Part shown: piece after piece, positions 1 to 49,763 of the stretch
Layout: each line of letters begins with the position of its first letter
How positions within the stretch are numbered: position 1 is the first letter of the stretch
Source of the DNA: a virus
Virus record (IMG/VR): IMGVR_UViG_3300035034_000371
Location: 1 to 49,763 of that record
DNA: 49,763 nucleotides
Reading direction: 5' to 3' (one strand)
Notes under the pieces: model-generated
Databases searched by the model: none
Told to the model about the DNA's origin: nothing
Seen by the model: only the letters and a program-made list of their open reading frames with translations
Position numbers and translations under genes: made by a program

Positions 1-10
1 AGTGTCTAAC
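1..10. repeat. 10-bp terminal direct repeat (circle-closing overlap), left copy
   Basis: agtgtctaac at 1-10 is repeated exactly at 49754-49763. Because one gene reads straight through the joined ends in frame, this is best read as the overlap left when a circular or circularly permuted genome was linearised by assembly, not as a biological terminus. It also counts ten bases twice, so the unique length is 49,753. Confidence 0.8.
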
Positions 11-91
11 TGTTACAAATTCATTATTTTTAAATATAATAACTTTGTTCATCAGTTCGTTTAAGTTTTTTGTATTTGTTTTAATTTTCAT
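1..91 (-). CDS. dnaN: DNA polymerase III beta sliding clamp, N-terminal part (continues at the window's right end)
   Basis: First 30 codons of a leftward gene that leaves the window at position 1. It starts at ATG 91-89 behind an AAGGAT ribosome site supplied by promoter copy 1. Positions 10-1 equal positions 49763-49754. If the ends are joined through that 10-bp overlap, the reading frame continues without a stop into 49753-48750, giving a protein of about 364 residues, the usual size of a bacterial beta clamp (E. coli 366). The N-terminus (MKIKTNTKNLNELMNK) resembles the first strand and helix of clamp domain 1. See the entry at 48750-49763 for the diagnostic motifs. Confidence 0.85.
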   Translation of the reverse strand, partial: MKIKTNTKNLNELMNKVIIFKNNEFVTVRH

Positions 92-100
92 TTTCTTTAT

Positions 101-190
101 CCTTTTTTGCTTTCTGGTTTAACTTACAAGATTAATTATGCGCTGACTAAATTGTAAAGTAAATACTTTTTATAAAATAATTTAAAATAT
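101..190 (-). promoter_or_regulatory. Repeated leftward promoter/operator, copy 1 (drives dnaN)
   Basis: Read on the minus strand: -35 TTTACT (complement of 158-163), 17-bp spacer, -10 CATAAT (complement of 135-140), then the common leader (CTTGTAAGTTAAACCAGAAAG) and an AAGGAT ribosome site before dnaN. This is the most divergent of the eight copies. The palindrome over the -10 is imperfect here (TTAATTA then TGCGC then TGACTAA), whereas the others have TAATTAA as the second arm. Regulation of dnaN may therefore be weaker or different. Confidence 0.75.
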
Positions 191-204
191 TTTTAGAAGT
201 AGGT

Positions 205-1059
205 CTACCCGGGGCGATATTTTTGTCGCGGAGTTCCTTGGTTCGTTAGCACCCTCTGGTACTTGTCAAATTCGCACAAACAATGCTCAATATCCCGCAT
301 TTCTAACTTATGCCCTTTAAAAGTGCCTGTATAATCTAATTTTGTTTTTGATAAAGCTAAAAGTTCTTGCATTTCTTGTATCAATTGCCACCGTTTTGTA
401 GGATGTTCTAGGGGTCTACTGTGCAACCTATTTAACCCCCTTTTTGCTCCAGGTCCCGGATTAGCCCACGTATGTATATCAGTACAACTTCCTAGAGTCT
501 TGGTGTGTCTTAGATCGGTGGCTACTTCGTAAGAAATAAACCAACTGTACCCGCGGTACGTATTCAGATACTCACAAAAAGATTCCAAAGTGGTTATAGA
601 TTTTAGATCTTTGGTTATTATTTCCCTGTTTTTAAACATCGGCTCGGCTATCCAGAACAAGGTGTACTCCAGTTTAGGTACTTTATTCCCTCCACAGGTT
701 AGCATATAAGCGCTGCTATATATTTTGTCGCCTCTGTTCTGCCTGTGCATTAGCACGTCATAAGCTTTCTGGGTGTCCCATTTGTCAAAAACTCCGGCGT
801 CTAATAATTCTTGGAGGCTGCCGATTAAATTTATGCGCCTGCATATGCTCAAGTAAAACCAGAGTAAGTCGTGATTAGCGTAGCGTTCTCGTATATGTTT
901 ACGTATCCATATGGTGGTGGTGTCTAATTCTCTGAATACGTTGCAGAACTTATATGCGGCTAAGATAGGGTCATGCGACCAGGGGTAAGCTTCTCCGCTT
1001 TGCTTTTTAAGATAAATATTGTGCCTGGTGGTTATAAAGTTAAAAAATGCATTAGTCAT
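205..1059 (-). CDS. aGPT-PPlase-family DNA base hypermodification protein
   Basis: A 284-residue protein resembling the alpha-glutamyl/putrescinyl-thymine pyrophosphorylase superfamily, clade-3-like. The family includes amino acid:DNA transferases and the helical domain of 5-hydroxymethyl-dU DNA kinase. The signature near the N-terminus is PWSHDPIL (about residues 26-33) followed by YKFCNVFRELD (about 36-46) and TIWI, matching the family pattern PWT-DPIL-YxFxNVxRxxD. Such enzymes act on 5-hydroxymethyl-pyrimidines already in DNA. The start is ATG 1059 in a TAATG overlap with the upstream 79-residue gene, behind GGAG; an ATG four codons upstream has no such site. Here it stands alone, without a fused P-loop kinase. 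Family call is from motif recognition; the exact reaction is not predictable. Confidence 0.72.
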   Translation of the reverse strand: MTNAFFNFITTRHNIYLKKQSGEAYPWSHDPILAAYKFCNVFRELDTTTIWIRKHIRERYANHDLLWFYLSICRRINLIGSLQELLDAGVFDKWDTQKAYDVLMHRQNRGDKIYSSAYMLTCGGNKVPKLEYTLFWIAEPMFKNREIITKDLKSITTLESFCEYLNTYRGYSWFISYEVATDLRHTKTLGSCTDIHTWANPGPGAKRGLNRLHSRPLEHPTKRWQLIQEMQELLALSKTKLDYTGTFKGHKLEMRDIEHCLCEFDKYQRVLTNQGTPRQKYRPG

Positions 1060-1298
1060 TATATGCTCCATGTTATGGTGTATTTGTCGCCGGTGTGTTC
1101 TAGGGTAAACCCTTGTAATTTCAGAATGTCTTTATACAGAATATAATCTTCTTCTTTTATATCGACGCTAAATTCTCCTGCACATGCATGGTCTAATATA
1201 CGTTTAGATAAAAGTGTAGCGGGGTCTACGCTGGGGGTATTGTGGGCAGCGCATGAAATGCTTATATCATAAGCTTTTTTGGCGGTTAGCATGGTCAT
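1059..1298 (-). CDS. Small conserved-looking phage protein, unknown function (79 aa)
   Basis: A small acidic protein between the primase and the hypermodification transferase. It begins behind GAGGGA and ends in a TAATG overlap with the next gene, so the two are translationally coupled. The layout (helix, then GEFSVDIKEED, then a C-terminal GDKYTITW) resembles small alpha/beta proteins common beside replication genes in phages. I do not recognise a characterised family. Co-translation with the aGPT-PPlase protein is the only functional hint. Confidence 0.75.
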   Translation of the reverse strand: MTMLTAKKAYDISISCAAHNTPSVDPATLLSKRILDHACAGEFSVDIKEEDYILYKDILKLQGFTLEHTGDKYTITWSI

Positions 1299-1300
1299 AT

Positions 1301-3970
1301 TTATCCCTCCCTTGTAGAGTTGATAAACGCTTTAGGTATTTGTACAGCGTCTAGTTTTCTACCCGCAAAAGTTTTATGGCAACAATACCCTTTTCGCATA
1401 CCTGTGTATTTTATTTCTTGTTTTAATACTAACGTGCTGTCACGTAGCATTTTATTAAATAGGTGGCTGGTTGTTGTGGGTTTGCCGTAATTAGATTTAA
1501 AATAATGGTACAGGACTTTTTTCTTAATTGAAATGTAGTCGTCTCCCACTACCACACATTCTTCTTCACCAAACACTGCTTCCCCAGAAAGTAAGTCTAC
1601 AAGTTCGGCTACCGTAGAATTGCTAAAGTCGTTAAACATGCTATCCAGAACGGTGTATCCTGAGTCTTTTATTTCTTCATATAATTCGGTTTTATACATA
1701 TTGTTAATGTTGCGGGTAATGTCGCGGTCTAATAAGTACGCTAAGATAGCTCCAGAAAATTTATTGACATAAAAGTACAGCAGATTAAAATATTTGGCTC
1801 TTTGTTGTATCTTTTCCTGGTCGGTACCTACTGAAGCGTCATATATCTTAAAATAATCTGGAACCCTTAACATGGTATATCTTCTTTCACCCATTACCCC
1901 GTCTATTTCCGCCATATGTTTATGATTTGAAGTTATTATAAAACGGGTAGAATTAGAAATTTGGTAAGCGTCTACCCCTTTAAGTTCTACGCGGACTTTA
2001 CTTTCTGTTATTAGCGAACGTATTTTGCCTGCATTATGTTTTGCTTGCCATTCTATGTCTTCAAACGCCCCTACCAAACAATACGCCATGCTAGCGTTAA
2101 AATCTGAAGTTAGCGAAGAAGTTCCTAAGATTTGTGCATGGTTACCTAGGAGTACATTTAATATATTGAATAATGTAGTCTTACCTGTACCAAATTCGGG
2201 GCTGTACAGTACTAAAGCGGTACCGGGTTTGTGTTCGGGGTTCTGGAATATATCTGCCAGCCAATCTAGTACCCATTCTGCCAACTTCAAATCACCGTTA
2301 CATAATATATGGTCTATGTAGTGCCTAAACTTGTTGACAGCGTTACTGGAGTCCGAATTGTGTATATAGTTAAAATCTGGATCTACCGCGTAGCCCGCAA
2401 AAATATTTAATCTTAAACTATTGGATTGTGACAATCTTATTTTTTCACCTTTTGGGCTGTATTTATTGTAAGGATAAAACGTTTGTCCTGTGTAGCGTTT
2501 AAGCGTAGAAAAATACTTAATTACATATTCACTTGGAGTTAAATTCTTGTTAGCTACATTAGGATCGGGTAAGGTTCCGCTATATCCAAAAAATGCATCA
2601 AAACCTGACGCACCCCTCTTCAGCCGTATAAACTCTACTTCATAACATTTTTGATAGTTGATTTCTTTGGTAGCAGGGTTAGCGATAGGCTTTAAGTTTA
2701 TATGTTCCACCGGTAGCAAAAATTCCAATTGACCTTTGTTTAACATTAAATAGCATCTATCTAATACGAATTTAAGCACCGTGCTAGGGTTCTTTTCCTG
2801 TACTATATCTGTTATTTCCTCTTGGGGTACAAAAGAAAAATCTTTAACGTTAGATATCTGGGTAATATGGGTTTCTATTTCATCAAATTCTTCAGCTATC
2901 TTATCTAACACTTTGGCGTCCCTAGATATTATGTCTAAAGCTTTCTTCTCATTACCATTGTGTGCTAGTTGTATATATAATTTATACGCGTCCCATTGTT
3001 TGGTCTTACCTTTGTCTCTGTGGTGTAAGGGGTCGGTATCGTGGTCACTATGCAGCCATTCACCATTCTCATAAAAACGTATGCCGTTGGCGGAAGTACC
3101 TCCTGTATATGTCCAGCGCTTATTAGGGTTTAATATATCTTCGTAGTCGCTAGGTACATAAGTTCCTTGTCCGTGTATAGCCAGTATATCTATAGCTTTA
3201 TATACGGAATTAAAAGTGCCTTGCATGCCTGACATTTCGCTAGGTAGCACAGAATTAGAGGTGTAGGTAGGGTTATTGCATAATTCGTCAGAAGAAACTA
3301 AATCTTCGGTGTTTATGTACAAGTCCTCACCGGTATTGCAATGGTAAAATTCAAAATTCTGGTCTTTTAGTTTAGCAGGGTTAAACAAAGCAGCGGTTAA
3401 ATTTATACAAACGCTCCTGTCAAATACGGTGTTAGGTTTATCGGGAGCTAAACTCATTAAGTCGCAAAAAGCCACGTATACCTTATCGTATACTACACGG
3501 CTTAATATATTAAATGACAAAGGTACTATGAGCCTATATTTATATAGACCCTCCGAGGGGTTGTGGCTAATTGAAGAATGTATGTAGTAATTTATATTAA
3601 GTTTGCGTAAAGTTGCACGGAGTTTGGATATCGTATTCTCGTTGGCGTAGTCTATGTCGTATGATAGGATATTTCTGAAGCTGAAATGTTCTAGCCTACG
3701 TATATTTTCCCCCTGTTCGGTGTCATTAAAATGCGAACCAACCCAGTAAGGAAGATGGCGCTTACAGGCATCCCGTTTTGTCTTAGGAAGATTAAAATAT
3801 TCTTTGCACGTATATCTGTCTACATTAACCGGGGTTCTAAAAAACTTCAGTAACTCGTGCTTATTCATATTCGTAGACTTAGATAGCCTGGAGTCTTTAG
3901 TTACATTAGTAGAGTCCGGGTGTCTAAACGATATAGTATAGTAGCGGTCATGGGTTTGGATTTTATCCAT
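1301..3970 (-). CDS. Primase-helicase (AEP-type primase fused to a SF3-like/DUF5906 helicase)
   Basis: Large replication protein of about 889 residues that should make primers and unwind DNA at the fork. The N-terminal part resembles archaeo-eukaryotic primases: SYDIDYA near residue 105 (metal-binding hhDhD), followed by SSISHNPSEGLYKYRLIVPL. The C-terminal part is an ATPase with Walker A GTGKTT near residue 595, a Walker B-like AFEDIEW and a sensor stretch RFIITSNHKHMAEIDG. The first ATG (4015) overlaps the -10 of a promoter. ATG 3970, preceded by AAAAAGGACACC, fits better and sits about 40 bases downstream of that -10. The next gene begins two bases after its stop. The fusion is typical of phages with A-family polymerases. 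Confidence 0.85.
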   Translation of the reverse strand: MDKIQTHDRYYTISFRHPDSTNVTKDSRLSKSTNMNKHELLKFFRTPVNVDRYTCKEYFNLPKTKRDACKRHLPYWVGSHFNDTEQGENIRRLEHFSFRNILSYDIDYANENTISKLRATLRKLNINYYIHSSISHNPSEGLYKYRLIVPLSFNILSRVVYDKVYVAFCDLMSLAPDKPNTVFDRSVCINLTAALFNPAKLKDQNFEFYHCNTGEDLYINTEDLVSSDELCNNPTYTSNSVLPSEMSGMQGTFNSVYKAIDILAIHGQGTYVPSDYEDILNPNKRWTYTGGTSANGIRFYENGEWLHSDHDTDPLHHRDKGKTKQWDAYKLYIQLAHNGNEKKALDIISRDAKVLDKIAEEFDEIETHITQISNVKDFSFVPQEEITDIVQEKNPSTVLKFVLDRCYLMLNKGQLEFLLPVEHINLKPIANPATKEINYQKCYEVEFIRLKRGASGFDAFFGYSGTLPDPNVANKNLTPSEYVIKYFSTLKRYTGQTFYPYNKYSPKGEKIRLSQSNSLRLNIFAGYAVDPDFNYIHNSDSSNAVNKFRHYIDHILCNGDLKLAEWVLDWLADIFQNPEHKPGTALVLYSPEFGTGKTTLFNILNVLLGNHAQILGTSSLTSDFNASMAYCLVGAFEDIEWQAKHNAGKIRSLITESKVRVELKGVDAYQISNSTRFIITSNHKHMAEIDGVMGERRYTMLRVPDYFKIYDASVGTDQEKIQQRAKYFNLLYFYVNKFSGAILAYLLDRDITRNINNMYKTELYEEIKDSGYTVLDSMFNDFSNSTVAELVDLLSGEAVFGEEECVVVGDDYISIKKKVLYHYFKSNYGKPTTTSHLFNKMLRDSTLVLKQEIKYTGMRKGYCCHKTFAGRKLDAVQIPKAFINSTREG

Positions 3971-4013
3971 ATATTGGTGTCCTTTTTGCAGTGTTATTTG
4001 GCTTACAGGGGTC

Positions 4014-4042
4014 ATTATAGCTTAAATTAAACCTAAAGTAAA
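4014..4042 (-). promoter_or_regulatory. Variant leftward promoter for the primase-helicase
   Basis: On the minus strand: TTTACT (complement of 4037-4042), 17 bp, TATAAT (complement of 4014-4019). The -35 and spacing match the eight repeated promoters, but the -10 is a perfect consensus and the TTAATTA/TAATTAA palindrome is missing. The -10 runs into the first possible ATG of the primase frame, which is why the start 15 codons downstream is preferred. It may escape whatever binds the palindrome. Confidence 0.6.
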
Positions 4043-4594
4043 TACTATTGTCCAAGTATTTTAAGATTTTTGGTAAATTTTTAACTAAAATTACGTAAAA
4101 ATGTAGTAATAAATTATTTGGAATTTTAATAAAATTTTATACCTTGGATTTTATTAAAAATTAAATATCTTAAATTTTAAAAAGTAAATATTTTATGCAG
4201 GCATAAATATTGAAATAAATATAAAATTTTATTGTAATTTAATAAATTTTTTAACTTAGGTAAACTAATAAAATAATAAGGTTTTAACAGGTTATATAAT
4301 AAAATAATAAATTTATTCACTAATTGCCATAAATTCCATTTTTTGGATTTTTCCAAACTCTACTCTCTAAAAGGTTTGAAAAAAATTTATATTTTATTAT
4401 TTTAGCCGAGCAACGCCTACGCCACCATGGACTGGCGTCGTGAAAAAATTCTATTAAAATTTATTATTTCTATTAAAATTTATTACTACAGGCTCCAAAC
4501 TCCTGAAGGAGCTAGGGTTTTGTAGACATGAGATTTTATAACAGGAATTAAAGGGGGAATTATTAGATTATTACAGATTTGGTAATAAATTAAA
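4043..4594. other. AT-rich non-coding region with repeats and hairpins; candidate replication origin
   Basis: About 550 bases without a credible gene, immediately upstream of the primase-helicase. Most of it is A/T runs. It contains a perfect hairpin TTTGGA-TTTT-TCCAAA (4342-4357), a G+C-rich hairpin ACGCCA-N8-TGGCGT (4419-4438), two 18-bp direct repeats TTCTATTAAAATTTATTA (4449-4466 and 4468-4485), and a hairpin CTCC-TGAA-GGAG (4500-4511). A degenerate agtaaatatttt near 4182 resembles the repeated promoter. A DNA-unwinding region with iterons beside the initiator/primase is a common origin layout, but a structured leader RNA or terminator is also possible. Confidence 0.45.
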
Positions 4595-5113
4595 CTACGC
4601 CATAATTTTAGAAATTAAAGTGCGTACACGGTGTACTTCGTCGTCTCCTAAGATTTTATTTCCAATTTTACGATTTTCTTGTATTTTAACATTTATAACT
4701 TCTAGCCACCTGTCCACCAGGTCTTTAGCTTTGTGCTCACCGTGGTTAGTATAGCGGTCAGCACAATATACCACCCCCTCTAACATATCTGACAATTTCA
4801 CCACTACTTTTTCTAACGGTGTTAATTTATACGTTATCCCATTTTCGGACTCAAATACTTTTTCTATGCCGTCTAACAATACTTTTATACTAGGGTAGCT
4901 GCGTTTGGTTGTAAATGGTACGTCTCCTGTACGTACTTCAGCACAGTCGTGCGTCAAAGCTTTTAGAACCGCTTGAGTAGATATACTTGGAAGTATGTAA
5001 GCCGCTATAAGGCTAACCCCCCACGAGTGTTCTGATATAGTTTGAGGTTTTACGCCTATCACAGCATGGTATCTTTCTACCCCTCCGCTGTGCAGTATAT
5101 TTAATATATTCAT
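4595..5113 (-). CDS. HD-domain phosphohydrolase, YfbR-like 5'-deoxynucleotidase
   Basis: A 172-residue HD-superfamily protein close in pattern to E. coli YfbR, which removes the phosphate from deoxynucleoside 5'-monophosphates. Metal ligands are visible: H29 in SEHSWGV, H55-D56 in THDCAEVRTGDVP and D109 in LSDML. E59 matches the YfbR catalytic Glu. The YfbR substrate-selective Arg-Trp pair appears here as R14-Y15. In this phage it could remove competing dNMPs (dTMP, dCMP or dUMP) as part of the base-modification programme, or simply feed nucleotide salvage. It lies upstream of the candidate origin, in the unit started by promoter copy 2. Confidence 0.8.
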   Translation of the reverse strand: MNILNILHSGGVERYHAVIGVKPQTISEHSWGVSLIAAYILPSISTQAVLKALTHDCAEVRTGDVPFTTKRSYPSIKVLLDGIEKVFESENGITYKLTPLEKVVVKLSDMLEGVVYCADRYTNHGEHKAKDLVDRWLEVINVKIQENRKIGNKILGDDEVHRVRTLISKIMA

Positions 5114-5148
5114 ATTTTATCGTCCTTTAGGTGGTTTAGTATTATTAT

Positions 5149-5517
5149 TTAAATGTAGTGGATAGAAACTACTTCGTCATTTTCGTCTATTACCGCTCTT
5201 ACATCAAAGAGTTTAGTACTGTTAAAACCTCCGTCAGTATGAGTAAAGGCTACATGGACTGCAATCCATACATTAGTAACTTCCAATTCTATGTCATAAT
5301 CGTCTACTATTATAGTTTCTTTAGAAATACCACCGTTAAAATGGGTTATATTTAATTTTTCAAAGATTACAGGGGTAGTTTGAAAATCTTCTGATTGTAG
5401 GCGCACTATATTATACTTAGGGCATACTTCAAATTGTATAAGCTTAGCTTTGAAACCTCTTTTGATTAGTTCTGCTTGTACCAAAGTTTTTAAATTGTTT
5501 GTAGCTGTATTGTTCAT
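5149..5517 (-). CDS. Hypothetical protein (122 aa)
   Basis: First gene after promoter copy 2, starting behind AAGGAAAAAT. It appears to be mixed alpha/beta with a strand-rich C-terminal half (IELEVTNVWIAVHVAFTHTDGG). It has no cysteine pairs, membrane segment or catalytic motif that I recognise. It is probably an early gene and is followed 35 bases later by the HD phosphohydrolase. Confidence 0.7.
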   Translation of the reverse strand: MNNTATNNLKTLVQAELIKRGFKAKLIQFEVCPKYNIVRLQSEDFQTTPVIFEKLNITHFNGGISKETIIVDDYDIELEVTNVWIAVHVAFTHTDGGFNSTKLFDVRAVIDENDEVVSIHYI

Positions 5518-5524
5518 TTTATTT

Positions 5525-5643
5525 TTCCTTTTTTGCTTTCTGGTTTAACTTACAAGATTAATTATGTACTAATTAAATTGTAAAGTAAATACTTTTTATA
5601 AAATAATTTAAAATAATTTAAAAATAATTTAAAAATAATTTAG
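5525..5643 (-). promoter_or_regulatory. Repeated leftward promoter/operator, copy 2
   Basis: Minus strand: TTTACT (complement of 5584-5589), 17 bp, CATAAT (complement of 5561-5566), overlapped by the perfect 7-bp-arm palindrome TTAATTA-TGTAC-TAATTAA (5558-5576). Upstream of the -35 lie several units of the AT-rich motif taatttaaaaa, like an UP element. The leader ends in a Shine-Dalgarno site for the 122-residue gene. Confidence 0.85.
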
Positions 5644-5657
5644 CGTTCCTGCAATTA

Positions 5658-6077
5658 CTACAGCCATAAAGATGTATGCAAACACAGGCAGTCTTCACTG
5701 GTAGCTCCAACAGGTTCTATCTTAGGCACCTCCTTAATAATAGTTAACTCATGAAGACGAATATTATTTGTATTGTGGTTTACATAGTCCGCTGAGTATC
5801 CAAGGGCATCACCAGTGCATTTTATTGTAGCGCTTATATTTTCTTGGGGGTACTTTATTTGTAAAGCATGTTGTATCATTTTTATTTTATCAAAATCTTT
5901 ATCACTAGATATTTCTACCGTGAAATGTATACCAGCAGTAATGACTCCATGCTTATCGTAGACTAGATCGGGCTTACCACCTAATTCAACCCTGCAACCC
6001 TCTGGGGTAGTTGTTACAAAGATTAGATTTTTTATGTTGTCGTTTGTGTCAGTTATCGCGATTGTTTCTTTTTTCAT
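5658..6077 (-). CDS. Hypothetical early protein (139 aa)
   Basis: The single gene between promoter copies 3 and 2. It starts at ATG 6077 behind AAGGAAAAAT. It appears strand-rich, with a middle section (GIHFTVEISSDKDFDKIKM) that could be one alpha/beta domain. No motif is recognised. Its own promoter and separation from other genes suggest an independently dosed early protein, for example a host-takeover factor, but that is inference. Confidence 0.7.
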   Translation of the reverse strand: MKKETIAITDTNDNIKNLIFVTTTPEGCRVELGGKPDLVYDKHGVITAGIHFTVEISSDKDFDKIKMIQHALQIKYPQENISATIKCTGDALGYSADYVNHNTNNIRLHELTIIKEVPKIEPVGATSEDCLCLHTSLWL

Positions 6078-6086
6078 TTTTATTTT

Positions 6087-6180
6087 TCCTTTCTGGTTTA
6101 ACTTACAAGATTAATTATGTACTAATTAAATTGTAAAGTAAATACTTTTTATAAAATAATTTAAAAATAATTTAAAATTT
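6087..6180 (-). promoter_or_regulatory. Repeated leftward promoter/operator, copy 3
   Basis: Minus strand: TTTACT (complement of 6137-6142), 17 bp, CATAAT (complement of 6114-6119), with the TGTAC-centred palindrome over the -10. About two taatttaaaaa units lie upstream. The leader with AAGGAAAAAT precedes the 139-residue gene. Confidence 0.85.
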
Positions 6181-6205
6181 ATATCCGGGGTAGGTTTGCA
6201 GCTGC

Positions 6206-6487
6206 TTAAAATCCCATTACTTTCATTATTCTTACCTGGTAAATATGCGCACGGTACGGATTATGGCTCTTAGCAATATTTCGATAGTTCCTTAAACTTA
6301 TAGCGGTCGCTGTGTGTACCAACTCAGAACCGTTTGCAACTTTAGCCACAACCACCATTGCCTTAGGATCGGCGTCTACTCTGTAAATGTTGGCGCCAAG
6401 TAACAACTTTTCACCTTTATATAGAAACTGGGTGTATGTATCGGTAACATACAACTTGGTAATTTTAAGATCGTTAAATGTTTCCAT
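6206..6487 (-). CDS. Hypothetical early protein (93 aa)
   Basis: First leftward gene at the divergent control region, started by promoter copy 4. The sequence is basic and strand-rich (TKLYVTDTYTQFLYKGEKLLLG, then VVVAKVANGSELVHTATAISLRNY), suggesting a small beta-barrel or SH3-like fold, perhaps binding nucleic acid. That is only an impression; no family is recognised. Confidence 0.65.
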   Translation of the reverse strand: METFNDLKITKLYVTDTYTQFLYKGEKLLLGANIYRVDADPKAMVVVAKVANGSELVHTATAISLRNYRNIAKSHNPYRAHIYQVRIMKVMGF

Positions 6488-6496
6488 TTTATTTTT

Positions 6497-6595
6497 CCTT
6501 TCTGGTTTAACTTACAAGATTAATTATGCGCTAATTAAATTGTAAAGTAAATACTTTTTATAAAATAATTTAAAAATAATTTAAAAATAATTTAA
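6497..6595 (-). promoter_or_regulatory. Repeated leftward promoter/operator, copy 4
   Basis: Minus strand: TTTACT (complement of 6546-6551), 17 bp, CATAAT (complement of 6523-6528). The palindrome arms are perfect but the centre is TGCGC instead of TGTAC, as in copy 1. Upstream are two to three AT-rich units. This is the rightmost copy of the left cluster and faces away from the late genes. The 56 bases up to the terminase start contain a short palindrome ttaactgttaa (about 6609-6619) and a weak TATATA, but no convincing late promoter. Confidence 0.85.
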
Positions 6596-6651
6596 CGTTC
6601 CTACTTTTTTAACTGTTAAATAACTTTACTTTTTATATAGAGGGTACCATA

Positions 6652-7047
6652 ATGTATACTATCATAAATCATTTTAAACGCTTATGCATGACTTCTTCCA
6701 ATCTTAGTATTATCAGCGTACAAGCTAAAATAGACGAATATTTTAGCGACTGTGATATCCATGAGAAAACCCCGACAGCTAATGGTCTGGCGTACTTCTT
6801 AGGTATGACTTACGAAGAATTTATGAATTATGCTAAAGATCCGCAAATACACAAATCTAAAGATCATGTTAGAATAATGTCCATGGCTAAAACAAGATTA
6901 GCGGCGTTGTGGGAAGAAAAATTAGCTGGTAAACATAATAAAGCCGATTTCTGGTTAAAACAAATGCAGAAATGGGACAAAGAAAACCAAGACACCTCGT
7001 CACAATCACTGGTTATAAACATAGACAGCGACGATGCCAAGCTTTAA
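6652..7047 (+). CDS. terS: Terminase small subunit
   Basis: A 131-residue protein at the head of the late block, recognising phage DNA for packaging together with the large subunit it overlaps by 14 bases. It has the usual pattern: KIDEYF, then TPTANGLAYFLGMTYEEFMNYA (helix-turn-helix-like), then RIMSMAKTRLAALWEEKLAGKHNKADFWLKQMQKWDKE, typical of small-terminase C-terminal helices. The start at 6652 is supported by GAGGG seven bases upstream; the internal Met at codon 13 has no ribosome site. Confidence 0.8.
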   Translation: MYTIINHFKRLCMTSSNLSIISVQAKIDEYFSDCDIHEKTPTANGLAYFLGMTYEEFMNYAKDPQIHKSKDHVRIMSMAKTRLAALWEEKLAGKHNKADFWLKQMQKWDKENQDTSSQSLVINIDSDDAKL

Positions 7048-8281
7048 GAAAACCACTACACAAGTCGCAGCAACCAAGCTACACACCAAACCGGCTCTAC
7101 ATACTATGCTATACGGCGGCAGTAGGTCTGGGAAGACTTTTATAAGCGTCCGGAATATACTGTTACGTGCGCTAAAATGCAAAAGCAGACACTTAATACT
7201 GAGACTAAGGTTTAATCATTTAATTACATCTGTATGGCACGACACCTTGCCTAAAGTGATAGATTTGTGCTTTAAAGGGTTAGAAATTAAATGGAATAAA
7301 TCTGCGTACTTTATAGAATTTGCTAATGGGTCGCAGATATGGTTTGGAGGCTTGGATGACAAGGCAAGAGTAGAGAAAATCTTAGGTAACGAATACTCCA
7401 CTATATATTTAAATGAATGTTCGCAGTTATCTTACGACGCTATAAATGTAGCTATTACCAGGTTGGCAGAAAAAACCGAATTAAATTTAAAAATGTATTA
7501 CGATTGCAACCCTCCTAGCAAAAGCCACTGGACATATAAGCTTTTTAAATTAAAGAAAGACCCAGTAACTAATGAAGCTTTAAATAACCCTGAAGATTAC
7601 GACAGTATTTTAATGAACCCTAAAGACAACATAGAGAATATAGGGGACTCCTATATCGACCGAGTTTTGAAGTCTTTAAGCAAAAAAGATAGATTAAGAT
7701 TTGAATTAGGAGAATTTACTAGTGACACTGAGGGAGCGCTATGGAATTTAGATCTAATAATAAAAGCCCAAGCGATAGAACCTTTTGAAGCTTCTAATAT
7801 TGTGGTATCCGTAGATCCTGCAGTAACCAACAACGAAGACTCTGACTTAACAGGTATAATAGTGTTAGAAAGTAACGGTAAACAGGCTAATATCTTAGCG
7901 GATTATTCTTTAAAAGCCTCCCCTAACGAGTGGGCTACGGTGGTTATTAATGTTTATGAAAAATATCAAGCTAACTACATAGTCGCTGAAGTTAACCAAG
8001 GTGGAGATCTTGTAGAAAGTATATTAAAATCTAAGAACAATAATATAATAGTGAAAAAAGTTAGGGCTAGCAAGGGGAAATTCGCAAGAGCGGAACCTAC
8101 TTTAGCCCTTTACGAACAGAATAAAATACACCACGCCCCAGGGTTAAGCAAGCTAGAAGAAGAAATGACGGATTACACGCCGCATAACAGCAAGAAGTCC
8201 CCTGACAGATTAGATGCGTTAGTGTGGGGGCTTACCGACACCATATTAGACCGTAAAGAACAGAGAGTTTTTGTATTATGA
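7034..8281 (+). CDS. terL: Terminase large subunit (ATPase/nuclease)
   Basis: A 415-residue packaging motor. Walker A is GGSRSGKT (residues 28-35) and Walker B is STIYLNECSQLSY. The C-terminal RNase H-like nuclease shows VVSVDPAVTNNEDSD, the AEVNQGG strand and the final DRLDALVWG acidic motif. Length and motif order fit phage large terminases of the PBSX/terminase_6 kind. It overlaps the small subunit at its start and shares ATGA with the portal gene at its end. The TGA stop in that overlap is one of many that argue for the standard genetic code. Confidence 0.93.
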   Translation: MPSFKKTTTQVAATKLHTKPALHTMLYGGSRSGKTFISVRNILLRALKCKSRHLILRLRFNHLITSVWHDTLPKVIDLCFKGLEIKWNKSAYFIEFANGSQIWFGGLDDKARVEKILGNEYSTIYLNECSQLSYDAINVAITRLAEKTELNLKMYYDCNPPSKSHWTYKLFKLKKDPVTNEALNNPEDYDSILMNPKDNIENIGDSYIDRVLKSLSKKDRLRFELGEFTSDTEGALWNLDLIIKAQAIEPFEASNIVVSVDPAVTNNEDSDLTGIIVLESNGKQANILADYSLKASPNEWATVVINVYEKYQANYIVAEVNQGGDLVESILKSKNNNIIVKKVRASKGKFARAEPTLALYEQNKIHHAPGLSKLEEEMTDYTPHNSKKSPDRLDALVWGLTDTILDRKEQRVFVL

Positions 8282-9576
8282 TTAAATTTTTTAAGCGTAA
8301 AAAGTCCAACGATATAACCCCGAGACATGACCCGGGGTCTTTTTACGACCACTTGGTAGGCACCCGAAATTATGATCTTAGTTTTAGCCTATTGATAGAA
8401 TATTACGAAACTTGTTCTCCCGTAGCCGACGCTATAGACAGGATATGTAAAGCATTCTCCAACTTACAGCCCTACCTATTTGACAAGCATACCAATGAAT
8501 TTGTAGACACCCCTATATTTGAAGTTCTAGATAACCCTAATCTTTATATGACTAGGCATCAATTTTTATTCAACATAGCAGCTACTTATTTAATTACAGG
8601 TAATTTGTTCTTAACCGCTACGGGGCTAACAAAATTACAAGGGTTAAATTATGTAGAGTCACAGTATCTTACCTTGCACAAAGATCACAGAGGGTTTGCG
8701 AACAAGGTATACGTTTCTAAATCCTACCAGACTAATACTTATACTTTTAACGACAAAACGGAATTCTACATAAGCGGTAACAATATAACTCGGGCGACTT
8801 TAGCCCAGGCGTACAACCCGAAAGGACTCCAAGACACTTCCAATTTTGGGACATCGAAATTAGCTGCTATAAGTAAAGAAATTGAACAGTACAGGCTCGT
8901 AGCTGATCATAATATAAGCCTGTTAGGTAAGGGTGCTAAAGTAAGCGGCATATTAAGCACCAGCAGCTTATCTGACGACCAATACGAACGCATGAAGTCC
9001 CAAGTCAACAATTATTTTTCTGGGGCGGCTAACGCAGGTAGAGTAATGGTTCTGGAAAACGGACTTAATTTCTCCAACGCTACTATGTCCAATACTGATA
9101 TGGACTACAAGACTATGCGAAGCGCAGTAGAAATGTCGATATATAAACGCCTAGAAATACCTACAGCCTTAATAAATGAGTCGTCTATGACATATAGTAA
9201 CCTAGAAGTCGCTAATTTGATGCTGTTTGACAGTGCGGTTCTACCTTTGGCGGATACGCTGTACCAACATCTACAAGACCTGATATTCTCGTTCTATAAA
9301 CTGGACTCATCTAGGTATAAGGTAACTTATGACGTCAACGAAATCCCAGCTTTACGGTTCAGAAACACCCAAATAATCAAAGAAAAGGCCTCTACCGGAG
9401 CTTACACCTACAACGAAATACGTCAAATGTTTGGCGACAACAAGCTAATGGAAGGAGGTGACGATGTGTATATAACCTCTACCCAAGTACCTGCAGGAGG
9501 AGATTACGCAGATGACACAACCGACACAACCGACACAACCGACACAACCGACACAACCGACACAACCGACAAATAG
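8278..9576 (+). CDS. Portal protein (HK97-type)
   Basis: A 432-residue portal that forms the ring through which DNA enters the capsid. Family-like stretches are AVADAIDRICKAFSNLQPYLFD-like near the N-terminus (here PVADAIDRICKAFSNLQPY), NIAATYLITGNLFL, the clip-side MVLENGLNF and KRLEIPTALINES, and EIRQMFGDNKLMEGGDDVYI near the end, as in HK97-like portals. The C-terminus ends in a run of Asp-Thr-Thr units encoded by a 9-bp tandem repeat. That repeat also encodes the N-terminus of the next gene in another frame. Confidence 0.9.
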   Translation: MIKFFKRKKSNDITPRHDPGSFYDHLVGTRNYDLSFSLLIEYYETCSPVADAIDRICKAFSNLQPYLFDKHTNEFVDTPIFEVLDNPNLYMTRHQFLFNIAATYLITGNLFLTATGLTKLQGLNYVESQYLTLHKDHRGFANKVYVSKSYQTNTYTFNDKTEFYISGNNITRATLAQAYNPKGLQDTSNFGTSKLAAISKEIEQYRLVADHNISLLGKGAKVSGILSTSSLSDDQYERMKSQVNNYFSGAANAGRVMVLENGLNFSNATMSNTDMDYKTMRSAVEMSIYKRLEIPTALINESSMTYSNLEVANLMLFDSAVLPLADTLYQHLQDLIFSFYKLDSSRYKVTYDVNEIPALRFRNTQIIKEKASTGAYTYNEIRQMFGDNKLMEGGDDVYITSTQVPAGGDYADDTTDTTDTTDTTDTTDTTDK

Positions 9577-10318
9577 ACAATTAGCTATGGCGCACAATAG
9601 TGACAAATCTAAGAAAATTAAGTACGAAACAGGCTTAATAATCGTGATGCGGAGATTTTTTAAGAAAGTAGCTAATGACCTGGAAAAAGCTTACGCGTCA
9701 AATCAACAAATCATAGACCCTGTAATATACTCCGAAGAACTTTACAACCTCTTACGCCAACACTATTTAAAAGTTCAAAAATATTTCAGCACTTATGTAT
9801 ATCAAACACAATTAAGCCCTGGTCAACAAAAATTAGTCAAAGAAAATTCACAAGCTTACGAATATGCTTTGTTAGCCCAAATACCCTCACGGATAAAATT
9901 TATAATAAATACCATAAAGAAAGATATTGCTTTACTTTTTAAAAATAACGCGTTAGAATTAACTCCTAATACTTTTAAAAAGTTATTTTTGCAAGCAGCT
10001 TTTTGGAGAGCCAAACTAATAGGAATTACCGAAACCCAGAATGCCGCCGAATTAAAGAAGCATACCCAAGCCCAATATATATCGGTAGGTTTAGGTATAA
10101 AGCTACTTAAAGTATGGTTCACTATACTGGACGGTCGTGAAAGACCCTGGCATGGTGCGGTGTCCTTACAAAGAACTAGAGGAGACGGATTGTTTACAGT
10201 AGCAGGACAATTTTTATTGCATCCCGGGGATATCACCCATGGAGCTACCGCAGCTAACATATGTAATTGCAGGTGCTCCGCCTTATATTTTTCAGCATCA
10301 CCAATGAACAAGGTTTAA
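9512..10318 (+). CDS. MuF-like head morphogenesis protein
   Basis: A 268-residue minor head protein of the SPP1 gp7/Mu gpF kind, usually attached to the portal inside the procapsid. The diagnostic part is the C-terminus: WFTILDGRERPWHGAV, then FLLHPGDITHGATA and the closing NICNCRC motif. The start at 9512 overlaps the portal by 65 bases and is supported by AGGAGGAG nine bases upstream. It makes the N-terminus a Thr-Gln-Pro repeat read from the same DNA that encodes Asp-Thr-Thr in the portal. An internal ATG at MAHNSD is a weaker alternative. Confidence 0.82.
   Translation: MTQPTQPTQPTQPTQPTQPTNRQLAMAHNSDKSKKIKYETGLIIVMRRFFKKVANDLEKAYASNQQIIDPVIYSEELYNLLRQHYLKVQKYFSTYVYQTQLSPGQQKLVKENSQAYEYALLAQIPSRIKFIINTIKKDIALLFKNNALELTPNTFKKLFLQAAFWRAKLIGITETQNAAELKKHTQAQYISVGLGIKLLKVWFTILDGRERPWHGAVSLQRTRGDGLFTVAGQFLLHPGDITHGATAANICNCRCSALYFSASPMNKV
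9514..9567 (+). repeat. Six tandem 9-bp repeats (GACACAACC) coding in two frames
   Basis: Six perfect copies of GACACAACC followed by a partial GAC. In the portal frame each unit is Asp-Thr-Thr; in the MuF frame it is Thr-Gln-Pro. Because the unit is a multiple of three, gain or loss by slippage keeps both frames open, so length variation between isolates is likely. Confidence 0.95.
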
Positions 10319-10326
10319 CACAATCT

Positions 10327-11364
10327 ATGGAACAAATAGTAAAAAATTGTACGAATATATTTGATATCAAGGGTATGGACACCGACTCACCTTTTGTAAC
10401 GGTAGAGGGGTATTGCACCACTTATAATTCCGCTGATCTATGCGGAGACATCATGAAACCCGGGGCATTCACAGCTTCCTTAAAGTCTTTTAGTCCAATT
10501 CTTTTGTGGCAACACGACCATTCTCAACCGTTAGGTACTACTGAATTTATCGACGATGACAAAGGGCTATATATGATAGCTAAGATGCCTAAGAAAGATA
10601 GTTTTGTATCTAATAGAGTTCTTCCTCAGCTAGAAACACGCACGGTTAAAAGCTTTTCGATAGGGATCAACTATCGTAGAGACTGGGTCACTCCTATCTC
10701 AAGTGGCGTAGAAGTTAATAGAGCTAACCTCCAAGAGGTATCTTTAGTTACGTTCCCAGCTAACCCTGATGCACTAATAGGAGCTATCAGTAAATCCGTT
10801 AAGACGGAAGCTACTTTACATATAGCTTCTGTAGACACCTTATGGGATAGCGAAAAAGCTATACACAATATACGCAGTTTTACAGGTTCGCTGGAAACTC
10901 CAAGTTCTGAATACAAGAAATCTTTTTTATGGTATGACGATAAGCTACCTAATGACTTCACTTCTTATAAATTCCCATTCACAGATGTCGTGGATGGTGA
11001 GATTAAAGCTATACCAGAGGCGCTGAGCATAGCCACCGGGATACTTAATGACGCTAAAACTAAGTCAGCAGGAGTCAATCCTGACGACTTATCACATATG
11101 CGAGATATAGTATCAAGTTATTACGCTAAGATGGGGCGCTCAGACCCCTTTGAAAGCAAGAAATGGGTAACTATAGACGACGTGAAGAATATTACTAATA
11201 GGAGGGACTATGAGTGTATACTAAGAGAGTTAGGATGTACTAAAAACGCAAGTGTATATCTTGCAAATAAATTAAATTTGCCAGCTATCGCAACCTCTGA
11301 AAAAGATGAAGAGATTAAAAATACTTTAGAGATATTACATAGTATTAATTTAAGTTTAACCTAA
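10327..11364 (+). CDS. Prohead maturation protease (HK97 family, S78-like) with C-terminal extension
   Basis: Serine protease that trims the capsid and scaffold during head maturation. From the start at 10327 (346 aa) the catalytic residues appear as H63 in LLWQHDHSQPLG and S111 in VKSFSIGINY. LQEVSLVTFPANPDA is the usual closing motif of the protease domain. The C-terminal half (SEYKKSFLWYDDKLPNDFTSYKFPF and later DDLSHMRDIVSSYYAKMG) is an extra domain seen in some prohead proteases. An upstream ATG at 10267 would overlap MuF by 52 bases without a ribosome site, so 10327 is preferred. Confidence 0.87.
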   Translation: MEQIVKNCTNIFDIKGMDTDSPFVTVEGYCTTYNSADLCGDIMKPGAFTASLKSFSPILLWQHDHSQPLGTTEFIDDDKGLYMIAKMPKKDSFVSNRVLPQLETRTVKSFSIGINYRRDWVTPISSGVEVNRANLQEVSLVTFPANPDALIGAISKSVKTEATLHIASVDTLWDSEKAIHNIRSFTGSLETPSSEYKKSFLWYDDKLPNDFTSYKFPFTDVVDGEIKAIPEALSIATGILNDAKTKSAGVNPDDLSHMRDIVSSYYAKMGRSDPFESKKWVTIDDVKNITNRRDYECILRELGCTKNASVYLANKLNLPAIATSEKDEEIKNTLEILHSINLSLT

Positions 11365-11381
11365 TATAGAGTATAATATAA

Positions 11382-11409
11382 TTGATAGTTAGTATAAGAG
11401 AGTTATATT
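11382..11409 (+). promoter_or_regulatory. Possible promoter ahead of the major capsid gene
   Basis: TTGATA (11382-11387), 16-bp spacer, TATATT (11404-11409), each five of six to the sigma-70 consensus, within a 105-base gap between protease and capsid genes. It could boost capsid expression. It is AT-rich sequence, so a chance match is possible. Confidence 0.4.
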
Positions 11410-11469
11410 AGTTTGATTTTTGTAGCAATACCCAACGCAGACACCCACAAAGACAACTAGGAGTAACAA

Positions 11470-12702
11470 ATGAGTACCGACAACACTACACATGACATGG
11501 CTAAAGCGTTAAAAGACGTACGTGAAATAGCTGAAAAACTTAATGGACACGACTACTTGAATAGAGAAGACGCCAACAAGTTAGAAACGCAGCAAAAAAG
11601 CCTAAACGATAAATTAGACGCGCACCAAGAATTATCTAACGAATTGGTCGCTAAGACTAAAGCTCAAGAAGAAGCCATAAAATCTTATGAGGTTAAGATG
11701 GATATCCTTGAAAAGCAATTATGCAACATGGGTACAGGTAATCCTGACTACCAACAAAAATCTAAAAGCCTACACGCTTTGGAAAATTATATCCAACAAA
11801 TAAACGGCGGTAAACTTTCTGCTGACACCAAATCTTATCTTCGCACGGACAACAACCCCCAAGGAGGTTTCTTAGTCACCCCTGCTGACTACGAAAATGA
11901 AATACTTAAACCTATTGAACTCTTATCTCCTATACGTCAATTGGCTAAGAAACGCCGCATCAATACTCTAGAAGCTAAGAGTGTAGTAAGAGCGACTAAT
12001 GTTGAAGTATACTGGAAAGGCGAGGGTGAAAAAGGTAATTCTTATACACCTACCTATGGTGAAGTTACGATACCAGTTAAATCTCAATTTGCAAGAGTAC
12101 TACTGACTAACGAACTTCTGTATGACTCGATGTTTGATATCCGTAACGAGGTTATGACTGATATCAATGAACAGTTTGCAGTTAAAGAAGGAGAAGCTTT
12201 TGTTAATGGTACAGGTGTAAATTCTCCTATAGGATATATGTCACCTCAAGCTAAAGTAGCTAGAAGAGAGTCTGGAGGTGCTGGAACTTTTAATGGCGAC
12301 GACCTGATCCAAATGGCGGCTGATATAAAAACTGGCTATAAACCTGTGTACGGAGCTAGTAAACCTGTAATGGCATATCTACGTACTCTAAAAGCTACAG
12401 GTTCTGGGCAATATTTATTTGATCAAGGTAATTTAGCCGCAGGTACACCTAACGTAGTCAATGGATACCCTCTAATAGAAATAGCAGATATGTCTAATAC
12501 GGTATCTTTTGCTACAGGACAAGAACCCGTAGTATTTGCAGATTTTAGTAAAATGTACGAAGTTATAGACTCCTTCCAAGCTATCATAACTAACAACCCT
12601 TATTCGCTGAGCGATCAAGGTATGTTTGTACTAACTATACAAAGATTTGTCGGTGGTAACGTAATTATGCCTGAAGCCGGTGTGATACTAAAAATTAAAT
12701 AA
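11470..12702 (+). CDS. Major capsid protein (HK97 fold) with N-terminal delta/scaffold domain
   Basis: A 410-residue HK97-type coat protein. The first ~100 residues are charged and coiled-coil-like (KALKDVREIAEKLNG to KSYEVKMDILEKQL), as in the delta domain that scaffolds assembly and is removed by the upstream protease. The mature shell begins around NNPQGGFLVTPADYENEI, followed by SPIRQLAKKRRI, the E-loop/A-domain stretch and the typical GTGVNSPIGYMS. The ribosome site AGGAG precedes ATG 11470. Position after portal, MuF and protease is the canonical HK97 order. Confidence 0.92.
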   Translation: MSTDNTTHDMAKALKDVREIAEKLNGHDYLNREDANKLETQQKSLNDKLDAHQELSNELVAKTKAQEEAIKSYEVKMDILEKQLCNMGTGNPDYQQKSKSLHALENYIQQINGGKLSADTKSYLRTDNNPQGGFLVTPADYENEILKPIELLSPIRQLAKKRRINTLEAKSVVRATNVEVYWKGEGEKGNSYTPTYGEVTIPVKSQFARVLLTNELLYDSMFDIRNEVMTDINEQFAVKEGEAFVNGTGVNSPIGYMSPQAKVARRESGGAGTFNGDDLIQMAADIKTGYKPVYGASKPVMAYLRTLKATGSGQYLFDQGNLAAGTPNVVNGYPLIEIADMSNTVSFATGQEPVVFADFSKMYEVIDSFQAIITNNPYSLSDQGMFVLTIQRFVGGNVIMPEAGVILKIK

Positions 12703-12735
12703 TTGAAACTAGAAAAACTTAAAGGAGATTAGCCC

Positions 12736-13074
12736 ATGGCTAGTAAAGATTTTAAAACTAATGCAGCAGTAGAACCGGTAGTATTAGACACCACTATAAT
12801 AGACACCCACGATTGCGAAGCTCTAACGTTCGCGTTTTCTAACGCTGCGGCTTCCGTTGTAGTGATCACCGAGGGCGACGACTCTGCGCTTGCTGATGGA
12901 GTTGAAGCTGATACGTCTTGGATAATAGGCGACTTAACTTTTACCGCTGACGGGACTCAGTTGCTAGGGTATGTAGGTAAGAAGCGCTACGTTAAAATAA
13001 ACATAACAGACCCTGTGGCTAATACTTCTGTATTTGCTATCAAGTCGTCGTTGCATTTTGCTCCTTCAGCTTAA
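12736..13074 (+). CDS. Small structural protein after capsid, possible head decoration protein (112 aa)
   Basis: A compact strand-rich protein without cysteine pairs or charged helices, started behind AAGGAGATT. Sequence such as LTFAFSNAAASVVVITEGDD and YVGKKRYVKINITD resembles the small beta-sandwich decoration or fibre-base proteins often encoded directly after HK97-type capsid genes. Placement and composition support a virion role; the exact role is inferred. Confidence 0.6.
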   Translation: MASKDFKTNAAVEPVVLDTTIIDTHDCEALTFAFSNAAASVVVITEGDDSALADGVEADTSWIIGDLTFTADGTQLLGYVGKKRYVKINITDPVANTSVFAIKSSLHFAPSA

Positions 13075-13092
13075 CTTATAAAAGGCTCTTAT

Positions 13093-13332
13093 ATGTATAA
13101 AATTATAAAAGGTTTTCACATTTTAGAAAAAGAAACCGGTAAGATGTTAAAATTTACTGGGAGTATGGTAGGTAAACTGTCATCAGGTCTAGACAACCTG
13201 GGTACGGAAATTCTAGAGCACCTAGAAGCTCAGAAATTTATAGCCCGCCACACCCAGGAGGACACAGCTAAGCCCACAGCTAAGAACACAGCTAAGGACA
13301 CAGCTAAGGCTCCCCAAACCAATTCAAACTAA
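13093..13332 (+). CDS. Small structural/connector-region protein with Thr-Ala-Lys repeats (79 aa)
   Basis: A basic small protein between the decoration-like protein and the connectors. Residues 1-55 form a compact domain (IIKGFHILEKETGKMLKFTG), and the tail is a low-complexity run of D/P/N-T-A-K units from a 12-bp tandem repeat. Phages often have a small protein of this size here. No function is recognised. Confidence 0.65.
   Translation: MYKIIKGFHILEKETGKMLKFTGSMVGKLSSGLDNLGTEILEHLEAQKFIARHTQEDTAKPTAKNTAKDTAKAPQTNSN
13261..13308 (+). repeat. Four tandem 12-bp repeats (NNCACAGCTAAG)
   Basis: Units GACACAGCTAAG, CCCACAGCTAAG, AACACAGCTAAG and GACACAGCTAAG in tandem, encoding x-Thr-Ala-Lys four times at the C-terminus of the 79-residue protein. 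The codons are identical apart from the first two bases of each unit, which suggests recent expansion. Confidence 0.9.
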
Positions 13333-13347
13333 GAGGTAAAGAAAGCC

Positions 13348-13926
13348 ATGGCAGAGATACTTGACGTGTGCGTATACAGTGATAATGCAGGGTATAAGAT
13401 GACCCAGGGTCAGCTGACAGATTATAGCAAGCCCTTTACATGGTATTGCACTTATGGCGTCCCCTATTACCTAGGTCAACATGGAGTTATGAGTGTTATT
13501 CCAGGAGCACTACCCGACACCATAGACGCTCGTTCTTTTTACGAAGGATATATGGGAGGTGCTATATATTGGCGCGACCAATATAAATATTACTGGCAGC
13601 GAATAGAAGTTATACAACCCTGTCATCCTCTTGTGCAGGGGTTAAGCTGTACTCAGCTAGAAGATATAGGTGTATTCCCTAAAGGGTTGCATCAGTGTAA
13701 CATATGGTTTGATAACGACTACCGTATATACTATCTATACACTTTGATGGCTCTTAATAGTGATGTATTTAACGGTTCTGTCAAAAGTACAAGCCTAAAA
13801 GATGTTATCGCAGCGATATATGGTACAGGTGTTCATCCGTCGTTTAAAGGCAAAGAAATAGAGATAAACCTGGAAACTGATAGACCTGTAACCTCTGCTG
13901 ACAAAAAATCTTCTAAGAAAAAATAA
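13348..13926 (+). CDS. Hypothetical structural protein (192 aa)
   Basis: A Tyr/Trp-rich protein (AIYWRDQYKYYWQRIEV; NIWFDNDYRIYYLYTL) between capsid and connector genes, with a lysine/serine-rich C-terminus. It is likely a virion component because it sits in the head-completion module and starts behind an AGAGGTAAAGAAAG ribosome site. I do not recognise its family. No lytic-enzyme catalytic motif is visible. Confidence 0.7.
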   Translation: MAEILDVCVYSDNAGYKMTQGQLTDYSKPFTWYCTYGVPYYLGQHGVMSVIPGALPDTIDARSFYEGYMGGAIYWRDQYKYYWQRIEVIQPCHPLVQGLSCTQLEDIGVFPKGLHQCNIWFDNDYRIYYLYTLMALNSDVFNGSVKSTSLKDVIAAIYGTGVHPSFKGKEIEINLETDRPVTSADKKSSKKK

Positions 13927-13937
13927 GGTAAATTATA

Positions 13938-14570
13938 ATGGTTCACCTCACCAGGGCGTACACGTACAAAGTATTATCTTCGGTAGACACCTTACCTATA
14001 GGATTTCTAGAAGAAATAAAAAACTATCTGAAAATAAGCCTAGATATGTTAGACGATGACGCGCTATTGACTCGCATAACTCTAGGTGTCTTACGCTACA
14101 TAGAACAGTACACTAAACGAACAATATTAACTAAAGACTTCTTAACGTACCGAGACAATTTTAATTACAGGTATATAGAACTGAAGCGTTCTCCTTTTCA
14201 GTCCTTAGAAGTGTTTAGTTATACTGATTTGACAGGAGTGGTACAAACAGTAGACCCAAGTTTATACTATACTACATTCGAAACAGACTATAGTAAAATA
14301 ATAGTGACCCCAGGAGAGATTTTACCTACTGATGTCGCTTGTAAGTTACAGTCAATACAGATACAATTTAAAGCAGGTTATGGAGATACGGTAGACGATA
14401 TCCCTCTAGATATACTACTAGCTATGTACCAACTAATCGCAGATCTGTACAATAATAGAGGAGATTGTTCGGTAAGTTCGTCTTCTTCAGCGGCATGTAG
14501 TTGCAGCGGGCTATTAAACTCTACTTCAAAAGGTTTGTTAGACCCTTACCGGATACTGAATATATGGTAG
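13938..14570 (+). CDS. Head-tail connector, gp6-like
   Basis: A 210-residue protein of the HK97 gp6/SPP1 gp15 connector type that forms the ring below the portal. The pattern is an N-terminal helical part (EEIKNYLKISLDMLDDDALLTRITLGVLRYIEQYTKRTI), then strands and FKAGYGDTVDDIPLDILLAMYQLIADLYNNRGD, which is close to the family signature. The C-terminus has an unusual Ser/Cys-rich stretch (SVSSSSSAACSCSG) before the final helix. The stop overlaps the start of the next gene (ATGGTAG). Confidence 0.8.
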   Translation: MVHLTRAYTYKVLSSVDTLPIGFLEEIKNYLKISLDMLDDDALLTRITLGVLRYIEQYTKRTILTKDFLTYRDNFNYRYIELKRSPFQSLEVFSYTDLTGVVQTVDPSLYYTTFETDYSKIIVTPGEILPTDVACKLQSIQIQFKAGYGDTVDDIPLDILLAMYQLIADLYNNRGDCSVSSSSSAACSCSGLLNSTSKGLLDPYRILNIW

Positions 14571-14953
14571 CTTGCACAAAGATAGTAATTACAAAACCTA
14601 AAATATGCCTAGGAGATCTGAACAAAAAAATCACCTTGTACACTAGACCTATAAATGCTCCGTTTAGAAATAGTCCTGATATTACTTATGATTACGTAGT
14701 TGTGGCTAATGTATGGGCGTCTATACAGTCTTTACAAGGTGATTTTTTAATGGATGGGGTGGCTAGAGATAATACTCCTACCGATAAGATCTATATAAGG
14801 TACAGGAAAGATATAAGCTCTATAAATTGGTTAGGGTACAATGGTTATTATTATAATATACTAAGATCTCAAAACATTAATGGTGACAATGAGTATCTCA
14901 GTTTATTATGCGTTAATACAGGTAAAGATACTAAAACAGCGGCTTCGGTATGA
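14564..14953 (+). CDS. Head-tail joining protein (adaptor, Phage_H_T_join-like)
   Basis: About 129 residues from ATG 14564, which overlaps the connector's stop. The domain begins with CLGDLNKKITLYTRP and continues with VVVANVWASIQSLQG and YIRYRKDISSINWLGYNGYYYNI, the usual barrel of SPP1 gp16/HK97 gp9-like joining proteins. A longer reading from 14501 adds residues with no ribosome site and is not preferred. It ends in an ATGA overlap with the gp10-like gene. Confidence 0.78.
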   Translation: MVACTKIVITKPKICLGDLNKKITLYTRPINAPFRNSPDITYDYVVVANVWASIQSLQGDFLMDGVARDNTPTDKIYIRYRKDISSINWLGYNGYYYNILRSQNINGDNEYLSLLCVNTGKDTKTAASV

Positions 14954-15420
14954 GCATAGAGTCGGACTTCAGCAATTCTTTTGTACTTAACGAAGTAGGT
15001 TATTTGAAGAAGAAGACTAAAACCGGTATAAACAACGCTTTTCAAAATTTAGGCGGTAAACTCGTGAGTACTAGCTACAGGTTAATTGAAGAAACTAAAA
15101 GAGCTCCTTGGTCATATAGGGTTAAGATACGAGGCAGTTACGTGACTCATCACCCATCTATGCCTAACCACCCAGCCGCAGAGATGACTGGTAAACTTAA
15201 GAGATCTATAGGTTTTATCAATAGTGGTTCCAGGTTAGAATTCGGAGCTGGCAATAATCTGGATAGGAACAATACAGACTCGGTACATTACGCTAGATAT
15301 GTGGAGTTAGGTACAAGTAAAATGATAAAAAGACCTTACCTAAAGCCCTCTATAACTTCTAACGAAAGTGAGGCTTATAAAGACCTTAAATTCCAAATAA
15401 AACGGGAGCTGAACAAATGA
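14950..15420 (+). CDS. HK97 gp10-like neck/tail-completion protein
   Basis: A 156-residue protein matching the gp10 pattern. It has a basic N-terminal half, GKLKRSIGF in the middle, and the signature YARYVELGTSKMIKRPYLKPSI near the C-terminus. These proteins sit at the head-tail neck. It is translationally coupled at both ends by ATGA overlaps (14950-14953 and 15417-15420). Confidence 0.85.
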   Translation: MSIESDFSNSFVLNEVGYLKKKTKTGINNAFQNLGGKLVSTSYRLIEETKRAPWSYRVKIRGSYVTHHPSMPNHPAAEMTGKLKRSIGFINSGSRLEFGAGNNLDRNNTDSVHYARYVELGTSKMIKRPYLKPSITSNESEAYKDLKFQIKRELNK

Positions 15421-16538
15421 AAATGCAACCTGTTGTTAAATATTTGCATGAGAACCTACCTAAGTACACCAACAAGTTTAGTGATACTATAACCATCTCC
15501 AGTATAGTAGCGGAAAATAATTTGGCGGTAGCTACTCTCAGTTCGCCTTTACCTCCAGGGACGTCCCAGGTGGAGTCTCTTACAATAGCTAATGCTGTCG
15601 TGGCGGTAAATATATTGAACTTTGATGTTGTAGATGGAGTGGCTACTATACGTACTCCCAGAGATCATGGCATGGTCTTAAATTTTAATTTCAAAAATAG
15701 ATCTTTAGTCACGGTAGCGTACCTAAGAACCTTTAGCGACTCGACTTTGAATGGGGATTTCGAGGTTTTTGAAGTCCCGAATAGATTTGTCTTTAGATTT
15801 AAAACCTCTTTAGCTGACGGAATTTATCCTATTGATGGAGTAGTTCTGAATTATGTCAGTAGTGTATTTAACGGCAGCGTAGACGCCACTATAATAGATA
15901 GTACTCACATATCTTACCCAGTAAATGGCATCACCGAGCAAACACGCACGGTAGAAACCAGTGAACTTCACTACAACATAAGGATTACTAGAGCAGCTGA
16001 TGTGAGTAAAACTTCTGACGCTTACACTAACTACGAAAAAGACGGGTATATTCAAAATAAATATTATGCTTTTGTTGTGGCTGAAAATACTACTACTAGC
16101 AAAGACAGGAATATAACTACAGACGCGGTGGCAACCCCTGCGTCTGATGATAAATATTACTTTATGTACGAAGACATGCATATATGCGTATACGCACCTA
16201 CTTCAGAAGATATATTAGCGGGAGATACAAGGGATGATTTAGAAGATATAAAACTAGCGCTATTAAGAACTTTGCTGTATTACACCCCTGTGAAGCAATA
16301 CGAATCTTATAATCAATTCTCTTTAATGTTTGCGGGGGACAATGAAATACTGTATAATAGGGACAGACTAGCGCGTGCGTATACATTCCAGTGTCAGTAT
16401 CAACTGGGCATACAAGACGGCAATCTTACTCAAGGTACGTTAGTTCCTTTCAGAGATATTAGTTTGCTTGTGAATATAAACGAAAACCGAGATGCTAAAG
16501 AAAAATTAATAAACCTAGATGTACAACCCAAGGAGTAA
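15417..16538 (+). CDS. Tail terminator/completion protein (Mu gp37 position) with an inserted Ig-like domain
   Basis: A 373-residue protein directly ahead of the sheath gene, where Mu-like phages encode the gp37-type tail terminator. The flanking parts (MQPVVKYLHENLPKYTNKF at the start; YMYEDMHICVYAPTSED-like core and CQYQLGIQDGNLTQGTLVPF near the end) look like one terminator-type domain. Between them, residues about 61-132 carry an insert with HGMVLNF and LNGDFEVFEVPNRFVFRF. This is the same HG/NGxF/FxF pattern as an insert in the baseplate J-like protein at 24724-26031. Function is from synteny. Confidence 0.6.
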   Translation: MKMQPVVKYLHENLPKYTNKFSDTITISSIVAENNLAVATLSSPLPPGTSQVESLTIANAVVAVNILNFDVVDGVATIRTPRDHGMVLNFNFKNRSLVTVAYLRTFSDSTLNGDFEVFEVPNRFVFRFKTSLADGIYPIDGVVLNYVSSVFNGSVDATIIDSTHISYPVNGITEQTRTVETSELHYNIRITRAADVSKTSDAYTNYEKDGYIQNKYYAFVVAENTTTSKDRNITTDAVATPASDDKYYFMYEDMHICVYAPTSEDILAGDTRDDLEDIKLALLRTLLYYTPVKQYESYNQFSLMFAGDNEILYNRDRLARAYTFQCQYQLGIQDGNLTQGTLVPFRDISLLVNINENRDAKEKLINLDVQPKE

Positions 16539-16541
16539 CCA

Positions 16542-18092
16542 ATGTCATCAATCTCAAAACCAGATATATCGTTAGATATTGTATCAGCGCCGTCTATCAT
16601 AACCGATGCGCCTCAAAAAGTATTATTTGTAGCTCAACAATCCCCCACAGCTGGCGCCCTGCCTGGGGCTCTCATAGAAAATATAGGTAACGATAGCTCC
16701 GAGAATAGTTTATTCGGTGAAAAATCTATGCTCGCTACTATGATTAGAACTTTCAGAAAGTATAACAAATTAAGTAGAGTAGACGCTATAGGAATTGCAG
16801 ACCCTAGTGTAGGTGCTGTTAAGGCTACAGCTACTGTAGCCTTTAGTGGGACGGCTACAGTTTCAGGAAATGTAGAACTTGCTATACAATCTGAAGCTAA
16901 TTTCAGGTTCGCTATTGGAGTGGCTGTAAATGAGTCTCCGTCTACGGTAGCTAATAATCTAGCAAATTTGATAAACGCTGATAGTAAAATACTTGTAACC
17001 GCATCAGCTACAAGCAATGTTCTGACTTTAACCGCGTATCACCCTGGAGAAGAGGGTAATCATATATCTATTAAAACCTTAACGTCTGCCCCTGGTCTTA
17101 CTATATCTCTTAGCAATTTTTCAGGAGGAGCGGGAGCAATAACTCTACCTGATTTAGAGTCTACTATTGGAGATAACAGGTATCAGACCATACCTTGGGT
17201 TGCTTCATACGGACTTGACCAAATAAAAAGTTATATAGACTCTCAATTTAACCTAGATAATTCTATTAAAGACGGAGTCGTTATAAGCTGCGACATAGAA
17301 CTGAACACAGCTTCTGCAGAAACTACGGCTACTGGATTAAATTCATTATCTATGCTCTATATAGCAATTAAACCCGCCGCTACCGCGTACTTAAAAGGAG
17401 GGTCTTTAGTAGAGTATAGCGCTACAGTCAGTTCTTATCTTGCCGCGGTCAGAACTTTAAGGCTTACTCCAGGGGCAGACATAGCCAGGTATTTAGTAGG
17501 AGGTAGTATAACTGATACAACTGGTGGAGCTTATATGGCTGCGTCACCATACCATATGACACCCTTTGAAGATTTAGTTGTAATACGAAATAATTTAGGG
17601 TGGAGCCAGTATGAACAAATAGCATTGAACAACGCCGGGGTTTCATTCTTTGGTAATAACTCCGCCGGGAATACTATAGTGACTGGAGATTTAGTGACTA
17701 CAAATACTACGGATGCAGCTGGAGTGGTTGACAAGACTTTTCATTATCTGAATGCTGTGGATACCGCGTCAGTAATTAGAGAATTCATGTTTAACAACCT
17801 AAAAGCTCAATACGCTCAAACAGTCCTTACTACTGGGGCTCTCTCTGGAGCAGGGTACAAAGAAGCTAACGCGGCTACTATCAAGGGGTATATTATAAGC
17901 TTATACGAAGTCTTGGAAGGAAAAGATTATGGTTTAGTGCAAAACGGCAGAGCCGCACAAAAATATTTTGCCAAACATTTAAAAATATTAATAGATTTAG
18001 AAACAGGATCCACGAGAGTGTCCATGGATGTCCCTATTGTAAGCCAACTCCGAAACCTAAAAGGCACGATGCAAATAGGTTTTGTTATTTAA
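16542..18092 (+). CDS. Contractile tail sheath protein (Mu gpL-like)
   Basis: A 516-residue sheath that contracts to drive the tube through the envelope, which makes this phage a myovirus. It has the Mu gpL layout: an N-terminal PDISLDIVSAPS and VLFVAQQS, an inserted strand-rich domain (about residues 85-195, ending EEGNHISIKTLT), the C-terminal YLNAVDTASVIREFMFNNLKAQYAQ and a final strand LKGTMQIGFVI. It begins after AAGGAGTAACC, three bases past the preceding stop. The tube gene follows, as in Mu. Confidence 0.9.
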   Translation: MSSISKPDISLDIVSAPSIITDAPQKVLFVAQQSPTAGALPGALIENIGNDSSENSLFGEKSMLATMIRTFRKYNKLSRVDAIGIADPSVGAVKATATVAFSGTATVSGNVELAIQSEANFRFAIGVAVNESPSTVANNLANLINADSKILVTASATSNVLTLTAYHPGEEGNHISIKTLTSAPGLTISLSNFSGGAGAITLPDLESTIGDNRYQTIPWVASYGLDQIKSYIDSQFNLDNSIKDGVVISCDIELNTASAETTATGLNSLSMLYIAIKPAATAYLKGGSLVEYSATVSSYLAAVRTLRLTPGADIARYLVGGSITDTTGGAYMAASPYHMTPFEDLVVIRNNLGWSQYEQIALNNAGVSFFGNNSAGNTIVTGDLVTTNTTDAAGVVDKTFHYLNAVDTASVIREFMFNNLKAQYAQTVLTTGALSGAGYKEANAATIKGYIISLYEVLEGKDYGLVQNGRAAQKYFAKHLKILIDLETGSTRVSMDVPIVSQLRNLKGTMQIGFVI

Positions 18093-18118
18093 CCCCTACC
18101 AATATAAGGAAACTAAAA

Positions 18119-18508
18119 ATGTCACAATTCGCAATTACGTCACCGTCACTGATAGTAAATGGGGTATTAGTACCCTATGTATCTAACTCGCTGAGTGTCA
18201 CTATGGGAGATGGGGAGGTTTCAGTAGATACTCAATCCTACGGAGGTATGACAGCTGAAGTAGTAACTTCTCAAAACACCGCCAGCTTGATAAGTAAGCT
18301 TAAATTTAAAATTAAGAATACAGAAGATAACTTAAATTTAGTGAAAGACCTAAAGTCTTCAACTGGATATATCTTGGTTCAGTTAGCTGATCAGAATGGC
18401 TTCACAGGTTCTATGCGTAGTGGGTCTCTTATAAATGACCCTGAATTTGTACTCAGTGCAACTGGTGAAACCGATATAGAAATACACGGCAGCAGCTTAA
18501 GATTTTAA
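18119..18508 (+). CDS. Tail tube protein (Mu gpM position)
   Basis: A 129-residue protein immediately after the sheath, the usual place for the tube. The all-beta pattern (ITSPSLIVNGVLVPYVSNSL, then GEVSVDTQSYGGMTAEVV, ending GETDIEIHGSSLRF) fits a small contractile-tail tube protein. The start is behind AAGGAAAC. Assignment rests on order plus fold impression. Confidence 0.82.
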   Translation: MSQFAITSPSLIVNGVLVPYVSNSLSVTMGDGEVSVDTQSYGGMTAEVVTSQNTASLISKLKFKIKNTEDNLNLVKDLKSSTGYILVQLADQNGFTGSMRSGSLINDPEFVLSATGETDIEIHGSSLRF

Positions 18509-18531
18509 TTAACATTAAGGAAGTATACATT

Positions 18532-18990
18532 ATGATGGAAACAAAAAATTTTGAATTTCAATTATCACGTCCCCTAGAATATAATGAGGGTATGGCTACA
18601 AAACTAAACCTATTTGAACCATTAGGTAGGAATTTTAATTTGTATTGTGAATTAGATGGTATGCTTACTAAAAGCTTTTTATCCGTAGGTCTGGAAATGC
18701 AAAAGATAAACAAAGACAAAACTGAAGCCGTAGATACAGCTGAGGTATCTGAAGAAGACCAACAAAAGAGTATCACTAGATTTTCATTGTCTTCTTTAGG
18801 AGACAATACGGTGCATTTCTTTGAAGTGTTCCAGAAGTTAATGTGTAGTGGGGTTTGTTTTTTAGACGAAGACCTTAATTCTAAAAAATATCCTATGAAA
18901 AGCGGGTGGTTACAGATGATGAAGCCTAAAGATCTTAAAGAGTTGGCGGTGCAGTATTGTGGAGTCTATATAGCCCCAAAGTTAGACTAG
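18532..18990 (+). CDS. Tail assembly chaperone, shorter (unshifted) product
   Basis: A 152-residue protein between tube and tape measure, the conserved place for the chaperone pair that coats the tape measure during assembly. Middle sequence SEEDQQKSITRFSLSSLGDN and a C-terminal KDLKELAVQYCGVYIAPKLD resemble Mu gp41/P2 E-type chaperones. Near its end lies a slippery heptamer CCCAAAG. A -1 shift there joins it to the reading frame up to 19151, producing a second, longer protein of about 206 residues. Confidence 0.83.
   Translation: MMETKNFEFQLSRPLEYNEGMATKLNLFEPLGRNFNLYCELDGMLTKSFLSVGLEMQKINKDKTEAVDTAEVSEEDQQKSITRFSLSSLGDNTVHFFEVFQKLMCSGVCFLDEDLNSKKYPMKSGWLQMMKPKDLKELAVQYCGVYIAPKLD
18975..18981 (+). 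promoter_or_regulatory. Programmed -1 frameshift site (C CCA AAG)
   Basis: The zero-frame codons GCC-CCA-AAG contain the X-XXY-YYZ heptamer C-CCA-AAG, the same form as lambda's GGGAAAG. Slipping one base back puts CCC and AAA in the ribosome and leads into the -1 frame, which stays open to 19151. The site is three codons before the zero-frame stop, as expected for tail chaperone frameshifting. Confidence 0.72.
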
Positions 18991-19151
18991 CAGAAAGAGA
19001 CTATCAAATCTCCTGTATGCTACGTTACTACAAAGGAGGAGTCACTTACTCAGATTTAACTTCGATGCCTATACAATCTATATTGAGCATGTATACACAC
19101 TATGTGAAAATGAACGAAGAAGAACAGCGAGAATATTCTAAAAATGTCTAG
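18981..19151 (+). CDS. Frameshifted C-terminal domain of the tail assembly chaperone
   Basis: Fifty-six residues in the -1 frame after the slip site (VRLAERDYQISCMLRYYKGG... to EEQREYSKNV). The frame is open back to a TTG at 18957, but no ribosome site stands there, so translation as an extension of the upstream chaperone is more likely than independent initiation. The sequence LRYYKGGVTYSDLTSMPIQSI resembles the short second chaperone of Mu/P2-type tails. Its stop overlaps the tape measure start (ATGTCTAG). Confidence 0.7.
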   Translation, partial: VRLAERDYQISCMLRYYKGGVTYSDLTSMPIQSILSMYTHYVKMNEEEQREYSKNV

Positions 19152-21132
19152 ATTTGATGTATCTTATACTATCCAGGCGATAGATAAAGTAAGTGGAGTT
19201 GTGGATAAGATCACAGCCAGCTTTGACAAAATAGAAGAAAAGTTAAAGGTTGTATCTTTACATTTTAACAATATGGAAGAATGTACACGACTTGTTTCTG
19301 ACAGATTAGCTCAAGCGTCTGAGGAGATACACAGAACCTCGTCTTCTTTCACTAAGTTTGATCAAGCTGCTAGGCTCTCTGATGATAGTTTAAAATCTGT
19401 AGACCATAACGTACTAACTTTAACCACTTCTTTTAGCGCTTTAGATGCTAAAATAGCCGAAACGGTAACTAGGGCTACTAGAGGTTTCACTAAGATGGAA
19501 ATAGGGCTACGTAGAGATATACGAGCCATGAAAGAAAGTTTTAAAGGTTTTAAACCTGTCGGGGGCGAAGTCCCTCACCATTCTGGAGGTGGTGGCAATT
19601 TTGGAGGGTTTACAGGAGGAGGTCATTCAACCCACGACCCTAGATCGTTTAGAGGTATAGTAGACAATGTAGCTATGAAAGGTGATAAAATGGCGTTCAT
19701 GGGTTTCATAAATTCTATGAATGTATTGATGCCTCTCATGATGTTTATGAAGCCGTTTCAGGACTTTATGAAAACTCAATCCGCAGTATCTTCTATGCGT
19801 ACACAAGGTATCAATATAAAATCTGTTAAGAAGCAGGCAGAAAATATAAGCAAACAGAGTGCATTTGGATCAGGAGCTATATTGCAAGCAGGTTCTATAC
19901 TTTCTGCTCATGGGGCATCTACAGCTACTATAACCAAACTGATGCCCCAAATATCTAAGATAGCTGCAGCTACTAATCAGACTTTAATTTCAGCAGCTAA
20001 CCAAGTTAATCAAGCTATATGGGGGTCTGGTAGAAAAGCGGTAGGGAGTCTCATAATACAAGGTAATACCCAAGCCCAGCGCATAGCGTCACTGACCCAA
20101 GAAGTCACTTCTAAGTATTCTAACGCCTACAAAGCTCAATTACACAGCACCGCGGGGCAACTTAAAAAAGCGAGTAGTGAAATAAGTGAGTCTCTACAAA
20201 AAATAATTTTAGTAGCCTTACCTGCTTTACTAACCTTGACTAAAGTTGTGGCTAAAATAGTGACTAGTATAGCTTCTTGGGTACAGGCTCATAAAACTTT
20301 AGCTAAGATAATGTTGTACGCAGTAGGGGTGATGATAGCCTTTGTAGCAGGGCAAATAATCTTAGGGGCTCTTATGTCAGGTACAGGTCTAGTCATCAAA
20401 TCCACCGTAGATATAGTTGCAGGGTTAATAAAAGTTATAAAACTATTAACTATATCTAATCTAAAATCTGCTGCGGGATGGGTTCTGACTAAAACCCGGA
20501 TGATAGCTAGCAAGGTAGCTATGATAGCCTGGAGAGCTGCTACGATAGCTTCCACAGTAGTTATGACAGCTCTCCGAGTAGCTGTTATAGCGTTTAATTT
20601 AGCTATGGAGGCTAATCCTATAGTTCTTGTCGTCACCGCTATAGCAGCGTTAATCATAGGTATAGTAGAACTTGTTAAGCATTTTAAAGCGGTCAAAACG
20701 TGGGTAGAACATATCATTTCTTTGTTCGAACACAAATTCCCTAAAGCAGCTAAAATAATTACTACAGTTGTGAAAGACATAGGGGCTACATTTACCTACG
20801 TGTTCAAAGGGTTAGAAACCTTGATACAGCATACTATAATAACTCCTATCAAAGACGCTATGGCACTCATAAAAGGATTAGGAAACTTTATTTCTCACCC
20901 CATTACCTCCATAGAGCATGGGTTCAGCAAAACCGCGGGATGGATGGAGTCTTTATTTCATTCATCGCCTGTAGTGACTTCGCGACCTTTGGCAGCGCCT
21001 CCGTCTACCAAGAATGTCAACATAAACCACAATCACGTATATCTAAACGGTAAAAAAGAGTCCACGTCAACAAACATCAGCAGCGGGTATTCTCAGAGTT
21101 ACATTGGAACCCCTACACTAGCTTACGGATGA
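19144..21132 (+). CDS. Tail tape measure protein
   Basis: A 662-residue protein that sets tail length; at roughly 1.5 angstrom per residue it would give a tail near 100 nm. The N-terminal third is coiled coil (SYTIQAIDKVSGVVDKITAS, KIEEKLKVVSLHFNNMEECT). The centre has a Gly/His-rich linker (GGGGNFGGFTGGGHSTHD). The C-terminal half has several hydrophobic segments (IMLYAVGVMIAFVAGQIILG; NPIVLVVTAIAALIIGIVEL) typical of tape measures that enter the inner membrane. It is the longest tail gene and lies between chaperones and gpN-like protein as in Mu. Confidence 0.9.
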   Translation: MSRFDVSYTIQAIDKVSGVVDKITASFDKIEEKLKVVSLHFNNMEECTRLVSDRLAQASEEIHRTSSSFTKFDQAARLSDDSLKSVDHNVLTLTTSFSALDAKIAETVTRATRGFTKMEIGLRRDIRAMKESFKGFKPVGGEVPHHSGGGGNFGGFTGGGHSTHDPRSFRGIVDNVAMKGDKMAFMGFINSMNVLMPLMMFMKPFQDFMKTQSAVSSMRTQGINIKSVKKQAENISKQSAFGSGAILQAGSILSAHGASTATITKLMPQISKIAAATNQTLISAANQVNQAIWGSGRKAVGSLIIQGNTQAQRIASLTQEVTSKYSNAYKAQLHSTAGQLKKASSEISESLQKIILVALPALLTLTKVVAKIVTSIASWVQAHKTLAKIMLYAVGVMIAFVAGQIILGALMSGTGLVIKSTVDIVAGLIKVIKLLTISNLKSAAGWVLTKTRMIASKVAMIAWRAATIASTVVMTALRVAVIAFNLAMEANPIVLVVTAIAALIIGIVELVKHFKAVKTWVEHIISLFEHKFPKAAKIITTVVKDIGATFTYVFKGLETLIQHTIITPIKDAMALIKGLGNFISHPITSIEHGFSKTAGWMESLFHSSPVVTSRPLAAPPSTKNVNINHNHVYLNGKKESTSTNISSGYSQSYIGTPTLAYG

Positions 21133-21140
21133 TATAAATT

Positions 21141-22400
21141 ATGATCACACTACTACAAGGCAGCTTCAAAGGCGTGCCGTTCTTATTCAAAGAGGTCTCC
21201 AGGACGGACGGACGATTGACCGTAGACTATAAATTCCCTTACGTGGAACAGCAACAAACCGTAGATATGGGCGCAGATATAAACACCTATAATCTGTCAG
21301 TGACTACTACGGGCACCGGAGCTGAATACACCCAAAATAGACAAAGATTGATACGAGCTTTTAAAGAACCCGGTGCGGGGGTGTTTGTACATCCAGTAGA
21401 GGGGAGCATGCAGTCCCAATTAGTTTCTTTTTCAGTAAACGAAAAAATAAGCAAGTTAGGGATAGCTGATTTTAGTGTAACCTTAAAGTCTACATCACTT
21501 CCTCAGTATCCAACTCTATCGGACTCTGGACGGTCTAATGTACAAGATATATTCCAGACTAATATAGATATAGTGTTGCAATCATTTGTAGATACATGGG
21601 AGGGCGGCTTCAGCTACCAATTAGAACCATATAAGTGTTCTATATATATAAACGCCTTACTTGATCGCTTCGAAGAAGTTTCTGCTACGGTTACAGTAGG
21701 AAAGGGGGTTATTACTTCTTTTTTAGCTTCAGTAAGGTATTTAAGATCTAATTTAACTTCAGTAATACGAGACTCGAAACTCTTAGGTTCTAGTGTACTA
21801 GAAATCTATAAAAGTTTAATAAAACTAGGAGGGACAACTACTGATATATCTAGTTTAAACACAGGCTTTTTCAATTATGAAAGTCCAGGAGGGTTGTCTG
21901 TAACTACTTCGTCTAGTGTGATTATAGAAAAGAATAGACGTACTCTTGATATTTTTATAAACTTCACAGCTTTAATGTACGAGTATTTAAATAGTTCGAA
22001 CACTACTTACCTGATCGAAGGAGATATAGAACTTCAGTCCAAGATACTAGATATCCAATACTATTACGCTATTAATACTAATTTTTATACTACATTGGCG
22101 TACACAAGTACTGTGATCTCTGGAAGTTACACCGCGATAATAGTGTTAAATAGATATGCGATTGTTCAGGAAGACAAACTAGCATCTATAATAGCCAATC
22201 GAGACTATATTTCATCGTACTTTAACTCACAGTTAATCAATGCTAAAAAAGTCTCGTCTATATGGGTAGACAACGACTCTTTGATATCTGTTGTGTACAG
22301 AATATATGGCAACTTAGATTATTACGATGTGATACTTTCTATGAACCAGATAGCTAACCCTAGCTACCTGACAGGTGAAATTAAAATATTACAAGATTAA
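21141..22400 (+). CDS. Mu gpN-like tail protein (DNA circularisation N-terminal domain family)
   Basis: A 419-residue baseplate/tail protein. The N-terminal 130 residues carry the family pattern: LLQGSFKGVPFLFKEVSRTDGR, then PYVEQQQTVDMGADINTY, then GAGVFVHPVEGSMQSQLVSFSV. The C-terminus ends with RIYGNLDYYDVILSMNQIAN and an ILQD end, like the LysM-like tail of gpN homologues. The Pfam name refers to an early functional claim; in Mu the protein belongs to the baseplate hub region. It sits directly after the tape measure. Confidence 0.85.
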   Translation: MITLLQGSFKGVPFLFKEVSRTDGRLTVDYKFPYVEQQQTVDMGADINTYNLSVTTTGTGAEYTQNRQRLIRAFKEPGAGVFVHPVEGSMQSQLVSFSVNEKISKLGIADFSVTLKSTSLPQYPTLSDSGRSNVQDIFQTNIDIVLQSFVDTWEGGFSYQLEPYKCSIYINALLDRFEEVSATVTVGKGVITSFLASVRYLRSNLTSVIRDSKLLGSSVLEIYKSLIKLGGTTTDISSLNTGFFNYESPGGLSVTTSSSVIIEKNRRTLDIFINFTALMYEYLNSSNTTYLIEGDIELQSKILDIQYYYAINTNFYTTLAYTSTVISGSYTAIIVLNRYAIVQEDKLASIIANRDYISSYFNSQLINAKKVSSIWVDNDSLISVVYRIYGNLDYYDVILSMNQIANPSYLTGEIKILQD

Positions 22401-22418
22401 TGTGGAGGTAAAAATTAA

Positions 22419-23552
22419 GTGCTCAGATTATTTGTCAATAACCATTCCTATACTACTTTTATCAGCGTTGGTATAGATAAGTCTTATGTAAATTTATGTA
22501 ATTCTTTCTCGTGTGTGTTGTCGTTAATCCCTGAAAAGACACACACCCCTATACGATCTGGAGACATCTTTGTGGTGTACCATGGTGATGAAACCATAAT
22601 GACAGGATATATAGATAGTGCCGTGATAGATCAATCTGTAAAAGGGTCTACAATTAACTTGGAGGGTAGAGACCTAACTCAAGATTTACTAGACTCTACT
22701 TTGGACAGTACATTAGCTCCTCAGATAAGTGGTGGGTTTTATTTAGATGAGATAGCTCAGAAGCTTATAGATAACCTAGGAATTCCTATTAAAGCCACTT
22801 ATGATAGTTCTCAAACCCGACCATTCTTTAAACAAGACGAATTCTTAACGGTGACTTTAGGAGATACCGGGTATAACTATTTGGAAAAATATGCCAAGAA
22901 AGCCCAGGTGTATTTGAATACCGACCCAAAAGGAAATATAAATATAACTTCGGCGGTCAATGCACCTTTAATATCTACTAAACTACTTCTAGACACCTCT
23001 AGCAATTTAACCAATAATATACTTCACAGTACTACTACCTACGATAGTAAGAATTTATTCAGTAAATATAAATGCCATGCGCAACAACATAAGCTGCCTA
23101 TATATATCGATAAACTGAAGAACGCAAGTGAATATGATACTGAAATTAATAATATTACAGGGTTGTCGCAGTTAAAAGGGGTACGAACCTCTAGAATTTT
23201 TAATTTTGTAGCGGATACTCCTATGAACCTCGCTACCGCTAATAAAAGGGCGGCACTACAGGCTAATTTCTCTAGATCTAATTATTTTCAGTATCGATGT
23301 AAAGTTGTAGGATTTACTTACGATGGTATTACTATATGGAGGACTAATATAAAAGTACACGTCTTAGACAAACTGGCAGGGGTGAACGCTATCTTATTAG
23401 TGTCTGAGGTTCATTATGTTCTATCCGCCACGGAAGGAGAGACTACTGAATTGATATTAGTATACCCTGATGCGTTTACTTTAAAAGCTGAAAGAACCGA
23501 ACAAGAACAACAATCTCAAAAGGTAGGCGATGTTTATAACTCAACTCAATAA
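22419..23552 (+). CDS. Baseplate hub protein (Mu gpP/gp44-like)
   Basis: A 377-residue hub component equivalent to T4 gp27/P2 gpD. The N-terminal barrel shows FSCVLSLIPE, RSGDIFVVYHGDETIMTGYID and NLEGRDLTQDLLDSTLDS, which matches the GRDxTxDLVDSS family motif. The start is a GTG at 22419, with GGAGGT nine bases upstream; no ATG is better placed. The 3' end overlaps the spike gene by 23 bases. It should form a trimer on the spike. Confidence 0.85.
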   Translation: MLRLFVNNHSYTTFISVGIDKSYVNLCNSFSCVLSLIPEKTHTPIRSGDIFVVYHGDETIMTGYIDSAVIDQSVKGSTINLEGRDLTQDLLDSTLDSTLAPQISGGFYLDEIAQKLIDNLGIPIKATYDSSQTRPFFKQDEFLTVTLGDTGYNYLEKYAKKAQVYLNTDPKGNINITSAVNAPLISTKLLLDTSSNLTNNILHSTTTYDSKNLFSKYKCHAQQHKLPIYIDKLKNASEYDTEINNITGLSQLKGVRTSRIFNFVADTPMNLATANKRAALQANFSRSNYFQYRCKVVGFTYDGITIWRTNIKVHVLDKLAGVNAILLVSEVHYVLSATEGETTELILVYPDAFTLKAERTEQEQQSQKVGDVYNSTQ

Positions 23553-24294
23553 CAAATTAAAGAACTTAATTAAAAACTGTATGTTAACCTCAAATCAAAA
23601 AGATAATAAAGTGTTTTATACTTCGCAGATTAAGAGCAACGACGCTATATCTATAAGCCAAGTTATATATCCTTATGGTATGTATGCGGTAGCTCCTAAA
23701 GGCTCACAGGGCGTAACCTTTAACTTGTCAGGTCAGAGCGAAAATCAGGTAACCTTGCCTTACGATGCCTTTACGCGTTTTTCAGGGTTACAGCCTACAG
23801 AAGTTATGATAGGAAATCAAGTTCAAAAAAGTTTCATTAAATTTAAAGATAAAGGGGACATTTCTATAGCTAACAAAAGCGGTGATTTAACTGTGGATAT
23901 ACTAAAAGGTAGTAAAACTGAAACCCTGGGTGAAGATTGTAAAATATCTATCGGGGGTAAGTATTCTGTAGTCGCTAAAGAAGCGTTAGATATAAAATCT
24001 AGCTCTAATACAGTAAGTATAGAGGCTGCTGTCAGTATTACTCTCACGGTAGGGTCTGCAACTTTGACTCTAACTCCTGCAGGGATTGTCAGCAGTGTAC
24101 CTATCACCGCGCCGGGAATTGCAATAGCAGGCGCAGGAGGCCTCAGCATGGGAGGAGGTGACATATCAGGTAACACCAACATGACTACCGCAGCCGGTAA
24201 GTCCTTTAACAGCCACGCACACACTTCAGGGTCGTATGCTGTGTCTCACGACGGAGTTAGACCAGTAACCGGAGACTCAGGAGCACCATCATGA
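23530..24294 (+). CDS. Baseplate spike protein (Mu gp45-like)
   Basis: A 254-residue membrane-puncturing spike. An OB-like N-terminal domain is followed by repetitive beta-helix sequence (GDISIANKSGDLTVDILKG; SIEAAVSITLTVGSATLTLT) and an alanine/glycine-rich tip. The tip carries SHAHTSG at about 228-234, the H-x-H motif that binds iron at the apex of Mu/P2 spikes. Gene order (gpP then gp45) matches Mu. It ends in an ATGA overlap with the gp46-like gene. Confidence 0.87.
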   Translation: MFITQLNNKLKNLIKNCMLTSNQKDNKVFYTSQIKSNDAISISQVIYPYGMYAVAPKGSQGVTFNLSGQSENQVTLPYDAFTRFSGLQPTEVMIGNQVQKSFIKFKDKGDISIANKSGDLTVDILKGSKTETLGEDCKISIGGKYSVVAKEALDIKSSSNTVSIEAAVSITLTVGSATLTLTPAGIVSSVPITAPGIAIAGAGGLSMGGGDISGNTNMTTAAGKSFNSHAHTSGSYAVSHDGVRPVTGDSGAPS

Positions 24295-24722
24295 TACATA
24301 CCGACTTTCTGTTAAACAAAGATAAAGGTTATTGGGATATATCTGTCAGTAACGATATAGACTCCACGGAGGGGTTAGACACGTCTATACTTACCTCTAT
24401 ATTTACTGACAGCAGAGCGTCAGACAGCGAGCAACCTGTCCCGCTGCTGCGTAGAGGATGGTGGGGTGACGGATACACGAGGTCTAGTTTAGGTTCTAAG
24501 GTGTGGCTCACAATTAACCGCCCTATAACCGACGAAACGAGCAACTACATATCCTCCTATGTATCTCAAGCGTTACAATGGCTTATAGACGATAAGTTTT
24601 TCACTAAGATTGATGTATCAACTTCGGTAGATATTGAGAAAGGTGTAATATATTTATATATAATGTCTACAAAAAATGATATAATTACTAAAAGAATTTT
24701 TGAAGTTTTACAGGAGACTTAA
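24291..24722 (+). CDS. Baseplate wedge protein (Mu gp46-like, gp25/gpW fold)
   Basis: A 143-residue protein with the GP46 signature: an N-terminal strand GYWDISVSNDIDSTEGLDTSI, then PLLRRGWWGDGYTRSSLGSKVWL, where the RRGWWGD and GSxxWL elements are highly characteristic. In Mu it nucleates sheath and wedge assembly. It is translationally coupled to the spike gene through ATGA at 24291 and followed at once by the J-like gene. Confidence 0.9.
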   Translation: MIHTDFLLNKDKGYWDISVSNDIDSTEGLDTSILTSIFTDSRASDSEQPVPLLRRGWWGDGYTRSSLGSKVWLTINRPITDETSNYISSYVSQALQWLIDDKFFTKIDVSTSVDIEKGVIYLYIMSTKNDIITKRIFEVLQET

Positions 24723-24723
24723 A

Positions 24724-26031
24724 GTGTCATTCCCTACTGTACAAGAAATAATAGACAGAATGTGGACAGATGTATCCGAAACTTTTGATGGTGTAGATCC
24801 TACAGTACGGTCTAGTTATTTTAAAGCTATAATCACTAGTATGGCGGGCAGATTTAAAGAATTTTATGGAGAGCTAGATTTATTGACTAACTCTATATTG
24901 CTATTAACCTCTGAGGGCAACTTTTTAGAAGAATGGGGTAGGATATATAAAGTTCAAAGACTTCCAGCTACGAAATCTTCAGGAATTATAGTAGCTACAG
25001 GGGACTCTAATACCTCCATCCCTTTAGGAGAAAGTTTAAAATCTCCTAATGGTGAAACCTATATAACGGTAGGGTCTTCTGCTAGTGTTCTGGCGCCTGT
25101 TGTATATACCTCTGTAAGTTTGAATATCTCAAATTTAACCGTGACGGGTACCCAAATATCTCACGGCTTCGCTTCGGGGTTAACTATAACTATCTCAGGA
25201 GCTTCAGACCAAAGTATAAACGGTGACTATGTAGTGACTGTTGTGAGCCCCGACGATTTTGAATTCACTATAGGGACGTTCATAGGTAACGGTAATTTTG
25301 GTGTGTCGCAGGCTTCGGTAGTTATGGTATCTTTAGTAGTACAATCTGTAAACTCATCTCAGGATACTAACCAAGTCTCAGGAACTGTATTGACTTATGC
25401 CACTCCGATCGTAGGAGCCAATATATCGTGCTACACCGACATACAGGGTATAGCAGGAGGTACTAGTGAAGAAGACGACACTAGCTACCGGAATAGAATA
25501 ACCTATCGGATACAGAACCCTATAGCTGATACTAGCCCTCAAGGATATACTAATAAGCTCATGCAGGTTAACGGAGTTACAAGAGTATGGACTAGACCTA
25601 CGTATCCTAGTGTCTTGAACGCTCGTCTATATTTTGTTAGAGACCACGATACTAATATCTTCCCTACGCCTACACAATTACAAGAGGCTAAAGACACTCT
25701 AGTGATACCTATCTATATACCCAACGCTAATCTAACTTTGGCGTCGCCTGTAGAGCTTCCTGTGGACTTTACGTTCGTAACCATATCCCCAGATACTACA
25801 AGTATGCGACAGGCTTTGACTAGCAATCTATCTCAGTTCTTTGTGCAGTCTACTACGATGGGTTTCAAATCTTCTAACCTTTTAAAAGAACTTAACTACC
25901 GAAGAATTATAGAAAGCACAATAGATCCTAGTTCAGGTAAAGTGCTAGCTGACTACACTTTGGCTTCGCCTGTAGGGAATATAACAGTAGGTGACGAAGA
26001 ATTGCCGACGTTAGGAGGGGTTAGCTTTTAA
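24724..26031 (+). CDS. Baseplate J-like protein (Mu gp47) with an inserted Ig-like domain
   Basis: A wedge protein of about 435 residues. Baseplate J features include the N-terminal IIDRMWTDVSETFDGVDP, FLEEWGRIYKVQRLPAT, the middle AGGTSEEDDTSYRNRITYRI and the C-terminal domain with KVLADYTLASPVGNITVGDEELPTLGGV (shown in part). The start chosen is GTG 24724, seven bases after AGGAG; the TTG at 24700 has no ribosome site. Residues about 139-185 (ISHGFASGLTITISGASD ... NGDYVVTV ... FEFTI) form an extra Ig-like module also seen in the 15417-16538 protein. Confidence 0.9.
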   Translation: MSFPTVQEIIDRMWTDVSETFDGVDPTVRSSYFKAIITSMAGRFKEFYGELDLLTNSILLLTSEGNFLEEWGRIYKVQRLPATKSSGIIVATGDSNTSIPLGESLKSPNGETYITVGSSASVLAPVVYTSVSLNISNLTVTGTQISHGFASGLTITISGASDQSINGDYVVTVVSPDDFEFTIGTFIGNGNFGVSQASVVMVSLVVQSVNSSQDTNQVSGTVLTYATPIVGANISCYTDIQGIAGGTSEEDDTSYRNRITYRIQNPIADTSPQGYTNKLMQVNGVTRVWTRPTYPSVLNARLYFVRDHDTNIFPTPTQLQEAKDTLVIPIYIPNANLTLASPVELPVDFTFVTISPDTTSMRQALTSNLSQFFVQSTTMGFKSSNLLKELNYRRIIESTIDPSSGKVLADYTLASPVGNITVGDEELPTLGGVSF

Positions 26032-26034
26032 TAT

Positions 26035-26616
26035 ATGAATATACAAGATTTTAATCCTAGGTCTACCTACGAGCAGACACAAGGTCTAGCTAATCTACTT
26101 CCTGTAGGAGAAGTTTGGAAAGCTAAGAATATACAAGACTCTGTGCTGCGTAGATTTTTAGCGTCGTTGTCTAAAGAAGTTAACCGAGCGGAAGGAGCAG
26201 CCTATGGAGAGGCTAGGTCATTCATACCTAACGAGGATACTACCGATGTAGTCCCTTGGGAGTCTTTTGTTGGTATCCCTACTGGGTGTTTTGATACTAA
26301 CTATTCAGAAAAAGAAAGACGTATTAATGTTATTATAAAACTAGGATATTTGAATTTACAAACTCTTCAAGACTACTATGACCTAGCGGATAAGTTAGGA
26401 GTAGTTATAAATACTGTAGATGTTACAAGCACCCCAGGTACCATAATTATAAGTGTAGTAGATTTAAACCCTGATAACGTGTTCAATTTATATTTTGACT
26501 CTGCAAATGATCCAGTAGACGGGGCTTTTGTCTTTGGTTCTAGGACTGGACAACTTTACGAGTGTCTAGTGAGGAATTATAAGTCAGTATTTTTTGACGT
26601 ACTGTTTACAAATTAA
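26035..26616 (+). CDS. Tail protein gp48-like (DUF2313/YmfQ family)
   Basis: A 193-residue protein following gpJ, as in Mu and many prophages. Family-like elements are NLLPVGEVWKAKNIQDSVLRRFLASLSKEVNRAE near the N-terminus, the central YSEKERRINVIIKLGYLNLQTLQDYYDLADKLG and a beta C-terminal domain (TPGTIIISVVD ... LYECLVRNYKSVFFDVLF). It connects baseplate to fibres in related phages. Confidence 0.87.
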   Translation: MNIQDFNPRSTYEQTQGLANLLPVGEVWKAKNIQDSVLRRFLASLSKEVNRAEGAAYGEARSFIPNEDTTDVVPWESFVGIPTGCFDTNYSEKERRINVIIKLGYLNLQTLQDYYDLADKLGVVINTVDVTSTPGTIIISVVDLNPDNVFNLYFDSANDPVDGAFVFGSRTGQLYECLVRNYKSVFFDVLFTN

Positions 26617-26634
26617 AATAAGGATTGATTAAGA

Positions 26635-28413
26635 ATGGAGCAAGTACCTGACAAAGTATTGGGAAATTTATTAAGTTCGGCAGAGTACAATAATGGGACT
26701 AATAAAGAACTTAAAAACTGTATCACTGAAACCGGACAGAGTTTTAGCACTACTAACTTGAAGCAAATAGTACAAGCTATGAATATAATAGCTTCTAACA
26801 GATCTACGCTTAAAGAACAAGCTGCGTCTACTGGAAGTGCCTACGTAGTGGCTTCTTATCAAAACGGGGTAGAACCTCTACAATTCCTAAGACCGGGAGC
26901 ATATTTTAGACTTAAGATCACTAATGCCAATACTTCTAGTACACCTACTATATCTTTCAACGGAGTATCAGGGACATTTAACATAACTAATAAAGACGGG
27001 TCTGGTATAGCTATAAATTTATTTAAAACAGGCGATATTATATCCTTTGTGTATGACGGGGCTAATGTTCTATTAGAAAATAATAACCAGATAGTTAACG
27101 AAAAAATAATTAACACTAGCAATATTTACGTTGCGACTTCGTCTACACCTAACGTATATAAGTTAGCTAATTTAGCAGCTAATCCTGATACGTACTATGA
27201 TGGTTTGGTTGTCAGATTTAAAGCGGTGACCACTAACACAGGCTCGGTAAGTTTTAATATCAACGGGTTAGGAGACATACCGGTAGTGAATTCTTTAAGT
27301 GATTTAGTAGCTGGAGACATTTTAGCTGACGACTTAATAGAAGCTGTGTACCTTACTGGATCTTCCGCTAAGTTTTACATAACTAAACAGACCTCTCCTA
27401 CCCGACTTAACGCATCCAACCAAGTTGTAGCTAAAGACAATACGAATACAAGCCATGTTATAGCAGGCATTAACAACGGTGGGATGGACTTCGTAGATAC
27501 ACCATCTCTATACACTAGGACACTAAAACAAAAAAATGATAAAGGGCATACTACACTTTCGGCTAGCTACAAAGATGTAGTTATACAATTATCGCCTATA
27601 GCTTCATACTCTACTACTTTCTTATATACAATGTATGCTTACGAGCCAATACCGTTTAAGATAACTTTTAAAGCAGCACCGGGGGAAGTATTTACACGAA
27701 ATGGAGTAGATCATACTGAATATACTTTAAATCTAACTACTTACTCTAATGCTATTTTTACTTTATCGTTCCTTAGTCTCTCTCGTGGTTTAATGCTTTC
27801 GGGTAATGATGGGGCAACAGAGGGGGTTCAAGGTCTGGCAAGAATAGCTACTCAAGCTCAAGTTAACGCTGGGACTGATGACCAAGCCTATGTAACTTCT
27901 AAAACTTTAGAAGATAAAGGAACTTTTGTGGGGCTAGACGCAGTATATCCGATAGGTAGTGACTATTTCAATTCTAAGTCTAACTTTAGCATTGCTAATC
28001 TTCCTGGAGCTGTCGCAGGATTTGTTTGGACACCTATCCCTGACGATTGTGTGGTTCAAACTACCACCTCTGCGTCTTCAGTAGGATTAGTTGCGGGGGA
28101 GTCCGCGACTAGTGGTAGTACGCAAGGTCATCTAGTGACTACCGCTGAAATAGAAGAGCATACCCATTTCATAGCTAGAAAAGAGGAAAACTATGGCAAT
28201 GCAGGAGTGACAAGAGGAGAAACTGGTCGAAGTGTTATAGATTGGATGGATGCTCCGTCGCCTGGGGGAAACAGCTACATCTTGGCTAGCTCTAAACTCC
28301 CCGGCGCTACAGCAAATGTAGGGTTAACTAGCAAATCTGGAGGAGGTCAAGAGCATTCTCATAAGCTTGGACTACAAACTTACAGAACCCGTGGTTGGAC
28401 TAGAACCGCTTAA
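26635..28413 (+). CDS. Tail fibre protein
   Basis: A 592-residue receptor-binding fibre at the end of the baseplate module. The shaft has repeated beta modules (for example LRPGAYFRLKITNANTSSTP and VRFKAVTTNTGSVSFNINGL) and the common fibre link GLARIATQAQVNAGTDDQAYVTSK. The C-terminal part begins with AVYPIGSDYFNS and contains H-x-H pairs (EEHTHF; EHSHKLGLQTYRTRGWTRTA), like phage collar/metal-binding tips. Such C-termini vary with host. No separate chaperone gene is obvious, though the two small genes downstream are candidates. Confidence 0.87.
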   Translation: MEQVPDKVLGNLLSSAEYNNGTNKELKNCITETGQSFSTTNLKQIVQAMNIIASNRSTLKEQAASTGSAYVVASYQNGVEPLQFLRPGAYFRLKITNANTSSTPTISFNGVSGTFNITNKDGSGIAINLFKTGDIISFVYDGANVLLENNNQIVNEKIINTSNIYVATSSTPNVYKLANLAANPDTYYDGLVVRFKAVTTNTGSVSFNINGLGDIPVVNSLSDLVAGDILADDLIEAVYLTGSSAKFYITKQTSPTRLNASNQVVAKDNTNTSHVIAGINNGGMDFVDTPSLYTRTLKQKNDKGHTTLSASYKDVVIQLSPIASYSTTFLYTMYAYEPIPFKITFKAAPGEVFTRNGVDHTEYTLNLTTYSNAIFTLSFLSLSRGLMLSGNDGATEGVQGLARIATQAQVNAGTDDQAYVTSKTLEDKGTFVGLDAVYPIGSDYFNSKSNFSIANLPGAVAGFVWTPIPDDCVVQTTTSASSVGLVAGESATSGSTQGHLVTTAEIEEHTHFIARKEENYGNAGVTRGETGRSVIDWMDAPSPGGNSYILASSKLPGATANVGLTSKSGGGQEHSHKLGLQTYRTRGWTRTA

Positions 28414-28433
28414 CAACTTTATAAGGAACTAAT

Positions 28434-28703
28434 ATGACAACTTTTACATTAGATACAGGGACTTCAGAGTCTGACGTTTTTACTCACAAGGGTGGTGTAT
28501 TGCAAATACAAGCCTCCGGGGTGTTCGGCGGAGCTACTTTAAAATTTATAGTAATGAATGGTACCGAAGAAATAGAAGTTTCTGATTTTAACATGATAGC
28601 ACCTGATGTACTGTCTACACCTTTTTTAAATGCTGGGTCTTTATATAAATTAAAAGCAGACTCGGCGACAGGTACCACAGTTATAAACCTAACTTTATTT
28701 TAA
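28434..28703 (+). CDS. Small protein after tail fibre (89 aa), possible virion or fibre-associated protein
   Basis: An acidic, strand-rich protein (TFTLDTGTSESDVFTHKGG ... SATGTTVINLTLF) started behind AAGGAACTAAT. Its composition matches structural genes, and it lies between fibre and a second beta-rich protein, so it is probably a virion or fibre accessory. I do not recognise a family. Confidence 0.6.
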   Translation: MTTFTLDTGTSESDVFTHKGGVLQIQASGVFGGATLKFIVMNGTEEIEVSDFNMIAPDVLSTPFLNAGSLYKLKADSATGTTVINLTLF

Positions 28704-28718
28704 AAGGAAAAATATTAT

Positions 28719-29213
28719 ATGAGTAATTTATTCGGTAAACCCTTTGGGTCTTCTTCAGGAAGTGGAGGTACTGGCGGTATTGTATCCGTAGATGGAAACG
28801 ATGTTGTTTTAGTAGAAAATTTAGTTATAACTCCAACAACTGGTGAGTTTGCATTTACACAACTTACAATTACGACTACAAAAACAACAAATGTCGGTGA
28901 TATATTCGAGATAAATGCAGGAGTTATGTGCATATTTACAGACAAACTGAAAATGGCAGGATTAATTGAAGGTAGATACTCGATAAATGGCGGTGCTTTC
29001 ACAAGTTTTGGTGCAAGTTCAGAAATAAACGGTAATAGTTCTGCAACAATTTTAAAGGGGTCTGCAAACTTATATACTACACTTAAAGCTACGTCATCTA
29101 TACCAAGTGGACAGTTAGCTATCAGAATATATGTTAAAACTAATAGTCTAAGCTCGAGAACAATGGTAGAAAAAGGTTGTTATCTTTACGTTAAACACAC
29201 GTCTAAAACTTAA
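28719..29213 (+). CDS. Possible second receptor-binding or virion protein (164 aa)
   Basis: Begins with a Ser/Gly-rich linker (FGKPFGSSSGSGGTGG) and continues as an all-beta domain (FEINAGVMCIFTDKLKMAG, YSINGGAFTSFG, LAIRIYVKTNSLSSRTM). This resembles small jelly-roll or fibre-tip domains. Base composition becomes clearly more AT-rich here and codon use changes from upstream tail genes, which suggests later acquisition. Virion role is inferred from neighbours. Confidence 0.55.
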   Translation: MSNLFGKPFGSSSGSGGTGGIVSVDGNDVVLVENLVITPTTGEFAFTQLTITTTKTTNVGDIFEINAGVMCIFTDKLKMAGLIEGRYSINGGAFTSFGASSEINGNSSATILKGSANLYTTLKATSSIPSGQLAIRIYVKTNSLSSRTMVEKGCYLYVKHTSKT

Positions 29214-29231
29214 GTAAATGGCTATATCTTA

Positions 29232-29741
29232 ATGCACAAAAATAACTGGGATTATTTAATCTTTTCAATAACAAAAACAATAGGAAGTATAATTATGTTT
29301 TCAATTTTAAAAACTTTATTATTCAACACTAAAAATGTAACAGCAGGTAAAAGAAAGATAATATTATTTATTGTTTGTGGTATGCTTGTTTTAAATCTTC
29401 TAGGCACATATAGAAATATACATACTTTACTTATGCATAATAATTTCACAAGTAATTTTTTTCTTGCTCTTGACATATCACAATTAATGTTTTTTTCTGT
29501 GCTGTATCCAATTATTCATTATAGAATAAGTTTAAGCAATAAAGTTACAATAGCAATGCTAACTATATTGACAGCTTTTTTAATGTTAAATTCATACAGC
29601 TTTTTTATAAACTTTTCGTATTTTAAATATGAAGGACTAATAATATTTTTATTTTGGTTTATAAATAACTCTGCAATGATGTCTTCATCTTTATTGTTTG
29701 GATTTATGGCTATAGTAAACAAAGACAAATTAGTTCAATGA
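29232..29741 (+). CDS. Multi-pass membrane protein (169 aa)
   Basis: Four or five hydrophobic segments (for example IILFIVCGMLVLNLLG, TIAMLTILTAFLMLNS, LIIFLFWFINNSAMMS) and a Lys-rich start. It is at the end of the rightward block, where lysis or exclusion genes often sit, but it is longer than a typical holin and I recognise no family. The AT-rich coding sequence contrasts with the tail genes. It overlaps the next gene by ATGA. Confidence 0.6.
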   Translation: MHKNNWDYLIFSITKTIGSIIMFSILKTLLFNTKNVTAGKRKIILFIVCGMLVLNLLGTYRNIHTLLMHNNFTSNFFLALDISQLMFFSVLYPIIHYRISLSNKVTIAMLTILTAFLMLNSYSFFINFSYFKYEGLIIFLFWFINNSAMMSSSLLFGFMAIVNKDKLVQ

Positions 29742-30115
29742 AAACTAAGAAAGATAAAAGCTTGAAAACTAGCAAATTTAGTATTGACAGTTTTATATCT
29801 TTAATAGTTAATTATAAAAAGAATATCACTATTATATCTTTTATTGTAACATTCTTCCTTGGCGTGTTTGTTTACACCCAAAAAGACTTTTATTTTTATG
29901 TCATGTACGGAATATTTAAAACAGAAGAAAAAATTATTAACAATAAAAAAGATTTAAAATATTATGATGTAGTAGTGTATGATGCATTTTGTCACTCTGT
30001 AACTTTTGATATTTATATGCATTTTGAGTCGTTAACTAACAGATTAAAAGTTGACAACGATTGCAGGGCAATAAACAAAGCTTATGCTAGTTTAAAGCCG
30101 ATCACTATTGTTTAG
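29738..30115 (+). CDS. Single-pass membrane protein (125 aa), last rightward gene
   Basis: A basic N-terminal tail, one membrane segment (ITIISFIVTFFLGVFVY, about residues 34-50) and a hydrophilic domain with two cysteines (AFCHSVTF; NDCRAINKAYASLKP), so probably N-in with an outward domain. It is coupled to the preceding membrane protein. Its 3' end overlaps the convergent leftward gene by 11 bases. Part of a lysis system or a superinfection factor is possible, but no homology is seen. Confidence 0.55.
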   Translation: MKTKKDKSLKTSKFSIDSFISLIVNYKKNITIISFIVTFFLGVFVYTQKDFYFYVMYGIFKTEEKIINNKKDLKYYDVVVYDAFCHSVTFDIYMHFESLTNRLKVDNDCRAINKAYASLKPITIV

Positions 30116-30482
30116 TTATTTTGGCTTTTATCTTTTTATAAATAACTTTAGGGTGGGGTAATACCCAGAACAATAGAGCTATCAATAAACCTACTATTAT
30201 TGATATTATTATCTGCATAAAATTACTTTTATTCACAGTTATATTTTGCCCTTGGAAGTTATCTTGATTATTGCCTGCAACTTTGCCAAGATTATTTTTT
30301 ATTTTCGTATCTGCACCATTTAATTTATTATTGCCTTTCTGTACATTCACATCAGTTTTAACATTGACGCCACTCGACGACTTGCTACTTGGTATTATTG
30401 AGCTTATAACACCTAAAGCCGAGCAACCACAGATCAAACCTATCAATACGATTAATATTAACTTTTTAGCGTTGCCAATCAT
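30105..30482 (-). CDS. Lipoprotein with C-terminal membrane segment, u-spanin-like (125 aa)
   Basis: N-terminal lipoprotein signal (KKLILIVLIGLICGC, predicted acylated Cys20), a Ser/Asn/Lys-rich linker, then a transmembrane segment (IIISIIVGLLIALLFWVL, about 90-107) and a basic end. A lipid anchor at one end and a membrane segment at the other is the architecture of unimolecular spanins such as T1 gp11, which fuse inner and outer membranes in lysis. Against this, it is transcribed with the leftward block, not the late genes. It shares ATGA with the upstream lipoprotein gene. Confidence 0.55.
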   Translation of the reverse strand: MIGNAKKLILIVLIGLICGCSALGVISSIIPSSKSSSGVNVKTDVNVQKGNNKLNGADTKIKNNLGKVAGNNQDNFQGQNITVNKSNFMQIIISIIVGLLIALLFWVLPHPKVIYKKIKAKITKQ

Positions 30483-30781
30483 TTCTTTACCTCGCCGTTT
30501 GAAGATAGCATATTTTTTAGTTTTCTTCTAAAAATAAACATAATAAGTATCAATATTATCACAAAGAATATAGAAAAGTAAAGTGGCGTAAAATAGTTTA
30601 TGTTTTTAGCTGTTTGTGCAGTGGCAGTTGGTGATTGATTTAAAGCATGTTTATGCTGTTGTAGCGAGCTTAAACTTTTAAGCGTTGATATATCATTGTT
30701 TTTAACACGATATGGGCTACATGAAGCCATTACACACATTAAAGTTAATAATGCTATTAGTGATAATATTTTAGTTTCCAT
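30479..30781 (-). CDS. Second lipoprotein with C-terminal membrane segment, u-spanin-like (100 aa)
   Basis: Signal METKILSLIALLTLMCVMAS with predicted acylated Cys21, a polar Gln/His/Ser linker, a membrane segment (LYFSIFFVIILILIMFIF, about 67-84) and a basic RRKLK tail. It has the same layout as the gene it overlaps (30105-30482), but no close sequence similarity is obvious. The start is supported by AAGGA and lies in a 70-bp stretch duplicated at 35558-35627. Tandem u-spanin-like genes are unusual. Alternatives are an exclusion lipoprotein pair or an Rz/Rz1 derivative. Confidence 0.55.
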   Translation of the reverse strand: METKILSLIALLTLMCVMASCSPYRVKNNDISTLKSLSSLQQHKHALNQSPTATAQTAKNINYFTPLYFSIFFVIILILIMFIFRRKLKNMLSSNGEVKK

Positions 30782-30834
30782 GGTTTAGTCCTTTGTTAAA
30801 TGCATTGTCTGTATTACTCACACAAACATTTAAT
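30765..30834 (-). repeat. 70-bp duplicated segment, copy A (other copy 35558-35627)
   Basis: Positions 30765-30834 and 35558-35627 differ at only about three bases by eye. Each copy contains a ribosome site and the first codons (ATG GAA ACT AAA) of the gene that follows it leftward. In copy B it also contains the last codons of the 93-residue gene; in copy A those codons are a remnant with no upstream reading frame attached. This marks a past duplication or recombination within the accessory zone. Confidence 0.85.
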
Positions 30835-30914
30835 TTCTGTTTTAATTGTAGCCAATCTCCTTTTTTAATAATTCGACCTCCTTTGGATTTTTCTATATAT
30901 TGCAGCATCTTCAT
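30771..30914 (-). CDS. Possible nested small protein (47 aa)
   Basis: An open frame from ATG 30914 overlapping the end of the 126-residue gene and the start of the u-spanin-like gene. The product begins MKMLQYIEKSKGG and ends KGLNHGN. No good ribosome site is visible. The C-terminal 20 residues lie in the duplicated 70-bp segment and remain open in both copies. It may be an overlapping gene or simply a chance frame. Confidence 0.25.
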   Translation of the reverse strand: MKMLQYIEKSKGGRIIKKGDWLQLKQKLNVCVSNTDNAFNKGLNHGN

Positions 30915-31245
30915 GTCTAATGTATGTTTGTAAATATATTTGTAATCCTATATGTCCACTAAACTCAGTAAGTAGTGTTGGTGTTGTGTGTTTCATACCT
31001 GTTTGGGTAAGAATATGATTAAATGACGCAATTATATTTTCTAATATTCTTCGACAAGAAAAACCGTAATATAAATCTTTCATACCAATCATATGGCTAT
31101 CTTCCTGCGGTTCTTTGCTATACTCTCGCATTATAGTATCATCTATATTATCAAATTTACTATTTTTAATTATAGTTTCAAAGACTTCATGTAACTCGGA
31201 TACTGTTTCTTCAACAGTTTTTCTATTTTTACTTATTTTAATCAT
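30865..31245 (-). CDS. Hypothetical protein (126 aa)
   Basis: A mostly helical, charged protein (RKTVEETVSELHEVFETII; CRRILENIIASFNHIL) with a histidine-rich end. No recognised motif or signal. It lies between a small membrane protein gene and the lipoprotein pair in the AT-rich leftward accessory operon started by promoter copy 5. Confidence 0.6.
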   Translation of the reverse strand: MIKISKNRKTVEETVSELHEVFETIIKNSKFDNIDDTIMREYSKEPQEDSHMIGMKDLYYGFSCRRILENIIASFNHILTQTGMKHTTPTLLTEFSGHIGLQIYLQTYIRHEDAAIYRKIQRRSNY

Positions 31246-31256
31246 ATCAATTTACT

Positions 31257-31415
31257 CTATATTGTTAAACTTTTTAAACATATAGTTATTGCAATACTCA
31301 TCGTTATACTTACAATATAAACTAACTTAACTTGCAAATCCAAAGGTGGATTGTAAATAATAGCTATAATTGCAATGACTATTAAAAGCATTAAAGTGTT
31401 AGATATTAGTTTCAT
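31257..31415 (-). CDS. Small two-segment membrane protein (52 aa)
   Basis: Starts at ATG 31415 in an ATGA overlap with the stop of the upstream gene. The product has two hydrophobic segments (LMLLIVIAIIAIIY and LVYIVSITMSIAITICL) joined by a short NPPLDLQ turn. Size and hairpin topology are compatible with a small holin or an exclusion peptide, but neither is shown. The coupling overlap is the main reason to accept it. Confidence 0.5.
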   Translation of the reverse strand: MKLISNTLMLLIVIAIIAIIYNPPLDLQVKLVYIVSITMSIAITICLKSLTI

Positions 31416-31999
31416 TTTATCACCACGCTATTAAAATTATAATTTAGACCGTTATCTACACTTTTTATTCTATTTTGTGTTTTAGCTAATTCTTCGCCAG
31501 TTAATTTGACAGTATGCTTAACTGACAATCCTTTGTTAATAAAGTAGTCTTCTCCCAATATTTCTAAAGCTGGGTCTATTGCTCGGTAGTGCTCACTGTT
31601 GAGTTCGCTGCTATCTTCTATTAGGGTATACGGATTACACCAGATTACAAAGGGGTTGCTGTCGTCCATGTATACTACCTCGCAACAATATTTTTCTCTT
31701 ATTTCTTTGTCCGCAATGCCTAGTCTTGTCTTGTAAGCTTCAATAGATACTACGAACCCGTCGTCTATGTCGGGAGCTTTAGATAACCATGTTCTTTTGT
31801 AAATAGACTTTTCAACATACCTTGATTTTTCTAAGGCTTTAAAATCTCTATTTTTCATTTGTTCAATAGCTTCATCTCTTCCTTTTTTATAATTCGGATA
31901 TTTTGCTAGATATGCTTTTGCATAGGCTTCGCTAACTTCTTTATGGTTTTCTTTAATATATTTTCCTACACCCACAAGTTCTGTTTTTATTATTTGCAT
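31412..31999 (-). CDS. Hypothetical protein (195 aa)
   Basis: A soluble, charged protein (EVSEAYAKAYLAKYPNYKKG; IDDGFVVSIEAYKTRLGIAD). ATG 31999 is preferred over ATG 32017 because GGAG sits eight bases before it and the preceding small gene ends at 32002. No catalytic motif of a lysozyme, amidase or protease is visible. It is the largest protein of the promoter-copy-5 operon; function unknown. Confidence 0.6.
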   Translation of the reverse strand: MQIIKTELVGVGKYIKENHKEVSEAYAKAYLAKYPNYKKGRDEAIEQMKNRDFKALEKSRYVEKSIYKRTWLSKAPDIDDGFVVSIEAYKTRLGIADKEIREKYCCEVVYMDDSNPFVIWCNPYTLIEDSSELNSEHYRAIDPALEILGEDYFINKGLSVKHTVKLTGEELAKTQNRIKSVDNGLNYNFNSVVIK

Positions 32000-32001
32000 T
32001 T

Positions 32002-32163
32002 TTAAAACTCCATACATTTGTGTATAGTTATCGTACTGAAGCTATCTAAGTCAATAAGTCTGCATATCTTGCTCAAACCATATTTAGATGCTTTACTTTC
32101 TGTTATATTGAATATAGCTTTTGTATTATCCATCGTATCGCTTACTCTTATCACATCTTCCAT
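32002..32163 (-). CDS. Small protein (53 aa), first gene of the copy-5 operon
   Basis: Open frame from ATG 32163, seven bases after AGGA of the standard promoter leader, ending two bases before the next start. The product (MEDVIRVSDTMDNTKAIFNI ... KCMEF) is hydrophilic. Position directly behind promoter copy 5 and tight spacing to the next gene support it. Function unknown. Confidence 0.55.
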   Translation of the reverse strand: MEDVIRVSDTMDNTKAIFNITESKASKYGLSKICRLIDLDSFSTITIHKCMEF

Positions 32164-32170
32164 TTATTTT

Positions 32171-32240
32171 TCCTTTTTTGCTTTCTGGTTTAACTTACAA
32201 GATTAATTATGTACTAATTAAATTGTAAAGTAAATACTTT
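32171..32240 (-). promoter_or_regulatory. Repeated leftward promoter/operator, copy 5
   Basis: Minus strand: TTTACT (complement of 32229-32234), 17 bp, CATAAT (complement of 32206-32211), with the TGTAC-centred palindrome. The AT-rich taatttaaaaa units upstream of the -35 are missing because the preceding gene ends there, so this copy may be weaker. Confidence 0.85.
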
Positions 32241-32242
32241 AT

Positions 32243-33034
32243 TTATCTTTTAGTGAAATGTTTTTTAAATAACACGTTGGCAGAATTTAAAGAAGCTTTT
32301 GGAACCCTTGGAGATCCTTCAACTTGTTTACGGATAGGTATTGAGGAGTCTGAACCGTTTTTCAGTAGTACCGGTGGGCATTTCTTGCACACGGTTTTGG
32401 GTAATTTTTTAGTAGAGGTCAATATCCCGGTGCCGCAGCTTAAACATCTCAAAACGACTTTAGGGTTTATATAGTCCATTACTTCAAGATTGTTGTGCGT
32501 GCTACCTTTTATAACGCATATATCTCCGTGTTCTATTGTAACTACCCGGTGCATAACCCCCAGTTTTTCATTTTCTATCTTTCTGCAAGAATTGCATTTA
32601 GACATCTTCTCTATTTCGTTACATTGTTTGATTATTCTAGCGTTACATTCGGTGCATTCTAATTCAATTTTTTTCACAGGTTTATATTCTGATACTTTTA
32701 CGGCTTTAAAAGTGTGGTACAGGCTACCCTCTAAAATCTTAGCTTTTAGAGTACGTGGGTGGAATTTATGTAGTATCCTGATGCCATCCTCGTACTCTAG
32801 GAAGTTCTCGGTGTCCCTATGACATTTTACGCATCTTTTTTTTTTGGATATATGGTGTGGAACTGTTTTACTTTTGTACCCACACTTTGTACATACCAGA
32901 GATATAGCTTTGTAGGTAGTAGTTTTATCACGTTTATGAAGAACCCCGGTAGCTAGATGGTCATTATATATTTCACCCTGGGCGATAACCCCTTTAACCT
33001 TGTTTTTAAAAGTATGTAATATTATCCGAACCAT
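32243..33034 (-). CDS. Triple zinc-ribbon protein (263 aa)
   Basis: Three tandem modules of about 80 residues, each ending in a four-cysteine zinc ribbon: CTKC...CVKC, CTEC...CNSC and CLSC...CKKC. Modules also share a run before the cysteines (TYKAISLVC; TFKAVKVSEYKP...LEC; a more divergent third). The upstream gene 33022-33342 carries a fourth copy. Such ribbons usually bind DNA or RNA or bridge to polymerase. A start at ATG 33034 overlaps the upstream gene by 13 bases. No enzyme motif is present. A nucleic-acid-binding regulator is my inference. Confidence 0.65.
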   Translation of the reverse strand: MVRIILHTFKNKVKGVIAQGEIYNDHLATGVLHKRDKTTTYKAISLVCTKCGYKSKTVPHHISKKKRCVKCHRDTENFLEYEDGIRILHKFHPRTLKAKILEGSLYHTFKAVKVSEYKPVKKIELECTECNARIIKQCNEIEKMSKCNSCRKIENEKLGVMHRVVTIEHGDICVIKGSTHNNLEVMDYINPKVVLRCLSCGTGILTSTKKLPKTVCKKCPPVLLKNGSDSSIPIRKQVEGSPRVPKASLNSANVLFKKHFTKR

Positions 33035-33342
33035 TTTAATCCTCCTTGTTTTAATTTATTATCTTCTAAAACTTCTAATATATTGTTAGCTACTTTACAT
33101 TTTGTGCAAGAAAATCTAGCAGAGGCTACAGGTAGCTTGGTGATAGTGTAACTACATTCTACACATTCAAGTTGCATATATTTAACTCTGCTATTTTTCC
33201 TTATAATGTTTATTGCTTTAAAGTCTCCGTAAATATCATCTTTTCTTATTGTGTACCCCGAACGCAACCTGTGAATTACTGTGTCTTTGATTGCGGGCGA
33301 TAGTTTATAAGTTGTGTTTTTCATTATTGTTAAATTATTCAT
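33022..33342 (-). CDS. Single zinc-ribbon protein, paralogue of the next gene's modules
   Basis: About 106 residues from ATG 33342, which follows GAGGGAGAG. It holds one module: GDFKAINIIRKNSRVKYMQLEC-VEC (shown in part) and a CTKC pair 20 residues later. The frame stays open upstream through a Cys-rich stretch to a TGA at 33412-33414; beyond that lies a frame paralogous to the 35365-35574 gene. This protein may therefore be a broken-off C-terminal part of a longer ancestral gene. Confidence 0.6.
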   Translation of the reverse strand: MNNLTIMKNTTYKLSPAIKDTVIHRLRSGYTIRKDDIYGDFKAINIIRKNSRVKYMQLECVECSYTITKLPVASARFSCTKCKVANNILEVLEDNKLKQGGLKWFG

Positions 33343-33543
33343 TAAATATACTCTCCCTCTATTATAACAATCACTACATTCCACACAATCAGTGCATCGT
33401 GTGCATTCCCCTCACCCTTTATTTGTTTTATTGTCTTCTATATAATTGGTATATTCTTTTGCCAATTTTAGAGATACCCCATTTATTTCTTTATCTTCTC
33501 TTTTGTCAAATTCTTCATAGTTTTTAAATATTTCAGTTCGCAT
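33343..33543 (-). pseudogene. TGA-interrupted Cys-rich protein, paralogue of 35365-35574
   Basis: From ATG 33543 (behind GGAGAATAAA) the frame reads MRTEIFKNYEEFDKRED ... NKTNKG, then TGA (33414-33412), then GECTRCTDCVECSDC and onward into the zinc-ribbon gene without another stop. The paralogue METKIFKSYREFKNREN ... NKTNKG-CWNCKHCEFCEHC has Cys exactly at the TGA. A T-to-A change (TGT to TGA) explains it as a nonsense mutation. Programmed readthrough or selenocysteine is the alternative, but I see no clear SECIS hairpin. The 43-residue truncated product could still be made. Confidence 0.6.
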
Positions 33544-33559
33544 TTTATTCTCCATTACC

Positions 33560-34126
33560 TTATAAATTTTCCTTTATTTGCCATTTATGCTCGCATTTAA
33601 TATATAAGTTTAAAAAGTGGTGCATGCCAAACTTAACATCTCCAATAAATACTATATCCCCCTTATCGTCCCGCAGCAAAATGCTTTCGTTAGTATAGTG
33701 ATGCTTGGCTGCACAAGGGGTATTAGTTTTTAAGCTATAGTTTTTAAAAATTTCACTTCCGTATTCTCGCTGTGTAACATAATCAAACTCTGATATGTAT
33801 AGCCCACTAATATTAAGCTTTTCAAGCAATGTCATCTGTTCGTCTACTACAATCTTATTCTCTGTCTTGACAGGGCAATAATCCCATTTCATACGATATT
33901 CAGTAAAGCTTTCTTTGTTATAAGTTGGAAGTTGGTAGGCTACAGCTATAATATAAGAACCATCTTTAAAATGTATGTGATCCCCATCAGTTATATGCAT
34001 GTCTAGGTACTGTCTAAGAGTATAGTGTTCTGCCAGCTGAGTGTTGAAAACCCCTATAACTTCTTCTATAGTTTTACGATAACCTTTGAATGCGTTTAAA
34101 ATACTTTCATAATTTTTCTTACGCAT
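33560..34126 (-). CDS. Hypothetical protein (188 aa)
   Basis: Start at ATG 34126 is chosen because AAGGAG precedes it by six bases and the upstream gene ends at 34128; an ATG nine codons earlier lies inside that gene. A mixed alpha/beta protein (LRQYLDMHITDGDHIHFKDG; ILLRDDKGDIVFIGDV) with a His-rich C-terminal part (AKHHYTN; GMHHFLNLYIKCEHKW). No family is recognised. Part of the AT-rich copy-6 operon. Confidence 0.6.
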   Translation of the reverse strand: MRKKNYESILNAFKGYRKTIEEVIGVFNTQLAEHYTLRQYLDMHITDGDHIHFKDGSYIIAVAYQLPTYNKESFTEYRMKWDYCPVKTENKIVVDEQMTLLEKLNISGLYISEFDYVTQREYGSEIFKNYSLKTNTPCAAKHHYTNESILLRDDKGDIVFIGDVKFGMHHFLNLYIKCEHKWQIKENL

Positions 34127-34127
34127 T

Positions 34128-34373
34128 TTATTCTCCTTTATTAAACAAATCATTCATCATAACAATGAGTACGCCTATTACATTAGTTCCAAGAAAGCCA
34201 ATCAGCGCTATCAAAACGCTATTATCTAAGAACTTATAGCCAAACGATGTTAATATCCCATTCATGCTAATTAAAGTGAATACAGCAAGACTATGAGCGA
34301 TAGTAAAAACTACTATAAATTTAATATAATATGTTTGTTCTGCAAATCTTGTTTTGTGTTCATCTGTTGTCAT
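34128..34373 (-). CDS. Two-segment membrane protein (81 aa)
   Basis: Charged N-terminus (TTDEHKTRFAEQTYY), then two hydrophobic segments (IKFIVVFTIAHSLAVFTLI and SVLIALIGFLGTNVIGVLIV) and a short acidic/basic end. Topology and size are compatible with a class II holin, but the location in an early-type operon and lack of a partner endolysin make this uncertain. An exclusion or takeover membrane protein is equally possible. Confidence 0.6.
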   Translation of the reverse strand: MTTDEHKTRFAEQTYYIKFIVVFTIAHSLAVFTLISMNGILTSFGYKFLDNSVLIALIGFLGTNVIGVLIVMMNDLFNKGE

Positions 34374-34389
34374 TTTGTTTATTCCTTTT

Positions 34390-34692
34390 TTAACTTACTT
34401 CATTATATAAATCTAAAGCCGTTTGTAGCTGTTTATCTAACTTGCCATTTTCTATTTTTTGGATTTCTTCGATCAATATGTTTGTCTCTACCATAGACAA
34501 GAATGAGAAATTAATGTCAGGTAAATCCTCACCATCAAGAAATAAACTTACTTCATAGGTGGGTTTACAACACAGACAATTATTACCTATCACAGCGTGT
34601 ATGCTATAACTATTATCAAAATCCATAGTAGCAATTAAGCTATCGGATTTTAAGTTGGGTCTGAATAACAAACTTTCAATTCCTATTTTCAT
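34390..34692 (-). CDS. Hypothetical protein (100 aa)
   Basis: Starts in an ATGA overlap with a 47-residue upstream gene. It contains NNCLCC-KPTYEVSLFLDGEDLP and a helical C-terminal half (MVETNILIEEIQKIENGKL). Cysteines are clustered but do not form a paired zinc motif. Function unknown. Confidence 0.55.
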   Translation of the reverse strand: MKIGIESLLFRPNLKSDSLIATMDFDNSYSIHAVIGNNCLCCKPTYEVSLFLDGEDLPDINFSFLSMVETNILIEEIQKIENGKLDKQLQTALDLYNEVS

Positions 34693-34832
34693 TTTATTTT
34701 TCCTTTTTTGCTTTCTGATTTATCTTTTAATCTCTTCTTCAAGACTGTGAGTTCTAGTTTCAACGTTGTATTTTTTAACTCTAGAGATGAAATAGTTAGT
34801 TTTAAAAGTTTTGTTTCAATATTTTCTTTCAT
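34689..34832 (-). CDS. Small coiled-coil-like protein (47 aa)
   Basis: Open frame from ATG 34832, with a leucine/lysine pattern (KLLKLTISSLELKNTTLKL ... LKKRLKDK) suggesting one amphipathic helix. The stop overlaps the next start (ATGA). Its last codons use a partial copy of the common leader (tttatttttccttttttgctttctg, near 34690-34716) that elsewhere follows the repeated promoter, so a leader fragment has become coding sequence here. Confidence 0.5.
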   Translation of the reverse strand: MKENIETKLLKLTISSLELKNTTLKLELTVLKKRLKDKSESKKGKIK

Positions 34833-34833
34833 T

Positions 34834-35331
34834 TTATCTATTCCTTTTAAATGATACTTCGCCAGAGTTTAGTTTTTCTGCAAGCTTATCTGCAACATTT
34901 CCACTCATGTATACCCCTCCTGCATTTCTTCTAAACACATGATCCGTATAATGTTCGTCACCATAATGATGAATGAAATATAGACCCTCCATACTTTCCA
35001 TACGCTCATCAATATCAAAATCAGGGTCATGTTCCCTTACATATGCAGACTTTATACTATCTTCATATTTTCTGTCGGCTTCTTTTTCTGCTATGTCTAG
35101 TTGGTCTAGCGTGAAGTAGTTGCCACAGTTTATAAATTCCATTATTTGCTCTTTAGTCAACCATCTGGTATGCAACATTCTAACTCCAAATGTATAATCT
35201 ATAATATAAAATTCCCTGTTAAAATTAATATTAGATACATCAGGACTCCAAACTTTAGATTTATTTAATTCTACTTGATATGCTTCATTAGCATTGTCTA
35301 GTGTTGCTTTTAATTCTTCTAATTTAGTCAT
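34834..35331 (-). CDS. Hypothetical protein (165 aa)
   Basis: Acidic protein with a helical N-terminus (KLEELKATLDNANEAYQVEL), a central FGVRMLHTRWLTKEQIMEFI and a His/Asp-rich part (YFIHHYGDEHYTDHVF), ending in a basic stretch. No recognised family. Expressed in the copy-6 operon; 30-base leader to the upstream gene. Confidence 0.6.
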   Translation of the reverse strand: MTKLEELKATLDNANEAYQVELNKSKVWSPDVSNINFNREFYIIDYTFGVRMLHTRWLTKEQIMEFINCGNYFTLDQLDIAEKEADRKYEDSIKSAYVREHDPDFDIDERMESMEGLYFIHHYGDEHYTDHVFRRNAGGVYMSGNVADKLAEKLNSGEVSFKRNR

Positions 35332-35364
35332 TTTATTTGTCCTTTTATTAGTTGTTAAGTTAAG

Positions 35365-35574
35365 CTAATACTTGTTTAATACCCATCTTATATTTTCACA
35401 ATCATTACAATGCTCACAAAATTCACAATGTTTACAATTCCAACACCCTTTATTTGTTTTATTTTGTTCTACATAATTACTATTTCGTTTAACAAATCCT
35501 TCAGAAACTCCATTAATTGATTTATTTTCTCTATTTTTAAACTCTCTATAGCTTTTAAATATTTTAGTTTCCAT
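35365..35574 (-). CDS. Small Cys-rich protein (69 aa)
   Basis: An N-terminal half METKIFKSYREFKNRENK is followed by a dense cysteine cluster (CWNCKHCEFCEHCNDC, about residues 44-59), which could bind one or two zinc ions. It is paralogous to the TGA-interrupted frame at 33343-33543 along its whole length. Its ribosome site and first codons lie in the 70-bp duplication shared with the 30479-30781 gene. Function unknown. Confidence 0.6.
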   Translation of the reverse strand: METKIFKSYREFKNRENKSINGVSEGFVKRNSNYVEQNKTNKGCWNCKHCEFCEHCNDCENIRWVLNKY

Positions 35575-35627
35575 TATTTAGTCCTTTGTTAAATGCATTG
35601 TCTGTATTACTCACACAAATATTTAAT
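35558..35627 (-). repeat. 70-bp duplicated segment, copy B
   Basis: Matches 30765-30834 with about three differences. Here it spans the last codons of the 93-residue gene (ending YLCE), the intergenic leader and the start of the Cys-rich gene. This copy is likely the original, because the coding ends on both sides are intact. Confidence 0.85.
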
Positions 35628-35888
35628 GTCTTCATAGAAAATTGTATCTTCATGTACTACCTCTATGTCTATTTCATATACCCCAGCTTCGTCATGGTCA
35701 GTAGTTACGGTTATTTTAAAATCATATTTTTTCATTAAGTTTTTAAATGCTTTAACTGCCTTTTCTAACTTAATGTTGCCCTTTGCATCTCGCTTCTTTT
35801 CTTTGATATATTTGTCTAGTCCATTAACCTCTGTTACTTCTTTTAACTCTGCAACCACTTTATTGTGTCTCTTCTTGCTCACTAGCAT
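35607..35888 (-). CDS. Hypothetical protein (93 aa)
   Basis: Lys/Glu-rich protein with a helical N-terminal two-thirds (HNKVVAELKEVTEVNGLDKY; EKAVKAFKNLMKKYDFKI) and a final strand pair (KITVTTDHDEAGVYEIDIEV). No motif recognised. The next gene begins 32 bases after its stop. Confidence 0.6.
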   Translation of the reverse strand: MLVSKKRHNKVVAELKEVTEVNGLDKYIKEKKRDAKGNIKLEKAVKAFKNLMKKYDFKITVTTDHDEAGVYEIDIEVVHEDTIFYEDIKYLCE

Positions 35889-35890
35889 TT

Positions 35891-36052
35891 CTATTTCCCA
35901 TTTTTAGGTGTTGTTAAAAACTTATTTAAAATACTTTTTTTGTTGTTTGGTAATGAAGTTACAAACTCTTTTCTAAATACCCTATCTTCAGCCACTATTT
36001 CTAATTGTTTAAGCAATAATTCTCTTCTAATTGTTTTAACATCTTGTTTCAT
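35891..36052 (-). CDS. Small protein (53 aa)
   Basis: Open frame from ATG 36052 behind AAAAAAGGATAATAAA, ending just before the 93-residue gene starts at 35888. The product (MKQDVKTIRRELLLKQLEIV ... LTTPKNGK) is basic and probably helical. Tight packing and a good ribosome site support it. Confidence 0.55.
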   Translation of the reverse strand: MKQDVKTIRRELLLKQLEIVAEDRVFRKEFVTSLPNNKKSILNKFLTTPKNGK

Positions 36053-36073
36053 TTTATTATCCTTTTTTAAAAG

Positions 36074-36325
36074 TTAGTTGTGCAACAATGTATTAGTTAA
36101 ATATTCATCTATGTCTATATGGTCGTCGATAGTAGTGAGTACTGTGCCTACATCTTCTCCATAATCTTTTATCAAGTATTCTTCAAAACTTTGTGAGTTT
36201 AGCTCAATCCAGTTTTCTCCGGGATTGTCGAAAGTCTCTTTTTGTATGTGGTGTTCATATTTAACTTTATCATTTAATATAGCTTTATCTATTATATTCT
36301 TACAAGCAGTTTCTAATTCTATCAT
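36074..36325 (-). CDS. Acidic hypothetical protein (83 aa)
   Basis: First gene behind promoter copy 6. It is strongly acidic in its C-terminal half (EEYLIKDYGEDVGTVLTTID, then DHIDIDEYL), a composition common in phage DNA mimics and small host-takeover proteins, although nothing specific is recognised. The ribosome site is GGAG ahead of ATG 36325. Confidence 0.6.
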   Translation of the reverse strand: MIELETACKNIIDKAILNDKVKYEHHIQKETFDNPGENWIELNSQSFEEYLIKDYGEDVGTVLTTIDDHIDIDEYLTNTLLHN

Positions 36326-36335
36326 TTCATTCTCC

Positions 36336-36395
36336 TGTTTAACTTACAAGATTAATTATGTACTAATTAAATTGTAAAGTAAATACTTTTTATAA
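36336..36395 (-). promoter_or_regulatory. Repeated leftward promoter/operator, copy 6
   Basis: Minus strand: TTTACT (complement of 36378-36383), 17 bp, CATAAT (complement of 36355-36360), TGTAC-centred palindrome. The leader is shortened (goes from the -10 region directly into GTTAAACAGGAGAATG). Upstream sequence is AT-rich but lacks the regular taatttaaaaa units. Confidence 0.85.
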
Positions 36396-36411
36396 TTATT
36401 TATAAAATTTT

Positions 36412-37854
36412 TTAAGTGCAACTATCTTGGTAGGCATATAAACAGTCCAAAAAACTTCTTTGATTAGTTTCTTTAGAAGCTAGACGCATGACTATCGCTT
36501 CGTCTACTGTGTCTTTCATTATCAATAAATGATTTCTTACGTCGTGTTTTTGACCCTGGCGGTGCAATCTGCCTATTAATTGATGATATAACTCCCAACT
36601 GTCGTCTAAACCATACCATAAGATGTTTCTACCTCCGCTTTGTAGGTTCAAACCGTGGCTAGCGCTTCTAGGATTACACAATAGAACATCCAGTTCTCCA
36701 TTGTTCCAGGATTTTTCATTCTCAGCGAATTGTTGCTTAGATGTACCTGACCCGATATGGGCGAATTTATATTTTTTCTTTTGTAGCGCGGTAGTTAAGG
36801 TGTAATAATCTTGGCGAAACATATAAGCCACTAACAATGGTTCGCCGTTTAATGACTCTATGAAATCTAGTAAATAATCTAGCTTTAAAGTGTGTATATG
36901 TTGGACAGTTCTACCTATGTCGGCGCTTCGGTTGTCGTGTTCTGTTGGAGTATAATATTCTTCATCATTGTGGTATAAAAACCCTTGAGTAAGCTGCCTA
37001 CATTTTTGTGACAACGCCACGGCTGAAAAAGCTTCTATACCTTTTTCTTTAGTTTCGTCTAGACTAAAGAACATAGACTTCTGAAATTCAAGATATTGTT
37101 TTCTAAACTTAGCCGGCATATTTATATAAATTCTATTTTCTGTTAATTCCGGCAGTTTAGGCAATTCTGACTCATCTATTCTATAGGTCAGATGCTGTAC
37201 CGCATTCACTATTTTTTCTGAGGCACCCGGTTTCAATTCATATTTCTTAAAAGTATATCCTGACTCTTGGAAGTACGCGGACTTGAACCCTGATATAGTC
37301 TTGCCTAGGCTTTGCCCTCTGTCTAGATTAAAATACTGAGCCCATAGATCTAGATAAGAGTTAGGGCTAGGAGTTGCGCTTAACAAAATTACATTCTTGA
37401 CCCAGTTTGTAAGTTTTTTAACAACTCTAAACCTCATAGTAGACCAGGCTTTCAGTTTACTTGACTCGTCAAAAACTATAGTATCAAATTTTAAAATTTT
37501 AGAATTTATGCACAAATGTGTCAGCCATTGAAGCCCCTCATAATTTATTAGATATATGTCTACGTCGCCGTTTAGGTATTCGGTTTCCTTATTTTTACCA
37601 TGTAGTACTGAATAAGTTAAGTGGTTAAAATTACTCCATTTTTTTATTTCTCCCGTCCAAGTAGAGTATACTATCGGTAGTGTTCCTACAATTAATACTG
37701 ACTTAGCTTTAGGATTTTTTCTAGCTTCTACAATCCTGGATAAAGTGCAGCTAGTTTTTCCTGCCCCCATCGGTAACCACAGCGCGCATCTAGGTATGGT
37801 AGAGAGGTACTCAATGGCTTTCTTCTGGTAGTCCCAGGGTTTAAAAATCTTCAT
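36412..37854 (-). CDS. SNF2-type DEAD-like helicase
   Basis: About 480 residues from ATG 37854, five bases after GGAGG. Helicase motifs are in order: DYQKKAIEYL (Q/Ia region), GAGKTS (I), FDESSKLK (II), LLSATPSPNSYLDLW (III), then C-terminal NPRSASHGLNLQSG (V) and HQLIGRLHRQGQ (VI). Phages with A-family polymerases, DUF2800 and VRR-NUC genes commonly carry this helicase as a replication or recombination helper. A longer reading from 37881 lacks a ribosome site. It closes the replication cluster; promoter copy 6 follows. Confidence 0.88.
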   Translation of the reverse strand: MKIFKPWDYQKKAIEYLSTIPRCALWLPMGAGKTSCTLSRIVEARKNPKAKSVLIVGTLPIVYSTWTGEIKKWSNFNHLTYSVLHGKNKETEYLNGDVDIYLINYEGLQWLTHLCINSKILKFDTIVFDESSKLKAWSTMRFRVVKKLTNWVKNVILLSATPSPNSYLDLWAQYFNLDRGQSLGKTISGFKSAYFQESGYTFKKYELKPGASEKIVNAVQHLTYRIDESELPKLPELTENRIYINMPAKFRKQYLEFQKSMFFSLDETKEKGIEAFSAVALSQKCRQLTQGFLYHNDEEYYTPTEHDNRSADIGRTVQHIHTLKLDYLLDFIESLNGEPLLVAYMFRQDYYTLTTALQKKKYKFAHIGSGTSKQQFAENEKSWNNGELDVLLCNPRSASHGLNLQSGGRNILWYGLDDSWELYHQLIGRLHRQGQKHDVRNHLLIMKDTVDEAIVMRLASKETNQRSFLDCLYAYQDSCT

Positions 37855-38230
37855 CTGTTCCTCCAACATGGTGGTCACCAACTCTATTTAATTTTTTAAT
37901 CTCTTCGGTGATCTTATGCAGTTGTCCTATTAATACTACGTTTTGCTGGGACAAAGCCGATAAGAGATGTATAGTAGCCCTGTCTACCGAAGATACCGAC
38001 ATCTTGGCTGCAATTTTGTCTACCTTAGAACCTAGGGTGTCTAGCCCCATGTTACTCAAAATAGTTTTAAAAGATGCGTATTCCTGGGGTTCTAAGTCTA
38101 AAAAATCATATTTTTCTTTAAAATTGTCCAGATTTTTATCCTTAATTTTTTCGTTTAACTTTACATTATTTTCTTTAGCTTTTTCTAAAGAATTAGCTAT
38201 ATTTTTTTCTATGTTTTTAAAAAATTTCAT
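37841..38230 (-). CDS. Hypothetical coiled-coil protein between nuclease and helicase (129 aa)
   Basis: Start at ATG 38230 in a TGATG overlap with the VRR-NUC gene. Lys/Glu-rich N-terminal half (KNIEKNIANSLEKAKENN), a middle folded part and a C-terminal helical end with LLSALSQQNVVLIGQLHKIT. Its 3' end overlaps the helicase start by 14 bases. Likely a replication accessory by context only. Confidence 0.62.
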   Translation of the reverse strand: MKFFKNIEKNIANSLEKAKENNVKLNEKIKDKNLDNFKEKYDFLDLEPQEYASFKTILSNMGLDTLGSKVDKIAAKMSVSSVDRATIHLLSALSQQNVVLIGQLHKITEEIKKLNRVGDHHVGGTDEDF

Positions 38231-38517
38231 CACAACTTCCTTAGTTTTTGCGCTTCCATCATAAGAGGTATATCCTCCATGGTGTCTAAAATATATACGT
38301 CGAACCCTAACCGCTTTAACCTTGTATGCTCTCGCAGTTGTGCAGCGTTGGGGACTTCCCCTGGGGCTTTACATTCTACAAAGAACGCTCTGCCGTGAGG
38401 TTGTAATATAATTCTATCAGGAGCGTTTTTAACTCCGACACCTTGTAGTTTGTAGGTCTTGTACCCATTTTTTAAACACGACTTTCTTAATTCTGCTTCT
38501 ATCTTGCTTTCTCTCAT
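38230..38517 (-). CDS. VRR-NUC domain nuclease
   Basis: A 95-residue PD-(D/E)XK nuclease of the minimal phage VRR-NUC type, which may process branched replication or recombination intermediates. Catalytic pattern: E9, then APDRII with D34, FFVECK with E48 and K50, and Q60 in NAAQLREH. Length is normal for the stand-alone phage form. It is coupled by TGATG to the downstream gene and sits between polymerase and helicase, as in many related phages. Confidence 0.9.
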   Translation of the reverse strand: MRESKIEAELRKSCLKNGYKTYKLQGVGVKNAPDRIILQPHGRAFFVECKAPGEVPNAAQLREHTRLKRLGFDVYILDTMEDIPLMMEAQKLRKL

Positions 38518-38523
38518 TAAATT

Positions 38524-38802
38524 CTATTTAAATACTCCAAAATGTTTGCATAGTTCTATGTATTGATCGTTTATCTTGTCTAGATGCTTTTTTCTATATT
38601 TTTGTAGAATTCTATGTAAAGTATCTGAACGTTTTCTAGTACTTAACTCTACATACATACATTCCGCTAAAAAATCTGAGTCCTTGTGTCGTATTACGTC
38701 CAAAATAGGCTTAACTCCTAGCTCAGTATGTAGCAATTCATATTGTTCTTTAGAAATAGCTACGTCTCTTAAAAAAGTAGTATTAACTAAATCTTTTTGC
38801 AT
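38524..38802 (-). CDS. Hypothetical protein (92 aa)
   Basis: Small, mostly helical protein (KEQYELLHTELGVKPILDVI; LHRILQKYRKKHLDKINDQY) between polymerase and VRR-NUC genes. Six bases separate it from the nuclease start. Probably a replication-module accessory; no family recognised. Confidence 0.6.
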   Translation of the reverse strand: MQKDLVNTTFLRDVAISKEQYELLHTELGVKPILDVIRHKDSDFLAECMYVELSTRKRSDTLHRILQKYRKKHLDKINDQYIELCKHFGVFK

Positions 38803-38818
38803 TTTATTGTATATCCTT

Positions 38819-40801
38819 TTAGTCTTTTCTATATCTGTATGAACAAAATCCTTCAGCCCCTAGAGGTAGTGACTTAGCCCACGGTGGATTAGCTAACATT
38901 AATTCTGTTTGTCGGGCTAATTCTTCTTTTTTGTCTAATTCACACACTATTTCATCGTGTACGTGAAAAGACACTTTAAAATCATTGTCCATAAGTTGTT
39001 TTATCGCATACATTAATAAATCCCTTGCGGCTGCTTGGCATATATTCTCTACTAATTTACCTCCCCAGGTTCTTTCTGACCACCAGTTAATCCCTTTCTC
39101 AGCGGTATACTGTAAAGCTCCGTCATGGACTTTAGCTTGAGGGTAGCATAAAGTTCTACCGCTGGGCAGTTTGCAAAATAAATCACCTCTTATAACTTTG
39201 TATACTACCGTACCGAACCTAGGATTTCCAACTTTGTACGCCCTGCCTTGAGACCATACCGCGTTCTTAGCCGCATTCTCTAACTCACGCCATAGTACGC
39301 AAATATTAGAATACTTTCTCCTAAAAATGTTTATATGTTGTGACGCCTCTTGCTCAGTTAAAGCTACTCCTAAAGCTTCTGCATATCTTAGTAGTCCTTT
39401 CGCAGAAAGTCCAAAACCCGCACCCAATGTCACAGGTTTACATATAAATCTTTGTTGTTTAGTTACGTCTTCATACTTTACTTTGTATATCTCGGTAGCC
39501 ATATCTTTGTATTGATCGAAACCTGCTTCAAAGTTATCTAAAGCTTCTTTATCTCCCGCAAACCAACACACCAACCTATTCTCTATACTAGAATAATCTA
39601 CTACGCCTAGTATCCCGTCCGGGGGGGCTATTATAGACTGTCGTAACCCCTCGCTCAACACTTTTATTATAGAAGTGTCTATATCGCTGAGAGTATTTAT
39701 ATCCCCTTTTTTAATCGCTGATATAGCTTCTGCAGATAGTTCTTTACCTCTAGGGTAATTATGTATCTGGACTCGTCTACCTGCAAATCTTCCTGTTCTT
39801 GTTGCACCTAAGAATTGAATAGTCCCTTGTATTCGGTTTTCTGTGCTGCACCCGTTAGCCATGACTTTGTATTTGGCTACACTACTTAGCCCTAAATTTT
39901 GTCGTATTTTTAAAGCTTTAACAGCCAAGGAGTCCGGAGAAACTTCTGTCTGATCTCTTAGGTACTCTTGTATAGTGGCTTTCTGTAAATTTAAAACATT
40001 ACATCCCTGGGTTTTTAACCACGATATAAATACGCTGACTTTTTTAGCGGAGTCTACCGCACCCTGCGTAACTTCTTTTAATTCTTGTAGTTGTAATCTC
40101 TCATATTCTTTTACTAAAGACACCGCGCCTGAGCAGTATTCTTTATCTATCAAAAACCCTCTTGAATTTATTAAGCTATCGTAGCTCCAGTAGTTTTGTT
40201 CTTCAGGAAGTATATTCTCACTAGGTAGATGGGCTACAATAGTTCTCTGACTGACTACATCTTGTTTGCAGTAATCAATTAGTTCTACAAAAGCTTCTTT
40301 ATCGTCCTTTGGTAAAATTCGGGTGGAGAGGTTCGTCAAAGTAGGCTTTCTGGGTATGCTAAATTTCCTCAATAGCGCTTTACCTTTTAAACTCTTTAAA
40401 CGCTCTACAGGGAGACCAAGAGCCTGACCGCATCTTTGCAAAGATAAAGGTCTAGCAAAATAAGCGGCTACCGCCATATCGTCCACCCATATAGATACCG
40501 GTACGTCTGGGAAGTTATATTTCTTAGTTGCTACATTCTCCCATATAGCTCTTTCAAAATTAGCATTCCAAGCGCGCAGCCTGCATTCATTAGAATTTAT
40601 TAAGGACACCAATCTCTCAAATTGTTTAGTGTCTGTAGGGTAACAGTCGTTATCGCTACTCCACACGTAGGTTTCTTCTTCCTTTCCAAAAGAAAAAGCC
40701 ATGCAGAGTACCTCACAAGACTCGTGAGAAGAATATAGCCATACACCCTGAGTTATGTCCTCTGAACAATATGTTTCAAAGTCTATGCTTACATCTATCA
40801 T
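38819..40801 (-). CDS. A-family DNA polymerase with 3'-5' exonuclease domain
   Basis: A 660-residue replicative polymerase. Exonuclease motifs: SIDFETYCSED near the start (Exo I), AWNANFERAIWEN (Exo II) and DYCKQDVVSQ (Exo III). Polymerase motifs: VVDYSSIENRLVCWF (motif A, metal-binding Asp), KPVTLGAGFGLSAKGLLRYA (motif B region) and SFHVHDEIVCEL (motif C, HDE). There is no 5' nuclease domain, normal for phage replicative A-family enzymes. It lies in the usual cluster with DUF2815, DUF2800, VRR-NUC and SNF2 genes. The genome also encodes a beta clamp that it may use. Confidence 0.95.
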   Translation of the reverse strand: MIDVSIDFETYCSEDITQGVWLYSSHESCEVLCMAFSFGKEEETYVWSSDNDCYPTDTKQFERLVSLINSNECRLRAWNANFERAIWENVATKKYNFPDVPVSIWVDDMAVAAYFARPLSLQRCGQALGLPVERLKSLKGKALLRKFSIPRKPTLTNLSTRILPKDDKEAFVELIDYCKQDVVSQRTIVAHLPSENILPEEQNYWSYDSLINSRGFLIDKEYCSGAVSLVKEYERLQLQELKEVTQGAVDSAKKVSVFISWLKTQGCNVLNLQKATIQEYLRDQTEVSPDSLAVKALKIRQNLGLSSVAKYKVMANGCSTENRIQGTIQFLGATRTGRFAGRRVQIHNYPRGKELSAEAISAIKKGDINTLSDIDTSIIKVLSEGLRQSIIAPPDGILGVVDYSSIENRLVCWFAGDKEALDNFEAGFDQYKDMATEIYKVKYEDVTKQQRFICKPVTLGAGFGLSAKGLLRYAEALGVALTEQEASQHINIFRRKYSNICVLWRELENAAKNAVWSQGRAYKVGNPRFGTVVYKVIRGDLFCKLPSGRTLCYPQAKVHDGALQYTAEKGINWWSERTWGGKLVENICQAAARDLLMYAIKQLMDNDFKVSFHVHDEIVCELDKKEELARQTELMLANPPWAKSLPLGAEGFCSYRYRKD

Positions 40802-40812
40802 TTTAGTTCCTT

Positions 40813-41403
40813 TTATACTTCAAAGTCATCAGGATTAGTAGCGTCTACTTCAGACTCAAAATCTTTAAATTCATCATCAGCAACGATTGCGTCTTCTGGG
40901 TTTTCTGATGATAAGCGTTCACCATCTTTAACAAAACATAGTCCTCTAACGCTGGCGTTAAAATCTGCGGCTTTTAATTTACCTTGAGTAGCATTAGAGG
41001 CTTCGGCTAATGTTCTAGCGTAAAGATCTAAAGATACCGCGATGTATGCTCCTGGATAAAATTTTATAGGCATTTCCTCCGAAGATAGTTCTTTTAATCC
41101 GTTTGCTTTAGAGTTTGTATAACCTTTAGGAACTTCTTTACTTCCAGGTCTTATAAAGTTCTTTTCGTAAGTATTTTCATAATATTCATCGTCTCCTTTA
41201 CGTAATAGAAAGTCTTTTATAGGTCTAGGTATAGATTTTTCATTCCCAAATTTTTCTAGCAAGCATGCTTTTTTAGCTTTTTTTAATTTCTCGGTGTTTT
41301 CTTCGTCCATTACTATTTGAACACGATATTTATCTTGATCAGTTTTCTTTTTGAACATATTATTTAATAAACGTCCAGATACGGTCACTTTAGTATTAGC
41401 CAT
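40813..41403 (-). CDS. DUF2815-family protein (SSB-like)
   Basis: A 196-residue protein of the family found next to phage A-type polymerases and thought to resemble T7 gp2.5 single-strand binding proteins. Recognisable parts: VTVSGRLLNNMFKKKTDQDKY near the N-terminus, GYTNSKANGLKELSSEEMPI, YPGAYIAVSLDLYA and a very acidic C-terminus (DDEFKDFESEVDATNPDDFEV, shown in part as the last ~20 residues). Acidic tails recruit partner proteins in SSBs. With the classical ssb gene broken, this may be the phage's working SSB. Confidence 0.8.
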   Translation of the reverse strand: MANTKVTVSGRLLNNMFKKKTDQDKYRVQIVMDEENTEKLKKAKKACLLEKFGNEKSIPRPIKDFLLRKGDDEYYENTYEKNFIRPGSKEVPKGYTNSKANGLKELSSEEMPIKFYPGAYIAVSLDLYARTLAEASNATQGKLKAADFNASVRGLCFVKDGERLSSENPEDAIVADDEFKDFESEVDATNPDDFEV

Positions 41404-41432
41404 GATTATATTTCCTTGTAGGTTGTTGTAGT

Positions 41433-42587
41433 TTATAGGTTTTCAAAGTCTGTAGATACATCGTCTACTGACTTTCTTCTATCAGACTCTGCTGCTGCTG
41501 TTAGCCCTCCTAGGGGTTTGGTCACTATGTCTCCTTCTAGTTTTTTAAATTCTTGTTTACCTACTAATTTCTCCGCTTTAGTGATAGTTATCAATTTCTT
41601 AGAATATAAGTCATCTCCATCTACTACATAGTCTTTTAGAGTATTGTACGCTAACGTTTCATCTGCCCATCGCCTTTGGGTGTTTGCCCTTACTAACTTC
41701 ATTCCAGGTATTTTATGCCCTGATTTTAATTTTTCACAAGCATTTTCTTCGACTTTTTCTAAAAACTTAGTCAGTAGCCCTTTCTTATCTATAAAGTCGG
41801 ATAAATCTGCGTCAGACAAAGTATTTTCTACTATAGCTTTATCTATTAAAGGTTTAAAAGACTTGGATAAAGGTTTGCAAGATCCTACAAAATTACACCA
41901 AGTACACCATGAACCTGATTTAAATTTAGGCAAATTTAGAACTTGTTCGGCTTTTTTAGTCACTTTGTCGCCGAAAGATAGCACTTCTTGTAGTGTGTAT
42001 TCCATACTTTTTATATTGTATATACGAGGTTGAAAAATATGAGTTATGTACTTTTCAGAAGCGTAGGAGGTACATCCTAAACTATACATAAGTAACTGAG
42101 AATTATTGTAGACATTTACAAAACCTTTGCCGTATTTTAGATCTATGATGTGCGTTTCATCTTCATTAGATATTATACAATCTGCAGTACCAAAACCCTC
42201 AGGAGCATAGGCGGAATAATCTACTGTTTTCTCTAAATATATTTTACTATTAGGTTTAATTAAACCCAGAACATAGTCCGAATAACCCTCAGCGTGTTTC
42301 TGCATTTCTTCGTTATTATACCGAGCTATGTTCTGGTCGTAGTCTTCGTCAGATATTGTGAGTTCATCCAGTGAAGTCACCAGTGTGCAGTTCAACAACT
42401 TTTCTTGAGACTTTAACTCGCAAAAAAGTTTATATGTAGCATAATAGTGACAAGCTGTCCCCTCTGCAGCATAATCAAATTTATTAGTATATTTTGGCTT
42501 CTTAACTATATCTTGTACATGCGGGCTAGCTGTACAGTTTAGCCACCTCTTAGAAGCTGAAGCTGAAAATAATTTACTATGTTTCAT
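41433..42587 (-). CDS. DUF2800 PD-(D/E)XK nuclease (RecB-like)
   Basis: A 384-residue protein with the family start KLFSASASKRWLNCTASPHV, AAEGTACHYYATY (Glu42), GFGTADCII (Asp136) and HIIDLKYGKG (Asp149, Lys151), the PD-(D/E)XK core. A C-terminal SGSWCTWCNFVGSC cysteine cluster is like the iron-sulphur site of Cas4/AddB-type nucleases. It likely acts in recombination-linked replication. The neighbours DUF2815 and polymerase are the normal partners. Confidence 0.88.
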   Translation of the reverse strand: MKHSKLFSASASKRWLNCTASPHVQDIVKKPKYTNKFDYAAEGTACHYYATYKLFCELKSQEKLLNCTLVTSLDELTISDEDYDQNIARYNNEEMQKHAEGYSDYVLGLIKPNSKIYLEKTVDYSAYAPEGFGTADCIISNEDETHIIDLKYGKGFVNVYNNSQLLMYSLGCTSYASEKYITHIFQPRIYNIKSMEYTLQEVLSFGDKVTKKAEQVLNLPKFKSGSWCTWCNFVGSCKPLSKSFKPLIDKAIVENTLSDADLSDFIDKKGLLTKFLEKVEENACEKLKSGHKIPGMKLVRANTQRRWADETLAYNTLKDYVVDGDDLYSKKLITITKAEKLVGKQEFKKLEGDIVTKPLGGLTAAAESDRRKSVDDVSTDFENL

Positions 42588-42625
42588 ATTTTTCCTTGTA
42601 ACCTTTTAGTTGGGGTTGGTATTGT

Positions 42626-42962
42626 CTACATAAATTCAAAAAAGCGACAAACTATACTTACGTAATGTTTAGTATCTCCTGTCGTTTTATCGGGGTATTC
42701 AGTAGTCTTAATTCTTCCTTCGATATATAATTTTGTACCTTTCTTACCATAGTCTCGCATAACTTCTGCGCTTCTACCGAACATAGCTACATTATGTCAC
42801 TCTACTTCATCTGTAATTACCTCCTGTATGTTTATTCGTACACGTGTAGTTCGTGGCTACCGTTAAATTGGATATAACACAGCCATTAGCTGAAGTAACC
42901 CTTCTAGGATCTGCTCCTAGTCTTCCTACAAGTATTACTTTGTTTATGGTACCTTTTGACAT
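42626..42962 (-). pseudogene. ssb: Broken single-stranded DNA-binding protein gene
   Basis: From ATG 42962 the frame reads MSKGTINKVILVGRLGADPRR ... LTVATNY, an unmistakable SSB N-terminus. It needs a +1 shift near the run AATAAACATACAGG (about 42810-42835) to continue as QEVITDEVE-x-HNVAMFGRSAEV and GTKLYIEGRIKTTEY. At x there is TGA (42799-42797) where SSBs have Trp (TGG). Two independent lesions make a sequencing slip less likely but not excluded. Without them the protein would be about 112 residues, the OB fold with little acidic tail. Confidence 0.85.
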
Positions 42963-42989
42963 TTTATTCCCCGTTTAGTTATCTCTTTG

Positions 42990-43454
42990 TTATACAGTTA
43001 CAACACTGTTATCATAACTAAATTTTATAGTCGTATTGTCTGCCAGGTAGGTATATGTTATTGAAACCGGTACACTACCTCTACCCTCGGAGTCACTCGT
43101 ATAGTTAGGAGTTTCGGTTGCTAAACCCATTTCAACTAAATCTTCTATCATATGTCTTAGGGTTATCCCCTTGTATTCCCTAACCATACAAATAAAAATA
43201 TCTTTAGTATGTATTCTTTTTAGGAACTCAAAACTCAAAACATTTGCCCAGTTTGAACCTTGTTCTTCATCTATTTCTTTGTAAAATATTTCATCAAACC
43301 TGCCTATACAATATACTTTAGTTTTAAATAAATCTACTTCGGGTCTAAATCCATACTTCACAAAGTCGTATAGATTGTTTATTTCTATAGCTCTTAAGTT
43401 TTTTATATAGTTATCAGTCTTGAAGAAACATGTACCATCTGTATATAATTTCAT
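42990..43454 (-). CDS. Hypothetical protein (154 aa)
   Basis: Starts MKLYTDGTCFFKTDNYIKNL and has a mixed alpha/beta pattern, with a C-terminal strand region (VPVSITYTYLADNTTIKFSY). No motif recognised. Lies between an 87-residue early gene and the broken ssb; nine bases separate it from the former. Confidence 0.62.
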   Translation of the reverse strand: MKLYTDGTCFFKTDNYIKNLRAIEINNLYDFVKYGFRPEVDLFKTKVYCIGRFDEIFYKEIDEEQGSNWANVLSFEFLKRIHTKDIFICMVREYKGITLRHMIEDLVEMGLATETPNYTSDSEGRGSVPVSITYTYLADNTTIKFSYDNSVVTV

Positions 43455-43463
43455 ATCTTGTAC

Positions 43464-43727
43464 CTACTTTGAAAAATTTATTATTGTAGTAGTTCTCGCG
43501 ACTTTATGTACATTTAAAGCGTCCTGTTTATCTAATTTATCTGCCAATAATTGAGCTAAGGCACTATTTACTAATTTAATAGTAAGTTCTTGAGTTAGTT
43601 TATCTTTTCCGTCAGTTCCTGTTAGTTCTTTTGCTTGTTCCAATACAGGCTTTACAAAAGACTCTATTTGTTCTTGTGTCATATTGTCTGTTATTTGTTG
43701 TACTTTAATTGCTTGGTGATTATTCAT
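43464..43727 (-). CDS. Hypothetical protein, first gene after promoter copy 7 (87 aa)
   Basis: Mostly helical, Gln/Lys-rich (NMTQEQIESFVKPVLEQAKEL; KLVNSALAQLLADKLDK). It opens the operon that carries the whole polymerase cluster. Start ATG 43727 follows the repeated leader. Function unknown. Confidence 0.65.
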   Translation of the reverse strand: MNNHQAIKVQQITDNMTQEQIESFVKPVLEQAKELTGTDGKDKLTQELTIKLVNSALAQLLADKLDKQDALNVHKVARTTTIINFSK

Positions 43728-43734
43728 TTTATTT

Positions 43735-43830
43735 TTACTTTTTTGCTTTCTGGTTTAACTTACAAGATTAATTATGTACTAATTAAATTGTAAAGTAAAT
43801 ACTTTTTATAAAATAATTTAAAATAATTTT
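43735..43830 (-). promoter_or_regulatory. Repeated leftward promoter/operator, copy 7 (drives replication cluster)
   Basis: Minus strand: TTTACT (complement of 43794-43799), 17 bp, CATAAT (complement of 43771-43776), TGTAC-centred palindrome, short AT-rich upstream stretch. Downstream lie about 7 kb of replication genes without another copy until 36395. Confidence 0.87.
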
Positions 43831-43864
43831 TATTAGATAGTTTTAATAGGGGTTGGAGGTATTG

Positions 43865-43940
43865 TTTGATACCGGTTAAGAGTGTAAGTCAAAGCAACAA
43901 GGTCATAAAAGACAGTTTTTGAACTTAACCGGTAATATCA
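43865..43940 (-). other. Long inverted repeat (11-bp perfect core) in intergenic region
   Basis: TACCGGTTAAG (43870-43880) and CTTAACCGGTA (43924-43934) are perfect complements 43 bases apart. With a two-base bulge, pairing extends outward through TTGAT/ATCAA. It lies between the Nmad1 gene and promoter copy 7. There is no U-tract, so it is not a classical terminator. It could be a structured RNA, a protein-binding site or an insulator between two transcription units. Positions 43831-43973 hold nothing else recognisable. Confidence 0.6.
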
Positions 43941-43973
43941 AGTATACGTTAATACTCCATAAAAGTAAAGGTT

Positions 43974-44351
43974 TTATTTTAAACTTTTTAGGTGATTTGT
44001 TACGTGGTCACCACACATGTTGCCATATACAGATTTTTCGTTATCTTTTAAAATTTCTTCTAATTCGGACTCTACTAGCATTAAATAGCACCTTAGATCT
44101 CTTATATCGTCTAATAATGTTTCCGGGTGAATATTTTTTAAAGTTTCTGATATTCGTATGGCGTCAAAAATGTTATAGCTATTGTTTTGTACCTGGTTCT
44201 CTATTCTATCCCATTTCCGGGCTAACATCATAAATGCTCCTACTCCTCCTCTCTTTTTCCAAGAGTCCCCGTAGGTTTTGCCTTTTTCTACTAAAGTGTG
44301 GAGGTCAGAGTTTTGCATACTTATCAGTATTTTTCTAGTTTTTTCTTCCAT
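43974..44351 (-). CDS. Nmad1 (DUF1599) nucleotide-modification-associated protein
   Basis: A 125-residue protein with the family core KGKTYGDSWKKRGGVGAF-MMLARKWDRIENQ at about residues 23-53, followed by a helical part (IFDAIRISETLKNI; DIRDLRCYLMLVESELEEIL). This domain was defined by its frequent presence in phage operons for modified DNA bases; its biochemical role is not established, though the fold resembles MazG-like nucleotide-handling helices. It is the last gene of the unit containing the glycosyltransferase and thymidylate synthase homologue, which supports a role in making or policing modified nucleotides. Confidence 0.8.
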   Translation of the reverse strand: MEEKTRKILISMQNSDLHTLVEKGKTYGDSWKKRGGVGAFMMLARKWDRIENQVQNNSYNIFDAIRISETLKNIHPETLLDDIRDLRCYLMLVESELEEILKDNEKSVYGNMCGDHVTNHLKSLK

Positions 44352-44430
44352 TATATTTTCCTTTTTGTTGTACTTTCTTAAATTCGTGTTAGGATACTTT
44401 TTTGTTAAGTCTAGCGGTTTTTTTTCTTTC

Positions 44431-45432
44431 TCACCACCTTACACACGCTTCAGACCATTCATACGGAGGTAATTCTTCTTGTAAGATGCGTATAGCTTTG
44501 TCTATATCTTTTCCTACTTTGTATACGTAGTAAGCTTTTAACATATGTGACAAACGTATGCAAAATTCATTAGTCAAGTTTAATTTGCTCATGTCCATTT
44601 TAACAAAATTTTCTAGGCAATAATCAAAGCCCATAAAAAATCTACACAAATCTGAGTCGAGTTTTTCATATTTTATCAAGGTTCTAAGATGGCTGTGGTG
44701 TTTATAGGAACTAGATGGATCTGAAAATAATTGTTCGGTCTTGGGGTTTTCTAGGTAAGTGTGTAAATTGCAAGATACCATATACATGGAGTTCGTGGCA
44801 AACCCTGCACCATCGGCGACATATTGGTGGATAGCGTTAAAATGTACTGGATTGGTTCCTGTAACACCGCCCCATATAGCATCGTTAGATCTATTGTACA
44901 CAAACATATCCAATTTTTTAGTTTCTAGCGGACTCCCAGGGGTCATATTTCTTTGGAATATTATTTGGGTGTTACATGCTTTATCTTTAGTAAGTGATGT
45001 TAAGTCCGTAGCGTCCCATATTTGGCATACCGCTTGACGAGAGTCTGGGTCTGCTTTTAAAATGTCTATAGCTTCTTTTAATTGGTCTACCCCGAAGTGT
45101 TTACGTAGTCTATATCCGTATGCGGCGTTAAATGTTTCCCCATCGTCAGAATAGTCCGCCATTCTCTTATTAAAAAATGTTAAGAATTTTACGTCCCTCC
45201 TGCCTGCAAGCATCCAAGCTGCTTCCATTATTGTAAAAAATGGGTTAATGTTACGGACTGTTGAAGAACATACTGTTTCCAACGGATATTTAAATTTGCA
45301 TACACTTATCCCTGGTAGCTTTAACGCTGCACCGTTTCTGCTGGGAGTATGTACTCCTTTATCACGTAATGCTGGGTAAACTTGGTTACCCATTTTGTCT
45401 AAGCTCGTAGCCTTATAGTAGTTGCAAGACAT
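44431..45432 (-). CDS. Thymidylate synthase / pyrimidine hydroxymethylase family enzyme
   Basis: A 333-residue member of the thymidylate synthase fold. Visible residues: DPDSRQAVCQIWD (R132, phosphate binding), KACNTQIIFQ with catalytic C153, YNRSNDAIWGG (R181) and NPVHFNAI with N194 aligned to the dUMP-selective Asn, and CNLHTY (H224, Y226). The SRQAV and SNDxIWG forms are more like phage dUMP/dCMP hydroxymethylases than host ThyA. It probably makes 5-hydroxymethyl-dUMP (or -dCMP) for incorporation into DNA; dTMP synthesis is the alternative. Its start overlaps the upstream 57-residue gene by 20 bases. Confidence 0.85.
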   Translation of the reverse strand: MSCNYYKATSLDKMGNQVYPALRDKGVHTPSRNGAALKLPGISVCKFKYPLETVCSSTVRNINPFFTIMEAAWMLAGRRDVKFLTFFNKRMADYSDDGETFNAAYGYRLRKHFGVDQLKEAIDILKADPDSRQAVCQIWDATDLTSLTKDKACNTQIIFQRNMTPGSPLETKKLDMFVYNRSNDAIWGGVTGTNPVHFNAIHQYVADGAGFATNSMYMVSCNLHTYLENPKTEQLFSDPSSSYKHHSHLRTLIKYEKLDSDLCRFFMGFDYCLENFVKMDMSKLNLTNEFCIRLSHMLKAYYVYKVGKDIDKAIRILQEELPPYEWSEACVRW

Positions 45433-45586
45433 TTGTTAACTCCTTTAAATGTTCTAGGATTTCAGTTTTTAATACTGTTAGGTTAGAGGTTGTGATGTTT
45501 GGTAAGTTTAGGTTCTCTAGATTTTCTTCTATTGTACTCCATATCAAATTTACCTCGGTCAATTTTGATCCCTGGTTCAATGGCAT
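45413..45586 (-). CDS. Small protein between glycosyltransferase and hydroxymethylase genes (57 aa)
   Basis: Starts at ATG 45586, eight bases after GGAGG that lies inside the last codons of the glycosyltransferase gene; an ATG at 45601 would be inside it without a site. The product (MPLNQGSKLTEVNLIWSTIE ... HLKELTNVLQLL) is one or two amphipathic helices. Sandwiched and overlapping on both sides, it is likely co-regulated with the modification enzymes. Confidence 0.6.
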   Translation of the reverse strand: MPLNQGSKLTEVNLIWSTIEENLENLNLPNITTSNLTVLKTEILEHLKELTNVLQLL

Positions 45587-45590
45587 CTTG

Positions 45591-46391
45591 CTACCCTCCA
45601 AAAGAATGTTGATATGCTTTCTTCCAAGATATAACTACGTCGGTTCTTTCTTTACCTCCCCACGCTGTTTTAGTTTGCTTCTTAACTAACTTCACGAATT
45701 CTGGATATCTTTCGTGTAAAGCTTTTGCACATTGCTCGTGGTATTCTAATGTTCTGTATTCGCTACATCCTCCTGGAGAATTGCTACCTCCAGATTGGTT
45801 ATGGGCGTAATTAACCAACATAACAGGGCGTATTTTATAGTTCAATATAAAGTTTAATTGTCTGTCAAAATCTTCCATAGCCCCTAGTGCCGACATCTCC
45901 TCTACTCCTAGTTCTTTCAAGGCTGTTATATTTAAAGCGTGAAATCGTGTCATTCTTTTCCCGTCTATGGTCACTTTATGTAGCGCCTGTCCGAGTTGAT
46001 TGTATCCCTCACGACTTACCATACCTAGATATTCCTTGCTGTCTAACGCTCCCGCTACTAAGATGAGTAAAGCTTGCATATCTTTGGGGCTAACAGGTTT
46101 TAAATGCCAGTCTCCTTTTTCTATTTGTTTGTAGAATTTCAAGTCGTCATCTAACAAGAGTATTTTCCCCGTGAAATTCTGGTATACTTTTTCTACGGTG
46201 TCTCCAAAATTATTAACTTCTGAGTCTTTTACTACAAAAAACTTCACACCGGAATTCTCTAAAGATTTTTTGTATAAGTCTTCTTCAGAGTCCCTTACTA
46301 CAATGTACGTGCTACTTCTCCATTCTTGGGGTATGTAGGATAAAGTATGTACTTTATTAGCTCTTTTGTAACTCGGTATTATTATTTTCAT
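45591..46391 (-). CDS. TET-associated-type glycosyltransferase (TAGT-like)
   Basis: A 266-residue GT-A-like transferase. MKIIIPSYKRANKVHTLSYI at the N-terminus and the acidic metal/sugar-nucleotide motif LLLDDDLKF (residues 78-86) are typical. C-terminal family-like stretches are NYAHNQSGGSNSPGGCSEYR, HERYPEFVKLVKKQ and DVVISWKKAYQ. Members of this family in phages glycosylate 5-hydroxymethyl-pyrimidines in DNA. No TET/JBP oxygenase or cytosine methyltransferase is seen here, so the acceptor hydroxymethyl group would come from the neighbouring hydroxymethylase. Cell-surface glycosylation is a less likely alternative. Confidence 0.75.
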   Translation of the reverse strand: MKIIIPSYKRANKVHTLSYIPQEWRSSTYIVVRDSEEDLYKKSLENSGVKFFVVKDSEVNNFGDTVEKVYQNFTGKILLLDDDLKFYKQIEKGDWHLKPVSPKDMQALLILVAGALDSKEYLGMVSREGYNQLGQALHKVTIDGKRMTRFHALNITALKELGVEEMSALGAMEDFDRQLNFILNYKIRPVMLVNYAHNQSGGSNSPGGCSEYRTLEYHEQCAKALHERYPEFVKLVKKQTKTAWGGKERTDVVISWKKAYQHSFGG

Positions 46392-46395
46392 TATG

Positions 46396-46572
46396 TTATA
46401 CTTCCTCTACTATTGTGAATTGTTGGCTTATTATTTCTTCTAATTCTGGTGTCTGGGCGTATACTGGGAACGTATTCATTATAAAGTTTATTTTAGCTTG
46501 CTTTAAATTTTCACAGGCTGTTTTAGATTTGAAGATACGTATTAACGTATCTGCTCTATATAATACATACAT
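46396..46572 (-). CDS. Small protein (58 aa)
   Basis: ATG 46572 behind AAGGAAGAT is preferred to the much longer upstream frame, which would lie across the preceding gene. Product MYVLYRADTLIRIFKSKTAC ... is mixed and unrecognised. Ends four bases before the glycosyltransferase start. Confidence 0.55.
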   Translation of the reverse strand: MYVLYRADTLIRIFKSKTACENLKQAKINFIMNTFPVYAQTPELEEIISQQFTIVEEV

Positions 46573-46573
46573 C

Positions 46574-46798
46574 TTAATCTTCCTTATAAGGTTTAGAATA
46601 ATACAAGGCTCGCATAGCTTCGGAGGGTTTGTACAGGGTGTCCCCCTCATCAAAACCGTAGCTAATAAAAGATACCCATTGCATTTGGGTTTCAGCACCG
46701 GATAAGAACCATCTTATAATATTTAAATCTTGGGTCGATCCATATTTTCTTTCTTGGGCGTCTAACTTTTGTTCTAGTTTTAGTTTTTGATTAGCCAT
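46574..46798 (-). CDS. Small protein (74 aa)
   Basis: Start ATG 46798 behind GAGG, overlapping nothing and following the preceding stop at 46800 directly; an earlier Met lies inside the previous gene. Sequence MANQKLKLEQKLDAQERKYG is helical, followed by QDLNIIRWFLSGAETQMQWV. Function unknown; tightly packed upstream of the modification genes. Confidence 0.6.
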   Translation of the reverse strand: MANQKLKLEQKLDAQERKYGSTQDLNIIRWFLSGAETQMQWVSFISYGFDEGDTLYKPSEAMRALYYSKPYKED

Positions 46799-46799
46799 G

Positions 46800-47063
46800 T
46801 TAGTCCTCATCCTCTGGGATTACTGTTACAAATCTTAGCCAGTAGTTATCAAGCTCATGGCAATCTTTTTCTACTATAAACTGATAGTCCTCGAGCGACA
46901 TTAATTTAAACTTATCGAAGCATATACCAGCTATGAAACCTCTCATATAATGAAAATTAGTGTAAGTGGAAGGAAGTATTAGATCTATTTCCTCTAGTGT
47001 TGTGTGTTTTTGTCGGTTAATTAATAGTACGTATACCTTGTGTATAGAGTTTTGTAAATTCAT
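46800..47063 (-). CDS. Hypothetical protein (87 aa)
   Basis: Alpha/beta small protein (IHKVYVLLINRQKHTTLEEI; MRGFIAGICFDKFKLMSLED) ending EDED. Overlaps the upstream gene by four bases (ATGA-type). No motif recognised. Confidence 0.6.
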   Translation of the reverse strand: MNLQNSIHKVYVLLINRQKHTTLEEIDLILPSTYTNFHYMRGFIAGICFDKFKLMSLEDYQFIVEKDCHELDNYWLRFVTVIPEDED

Positions 47064-47341
47064 TTTATTTTTCCTTGTTGTAATTTATGCATAAAATCCG
47101 TATGCGCCATATGATATACCATCTCATCTTCTTTGAGTATCTGACGATTTTTATGCAGGTTCATAAGCTTCCTTCGTAACGAGTTTATAGTATCATGTTC
47201 TATACCTTGGCGCACGGCTGCAACCCTCATATCGTTTAATATTTGCATATTATCCTCTATATGCACGTAGGTCTCATCGGAGCTATAGGCTACAGAACAG
47301 TCGTCTAGGGGTATTCTCATATGTATTCTTGACTCTTTCAT
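47060..47341 (-). CDS. Hypothetical protein (93 aa)
   Basis: Histidine-containing, mostly helical (MQILNDMRVAAVRQGIEHDT; SLRRKLMNLHKNRQILKEDE). The ribosome leader (AAGGAGGAAAACCTGTA) is identical to that of the 47371-47688 gene, pointing to a small local duplication. Function unknown. Confidence 0.6.
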   Translation of the reverse strand: MKESRIHMRIPLDDCSVAYSSDETYVHIEDNMQILNDMRVAAVRQGIEHDTINSLRRKLMNLHKNRQILKEDEMVYHMAHTDFMHKLQQGKIK

Positions 47342-47370
47342 TACAGGTTTTCCTCCTTTTTTTTTTGTTT

Positions 47371-47688
47371 TTATCTTCTACTAGGGTTTAATACGTACTC
47401 CACACCTTTTTTAAAATAGTCTAGAGTTTTCTGGTTGGAAGCAAAATTATCTTCAAAAGTTTTTAGAGTAAAGGGGGTAAATACCAGAGCACCTCCGCTA
47501 GGATTATAGTTATACCGTTCTAATACGTGTGTAAGAGCGTCGCTAATATCTTCCATTAATTCAACTACATCTCTGAAACTTTCTCCATCAAGTTCAAGTT
47601 TCAGATCTAAGGATAAGTTTACTTTATCGTTAAATCTATTCTGCAGAGCCTGTATACCCTCCGCTACACTAAACATCTTGTCCATCAT
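47371..47688 (-). CDS. Hypothetical protein (105 aa)
   Basis: Starts in a TAATG overlap with the Cro-like gene. Sequence SVAEGIQALQNRFNDKVNLS and FRDVVELMEDISDALTHVLE are helical. No known motif. Being co-translated with a regulator, it may be an early control factor, but that is only context. Confidence 0.6.
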   Translation of the reverse strand: MMDKMFSVAEGIQALQNRFNDKVNLSLDLKLELDGESFRDVVELMEDISDALTHVLERYNYNPSGGALVFTPFTLKTFEDNFASNQKTLDYFKKGVEYVLNPSRR

Positions 47689-47900
47689 TACAGGTTTTCC
47701 TCCTTTTTGTGGCTGGCAGCAGAACCTGAGAGGGTGGAACTTGTCAGCCCTTTACAGGTCTTTTCTTCTAGGTAATCTTGTATATCTTTAGGTATGGCGT
47801 ATCCGTCAAGCCATAAATTTATGCGCCCTAATCTAATATCAAGCGCAGCGGCTAATTCTTCTTTGCTTCCAAAATAAGTGATACATTCTTGTACGGTCAT
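47688..47900 (-). CDS. Cro-like helix-turn-helix regulator (70 aa)
   Basis: The N-terminal 45 residues (TVQECITYFGSKEELAAALD ... GRINLWLDGYAIPKDIQDYL) match the compact HTH of lambda-type Cro and YdaS-like proteins: FGS-x-x-x-LA-x-AL, then a recognition helix ending W and an IP turn. The C-terminal tail is polar and Ser-rich. It is the first gene after promoter copy 8, so it could bind the palindrome in that promoter and the seven similar ones. That link is inferred. Confidence 0.72.
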   Translation of the reverse strand: MTVQECITYFGSKEELAAALDIRLGRINLWLDGYAIPKDIQDYLEEKTCKGLTSSTLSGSAASHKKEENL

Positions 47901-47904
47901 TTTA

Positions 47905-48022
47905 TTTTTCCTTTCTGGTTTAACTTACAAGATTAATTATGTACTAATTAAATTGTAAAGTAAATACTTTTTATAAAATAATTTAAAAATAATTTAAAAA
48001 TAATTTAAAAATAATTTAAAAT
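47905..48022 (-). promoter_or_regulatory. Repeated leftward promoter/operator, copy 8
   Basis: Minus strand: TTTACT (complement of 47959-47964), 17 bp, CATAAT (complement of 47936-47941), TGTAC-centred palindrome. It has the longest AT-rich upstream tract, about four regular taatttaaaaa units (about 47978-48022), suggesting a strong UP element. It precedes the Cro-like gene. Confidence 0.88.
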
Positions 48023-48026
48023 TTAA

Positions 48027-48140
48027 CTATTTATGTAGAGCCACGAGGGTTGCGCGTGTAGGCGCCCCTTTAGCATTCCAGCAAGACATTCCAGAAAAAA
48101 TCATAACACTTGTGGCTAACATCAGCATCAGTATTCGCAT
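48027..48140 (-). CDS. Very small lipoprotein (37 aa)
   Basis: Open frame from ATG 48140, with TAAGGAG eight bases upstream. Product MRILMLMLATSVMIFSGMSC then a 17-residue tail. A hydrophobic signal ending in Cys20 looks like a lipoprotein, though Gly at the -3 place is not ideal. Mature size would be about 18 residues. Small phage lipoproteins of this sort include Rz1-like spanins and receptor-blocking exclusion lipoproteins; early position favours exclusion. Confidence 0.55.
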   Translation of the reverse strand: MRILMLMLATSVMIFSGMSCWNAKGAPTRATLVALHK

Positions 48141-48152
48141 CTTATTTACTCC

Positions 48153-48536
48153 TTAATGTAGCGGTAGCGGTAGAGGTATTCCGGTTATAAAATGAAATAT
48201 ATACATACCTGAGTATATTATTGCTGCTAGTGCTACAAAAAATGTTAAAGGTATGCATATAATAAATGTAAAATCTCCTAACTTTTCTATAGGATTTGGG
48301 CTACCCATTCTAAAGTCCATAAAACTATCTAGACCTAGCAGGTATAGAATTCCTATAGGCACGCAATATATTACAAATGCGTGAGGAGGAATATGGTTAG
48401 GTATTCTTGTATACACCATATAGCACCCTACAAAGGCGACTAGGGCTGCCAGGTTTAACGCTACTCGTACCGTATGCATTAGATAATACTCAGCAGCCAG
48501 TATATAGTATAATATTATCCTGAGTTTATTATTCAT
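48153..48536 (-). CDS. Multi-pass membrane protein (127 aa)
   Basis: Three or four hydrophobic segments: LNLAALVAFVGCYMVY, HAFVIYCVPIGILYLLGL and FIICIPLTFFVALAAIIYSG, with a Tyr-rich start. It overlaps the 65-residue gene by eight bases and is followed by the tiny lipoprotein, so the two may act together at the envelope, for example in superinfection exclusion. Function inferred only from location and topology. Confidence 0.62.
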   Translation of the reverse strand: MNNKLRIILYYILAAEYYLMHTVRVALNLAALVAFVGCYMVYTRIPNHIPPHAFVIYCVPIGILYLLGLDSFMDFRMGSPNPIEKLGDFTFIICIPLTFFVALAAIIYSGMYIFHFITGIPLPLPLH

Positions 48537-48726
48537 ATGAGGCCTGTCCTTTAGGATAAATTATTGTGTTATCCCTTGTTGCACCCCATACATTTAAAGC
48601 ATCTTGAACTCCATACACACCGTGTGCTTCTTCTTCCTGTACTTTTTCACCTGTGCCTGTAGTGCCTGTGAATACTGCGGTATAGTAAGGGTACGCCTCG
48701 TACAGAGTTAGTGTATTAATTTTCAT
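48529..48726 (-). CDS. Small protein (65 aa)
   Basis: MKINTLTLYEAYPYYTAVFT, then GTTGTGEKVQEEEAHGVYGV and a short end. Probably a small beta-containing protein. It follows dnaN by 23 bases in the same unit. No family recognised. Confidence 0.6.
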   Translation of the reverse strand: MKINTLTLYEAYPYYTAVFTGTTGTGEKVQEEEAHGVYGVQDALNVWGATRDNTIIYPKGQASYE

Positions 48727-48749
48727 TTCATTAGTCCTTTTTTGGATAC

Positions 48750-49763
48750 TTACAATCTTATTGGCATTATAATATGCATTTCTCTGTCATTATCATCTGG
48801 TAATATTACGATTGGTTTATCATTACTATCATAATTTAGAATTACATTTTTAGTTTTAATAGTTTTTAATACGTCTAAAATATATTTTAACTTTACACAT
48901 AAGATAATCGGTTTATCTGTAACATTGTCTAATTTAAAATTTGTTTTAAATATATCTTGAGCATCATTTTTAATCTTAAATTCAATGTTGTCATTTTCGA
49001 TATTGAATATTATAGCATCATATTGATCAGTTAAATTTTTAAGCTTTGATAGTTTAGCAAGTATATTTTTTCTATCTATTGTTACATTATTTCTTGTCGC
49101 GAGGTTGGGTGTAACTTTTTCATATTCAACATACCTACCCTCTATTGCTTTAAATTTATAGCTAGAACCATACGTATCATACATATTAAATGTAATATGT
49201 TGCTCATTTGTATGGAACCCAATTCTATGAGTATTACTTCCTGCTGTCTTTAAAATTTTTATAATTGTATTAACATCTTCGGTGGGTATAATAAAGCTTT
49301 CACAATTACAATTTTCTCTACTCATAGAATTAACAGCCATTCTATGCCCATCTGAAGCAACCAAATTTAATTTATCATCTTTAAAATCAAAATATACACC
49401 ATTTAAAAATGGTCTTATATCATTCTTTGTTTTTAAATAACTTACACTTTCTAATTTTTCAAGTAATTCTTTACCGTTTATTAAAGTGTCATGTTCGTAA
49501 GTATTTGATAAACCATCAATATGTTTTAACTCTTCTTTAAATTCCACTATTGTTTTTGAGGCTTCATGTTTTAATGATGTTGAAGTTATAGAAATATCTT
49601 GGTTTTCTTCATCTACTAATAATGAAATAAATGATTTTAATGTTTTATGTTTTAATGTTATAGATTGATCATCTTCATGTTCCTGTTCAACATATAAACC
49701 AACTTTACTAAATCTTGCACCATCTGTTGTAGTTAATGTTAAATAATAAGTATAGTGTCTAAC
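48750..49763 (-). CDS. dnaN: DNA polymerase III beta sliding clamp (body of the gene; N-terminus at 1-91)
   Basis: Reading leftward from 49763, the frame is open to the stop at 48750 and joins the 91-1 segment through the 10-bp overlap, giving about 364 residues. Diagnostic motifs are VASDGHRMAV (cf. TDGHRLA in bacterial clamps) and the C-terminal IIMPIRL, almost the universal MPMRL ending. Length covers all three clamp domains. A GTG at 49547 could start a shorter form but would remove domain 1. It should encircle DNA as a processivity factor for the phage (or host) polymerase. Coding is visibly more AT-rich than most leftward replication genes. Confidence 0.9.
   Translation of the reverse strand, partial: VRHYTYYLTLTTTDGARFSKVGLYVEQEHEDDQSITLKHKTLKSFISLLVDEENQDISITSTSLKHEASKTIVEFKEELKHIDGLSNTYEHDTLINGKELLEKLESVSYLKTKNDIRPFLNGVYFDFKDDKLNLVASDGHRMAVNSMSRENCNCESFIIPTEDVNTIIKILKTAGSNTHRIGFHTNEQHITFNMYDTYGSSYKFKAIEGRYVEYEKVTPNLATRNNVTIDRKNILAKLSKLKNLTDQYDAIIFNIENDNIEFKIKNDAQDIFKTNFKLDNVTDKPIILCVKLKYILDVLKTIKTKNVILNYDSNDKPIVILPDDNDREMHIIMPIRL
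49754..49763. repeat. 10-bp terminal direct repeat, right copy
   Basis: Identical to positions 1-10; see the left copy. Dropping these ten bases and joining 49753 to 1 restores an uninterrupted dnaN reading frame. Confidence 0.8.

Follow-up and report, generated by a model that had tools for sequence, protein, structure and literature searches.

The window analyzed here, i.e., the whole 49,763-nucleotide stretch of viral DNA, carries at 205..1059 on the minus strand an ORF of 284 amino acids belonging to the HMUDK_hel (aGPT-PPlase1) family, which we call hel. The longest version of the ORF extends from 205 to 1071(-) and encodes 288 amino acids from its first ATG; 1071 is thus an alternative start, but the start at 1059 is favored because it overlaps the stop codon of the preceding gene (TAATG) and has a GGAG 6 nt upstream. 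Positions 3-277 of the 281 in PF18723 (HMUDK_hel) match with a score of 172.5 bits (E 1.6e-50; the curated cut-off is 25), and phrog_2396 also matches (E 7e-61). An earlier, sequence-only reading had placed 205-1059 in an aGPT-PPlase-like family, and it is indeed a real ORF with a full-length family match. The same reading had named a lack of the family's active-site residues as possible counter-evidence; all eleven family-invariant residues (R16, R47, D50, F178, D186, G206, G208, G212, C266, E267, and K270) are kept. Relatives of hel at E 1e-5 are present in 100 of 50,697 named-phage records, every one less than 60% identical, M6 ORF055 (gp55) being 40.6% identical. A DNA search with positions 1-12000 revealed no close relative of that part among named phages, and no solved structure matches hel by sequence search.

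The two ends of the window (1-10 and 49754-49763) overlap by 10 identical bases; when they are merged, an uninterrupted ORF of 364 amino acids results that matches all three Pfam families of the DNA polymerase III beta clamp. This clamp gene occupies 48750..49763(-) and, past the circular join, 11-91. The end overlap and the joined gene suggest that the record, for which the database carries no completeness value, is a complete circular map, and the absence of a kinase gene carries weight because of this. In M6-like phages, a P-loop kinase phosphorylates 5-hmdU, and ADDT then replaces the phosphate by an amino acid. PF18748, the P-loop of the 5-hmdU kinase, has no match in the window at E<=0.01; a four-member kinase profile has none either, a two-round profile revealed no kinase, and the census kinase profiles had no match even at E<=10 when the window was searched in circular form. 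A Walker A scan of the window likewise found no spare Walker A protein, the P-loop-like sites recognized by patterns and by reading being those of the terminase, an SNF2 gene, and the primase-helicase upstream of hel (1301..4015, minus strand; PF19263, phrog_1156), whose P-loop is not that of a kinase. The second P-loop kinase was therefore rightly reported missing in the sequence-only reading, and the divergent 5-hmdU kinase in another gene that it had named as counter-evidence was not found by profile. A kinase hidden in the window was thus rejected as a candidate by the PF18748, four-member, and two-round profiles and by the Walker A scan. ADDT (PF18724) has no match in the window by the profiles tried, and the same is true of the GT-B and MT profiles.

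What the window does contain is a TAGT-like GT-A glycosyltransferase of 266 amino acids at 45591..46391(-), our proposed catalytic partner of hel, assigned from phrog_842, an AlphaFold2 (AF2) model, and a borderline PF20691 score. Its PF20691 score of 27.3 bits is just under the curated cut-off of 27.5, six of six relatives tested lie over it, and the protein matches phrog_842 (E 9.5e-30) and our A3 profile, which has the window protein among its members (E 4.4e-105). An acidic DxD-type DDD at residues 81-83 is invariant in 27 rows (D81-D83), and the model (pLDDT 93.6) matches many GT-A enzymes in the PDB, with a Foldseek E of 3.8e-8 to AvpGT and a VIA Z of 14.7 to GalNAc-T2; a GT-A fold with an acidic DxD-type motif is thus predicted. 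A ThyA homologue lies at 44431..45432(-) (PF00303, E 1.6e-18) and is 37% identical to M6 gp58, 31% to SPO1 gp29, and 17% to T4 gp42. It has the G-x-N segment common to M6 gp58 and SPO1 gp29 and groups with these two rather than with T4 gp42, so that it is probably a dUMP hydroxymethylase making 5-hmdUMP; this call is pattern-based, not column-based, T4 differing from the others by one residue of spacing. The earlier premise that the job of the kinase still needs doing is probably wrong, because ADDT, the user of the phosphate, is absent as well and the glycosyltransferase in the locus could act without phosphorylation. Asking which activation is missing is then probably the wrong question, since it is the whole kinase/amino-acid branch that is absent from the window.

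Hel and the glycosyltransferase are on the same strand, 3.6 kb apart across the circular join and with other genes between them, and the module runs in the order hel, glycosyltransferase, ThyA homologue, a small conserved gene (43974..44351, minus strand), and family A DNA polymerase (PolA; 38819..40801, minus strand; PF00476, E 3.6e-22). Among the 63 sequences first compared (61 viral loci plus M6 and the window), 59 contain the glycosyltransferase cluster, 60 that of ThyA, 58 that of the usual neighbor PolA, and 56 that of the small gene; the last is absent from M6 and from L048 and L049, which are M6-like. Of the 54 first-scan loci with all five genes, 50 have the same order, and the glycosyltransferase is the next ORF after hel in 49. 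PF18748 is found in 3 of 49 whole records (M6, L048, and L049), and the other 46, window included, carry GT-A. A YfbR-like HD 5'-nucleotidase, a possible pool enzyme, is encoded at 4595..5113(-) (PF12917, E 1.1e-10). Elsewhere in the window, a short repeat at 9512-9576 reads TDTTDT where the portal gene (8278-9576; Phage_portal) ends and TQPTQP where the next, overlapping ORF starts; two adjoining small genes at 30105-30781 have what by eye look like lipoprotein leaders (CGCS and ASCS) and a membrane-like C-terminal stretch.

A census of hel partners drew on one viral collection, scanned five times with hel, to which the window, ctUhy936, and six hel-bearing named phages were added. The first scan took all 61 relatives, whereas each of the other four took the top 80 out of 546-579 confirmed ones. 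The result was a set of 376 sequences, 375 of them with hel (the exception is ctUhy936), in 191 clusters at 90% identity. Partners were sought at E 1e-5 within ~6-10 kb around hel, less at contig ends, and the partner counts are therefore lower bounds; the span was wider for the window (all of it) and for LuckyBarnes (50,000 of its 50,774 bases). Searches of whole records covered 49 of the 63 first sequences and ten named phages for PF18748 (M6 being in both sets), 37 records for PF18724, 26 for the profiles of kinase and GT-A, and, for those of GT-B and MT, the window, LuckyBarnes, and ctUhy936 only. The kinase profile was seeded by M6 gp54, L049, and two P-loop proteins from Abidjanvirus that are under the PF18748 cut-off, that of Ab19 scoring over Pfam's Zeta_toxin cut-off. 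Four of the six GT-B seeds pass a Pfam cut-off (Glycos_transf_1 or Glyco_trans_1_2), a fifth falls short, and the sixth is unmatched; the MT-like partner is under its cut-off (Methyltransf_23, 24.8 against 27).

The 191 clusters comprise 51 with a kinase, 59 with GT-A, 26 with GT-B, two with both GT-A and GT-B, 29 with an MT-like gene, and 24 with none of these. A kinase is found together with any other class in none of the 191 (Fisher p 3e-28, uncorrected for descent), and the census kinase profile has no match in the 61 GT-A-linked clusters. ADDT occurs in 31/51 kinase clusters, 0/116 glycosyltransferase or MT clusters, and 1/24 of those with no partner (L154). The ThyA homologue is present in 173 of the 191 clusters. 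As a control, the HD gene, whose profile matches in 84/191, shows no exclusion (27/51 kinase clusters versus 54/116 with another partner; p 0.50). Every partner is on the same strand as hel (169/169 cluster-partner pairs), and its frame is within 300 bp of hel in 38/51 cases for the kinase, 30/61 for GT-A, 20/28 for GT-B, and 29/29 for MT. Hel does not occur in one frame with a kinase, GT-A, GT-B, MT, ADDT, or ThyA in any of the 375 loci. A reciprocal test started from the best 80 of 364 confirmed GT-A loci, ranked by the window glycosyltransferase and falling into 29 clusters. In 28 of these, both hel and the ThyA homologue lie in the stretch fetched, which extends for up to 10 kb on each side, and the remaining one is a fragment of 4.3 kb. 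In all 29 MT clusters, the MT-like gene is upstream of hel (e.g., L172:6057-6977); judged by this gene, the product of that class would be a methylated hydroxymethyl-dU.

The exclusion holds for one kinase family, as it was profiled in the census. Other small Walker-A proteins within 5 kb of hel and on its strand occur in 4/116 glycosyltransferase or MT clusters (3/59 GT-A, 1/26 GT-B, 0/2 double, and 0/29 MT), in 5/24 clusters with no partner, and in 6/51 kinase clusters, there beside the kinase. Nearest to exceptions are two proteins that are thymidylate-kinase-like by motif in loci with hel and GT-A, at 6591-8149 of phage Quartz (L068) and at L184:11127-11708. The Quartz record annotates a thymidylate kinase beside a TAGT (43.2 bits), this kinase being without a Pfam match at E 0.01. 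Should these proteins phosphorylate 5-hmdU in DNA, both would break the rule; the simpler guess is that they act in making 5-hmdUTP. Phage ctUhy936 (L065/L071), complete by its record, carries the HD gene and a ThyA homologue along with GT-A, and no hel was found in its genome; hel is therefore not always needed, and this phage is a natural case for judging whether such a glycosyltransferase can act by itself.

In ten of the 24 clusters with no partner, the sequence fetched ends no more than 3 kb from hel. The 24 also include a TAGT (L156), a sub-threshold glycosyltransferase-like protein (L230), a methyltransferase (L155), a P-loop nucleotide kinase 3 (L171), a thymidylate-kinase-like protein (L141, the same phage as L287), and an APS-kinase locus (L231), all of which were excluded from the partner counts. 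On the contig of the last (L102:596-3022), hel is flanked by PIG-L deacetylase-, APS-kinase-, and sulfotransferase-like genes, the sulfotransferase-like one falling under Pfam's cut-off, followed by a ThyA homologue; this gene set would possibly give an aminosugar or sulfated thymine decoration. A row at L149:6983-11685 consists of hel, a GT-B-like gene (under the Pfam cut-off), a gene like the L102 sulfotransferase, a radical-SAM-looking gene, and a ThyA homologue, the sulfotransferase-like and radical-SAM labels being given by eye.

The eleven hel residues from R16 to K270 are, with gaps left out, 100% conserved to two decimals in the kinase, GT-A, GT-B, and MT classes and in the class with no partner. 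Different residues, each at 75% or more in its class, distinguish two classes at three positions only, all of them between GT-A and MT. Such class-wide identity fits a constant task and a common substrate better than it does a task specific to each partner. Note that the hel proteins of LuckyBarnes, Montesquieu, and Quartz are without D198 and without the WAN motif before GPG. The AF2 model of hel (pLDDT 95.2) aligns by VIA-align with PUGT, the ADDT of PaMx11 (8z2n), with a Z of 11.2 and an rmsd of 4.0 over 217 residues, and with MjOgg bound to DNA (3knt) with a Z of 10.3; glycosylases make up most of the 50 rows listed, and queuine salvage enzymes also reach 10.3. With Foldseek alone, nothing in the PDB reached E<=0.001. 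In viral predicted structures, the best matches are hel proteins, with one ADDT protein at E 4.2e-3, and comparison of the hel and ADDT sequence profiles by hhalign was not significant (28 columns). The predicted fold resembles PUGT and DNA glycosylases (a candidate HhH-GPD fold), a Z near 11 being modest for a mostly helical model.

We consider the odds somewhat in favor of hel being a shared subunit that presents the 5-hmdU of DNA to a transferase that can be exchanged, which in the window would be a glycosyltransferase yielding a base-J-like glycosylated thymine. The ThyA homologue would make 5-hydroxymethyl-dUMP, and the polymerase would build 5-hmdU into DNA, replacing some or all of the thymidine. 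Hel would then recognize 5-hmdU in the duplex and present the base, probably flipped out, to the partner enzyme. In the M6-like branch, this partner would be the P-loop kinase, after which ADDT would swap the phosphate for an amino acid; in the branch of the window, the TAGT-like glycosyltransferase would glycosylate the hydroxymethyl group directly, and neither kinase nor ADDT would therefore be needed. We infer four elements here: the hmdU substrate, the flipping of the base, the contact between hel and its partner, and the identity of the sugar. A glycosyltransferase might need a helper, considering that T4 beta-GT glucosylates duplex 5-hmU only when it is mispaired with G, and not opposite A, C, or T (PMC4111573).

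It is also conceivable, if unlikely, that hel is itself an enzyme performing one common reaction on 5-hmdU DNA, much like ADDT within its own branch, with the kinase, glycosyltransferase, or methyltransferase acting before or after it, unaided. The predicted likeness to the catalytic PUGT/ADDT fold would suit this, as would the charged invariant residues D50, D186, E267, and K270 and the fact that the same residues occur in every partner class. It fits less well with the fusion of kinase and hel in SBSphiC, and with the kinase never standing beside the other classes in the sample, as if all competed for one slot.

Partners could instead simply track phage lineage, hel and the glycosyltransferase being old members of a replication module without a joint function. 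Most first-scan GT-A loci do belong to one syntenic lineage, and partner labels are strongly clustered on a tree of the 191 hel domains (built by a quick method, with long branches noted); the exclusion p value is also uncorrected for descent. Nevertheless, the labels change 41 times on this tree: GT-A 22 times (at least 14 forced by the starred branches), the kinase 17 (at least 7), GT-B 12 (at least 9), and MT once; between kinase and other classes, at least 15 changes are required among classified rows. Independent pairs taken over all rows numbered seven starred, with 4.6 on average opposite and none the same way (median p 0.0625); with classified rows, six of six were opposite (p 0.031), an opposition forced by the exclusion itself. 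The clade of the window has a support of 99 and five rows, two with GT-A (the window and L073) and three with GT-B (L072, L085, and L142); because it mixes the two, the nearest relatives have swapped glycosyltransferase fold. These many switches without overlap, the lack of exclusion for the HD gene, and the recurrence of the module in the otherwise dissimilar genomes of the window, L051, and LuckyBarnes make a mere effect of lineage decidedly improbable. We give very little credence to a hidden or host kinase that activates 5-hmdU, with hel or another protein then transferring some group, such as an amino acid, and the glycosyltransferase unrelated: many window genes are without recognized function, the searches were confined to the phage record, and this kinase group can diverge under Pfam's cut-off (14.1 bits in Ab19 and 17.9 in AIIMS-Plu-RaNi), but the broader profiles were negative, the window has no spare Walker A protein and no ADDT, and GT-A-linked loci are free of the kinase both by PF18748 (0/46 records) and by the census profile (0/61 clusters).

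For the reading of hel as a presenter to a partner, we count the SBSphiC fusion, the exclusion of partners and its absence in the HD control, the distribution of ADDT, the common strand, the repeated switches, the reciprocal test, the constancy of residues, the fold, and the behavior of T4 beta-GT; against it, we count that no hel is fused to a glycosyltransferase or MT, that ctUhy936 is without hel, the 3.6-kb gap, the Quartz kinase, the kinase seeds under the PF18748 cut-off, the lack of D198 and WAN in three hel proteins, the modest Z, the null results of hhalign and Foldseek, and the TAGT enzymes that may act on an already glucosylated base. What was observed are the genes themselves, the lack of kinase and ADDT by profile, the way partners co-occur or exclude one another across the sampled loci, and the residues invariant in all classes; the likeness of fold is a prediction. 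A more general statement, which we offer tentatively as a little short of an even chance, is that the 'kinase helical domain' does not belong to the kinase as such and is a general presenter of 5-hmdU that forms a core with the dUMP hydroxymethylase, that its partners (P-loop kinase, GT-A, GT-B, MT-like, and perhaps APS kinase/sulfotransferase) were exchanged many times while the core residues of hel remained constant, and that the phage of the window has glycosylated thymine resembling base J, formed along a pre-replicative route. A kinase domain without a kinase would thereby become a testable rule, with one DNA-binding part serving several chemistries. If this is true, gene order predicts the thymine modification of a phage (phosphate/amino acid, sugar, or methyl), the frequent occurrence of hel without a kinase is accounted for, and parts become available for writing chosen groups on duplex 5-hmdU; many environmental phages, including pelagiphage-like ones, would be probable carriers of glycosylated thymine.

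The superfamily and some of its gene neighborhoods were reportedly described by Iyer et al. in 2013; the key papers are those of Lee in 2018 and 2021 for the M6 pathway and that of Wen in 2024 for PUGT. Among the papers listed by searches of an open-licence library, most of them judged by their listing, none was recognized as describing partner exchange; this is weak evidence of novelty, the main pathway papers and most subscription papers lying outside that library. Part of the hel synteny is already published, for HTVC023P-type pelagiphages (PMC9599517): as in the window, a TS is near aG/PT-PPlase1 in Clades V, VIII, and IX, and one clade has a nucleotidase and a beta-glucosyl-HMC-alpha-glucosyltransferase in the aG/PT-PPlase1 region. 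The available part of that account takes the gene set as M6-like thymidine hypermodification and mentions neither the missing kinase nor partner exchange nor mechanism. Purified M6 5-hmdU DNA kinase is stated, as an unpublished result, to modify TG dinucleotides in SP8 DNA (PMC6449724), and a 5-HMUDK from an unspecified phage is reported to be inactive on 5-hmC (PMC6457204). An aGPT-PPlase domain is also listed by DefensePredictor among predicted, unvalidated defence domains (PMC13092281).

The thymidine hypermodification cassette of Pseudomonas phage M6 (gp51-gp58) resembles the window in having hel (gp55), a ThyA homologue, an HD nucleotidase, and PolA nearby, but it differs in that a P-loop kinase (gp54, PF18748) adjoins hel and in the presence of ADDT (gp51), a PLP-type enzyme, Nmad5, and a radical-SAM-like enzyme (under Pfam's cut-off); the window, in contrast, has GT-A, and kinase and ADDT are absent by profile. 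SN1, a near M6 relative, has a cassette of pyrimidine hydroxymethylase, Nmad5, aGPT-PPlase1, nucleotide kinase, rSAM, PLP enzyme, and aGPT-PPlase2 (PMC9476957). The fused kinase-helical protein of the sequence-only reading does exist, although not as the general form. In Bacillus phage SBSphiC, found in a collection other than that of the 375-locus census, kinase and hel form one ORF of 636 amino acids with PF18748 and PF18723, whereas the window hel stands alone; the C-terminal hel of SBSphiC (PF18723, E 1.3e-45) shares the GPG and CES-K core residues with it. SP10 has a fused 5-hmdU DNA kinase of 637 amino acids, judged by name and length. Kinase and hel are separate genes in M6 and PhiSH19, and also in Ab19, whose kinase-like P-loop is under Pfam's cut-off. 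The Brevibacterium phage LuckyBarnes is like the window in having a ThyA homologue, TAGT-like glycosyltransferases, and hel in one run (gp38-gp41), and it has no PF18748 or ADDT match; it is unlike the window in its deep hel branch and its two tandem glycosyltransferases. Certain TAGT enzymes are believed to glycosylate glucosyl-hmC, so adding a second sugar, and not to act on the base itself (PMC13390438), and a second glycosyl step is therefore possible where there are two glycosyltransferases, as in LuckyBarnes and L073.

Follow-up and report, generated by a model that had tools for sequence, protein, structure and literature searches.

The window analyzed here is an entire IMG/VR virus record of 49,763 bases (1..49763). 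A 10-bp repeat, AGTGTCTAAC, is common to both record ends (window 1-10 and 49754-49763), and circular closure on it yields a single in-frame sliding-clamp ORF, with its C-terminal part at 48750-49763 and its start near the left end, that is otherwise cut by the record end. Because joining the ends on this overlap restores the clamp ORF, the map is most likely circular and the record complete. A first-pass annotation had described a DNA base hypermodification pathway split over two loci of one leftward transcription block; once the ends are joined, these two loci literally become one leftward block. The first part of the block comprises genes for a YfbR-like protein (4595-5113), a primase/helicase-type replication protein (1301-4015; DUF5906 3.8e-19, phrog_1156 3e-24), HMUDK_hel (205-1071) and the clamp, together with small genes. 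It continues with a glycosyltransferase (45591-46391), a thymidylate synthase (TS)-fold enzyme (44431-45432), a conserved protein (43974-44351), a nuclease, an SSB and a family A DNA polymerase (38819-40801; PF00476 3.6e-22). The coordinates given are all on the minus strand. The structural genes (terminase, capsid), which make up the other half of the genome, point rightward. All ORFs of the first-pass annotation were found in place, save that the first gene starts with an ATG at 1071 and spans 205-1071, not 205-1059. A 62-aa ORF with a TTG start (45413-45601), located between the TS and the glycosyltransferase, has no family match.

The TS fold of the enzyme at 44431-45432 was confirmed (PF00303 1.6e-18, phrog_5131 4.3e-73). 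In a TS alignment, E. coli ThyA, the M6/PaMx11-type enzymes and the window enzyme (N194) all have Asn at the base-discriminating position, where T4 gp42 has Asp. Asn rather than Asp at this position marks dUMP-type enzymes of the TS family. Because the window enzyme has this Asn, 5-hmdU rather than hmC is by far the likelier hydroxymethylated base and the one to be expected. A T4-like dCMP hydroxymethylase, and with it a dCMP route, was rejected on the same residue. The earlier proposal that hydroxymethyl-dUMP or -dCMP is made before replication is therefore narrowed: a pre-replicative hydroxymethyl-pyrimidine nucleotide is still predicted from the sequence, with dUMP favoured by Asn194.

The YfbR-like nucleotidase at 4595-5113 also held up (PF12917 1.1e-10). 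Residues H29, H55-D56 and D109 of this HD 5'-deoxynucleotidase, which is predicted to clear competing dTMP, are invariant among 11 cassette homologues. The protein at 43974-44351 had been read as Nmad1/DUF1599, an identity dropped for want of Pfam or NCBIfam support: 0/21 members of its family match the Nmad1/DUF1599 Pfam family at E<0.1, and no convincing Pfam or NCBIfam family was found for it. The gene is nevertheless conserved, being present in 55/61 related loci, and its product has a very conserved core, YGDSWKKRGGVGAFMMLARKWDR. The C-terminal part of the TS of Brevibacterium phage LuckyBarnes carries a short motif like this protein (hhalign E 1.6e-4, 50% probability, 27 columns), a likeness that is suggestive only.

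The 288-aa protein encoded at 205-1071 matched a single family above chance, PF18723 HMUDK_hel (aGPT-PPlase clade 1; 1.6e-50), and did not match PF18724 (clade 2/ADDT). The earlier aGPT-PPlase call is thus right at the level of the family but not for clade 3/ADDT; by its sequence, the protein belongs to the helical component family of 5-hmdU DNA kinase and is not an amino acid:DNA transferase (ADDT, clade 2). No sequence relatives were found in the PDB. When the AF2 model (pLDDT 94.8) was compared with the PDB, 8-oxoguanine DNA glycosylases came out best, weakly (E 0.057, TM about 0.4-0.5), and the nearest predicted viral structures bear the name '5-hmdU DNA kinase helical domain'. One BFVD match comes from Bacillus phage SP10: roughly half of a 637-aa protein named '5-hmdU DNA kinase' aligns to the window model, consistent with a kinase-HMUDK_hel fusion; no fusion of HMUDK_hel to a glycosyltransferase or kinase was seen among the collected loci, a collection to which the SP10 record does not belong. 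We predict that the window protein is a 5-hmdU-DNA-binding, base-presenting component, here kinase-less. The presenting role is suggested by the family naming and the weak structural likeness to 8-oxoguanine DNA glycosylases, and base flipping may be proposed from the model.

The glycosyltransferase recognized earlier at 45591-46391 was confirmed; it is TAGT-like, with a PF20691 score just short of the cut-off (4e-6, 27.3 versus 27.5 bits), and is a predicted 5-hmdU-DNA glycosyltransferase. It also matched phrog_842 (9.5e-30), which is named beta-glucosyl-HMC-alpha-glucosyltransferase, and TAGT was matched at E<0.01 by 21/21 aligned members of the family (best 3.9e-26). The AF2 model (pLDDT 92.2) is confident and GT-A-like, and Foldseek returned 228 PDB matches at E<=0.001 with GT-A-type glycosyltransferases on top (best E 8.2e-8). 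An invariant DDD (residues 81-83) lies at the expected place of the GT-A metal-binding motif. No PDB relatives were identified by sequence, a lone match at E 0.035 being taken as chance. The profile and structure comparisons suggested in the first-pass annotation hence upheld the glycosyltransferase, placed the 205-1071 protein in HMUDK_hel instead of ADDT, and did not bear out Nmad1. The glycosyltransferase gene is not adjacent to HMUDK_hel in the window, a gap of about 3.6 kb separating the two, which speaks to some extent against their acting together.

No P-loop kinase was found in the closed window genome, either by an unfiltered HMM built from 21 kinases or by a Walker A scan; regular expression, Pfam and YuA-based phmmer searches likewise revealed no hidden one. 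Neither PF18748 (5-hmdU kinase) nor PF18724 (ADDT) was detected in the window or in 36 further records, while both were found in the five M6-type records of that search. Kinase and ADDT absence was assessed on whole records for 42 loci, beyond the flanks, several glycosyltransferase-type records being at least 60 kb. TET/JBP dioxygenase (PF12851) had no match in the window, in a search run without a positive control. The kinase searches agree with the earlier statement that a separate 5-hmdU kinase is lacking, and no match contradicts it for TET. The amino-acid-like decoration also suggested earlier fared worse: the 205-1071 protein falls in the clade-1/kinase-helical family, and the amino acid:DNA transferase family PF18724 (PDB 8z2m/25qc) is absent from the genome, on which ground an amino-acid route in this phage was rejected. 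Post-replicative decoration that includes sugar is supported by the predicted TAGT-like glycosyltransferase in a genome without a 5-hmdU kinase.

Kinase and glycosyltransferase are mutually exclusive around HMUDK_hel well beyond the window. We gathered 61 viral contigs with an HMUDK_hel relative using one protein, and further ones using an alignment. Among 124 HMUDK_hel loci, 88 had only a TAGT-like glycosyltransferase, 21 only a P-loop kinase (16 of these 21 with ADDT), none had both, and 15 had neither. Fisher p values were 2e-14 for raw loci and 9e-9 for 73 dereplicated sequences, both uncorrected for kinship. In 79/83 loci, no more than 1 kb separates the glycosyltransferase from HMUDK_hel. 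On a tree of the 73 HMUDK_hel sequences, which takes kinship into account, we counted about 6 changes for the glycosyltransferase (at least 3 forced by supported branches) and 6 for the kinase (all 6 forced). The label switched several times, some changes involving loci with neither enzyme, in which a partner gene might have escaped detection. Genome contigs gave the same picture, with a kinase in 10, a glycosyltransferase or GT4 in 8 and both in 0; the remaining 58 contigs, which include many distant relatives, had neither. The cultured phage LuckyBarnes carries TS, two glycosyltransferases and HMUDK_hel in tandem, and no kinase. The combination, earlier thought unusual, is thus shared by LuckyBarnes and dozens of viral contigs, and a 2022 pelagiphage study offers a precedent (PMC9599517). 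The complete 40-kb phage genome ctUhy936 has glycosyltransferase, dUMP-type TS and HD genes and lacks HMUDK_hel, so the glycosyltransferase may not need HMUDK_hel. Overall, the distribution suggests that the glycosyltransferase takes the place of the kinase in the amino-acid-type pathway, and that these loci represent a widespread class of sugared phage DNA.

Several of the loci with neither enzyme have other glycosyltransferases. A Glycos_transf_1 (GT4) gene adjoins HMUDK_hel, with a match over the cut-off, in L080, the closest window relative by identity (L080:8740-9987), and in L110 (L110:2-874). Weak GT4 matches were found beside HMUDK_hel in L116 (L116:10876-12003) and farther from it in L124 (L124:11750-13087), and L132 has a TAGT match just below the cut-off. 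Nearby genes encode a PIG-L de-N-acetylase (L090, weak in L123), an FkbM methyltransferase (L124) and SPASM radical SAM proteins (L116, L132), which are possible sugar-tailoring enzymes. Kinase-less HMUDK_hel near GT4-type enzymes possibly points to undescribed sugar modifications. In L093 and L122, the neighbour of HMUDK_hel has no family. Proteins of about 350 aa are encoded beside HMUDK_hel at L122:10838-11887 and L133:10885-11925, in loci without kinase or known glycosyltransferase; the one in L122 has no Pfam or NCBIfam match.

Divergent HMUDK_hel homologues also occur in alphaproteobacterial, archaeal and CPR contigs (L180-L218), nearly all without detected TS, kinase or glycosyltransferase nearby. 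In Hyphomicrobium and other bacterial contigs (L146, L147, L149, L150, L155, L171), HMUDK_hel, TS and a 43974-type protein are clustered, with kinase and glycosyltransferase undetected. These clusters are possibly related to a defence system that has been validated and that contains TS, 5hmdUk and NMAD domains (PMC13092281).

The window has partial counterparts in known systems. Phages of the M6/YuA/PaMx11 type (5-NedU and relatives) share with it the M6-type TS, HMUDK_hel, the YfbR-like HD protein, the family A polymerase and the same neighbourhood; unlike them, the window lacks P-loop 5-hmdU kinase and ADDT and has a glycosyltransferase instead. The cassettes of the M6-like SN1 and of PaMx11 contain ADDT (PF18724), tailoring enzymes, P-loop kinase, HMUDK_hel, TS and HD, with a PF18748 '5-hmdU DNA kinase' match in SN1 and a weak one in PaMx11. 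The tailoring genes of the M6-type pathway (PLP, radical SAM, flavin) went undetected in the window. ViI encodes its kinase and HMUDK_hel in two different genes. We take the roles of the M6 and ViI proteins to be those given by Pfam and PDB names (PDB 8z2m, of the ADDT family, clade 2, is titled 'glycinyltransferase') and by general knowledge. LuckyBarnes, which like the window lacks the kinase, differs in its two glycosyltransferases and a TS with a C-terminal extension.

For base J of kinetoplastids, thymine is oxidised in DNA by JBP and then glycosylated by JGT. The product type expected for the window, glycosyl-5-hydroxymethyluracil in DNA, is the same, whereas hydroxymethylation is expected at the nucleotide level (the TET/JBP search was negative, again without a positive control). 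As in T4 5-hmC glucosylation, a nucleotide-level hydroxymethylase is combined with a post-replicative glycosyltransferase, the latter predicted in the window; T4, however, hydroxymethylates dCMP and uses glycosyltransferases of other families, in contrast to the dUMP-type enzyme and GT-A-like TAGT found here. In HTVC023P-type pelagiphages, TS, aG/PT-PPlase1, 5'-deoxynucleotidase and 'beta-glucosyl-HMC-alpha-glucosyltransferase' lie near one another, and this combination, noted in the accessible part of the 2022 account, was remarked as possibly broadening the system (PMC9599517). That part reports no kinase exclusion and proposes no product. As of 2019, glucosylated 5-hmdU in phages was stated to be unreported (PMC6449724). 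In the literature open to our search, no precedent was found for the exclusion rule, the GT4 variants or the reassignment of the 205-1071 protein.

Together, the family memberships, the dUMP-type TS, the absence of kinase and ADDT, the exclusion and the repeated partner exchange make it probable, in our judgement, that this phage pathway yields a base-J-like glycosylated 5-hydroxymethyl-deoxyuridine in DNA, and that HMUDK_hel is the shared part that presents the substrate. From these sequence-based observations, we infer the following steps. The TS-fold enzyme would hydroxymethylate dUMP to hmdUMP, as its Asn and its M6/PaMx11-type kinship suggest, and the YfbR-like HD enzyme would lower competing dTMP. 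After conversion to hmdUTP, presumably by host kinases, the nucleotide would be incorporated by the phage polymerase, hydroxymethyluracil taking the place of thymine. HMUDK_hel would then recognise and present 5-hmdU in DNA, a service that the P-loop kinase of M6/ViI phages presumably receives from the homologous protein; its family identity and the repeated exchange of partners point to this role. Finally, the TAGT-like enzyme would use a nucleotide-sugar as donor and glycosylate the hydroxymethyl oxygen, so that 5-(glycosyloxymethyl)dU results. Such a base may shield the DNA from host restriction nucleases and hmU-excising glycosylases. More tentatively, and with somewhat less than even confidence, we propose that HMUDK_hel is a general 5-hmdU adaptor whose partner has been swapped repeatedly among P-loop kinase (amino-acid route), GT-A-like TAGT and GT4-type enzymes, the sugar sometimes being tailored by a deacetylase, methyltransferase or radical SAM protein.

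Other readings of the cassette were weighed. HMUDK_hel might itself be catalytic, the base then being modified in two ways, independently or sequentially, by HMUDK_hel and the glycosyltransferase. Identical residues are invariant across kinase-type and glycosyltransferase-type HMUDK_hel members, the fold weakly resembles DNA glycosylases, and the two genes are non-adjacent in the window; nevertheless, we consider this unlikely, since a common HMUDK_hel that is accompanied by a kinase or a glycosyltransferase, never by both, better fits one shared role, and since both the Pfam name (kinase helical domain) and the match of the SP10 protein to the model connect the family with the kinase. Phages with only 5-hmdU in their DNA exist, and phage glycosyltransferase genes are common for surface modification, so that the enzyme could act on another target, such as host surface glycans, and leave 5-hmdU plain. 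This is improbable for a TAGT-group enzyme that is encoded so regularly within 1 kb of HMUDK_hel and excludes a DNA kinase.

The version given in the first-pass annotation, sugar and/or an amino-acid-like group with the latter added by the aGPT-PPlase protein, could draw on records that annotate clade 1 as alpha-glutamyl/putrescinyl thymine pyrophosphorylase. It is very improbable, as the glycine-adding transferase belongs to the ADDT family missing from this genome, and there is no kinase to make a phosphorylated leaving group. T4-like glucosylation of hmC, to which the name of phrog_842 would point, has the least to recommend it and strikes us as extremely improbable, given Asn instead of Asp at the base-discriminating position and the presence of HMUDK_hel, M6-type TS and YfbR, all families of 5-hmdU pathways.

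If glycosylated 5-hydroxymethyl-deoxyuridine is the product, as we favour, the cassette may help to explain related modifications. Phage YerA41 carries a roughly 1-kDa oligosaccharide-like thymidine substitution to which no enzymes were assigned (PMC9023294). The cassette supplies named enzyme candidates for such sugared bases, plus a cultured carrier, LuckyBarnes, and, as kinase and glycosyltransferase exclude each other at loci that share HMUDK_hel, the role of HMUDK_hel becomes testable. The cassette could also yield 5-hmdU-specific DNA glycosyltransferases, useful to label hmU. Should HMUDK_hel indeed be a general adaptor, viruses would have in it a modular platform from which many glycosylated thymidines, as yet undescribed, could arise in their DNA.
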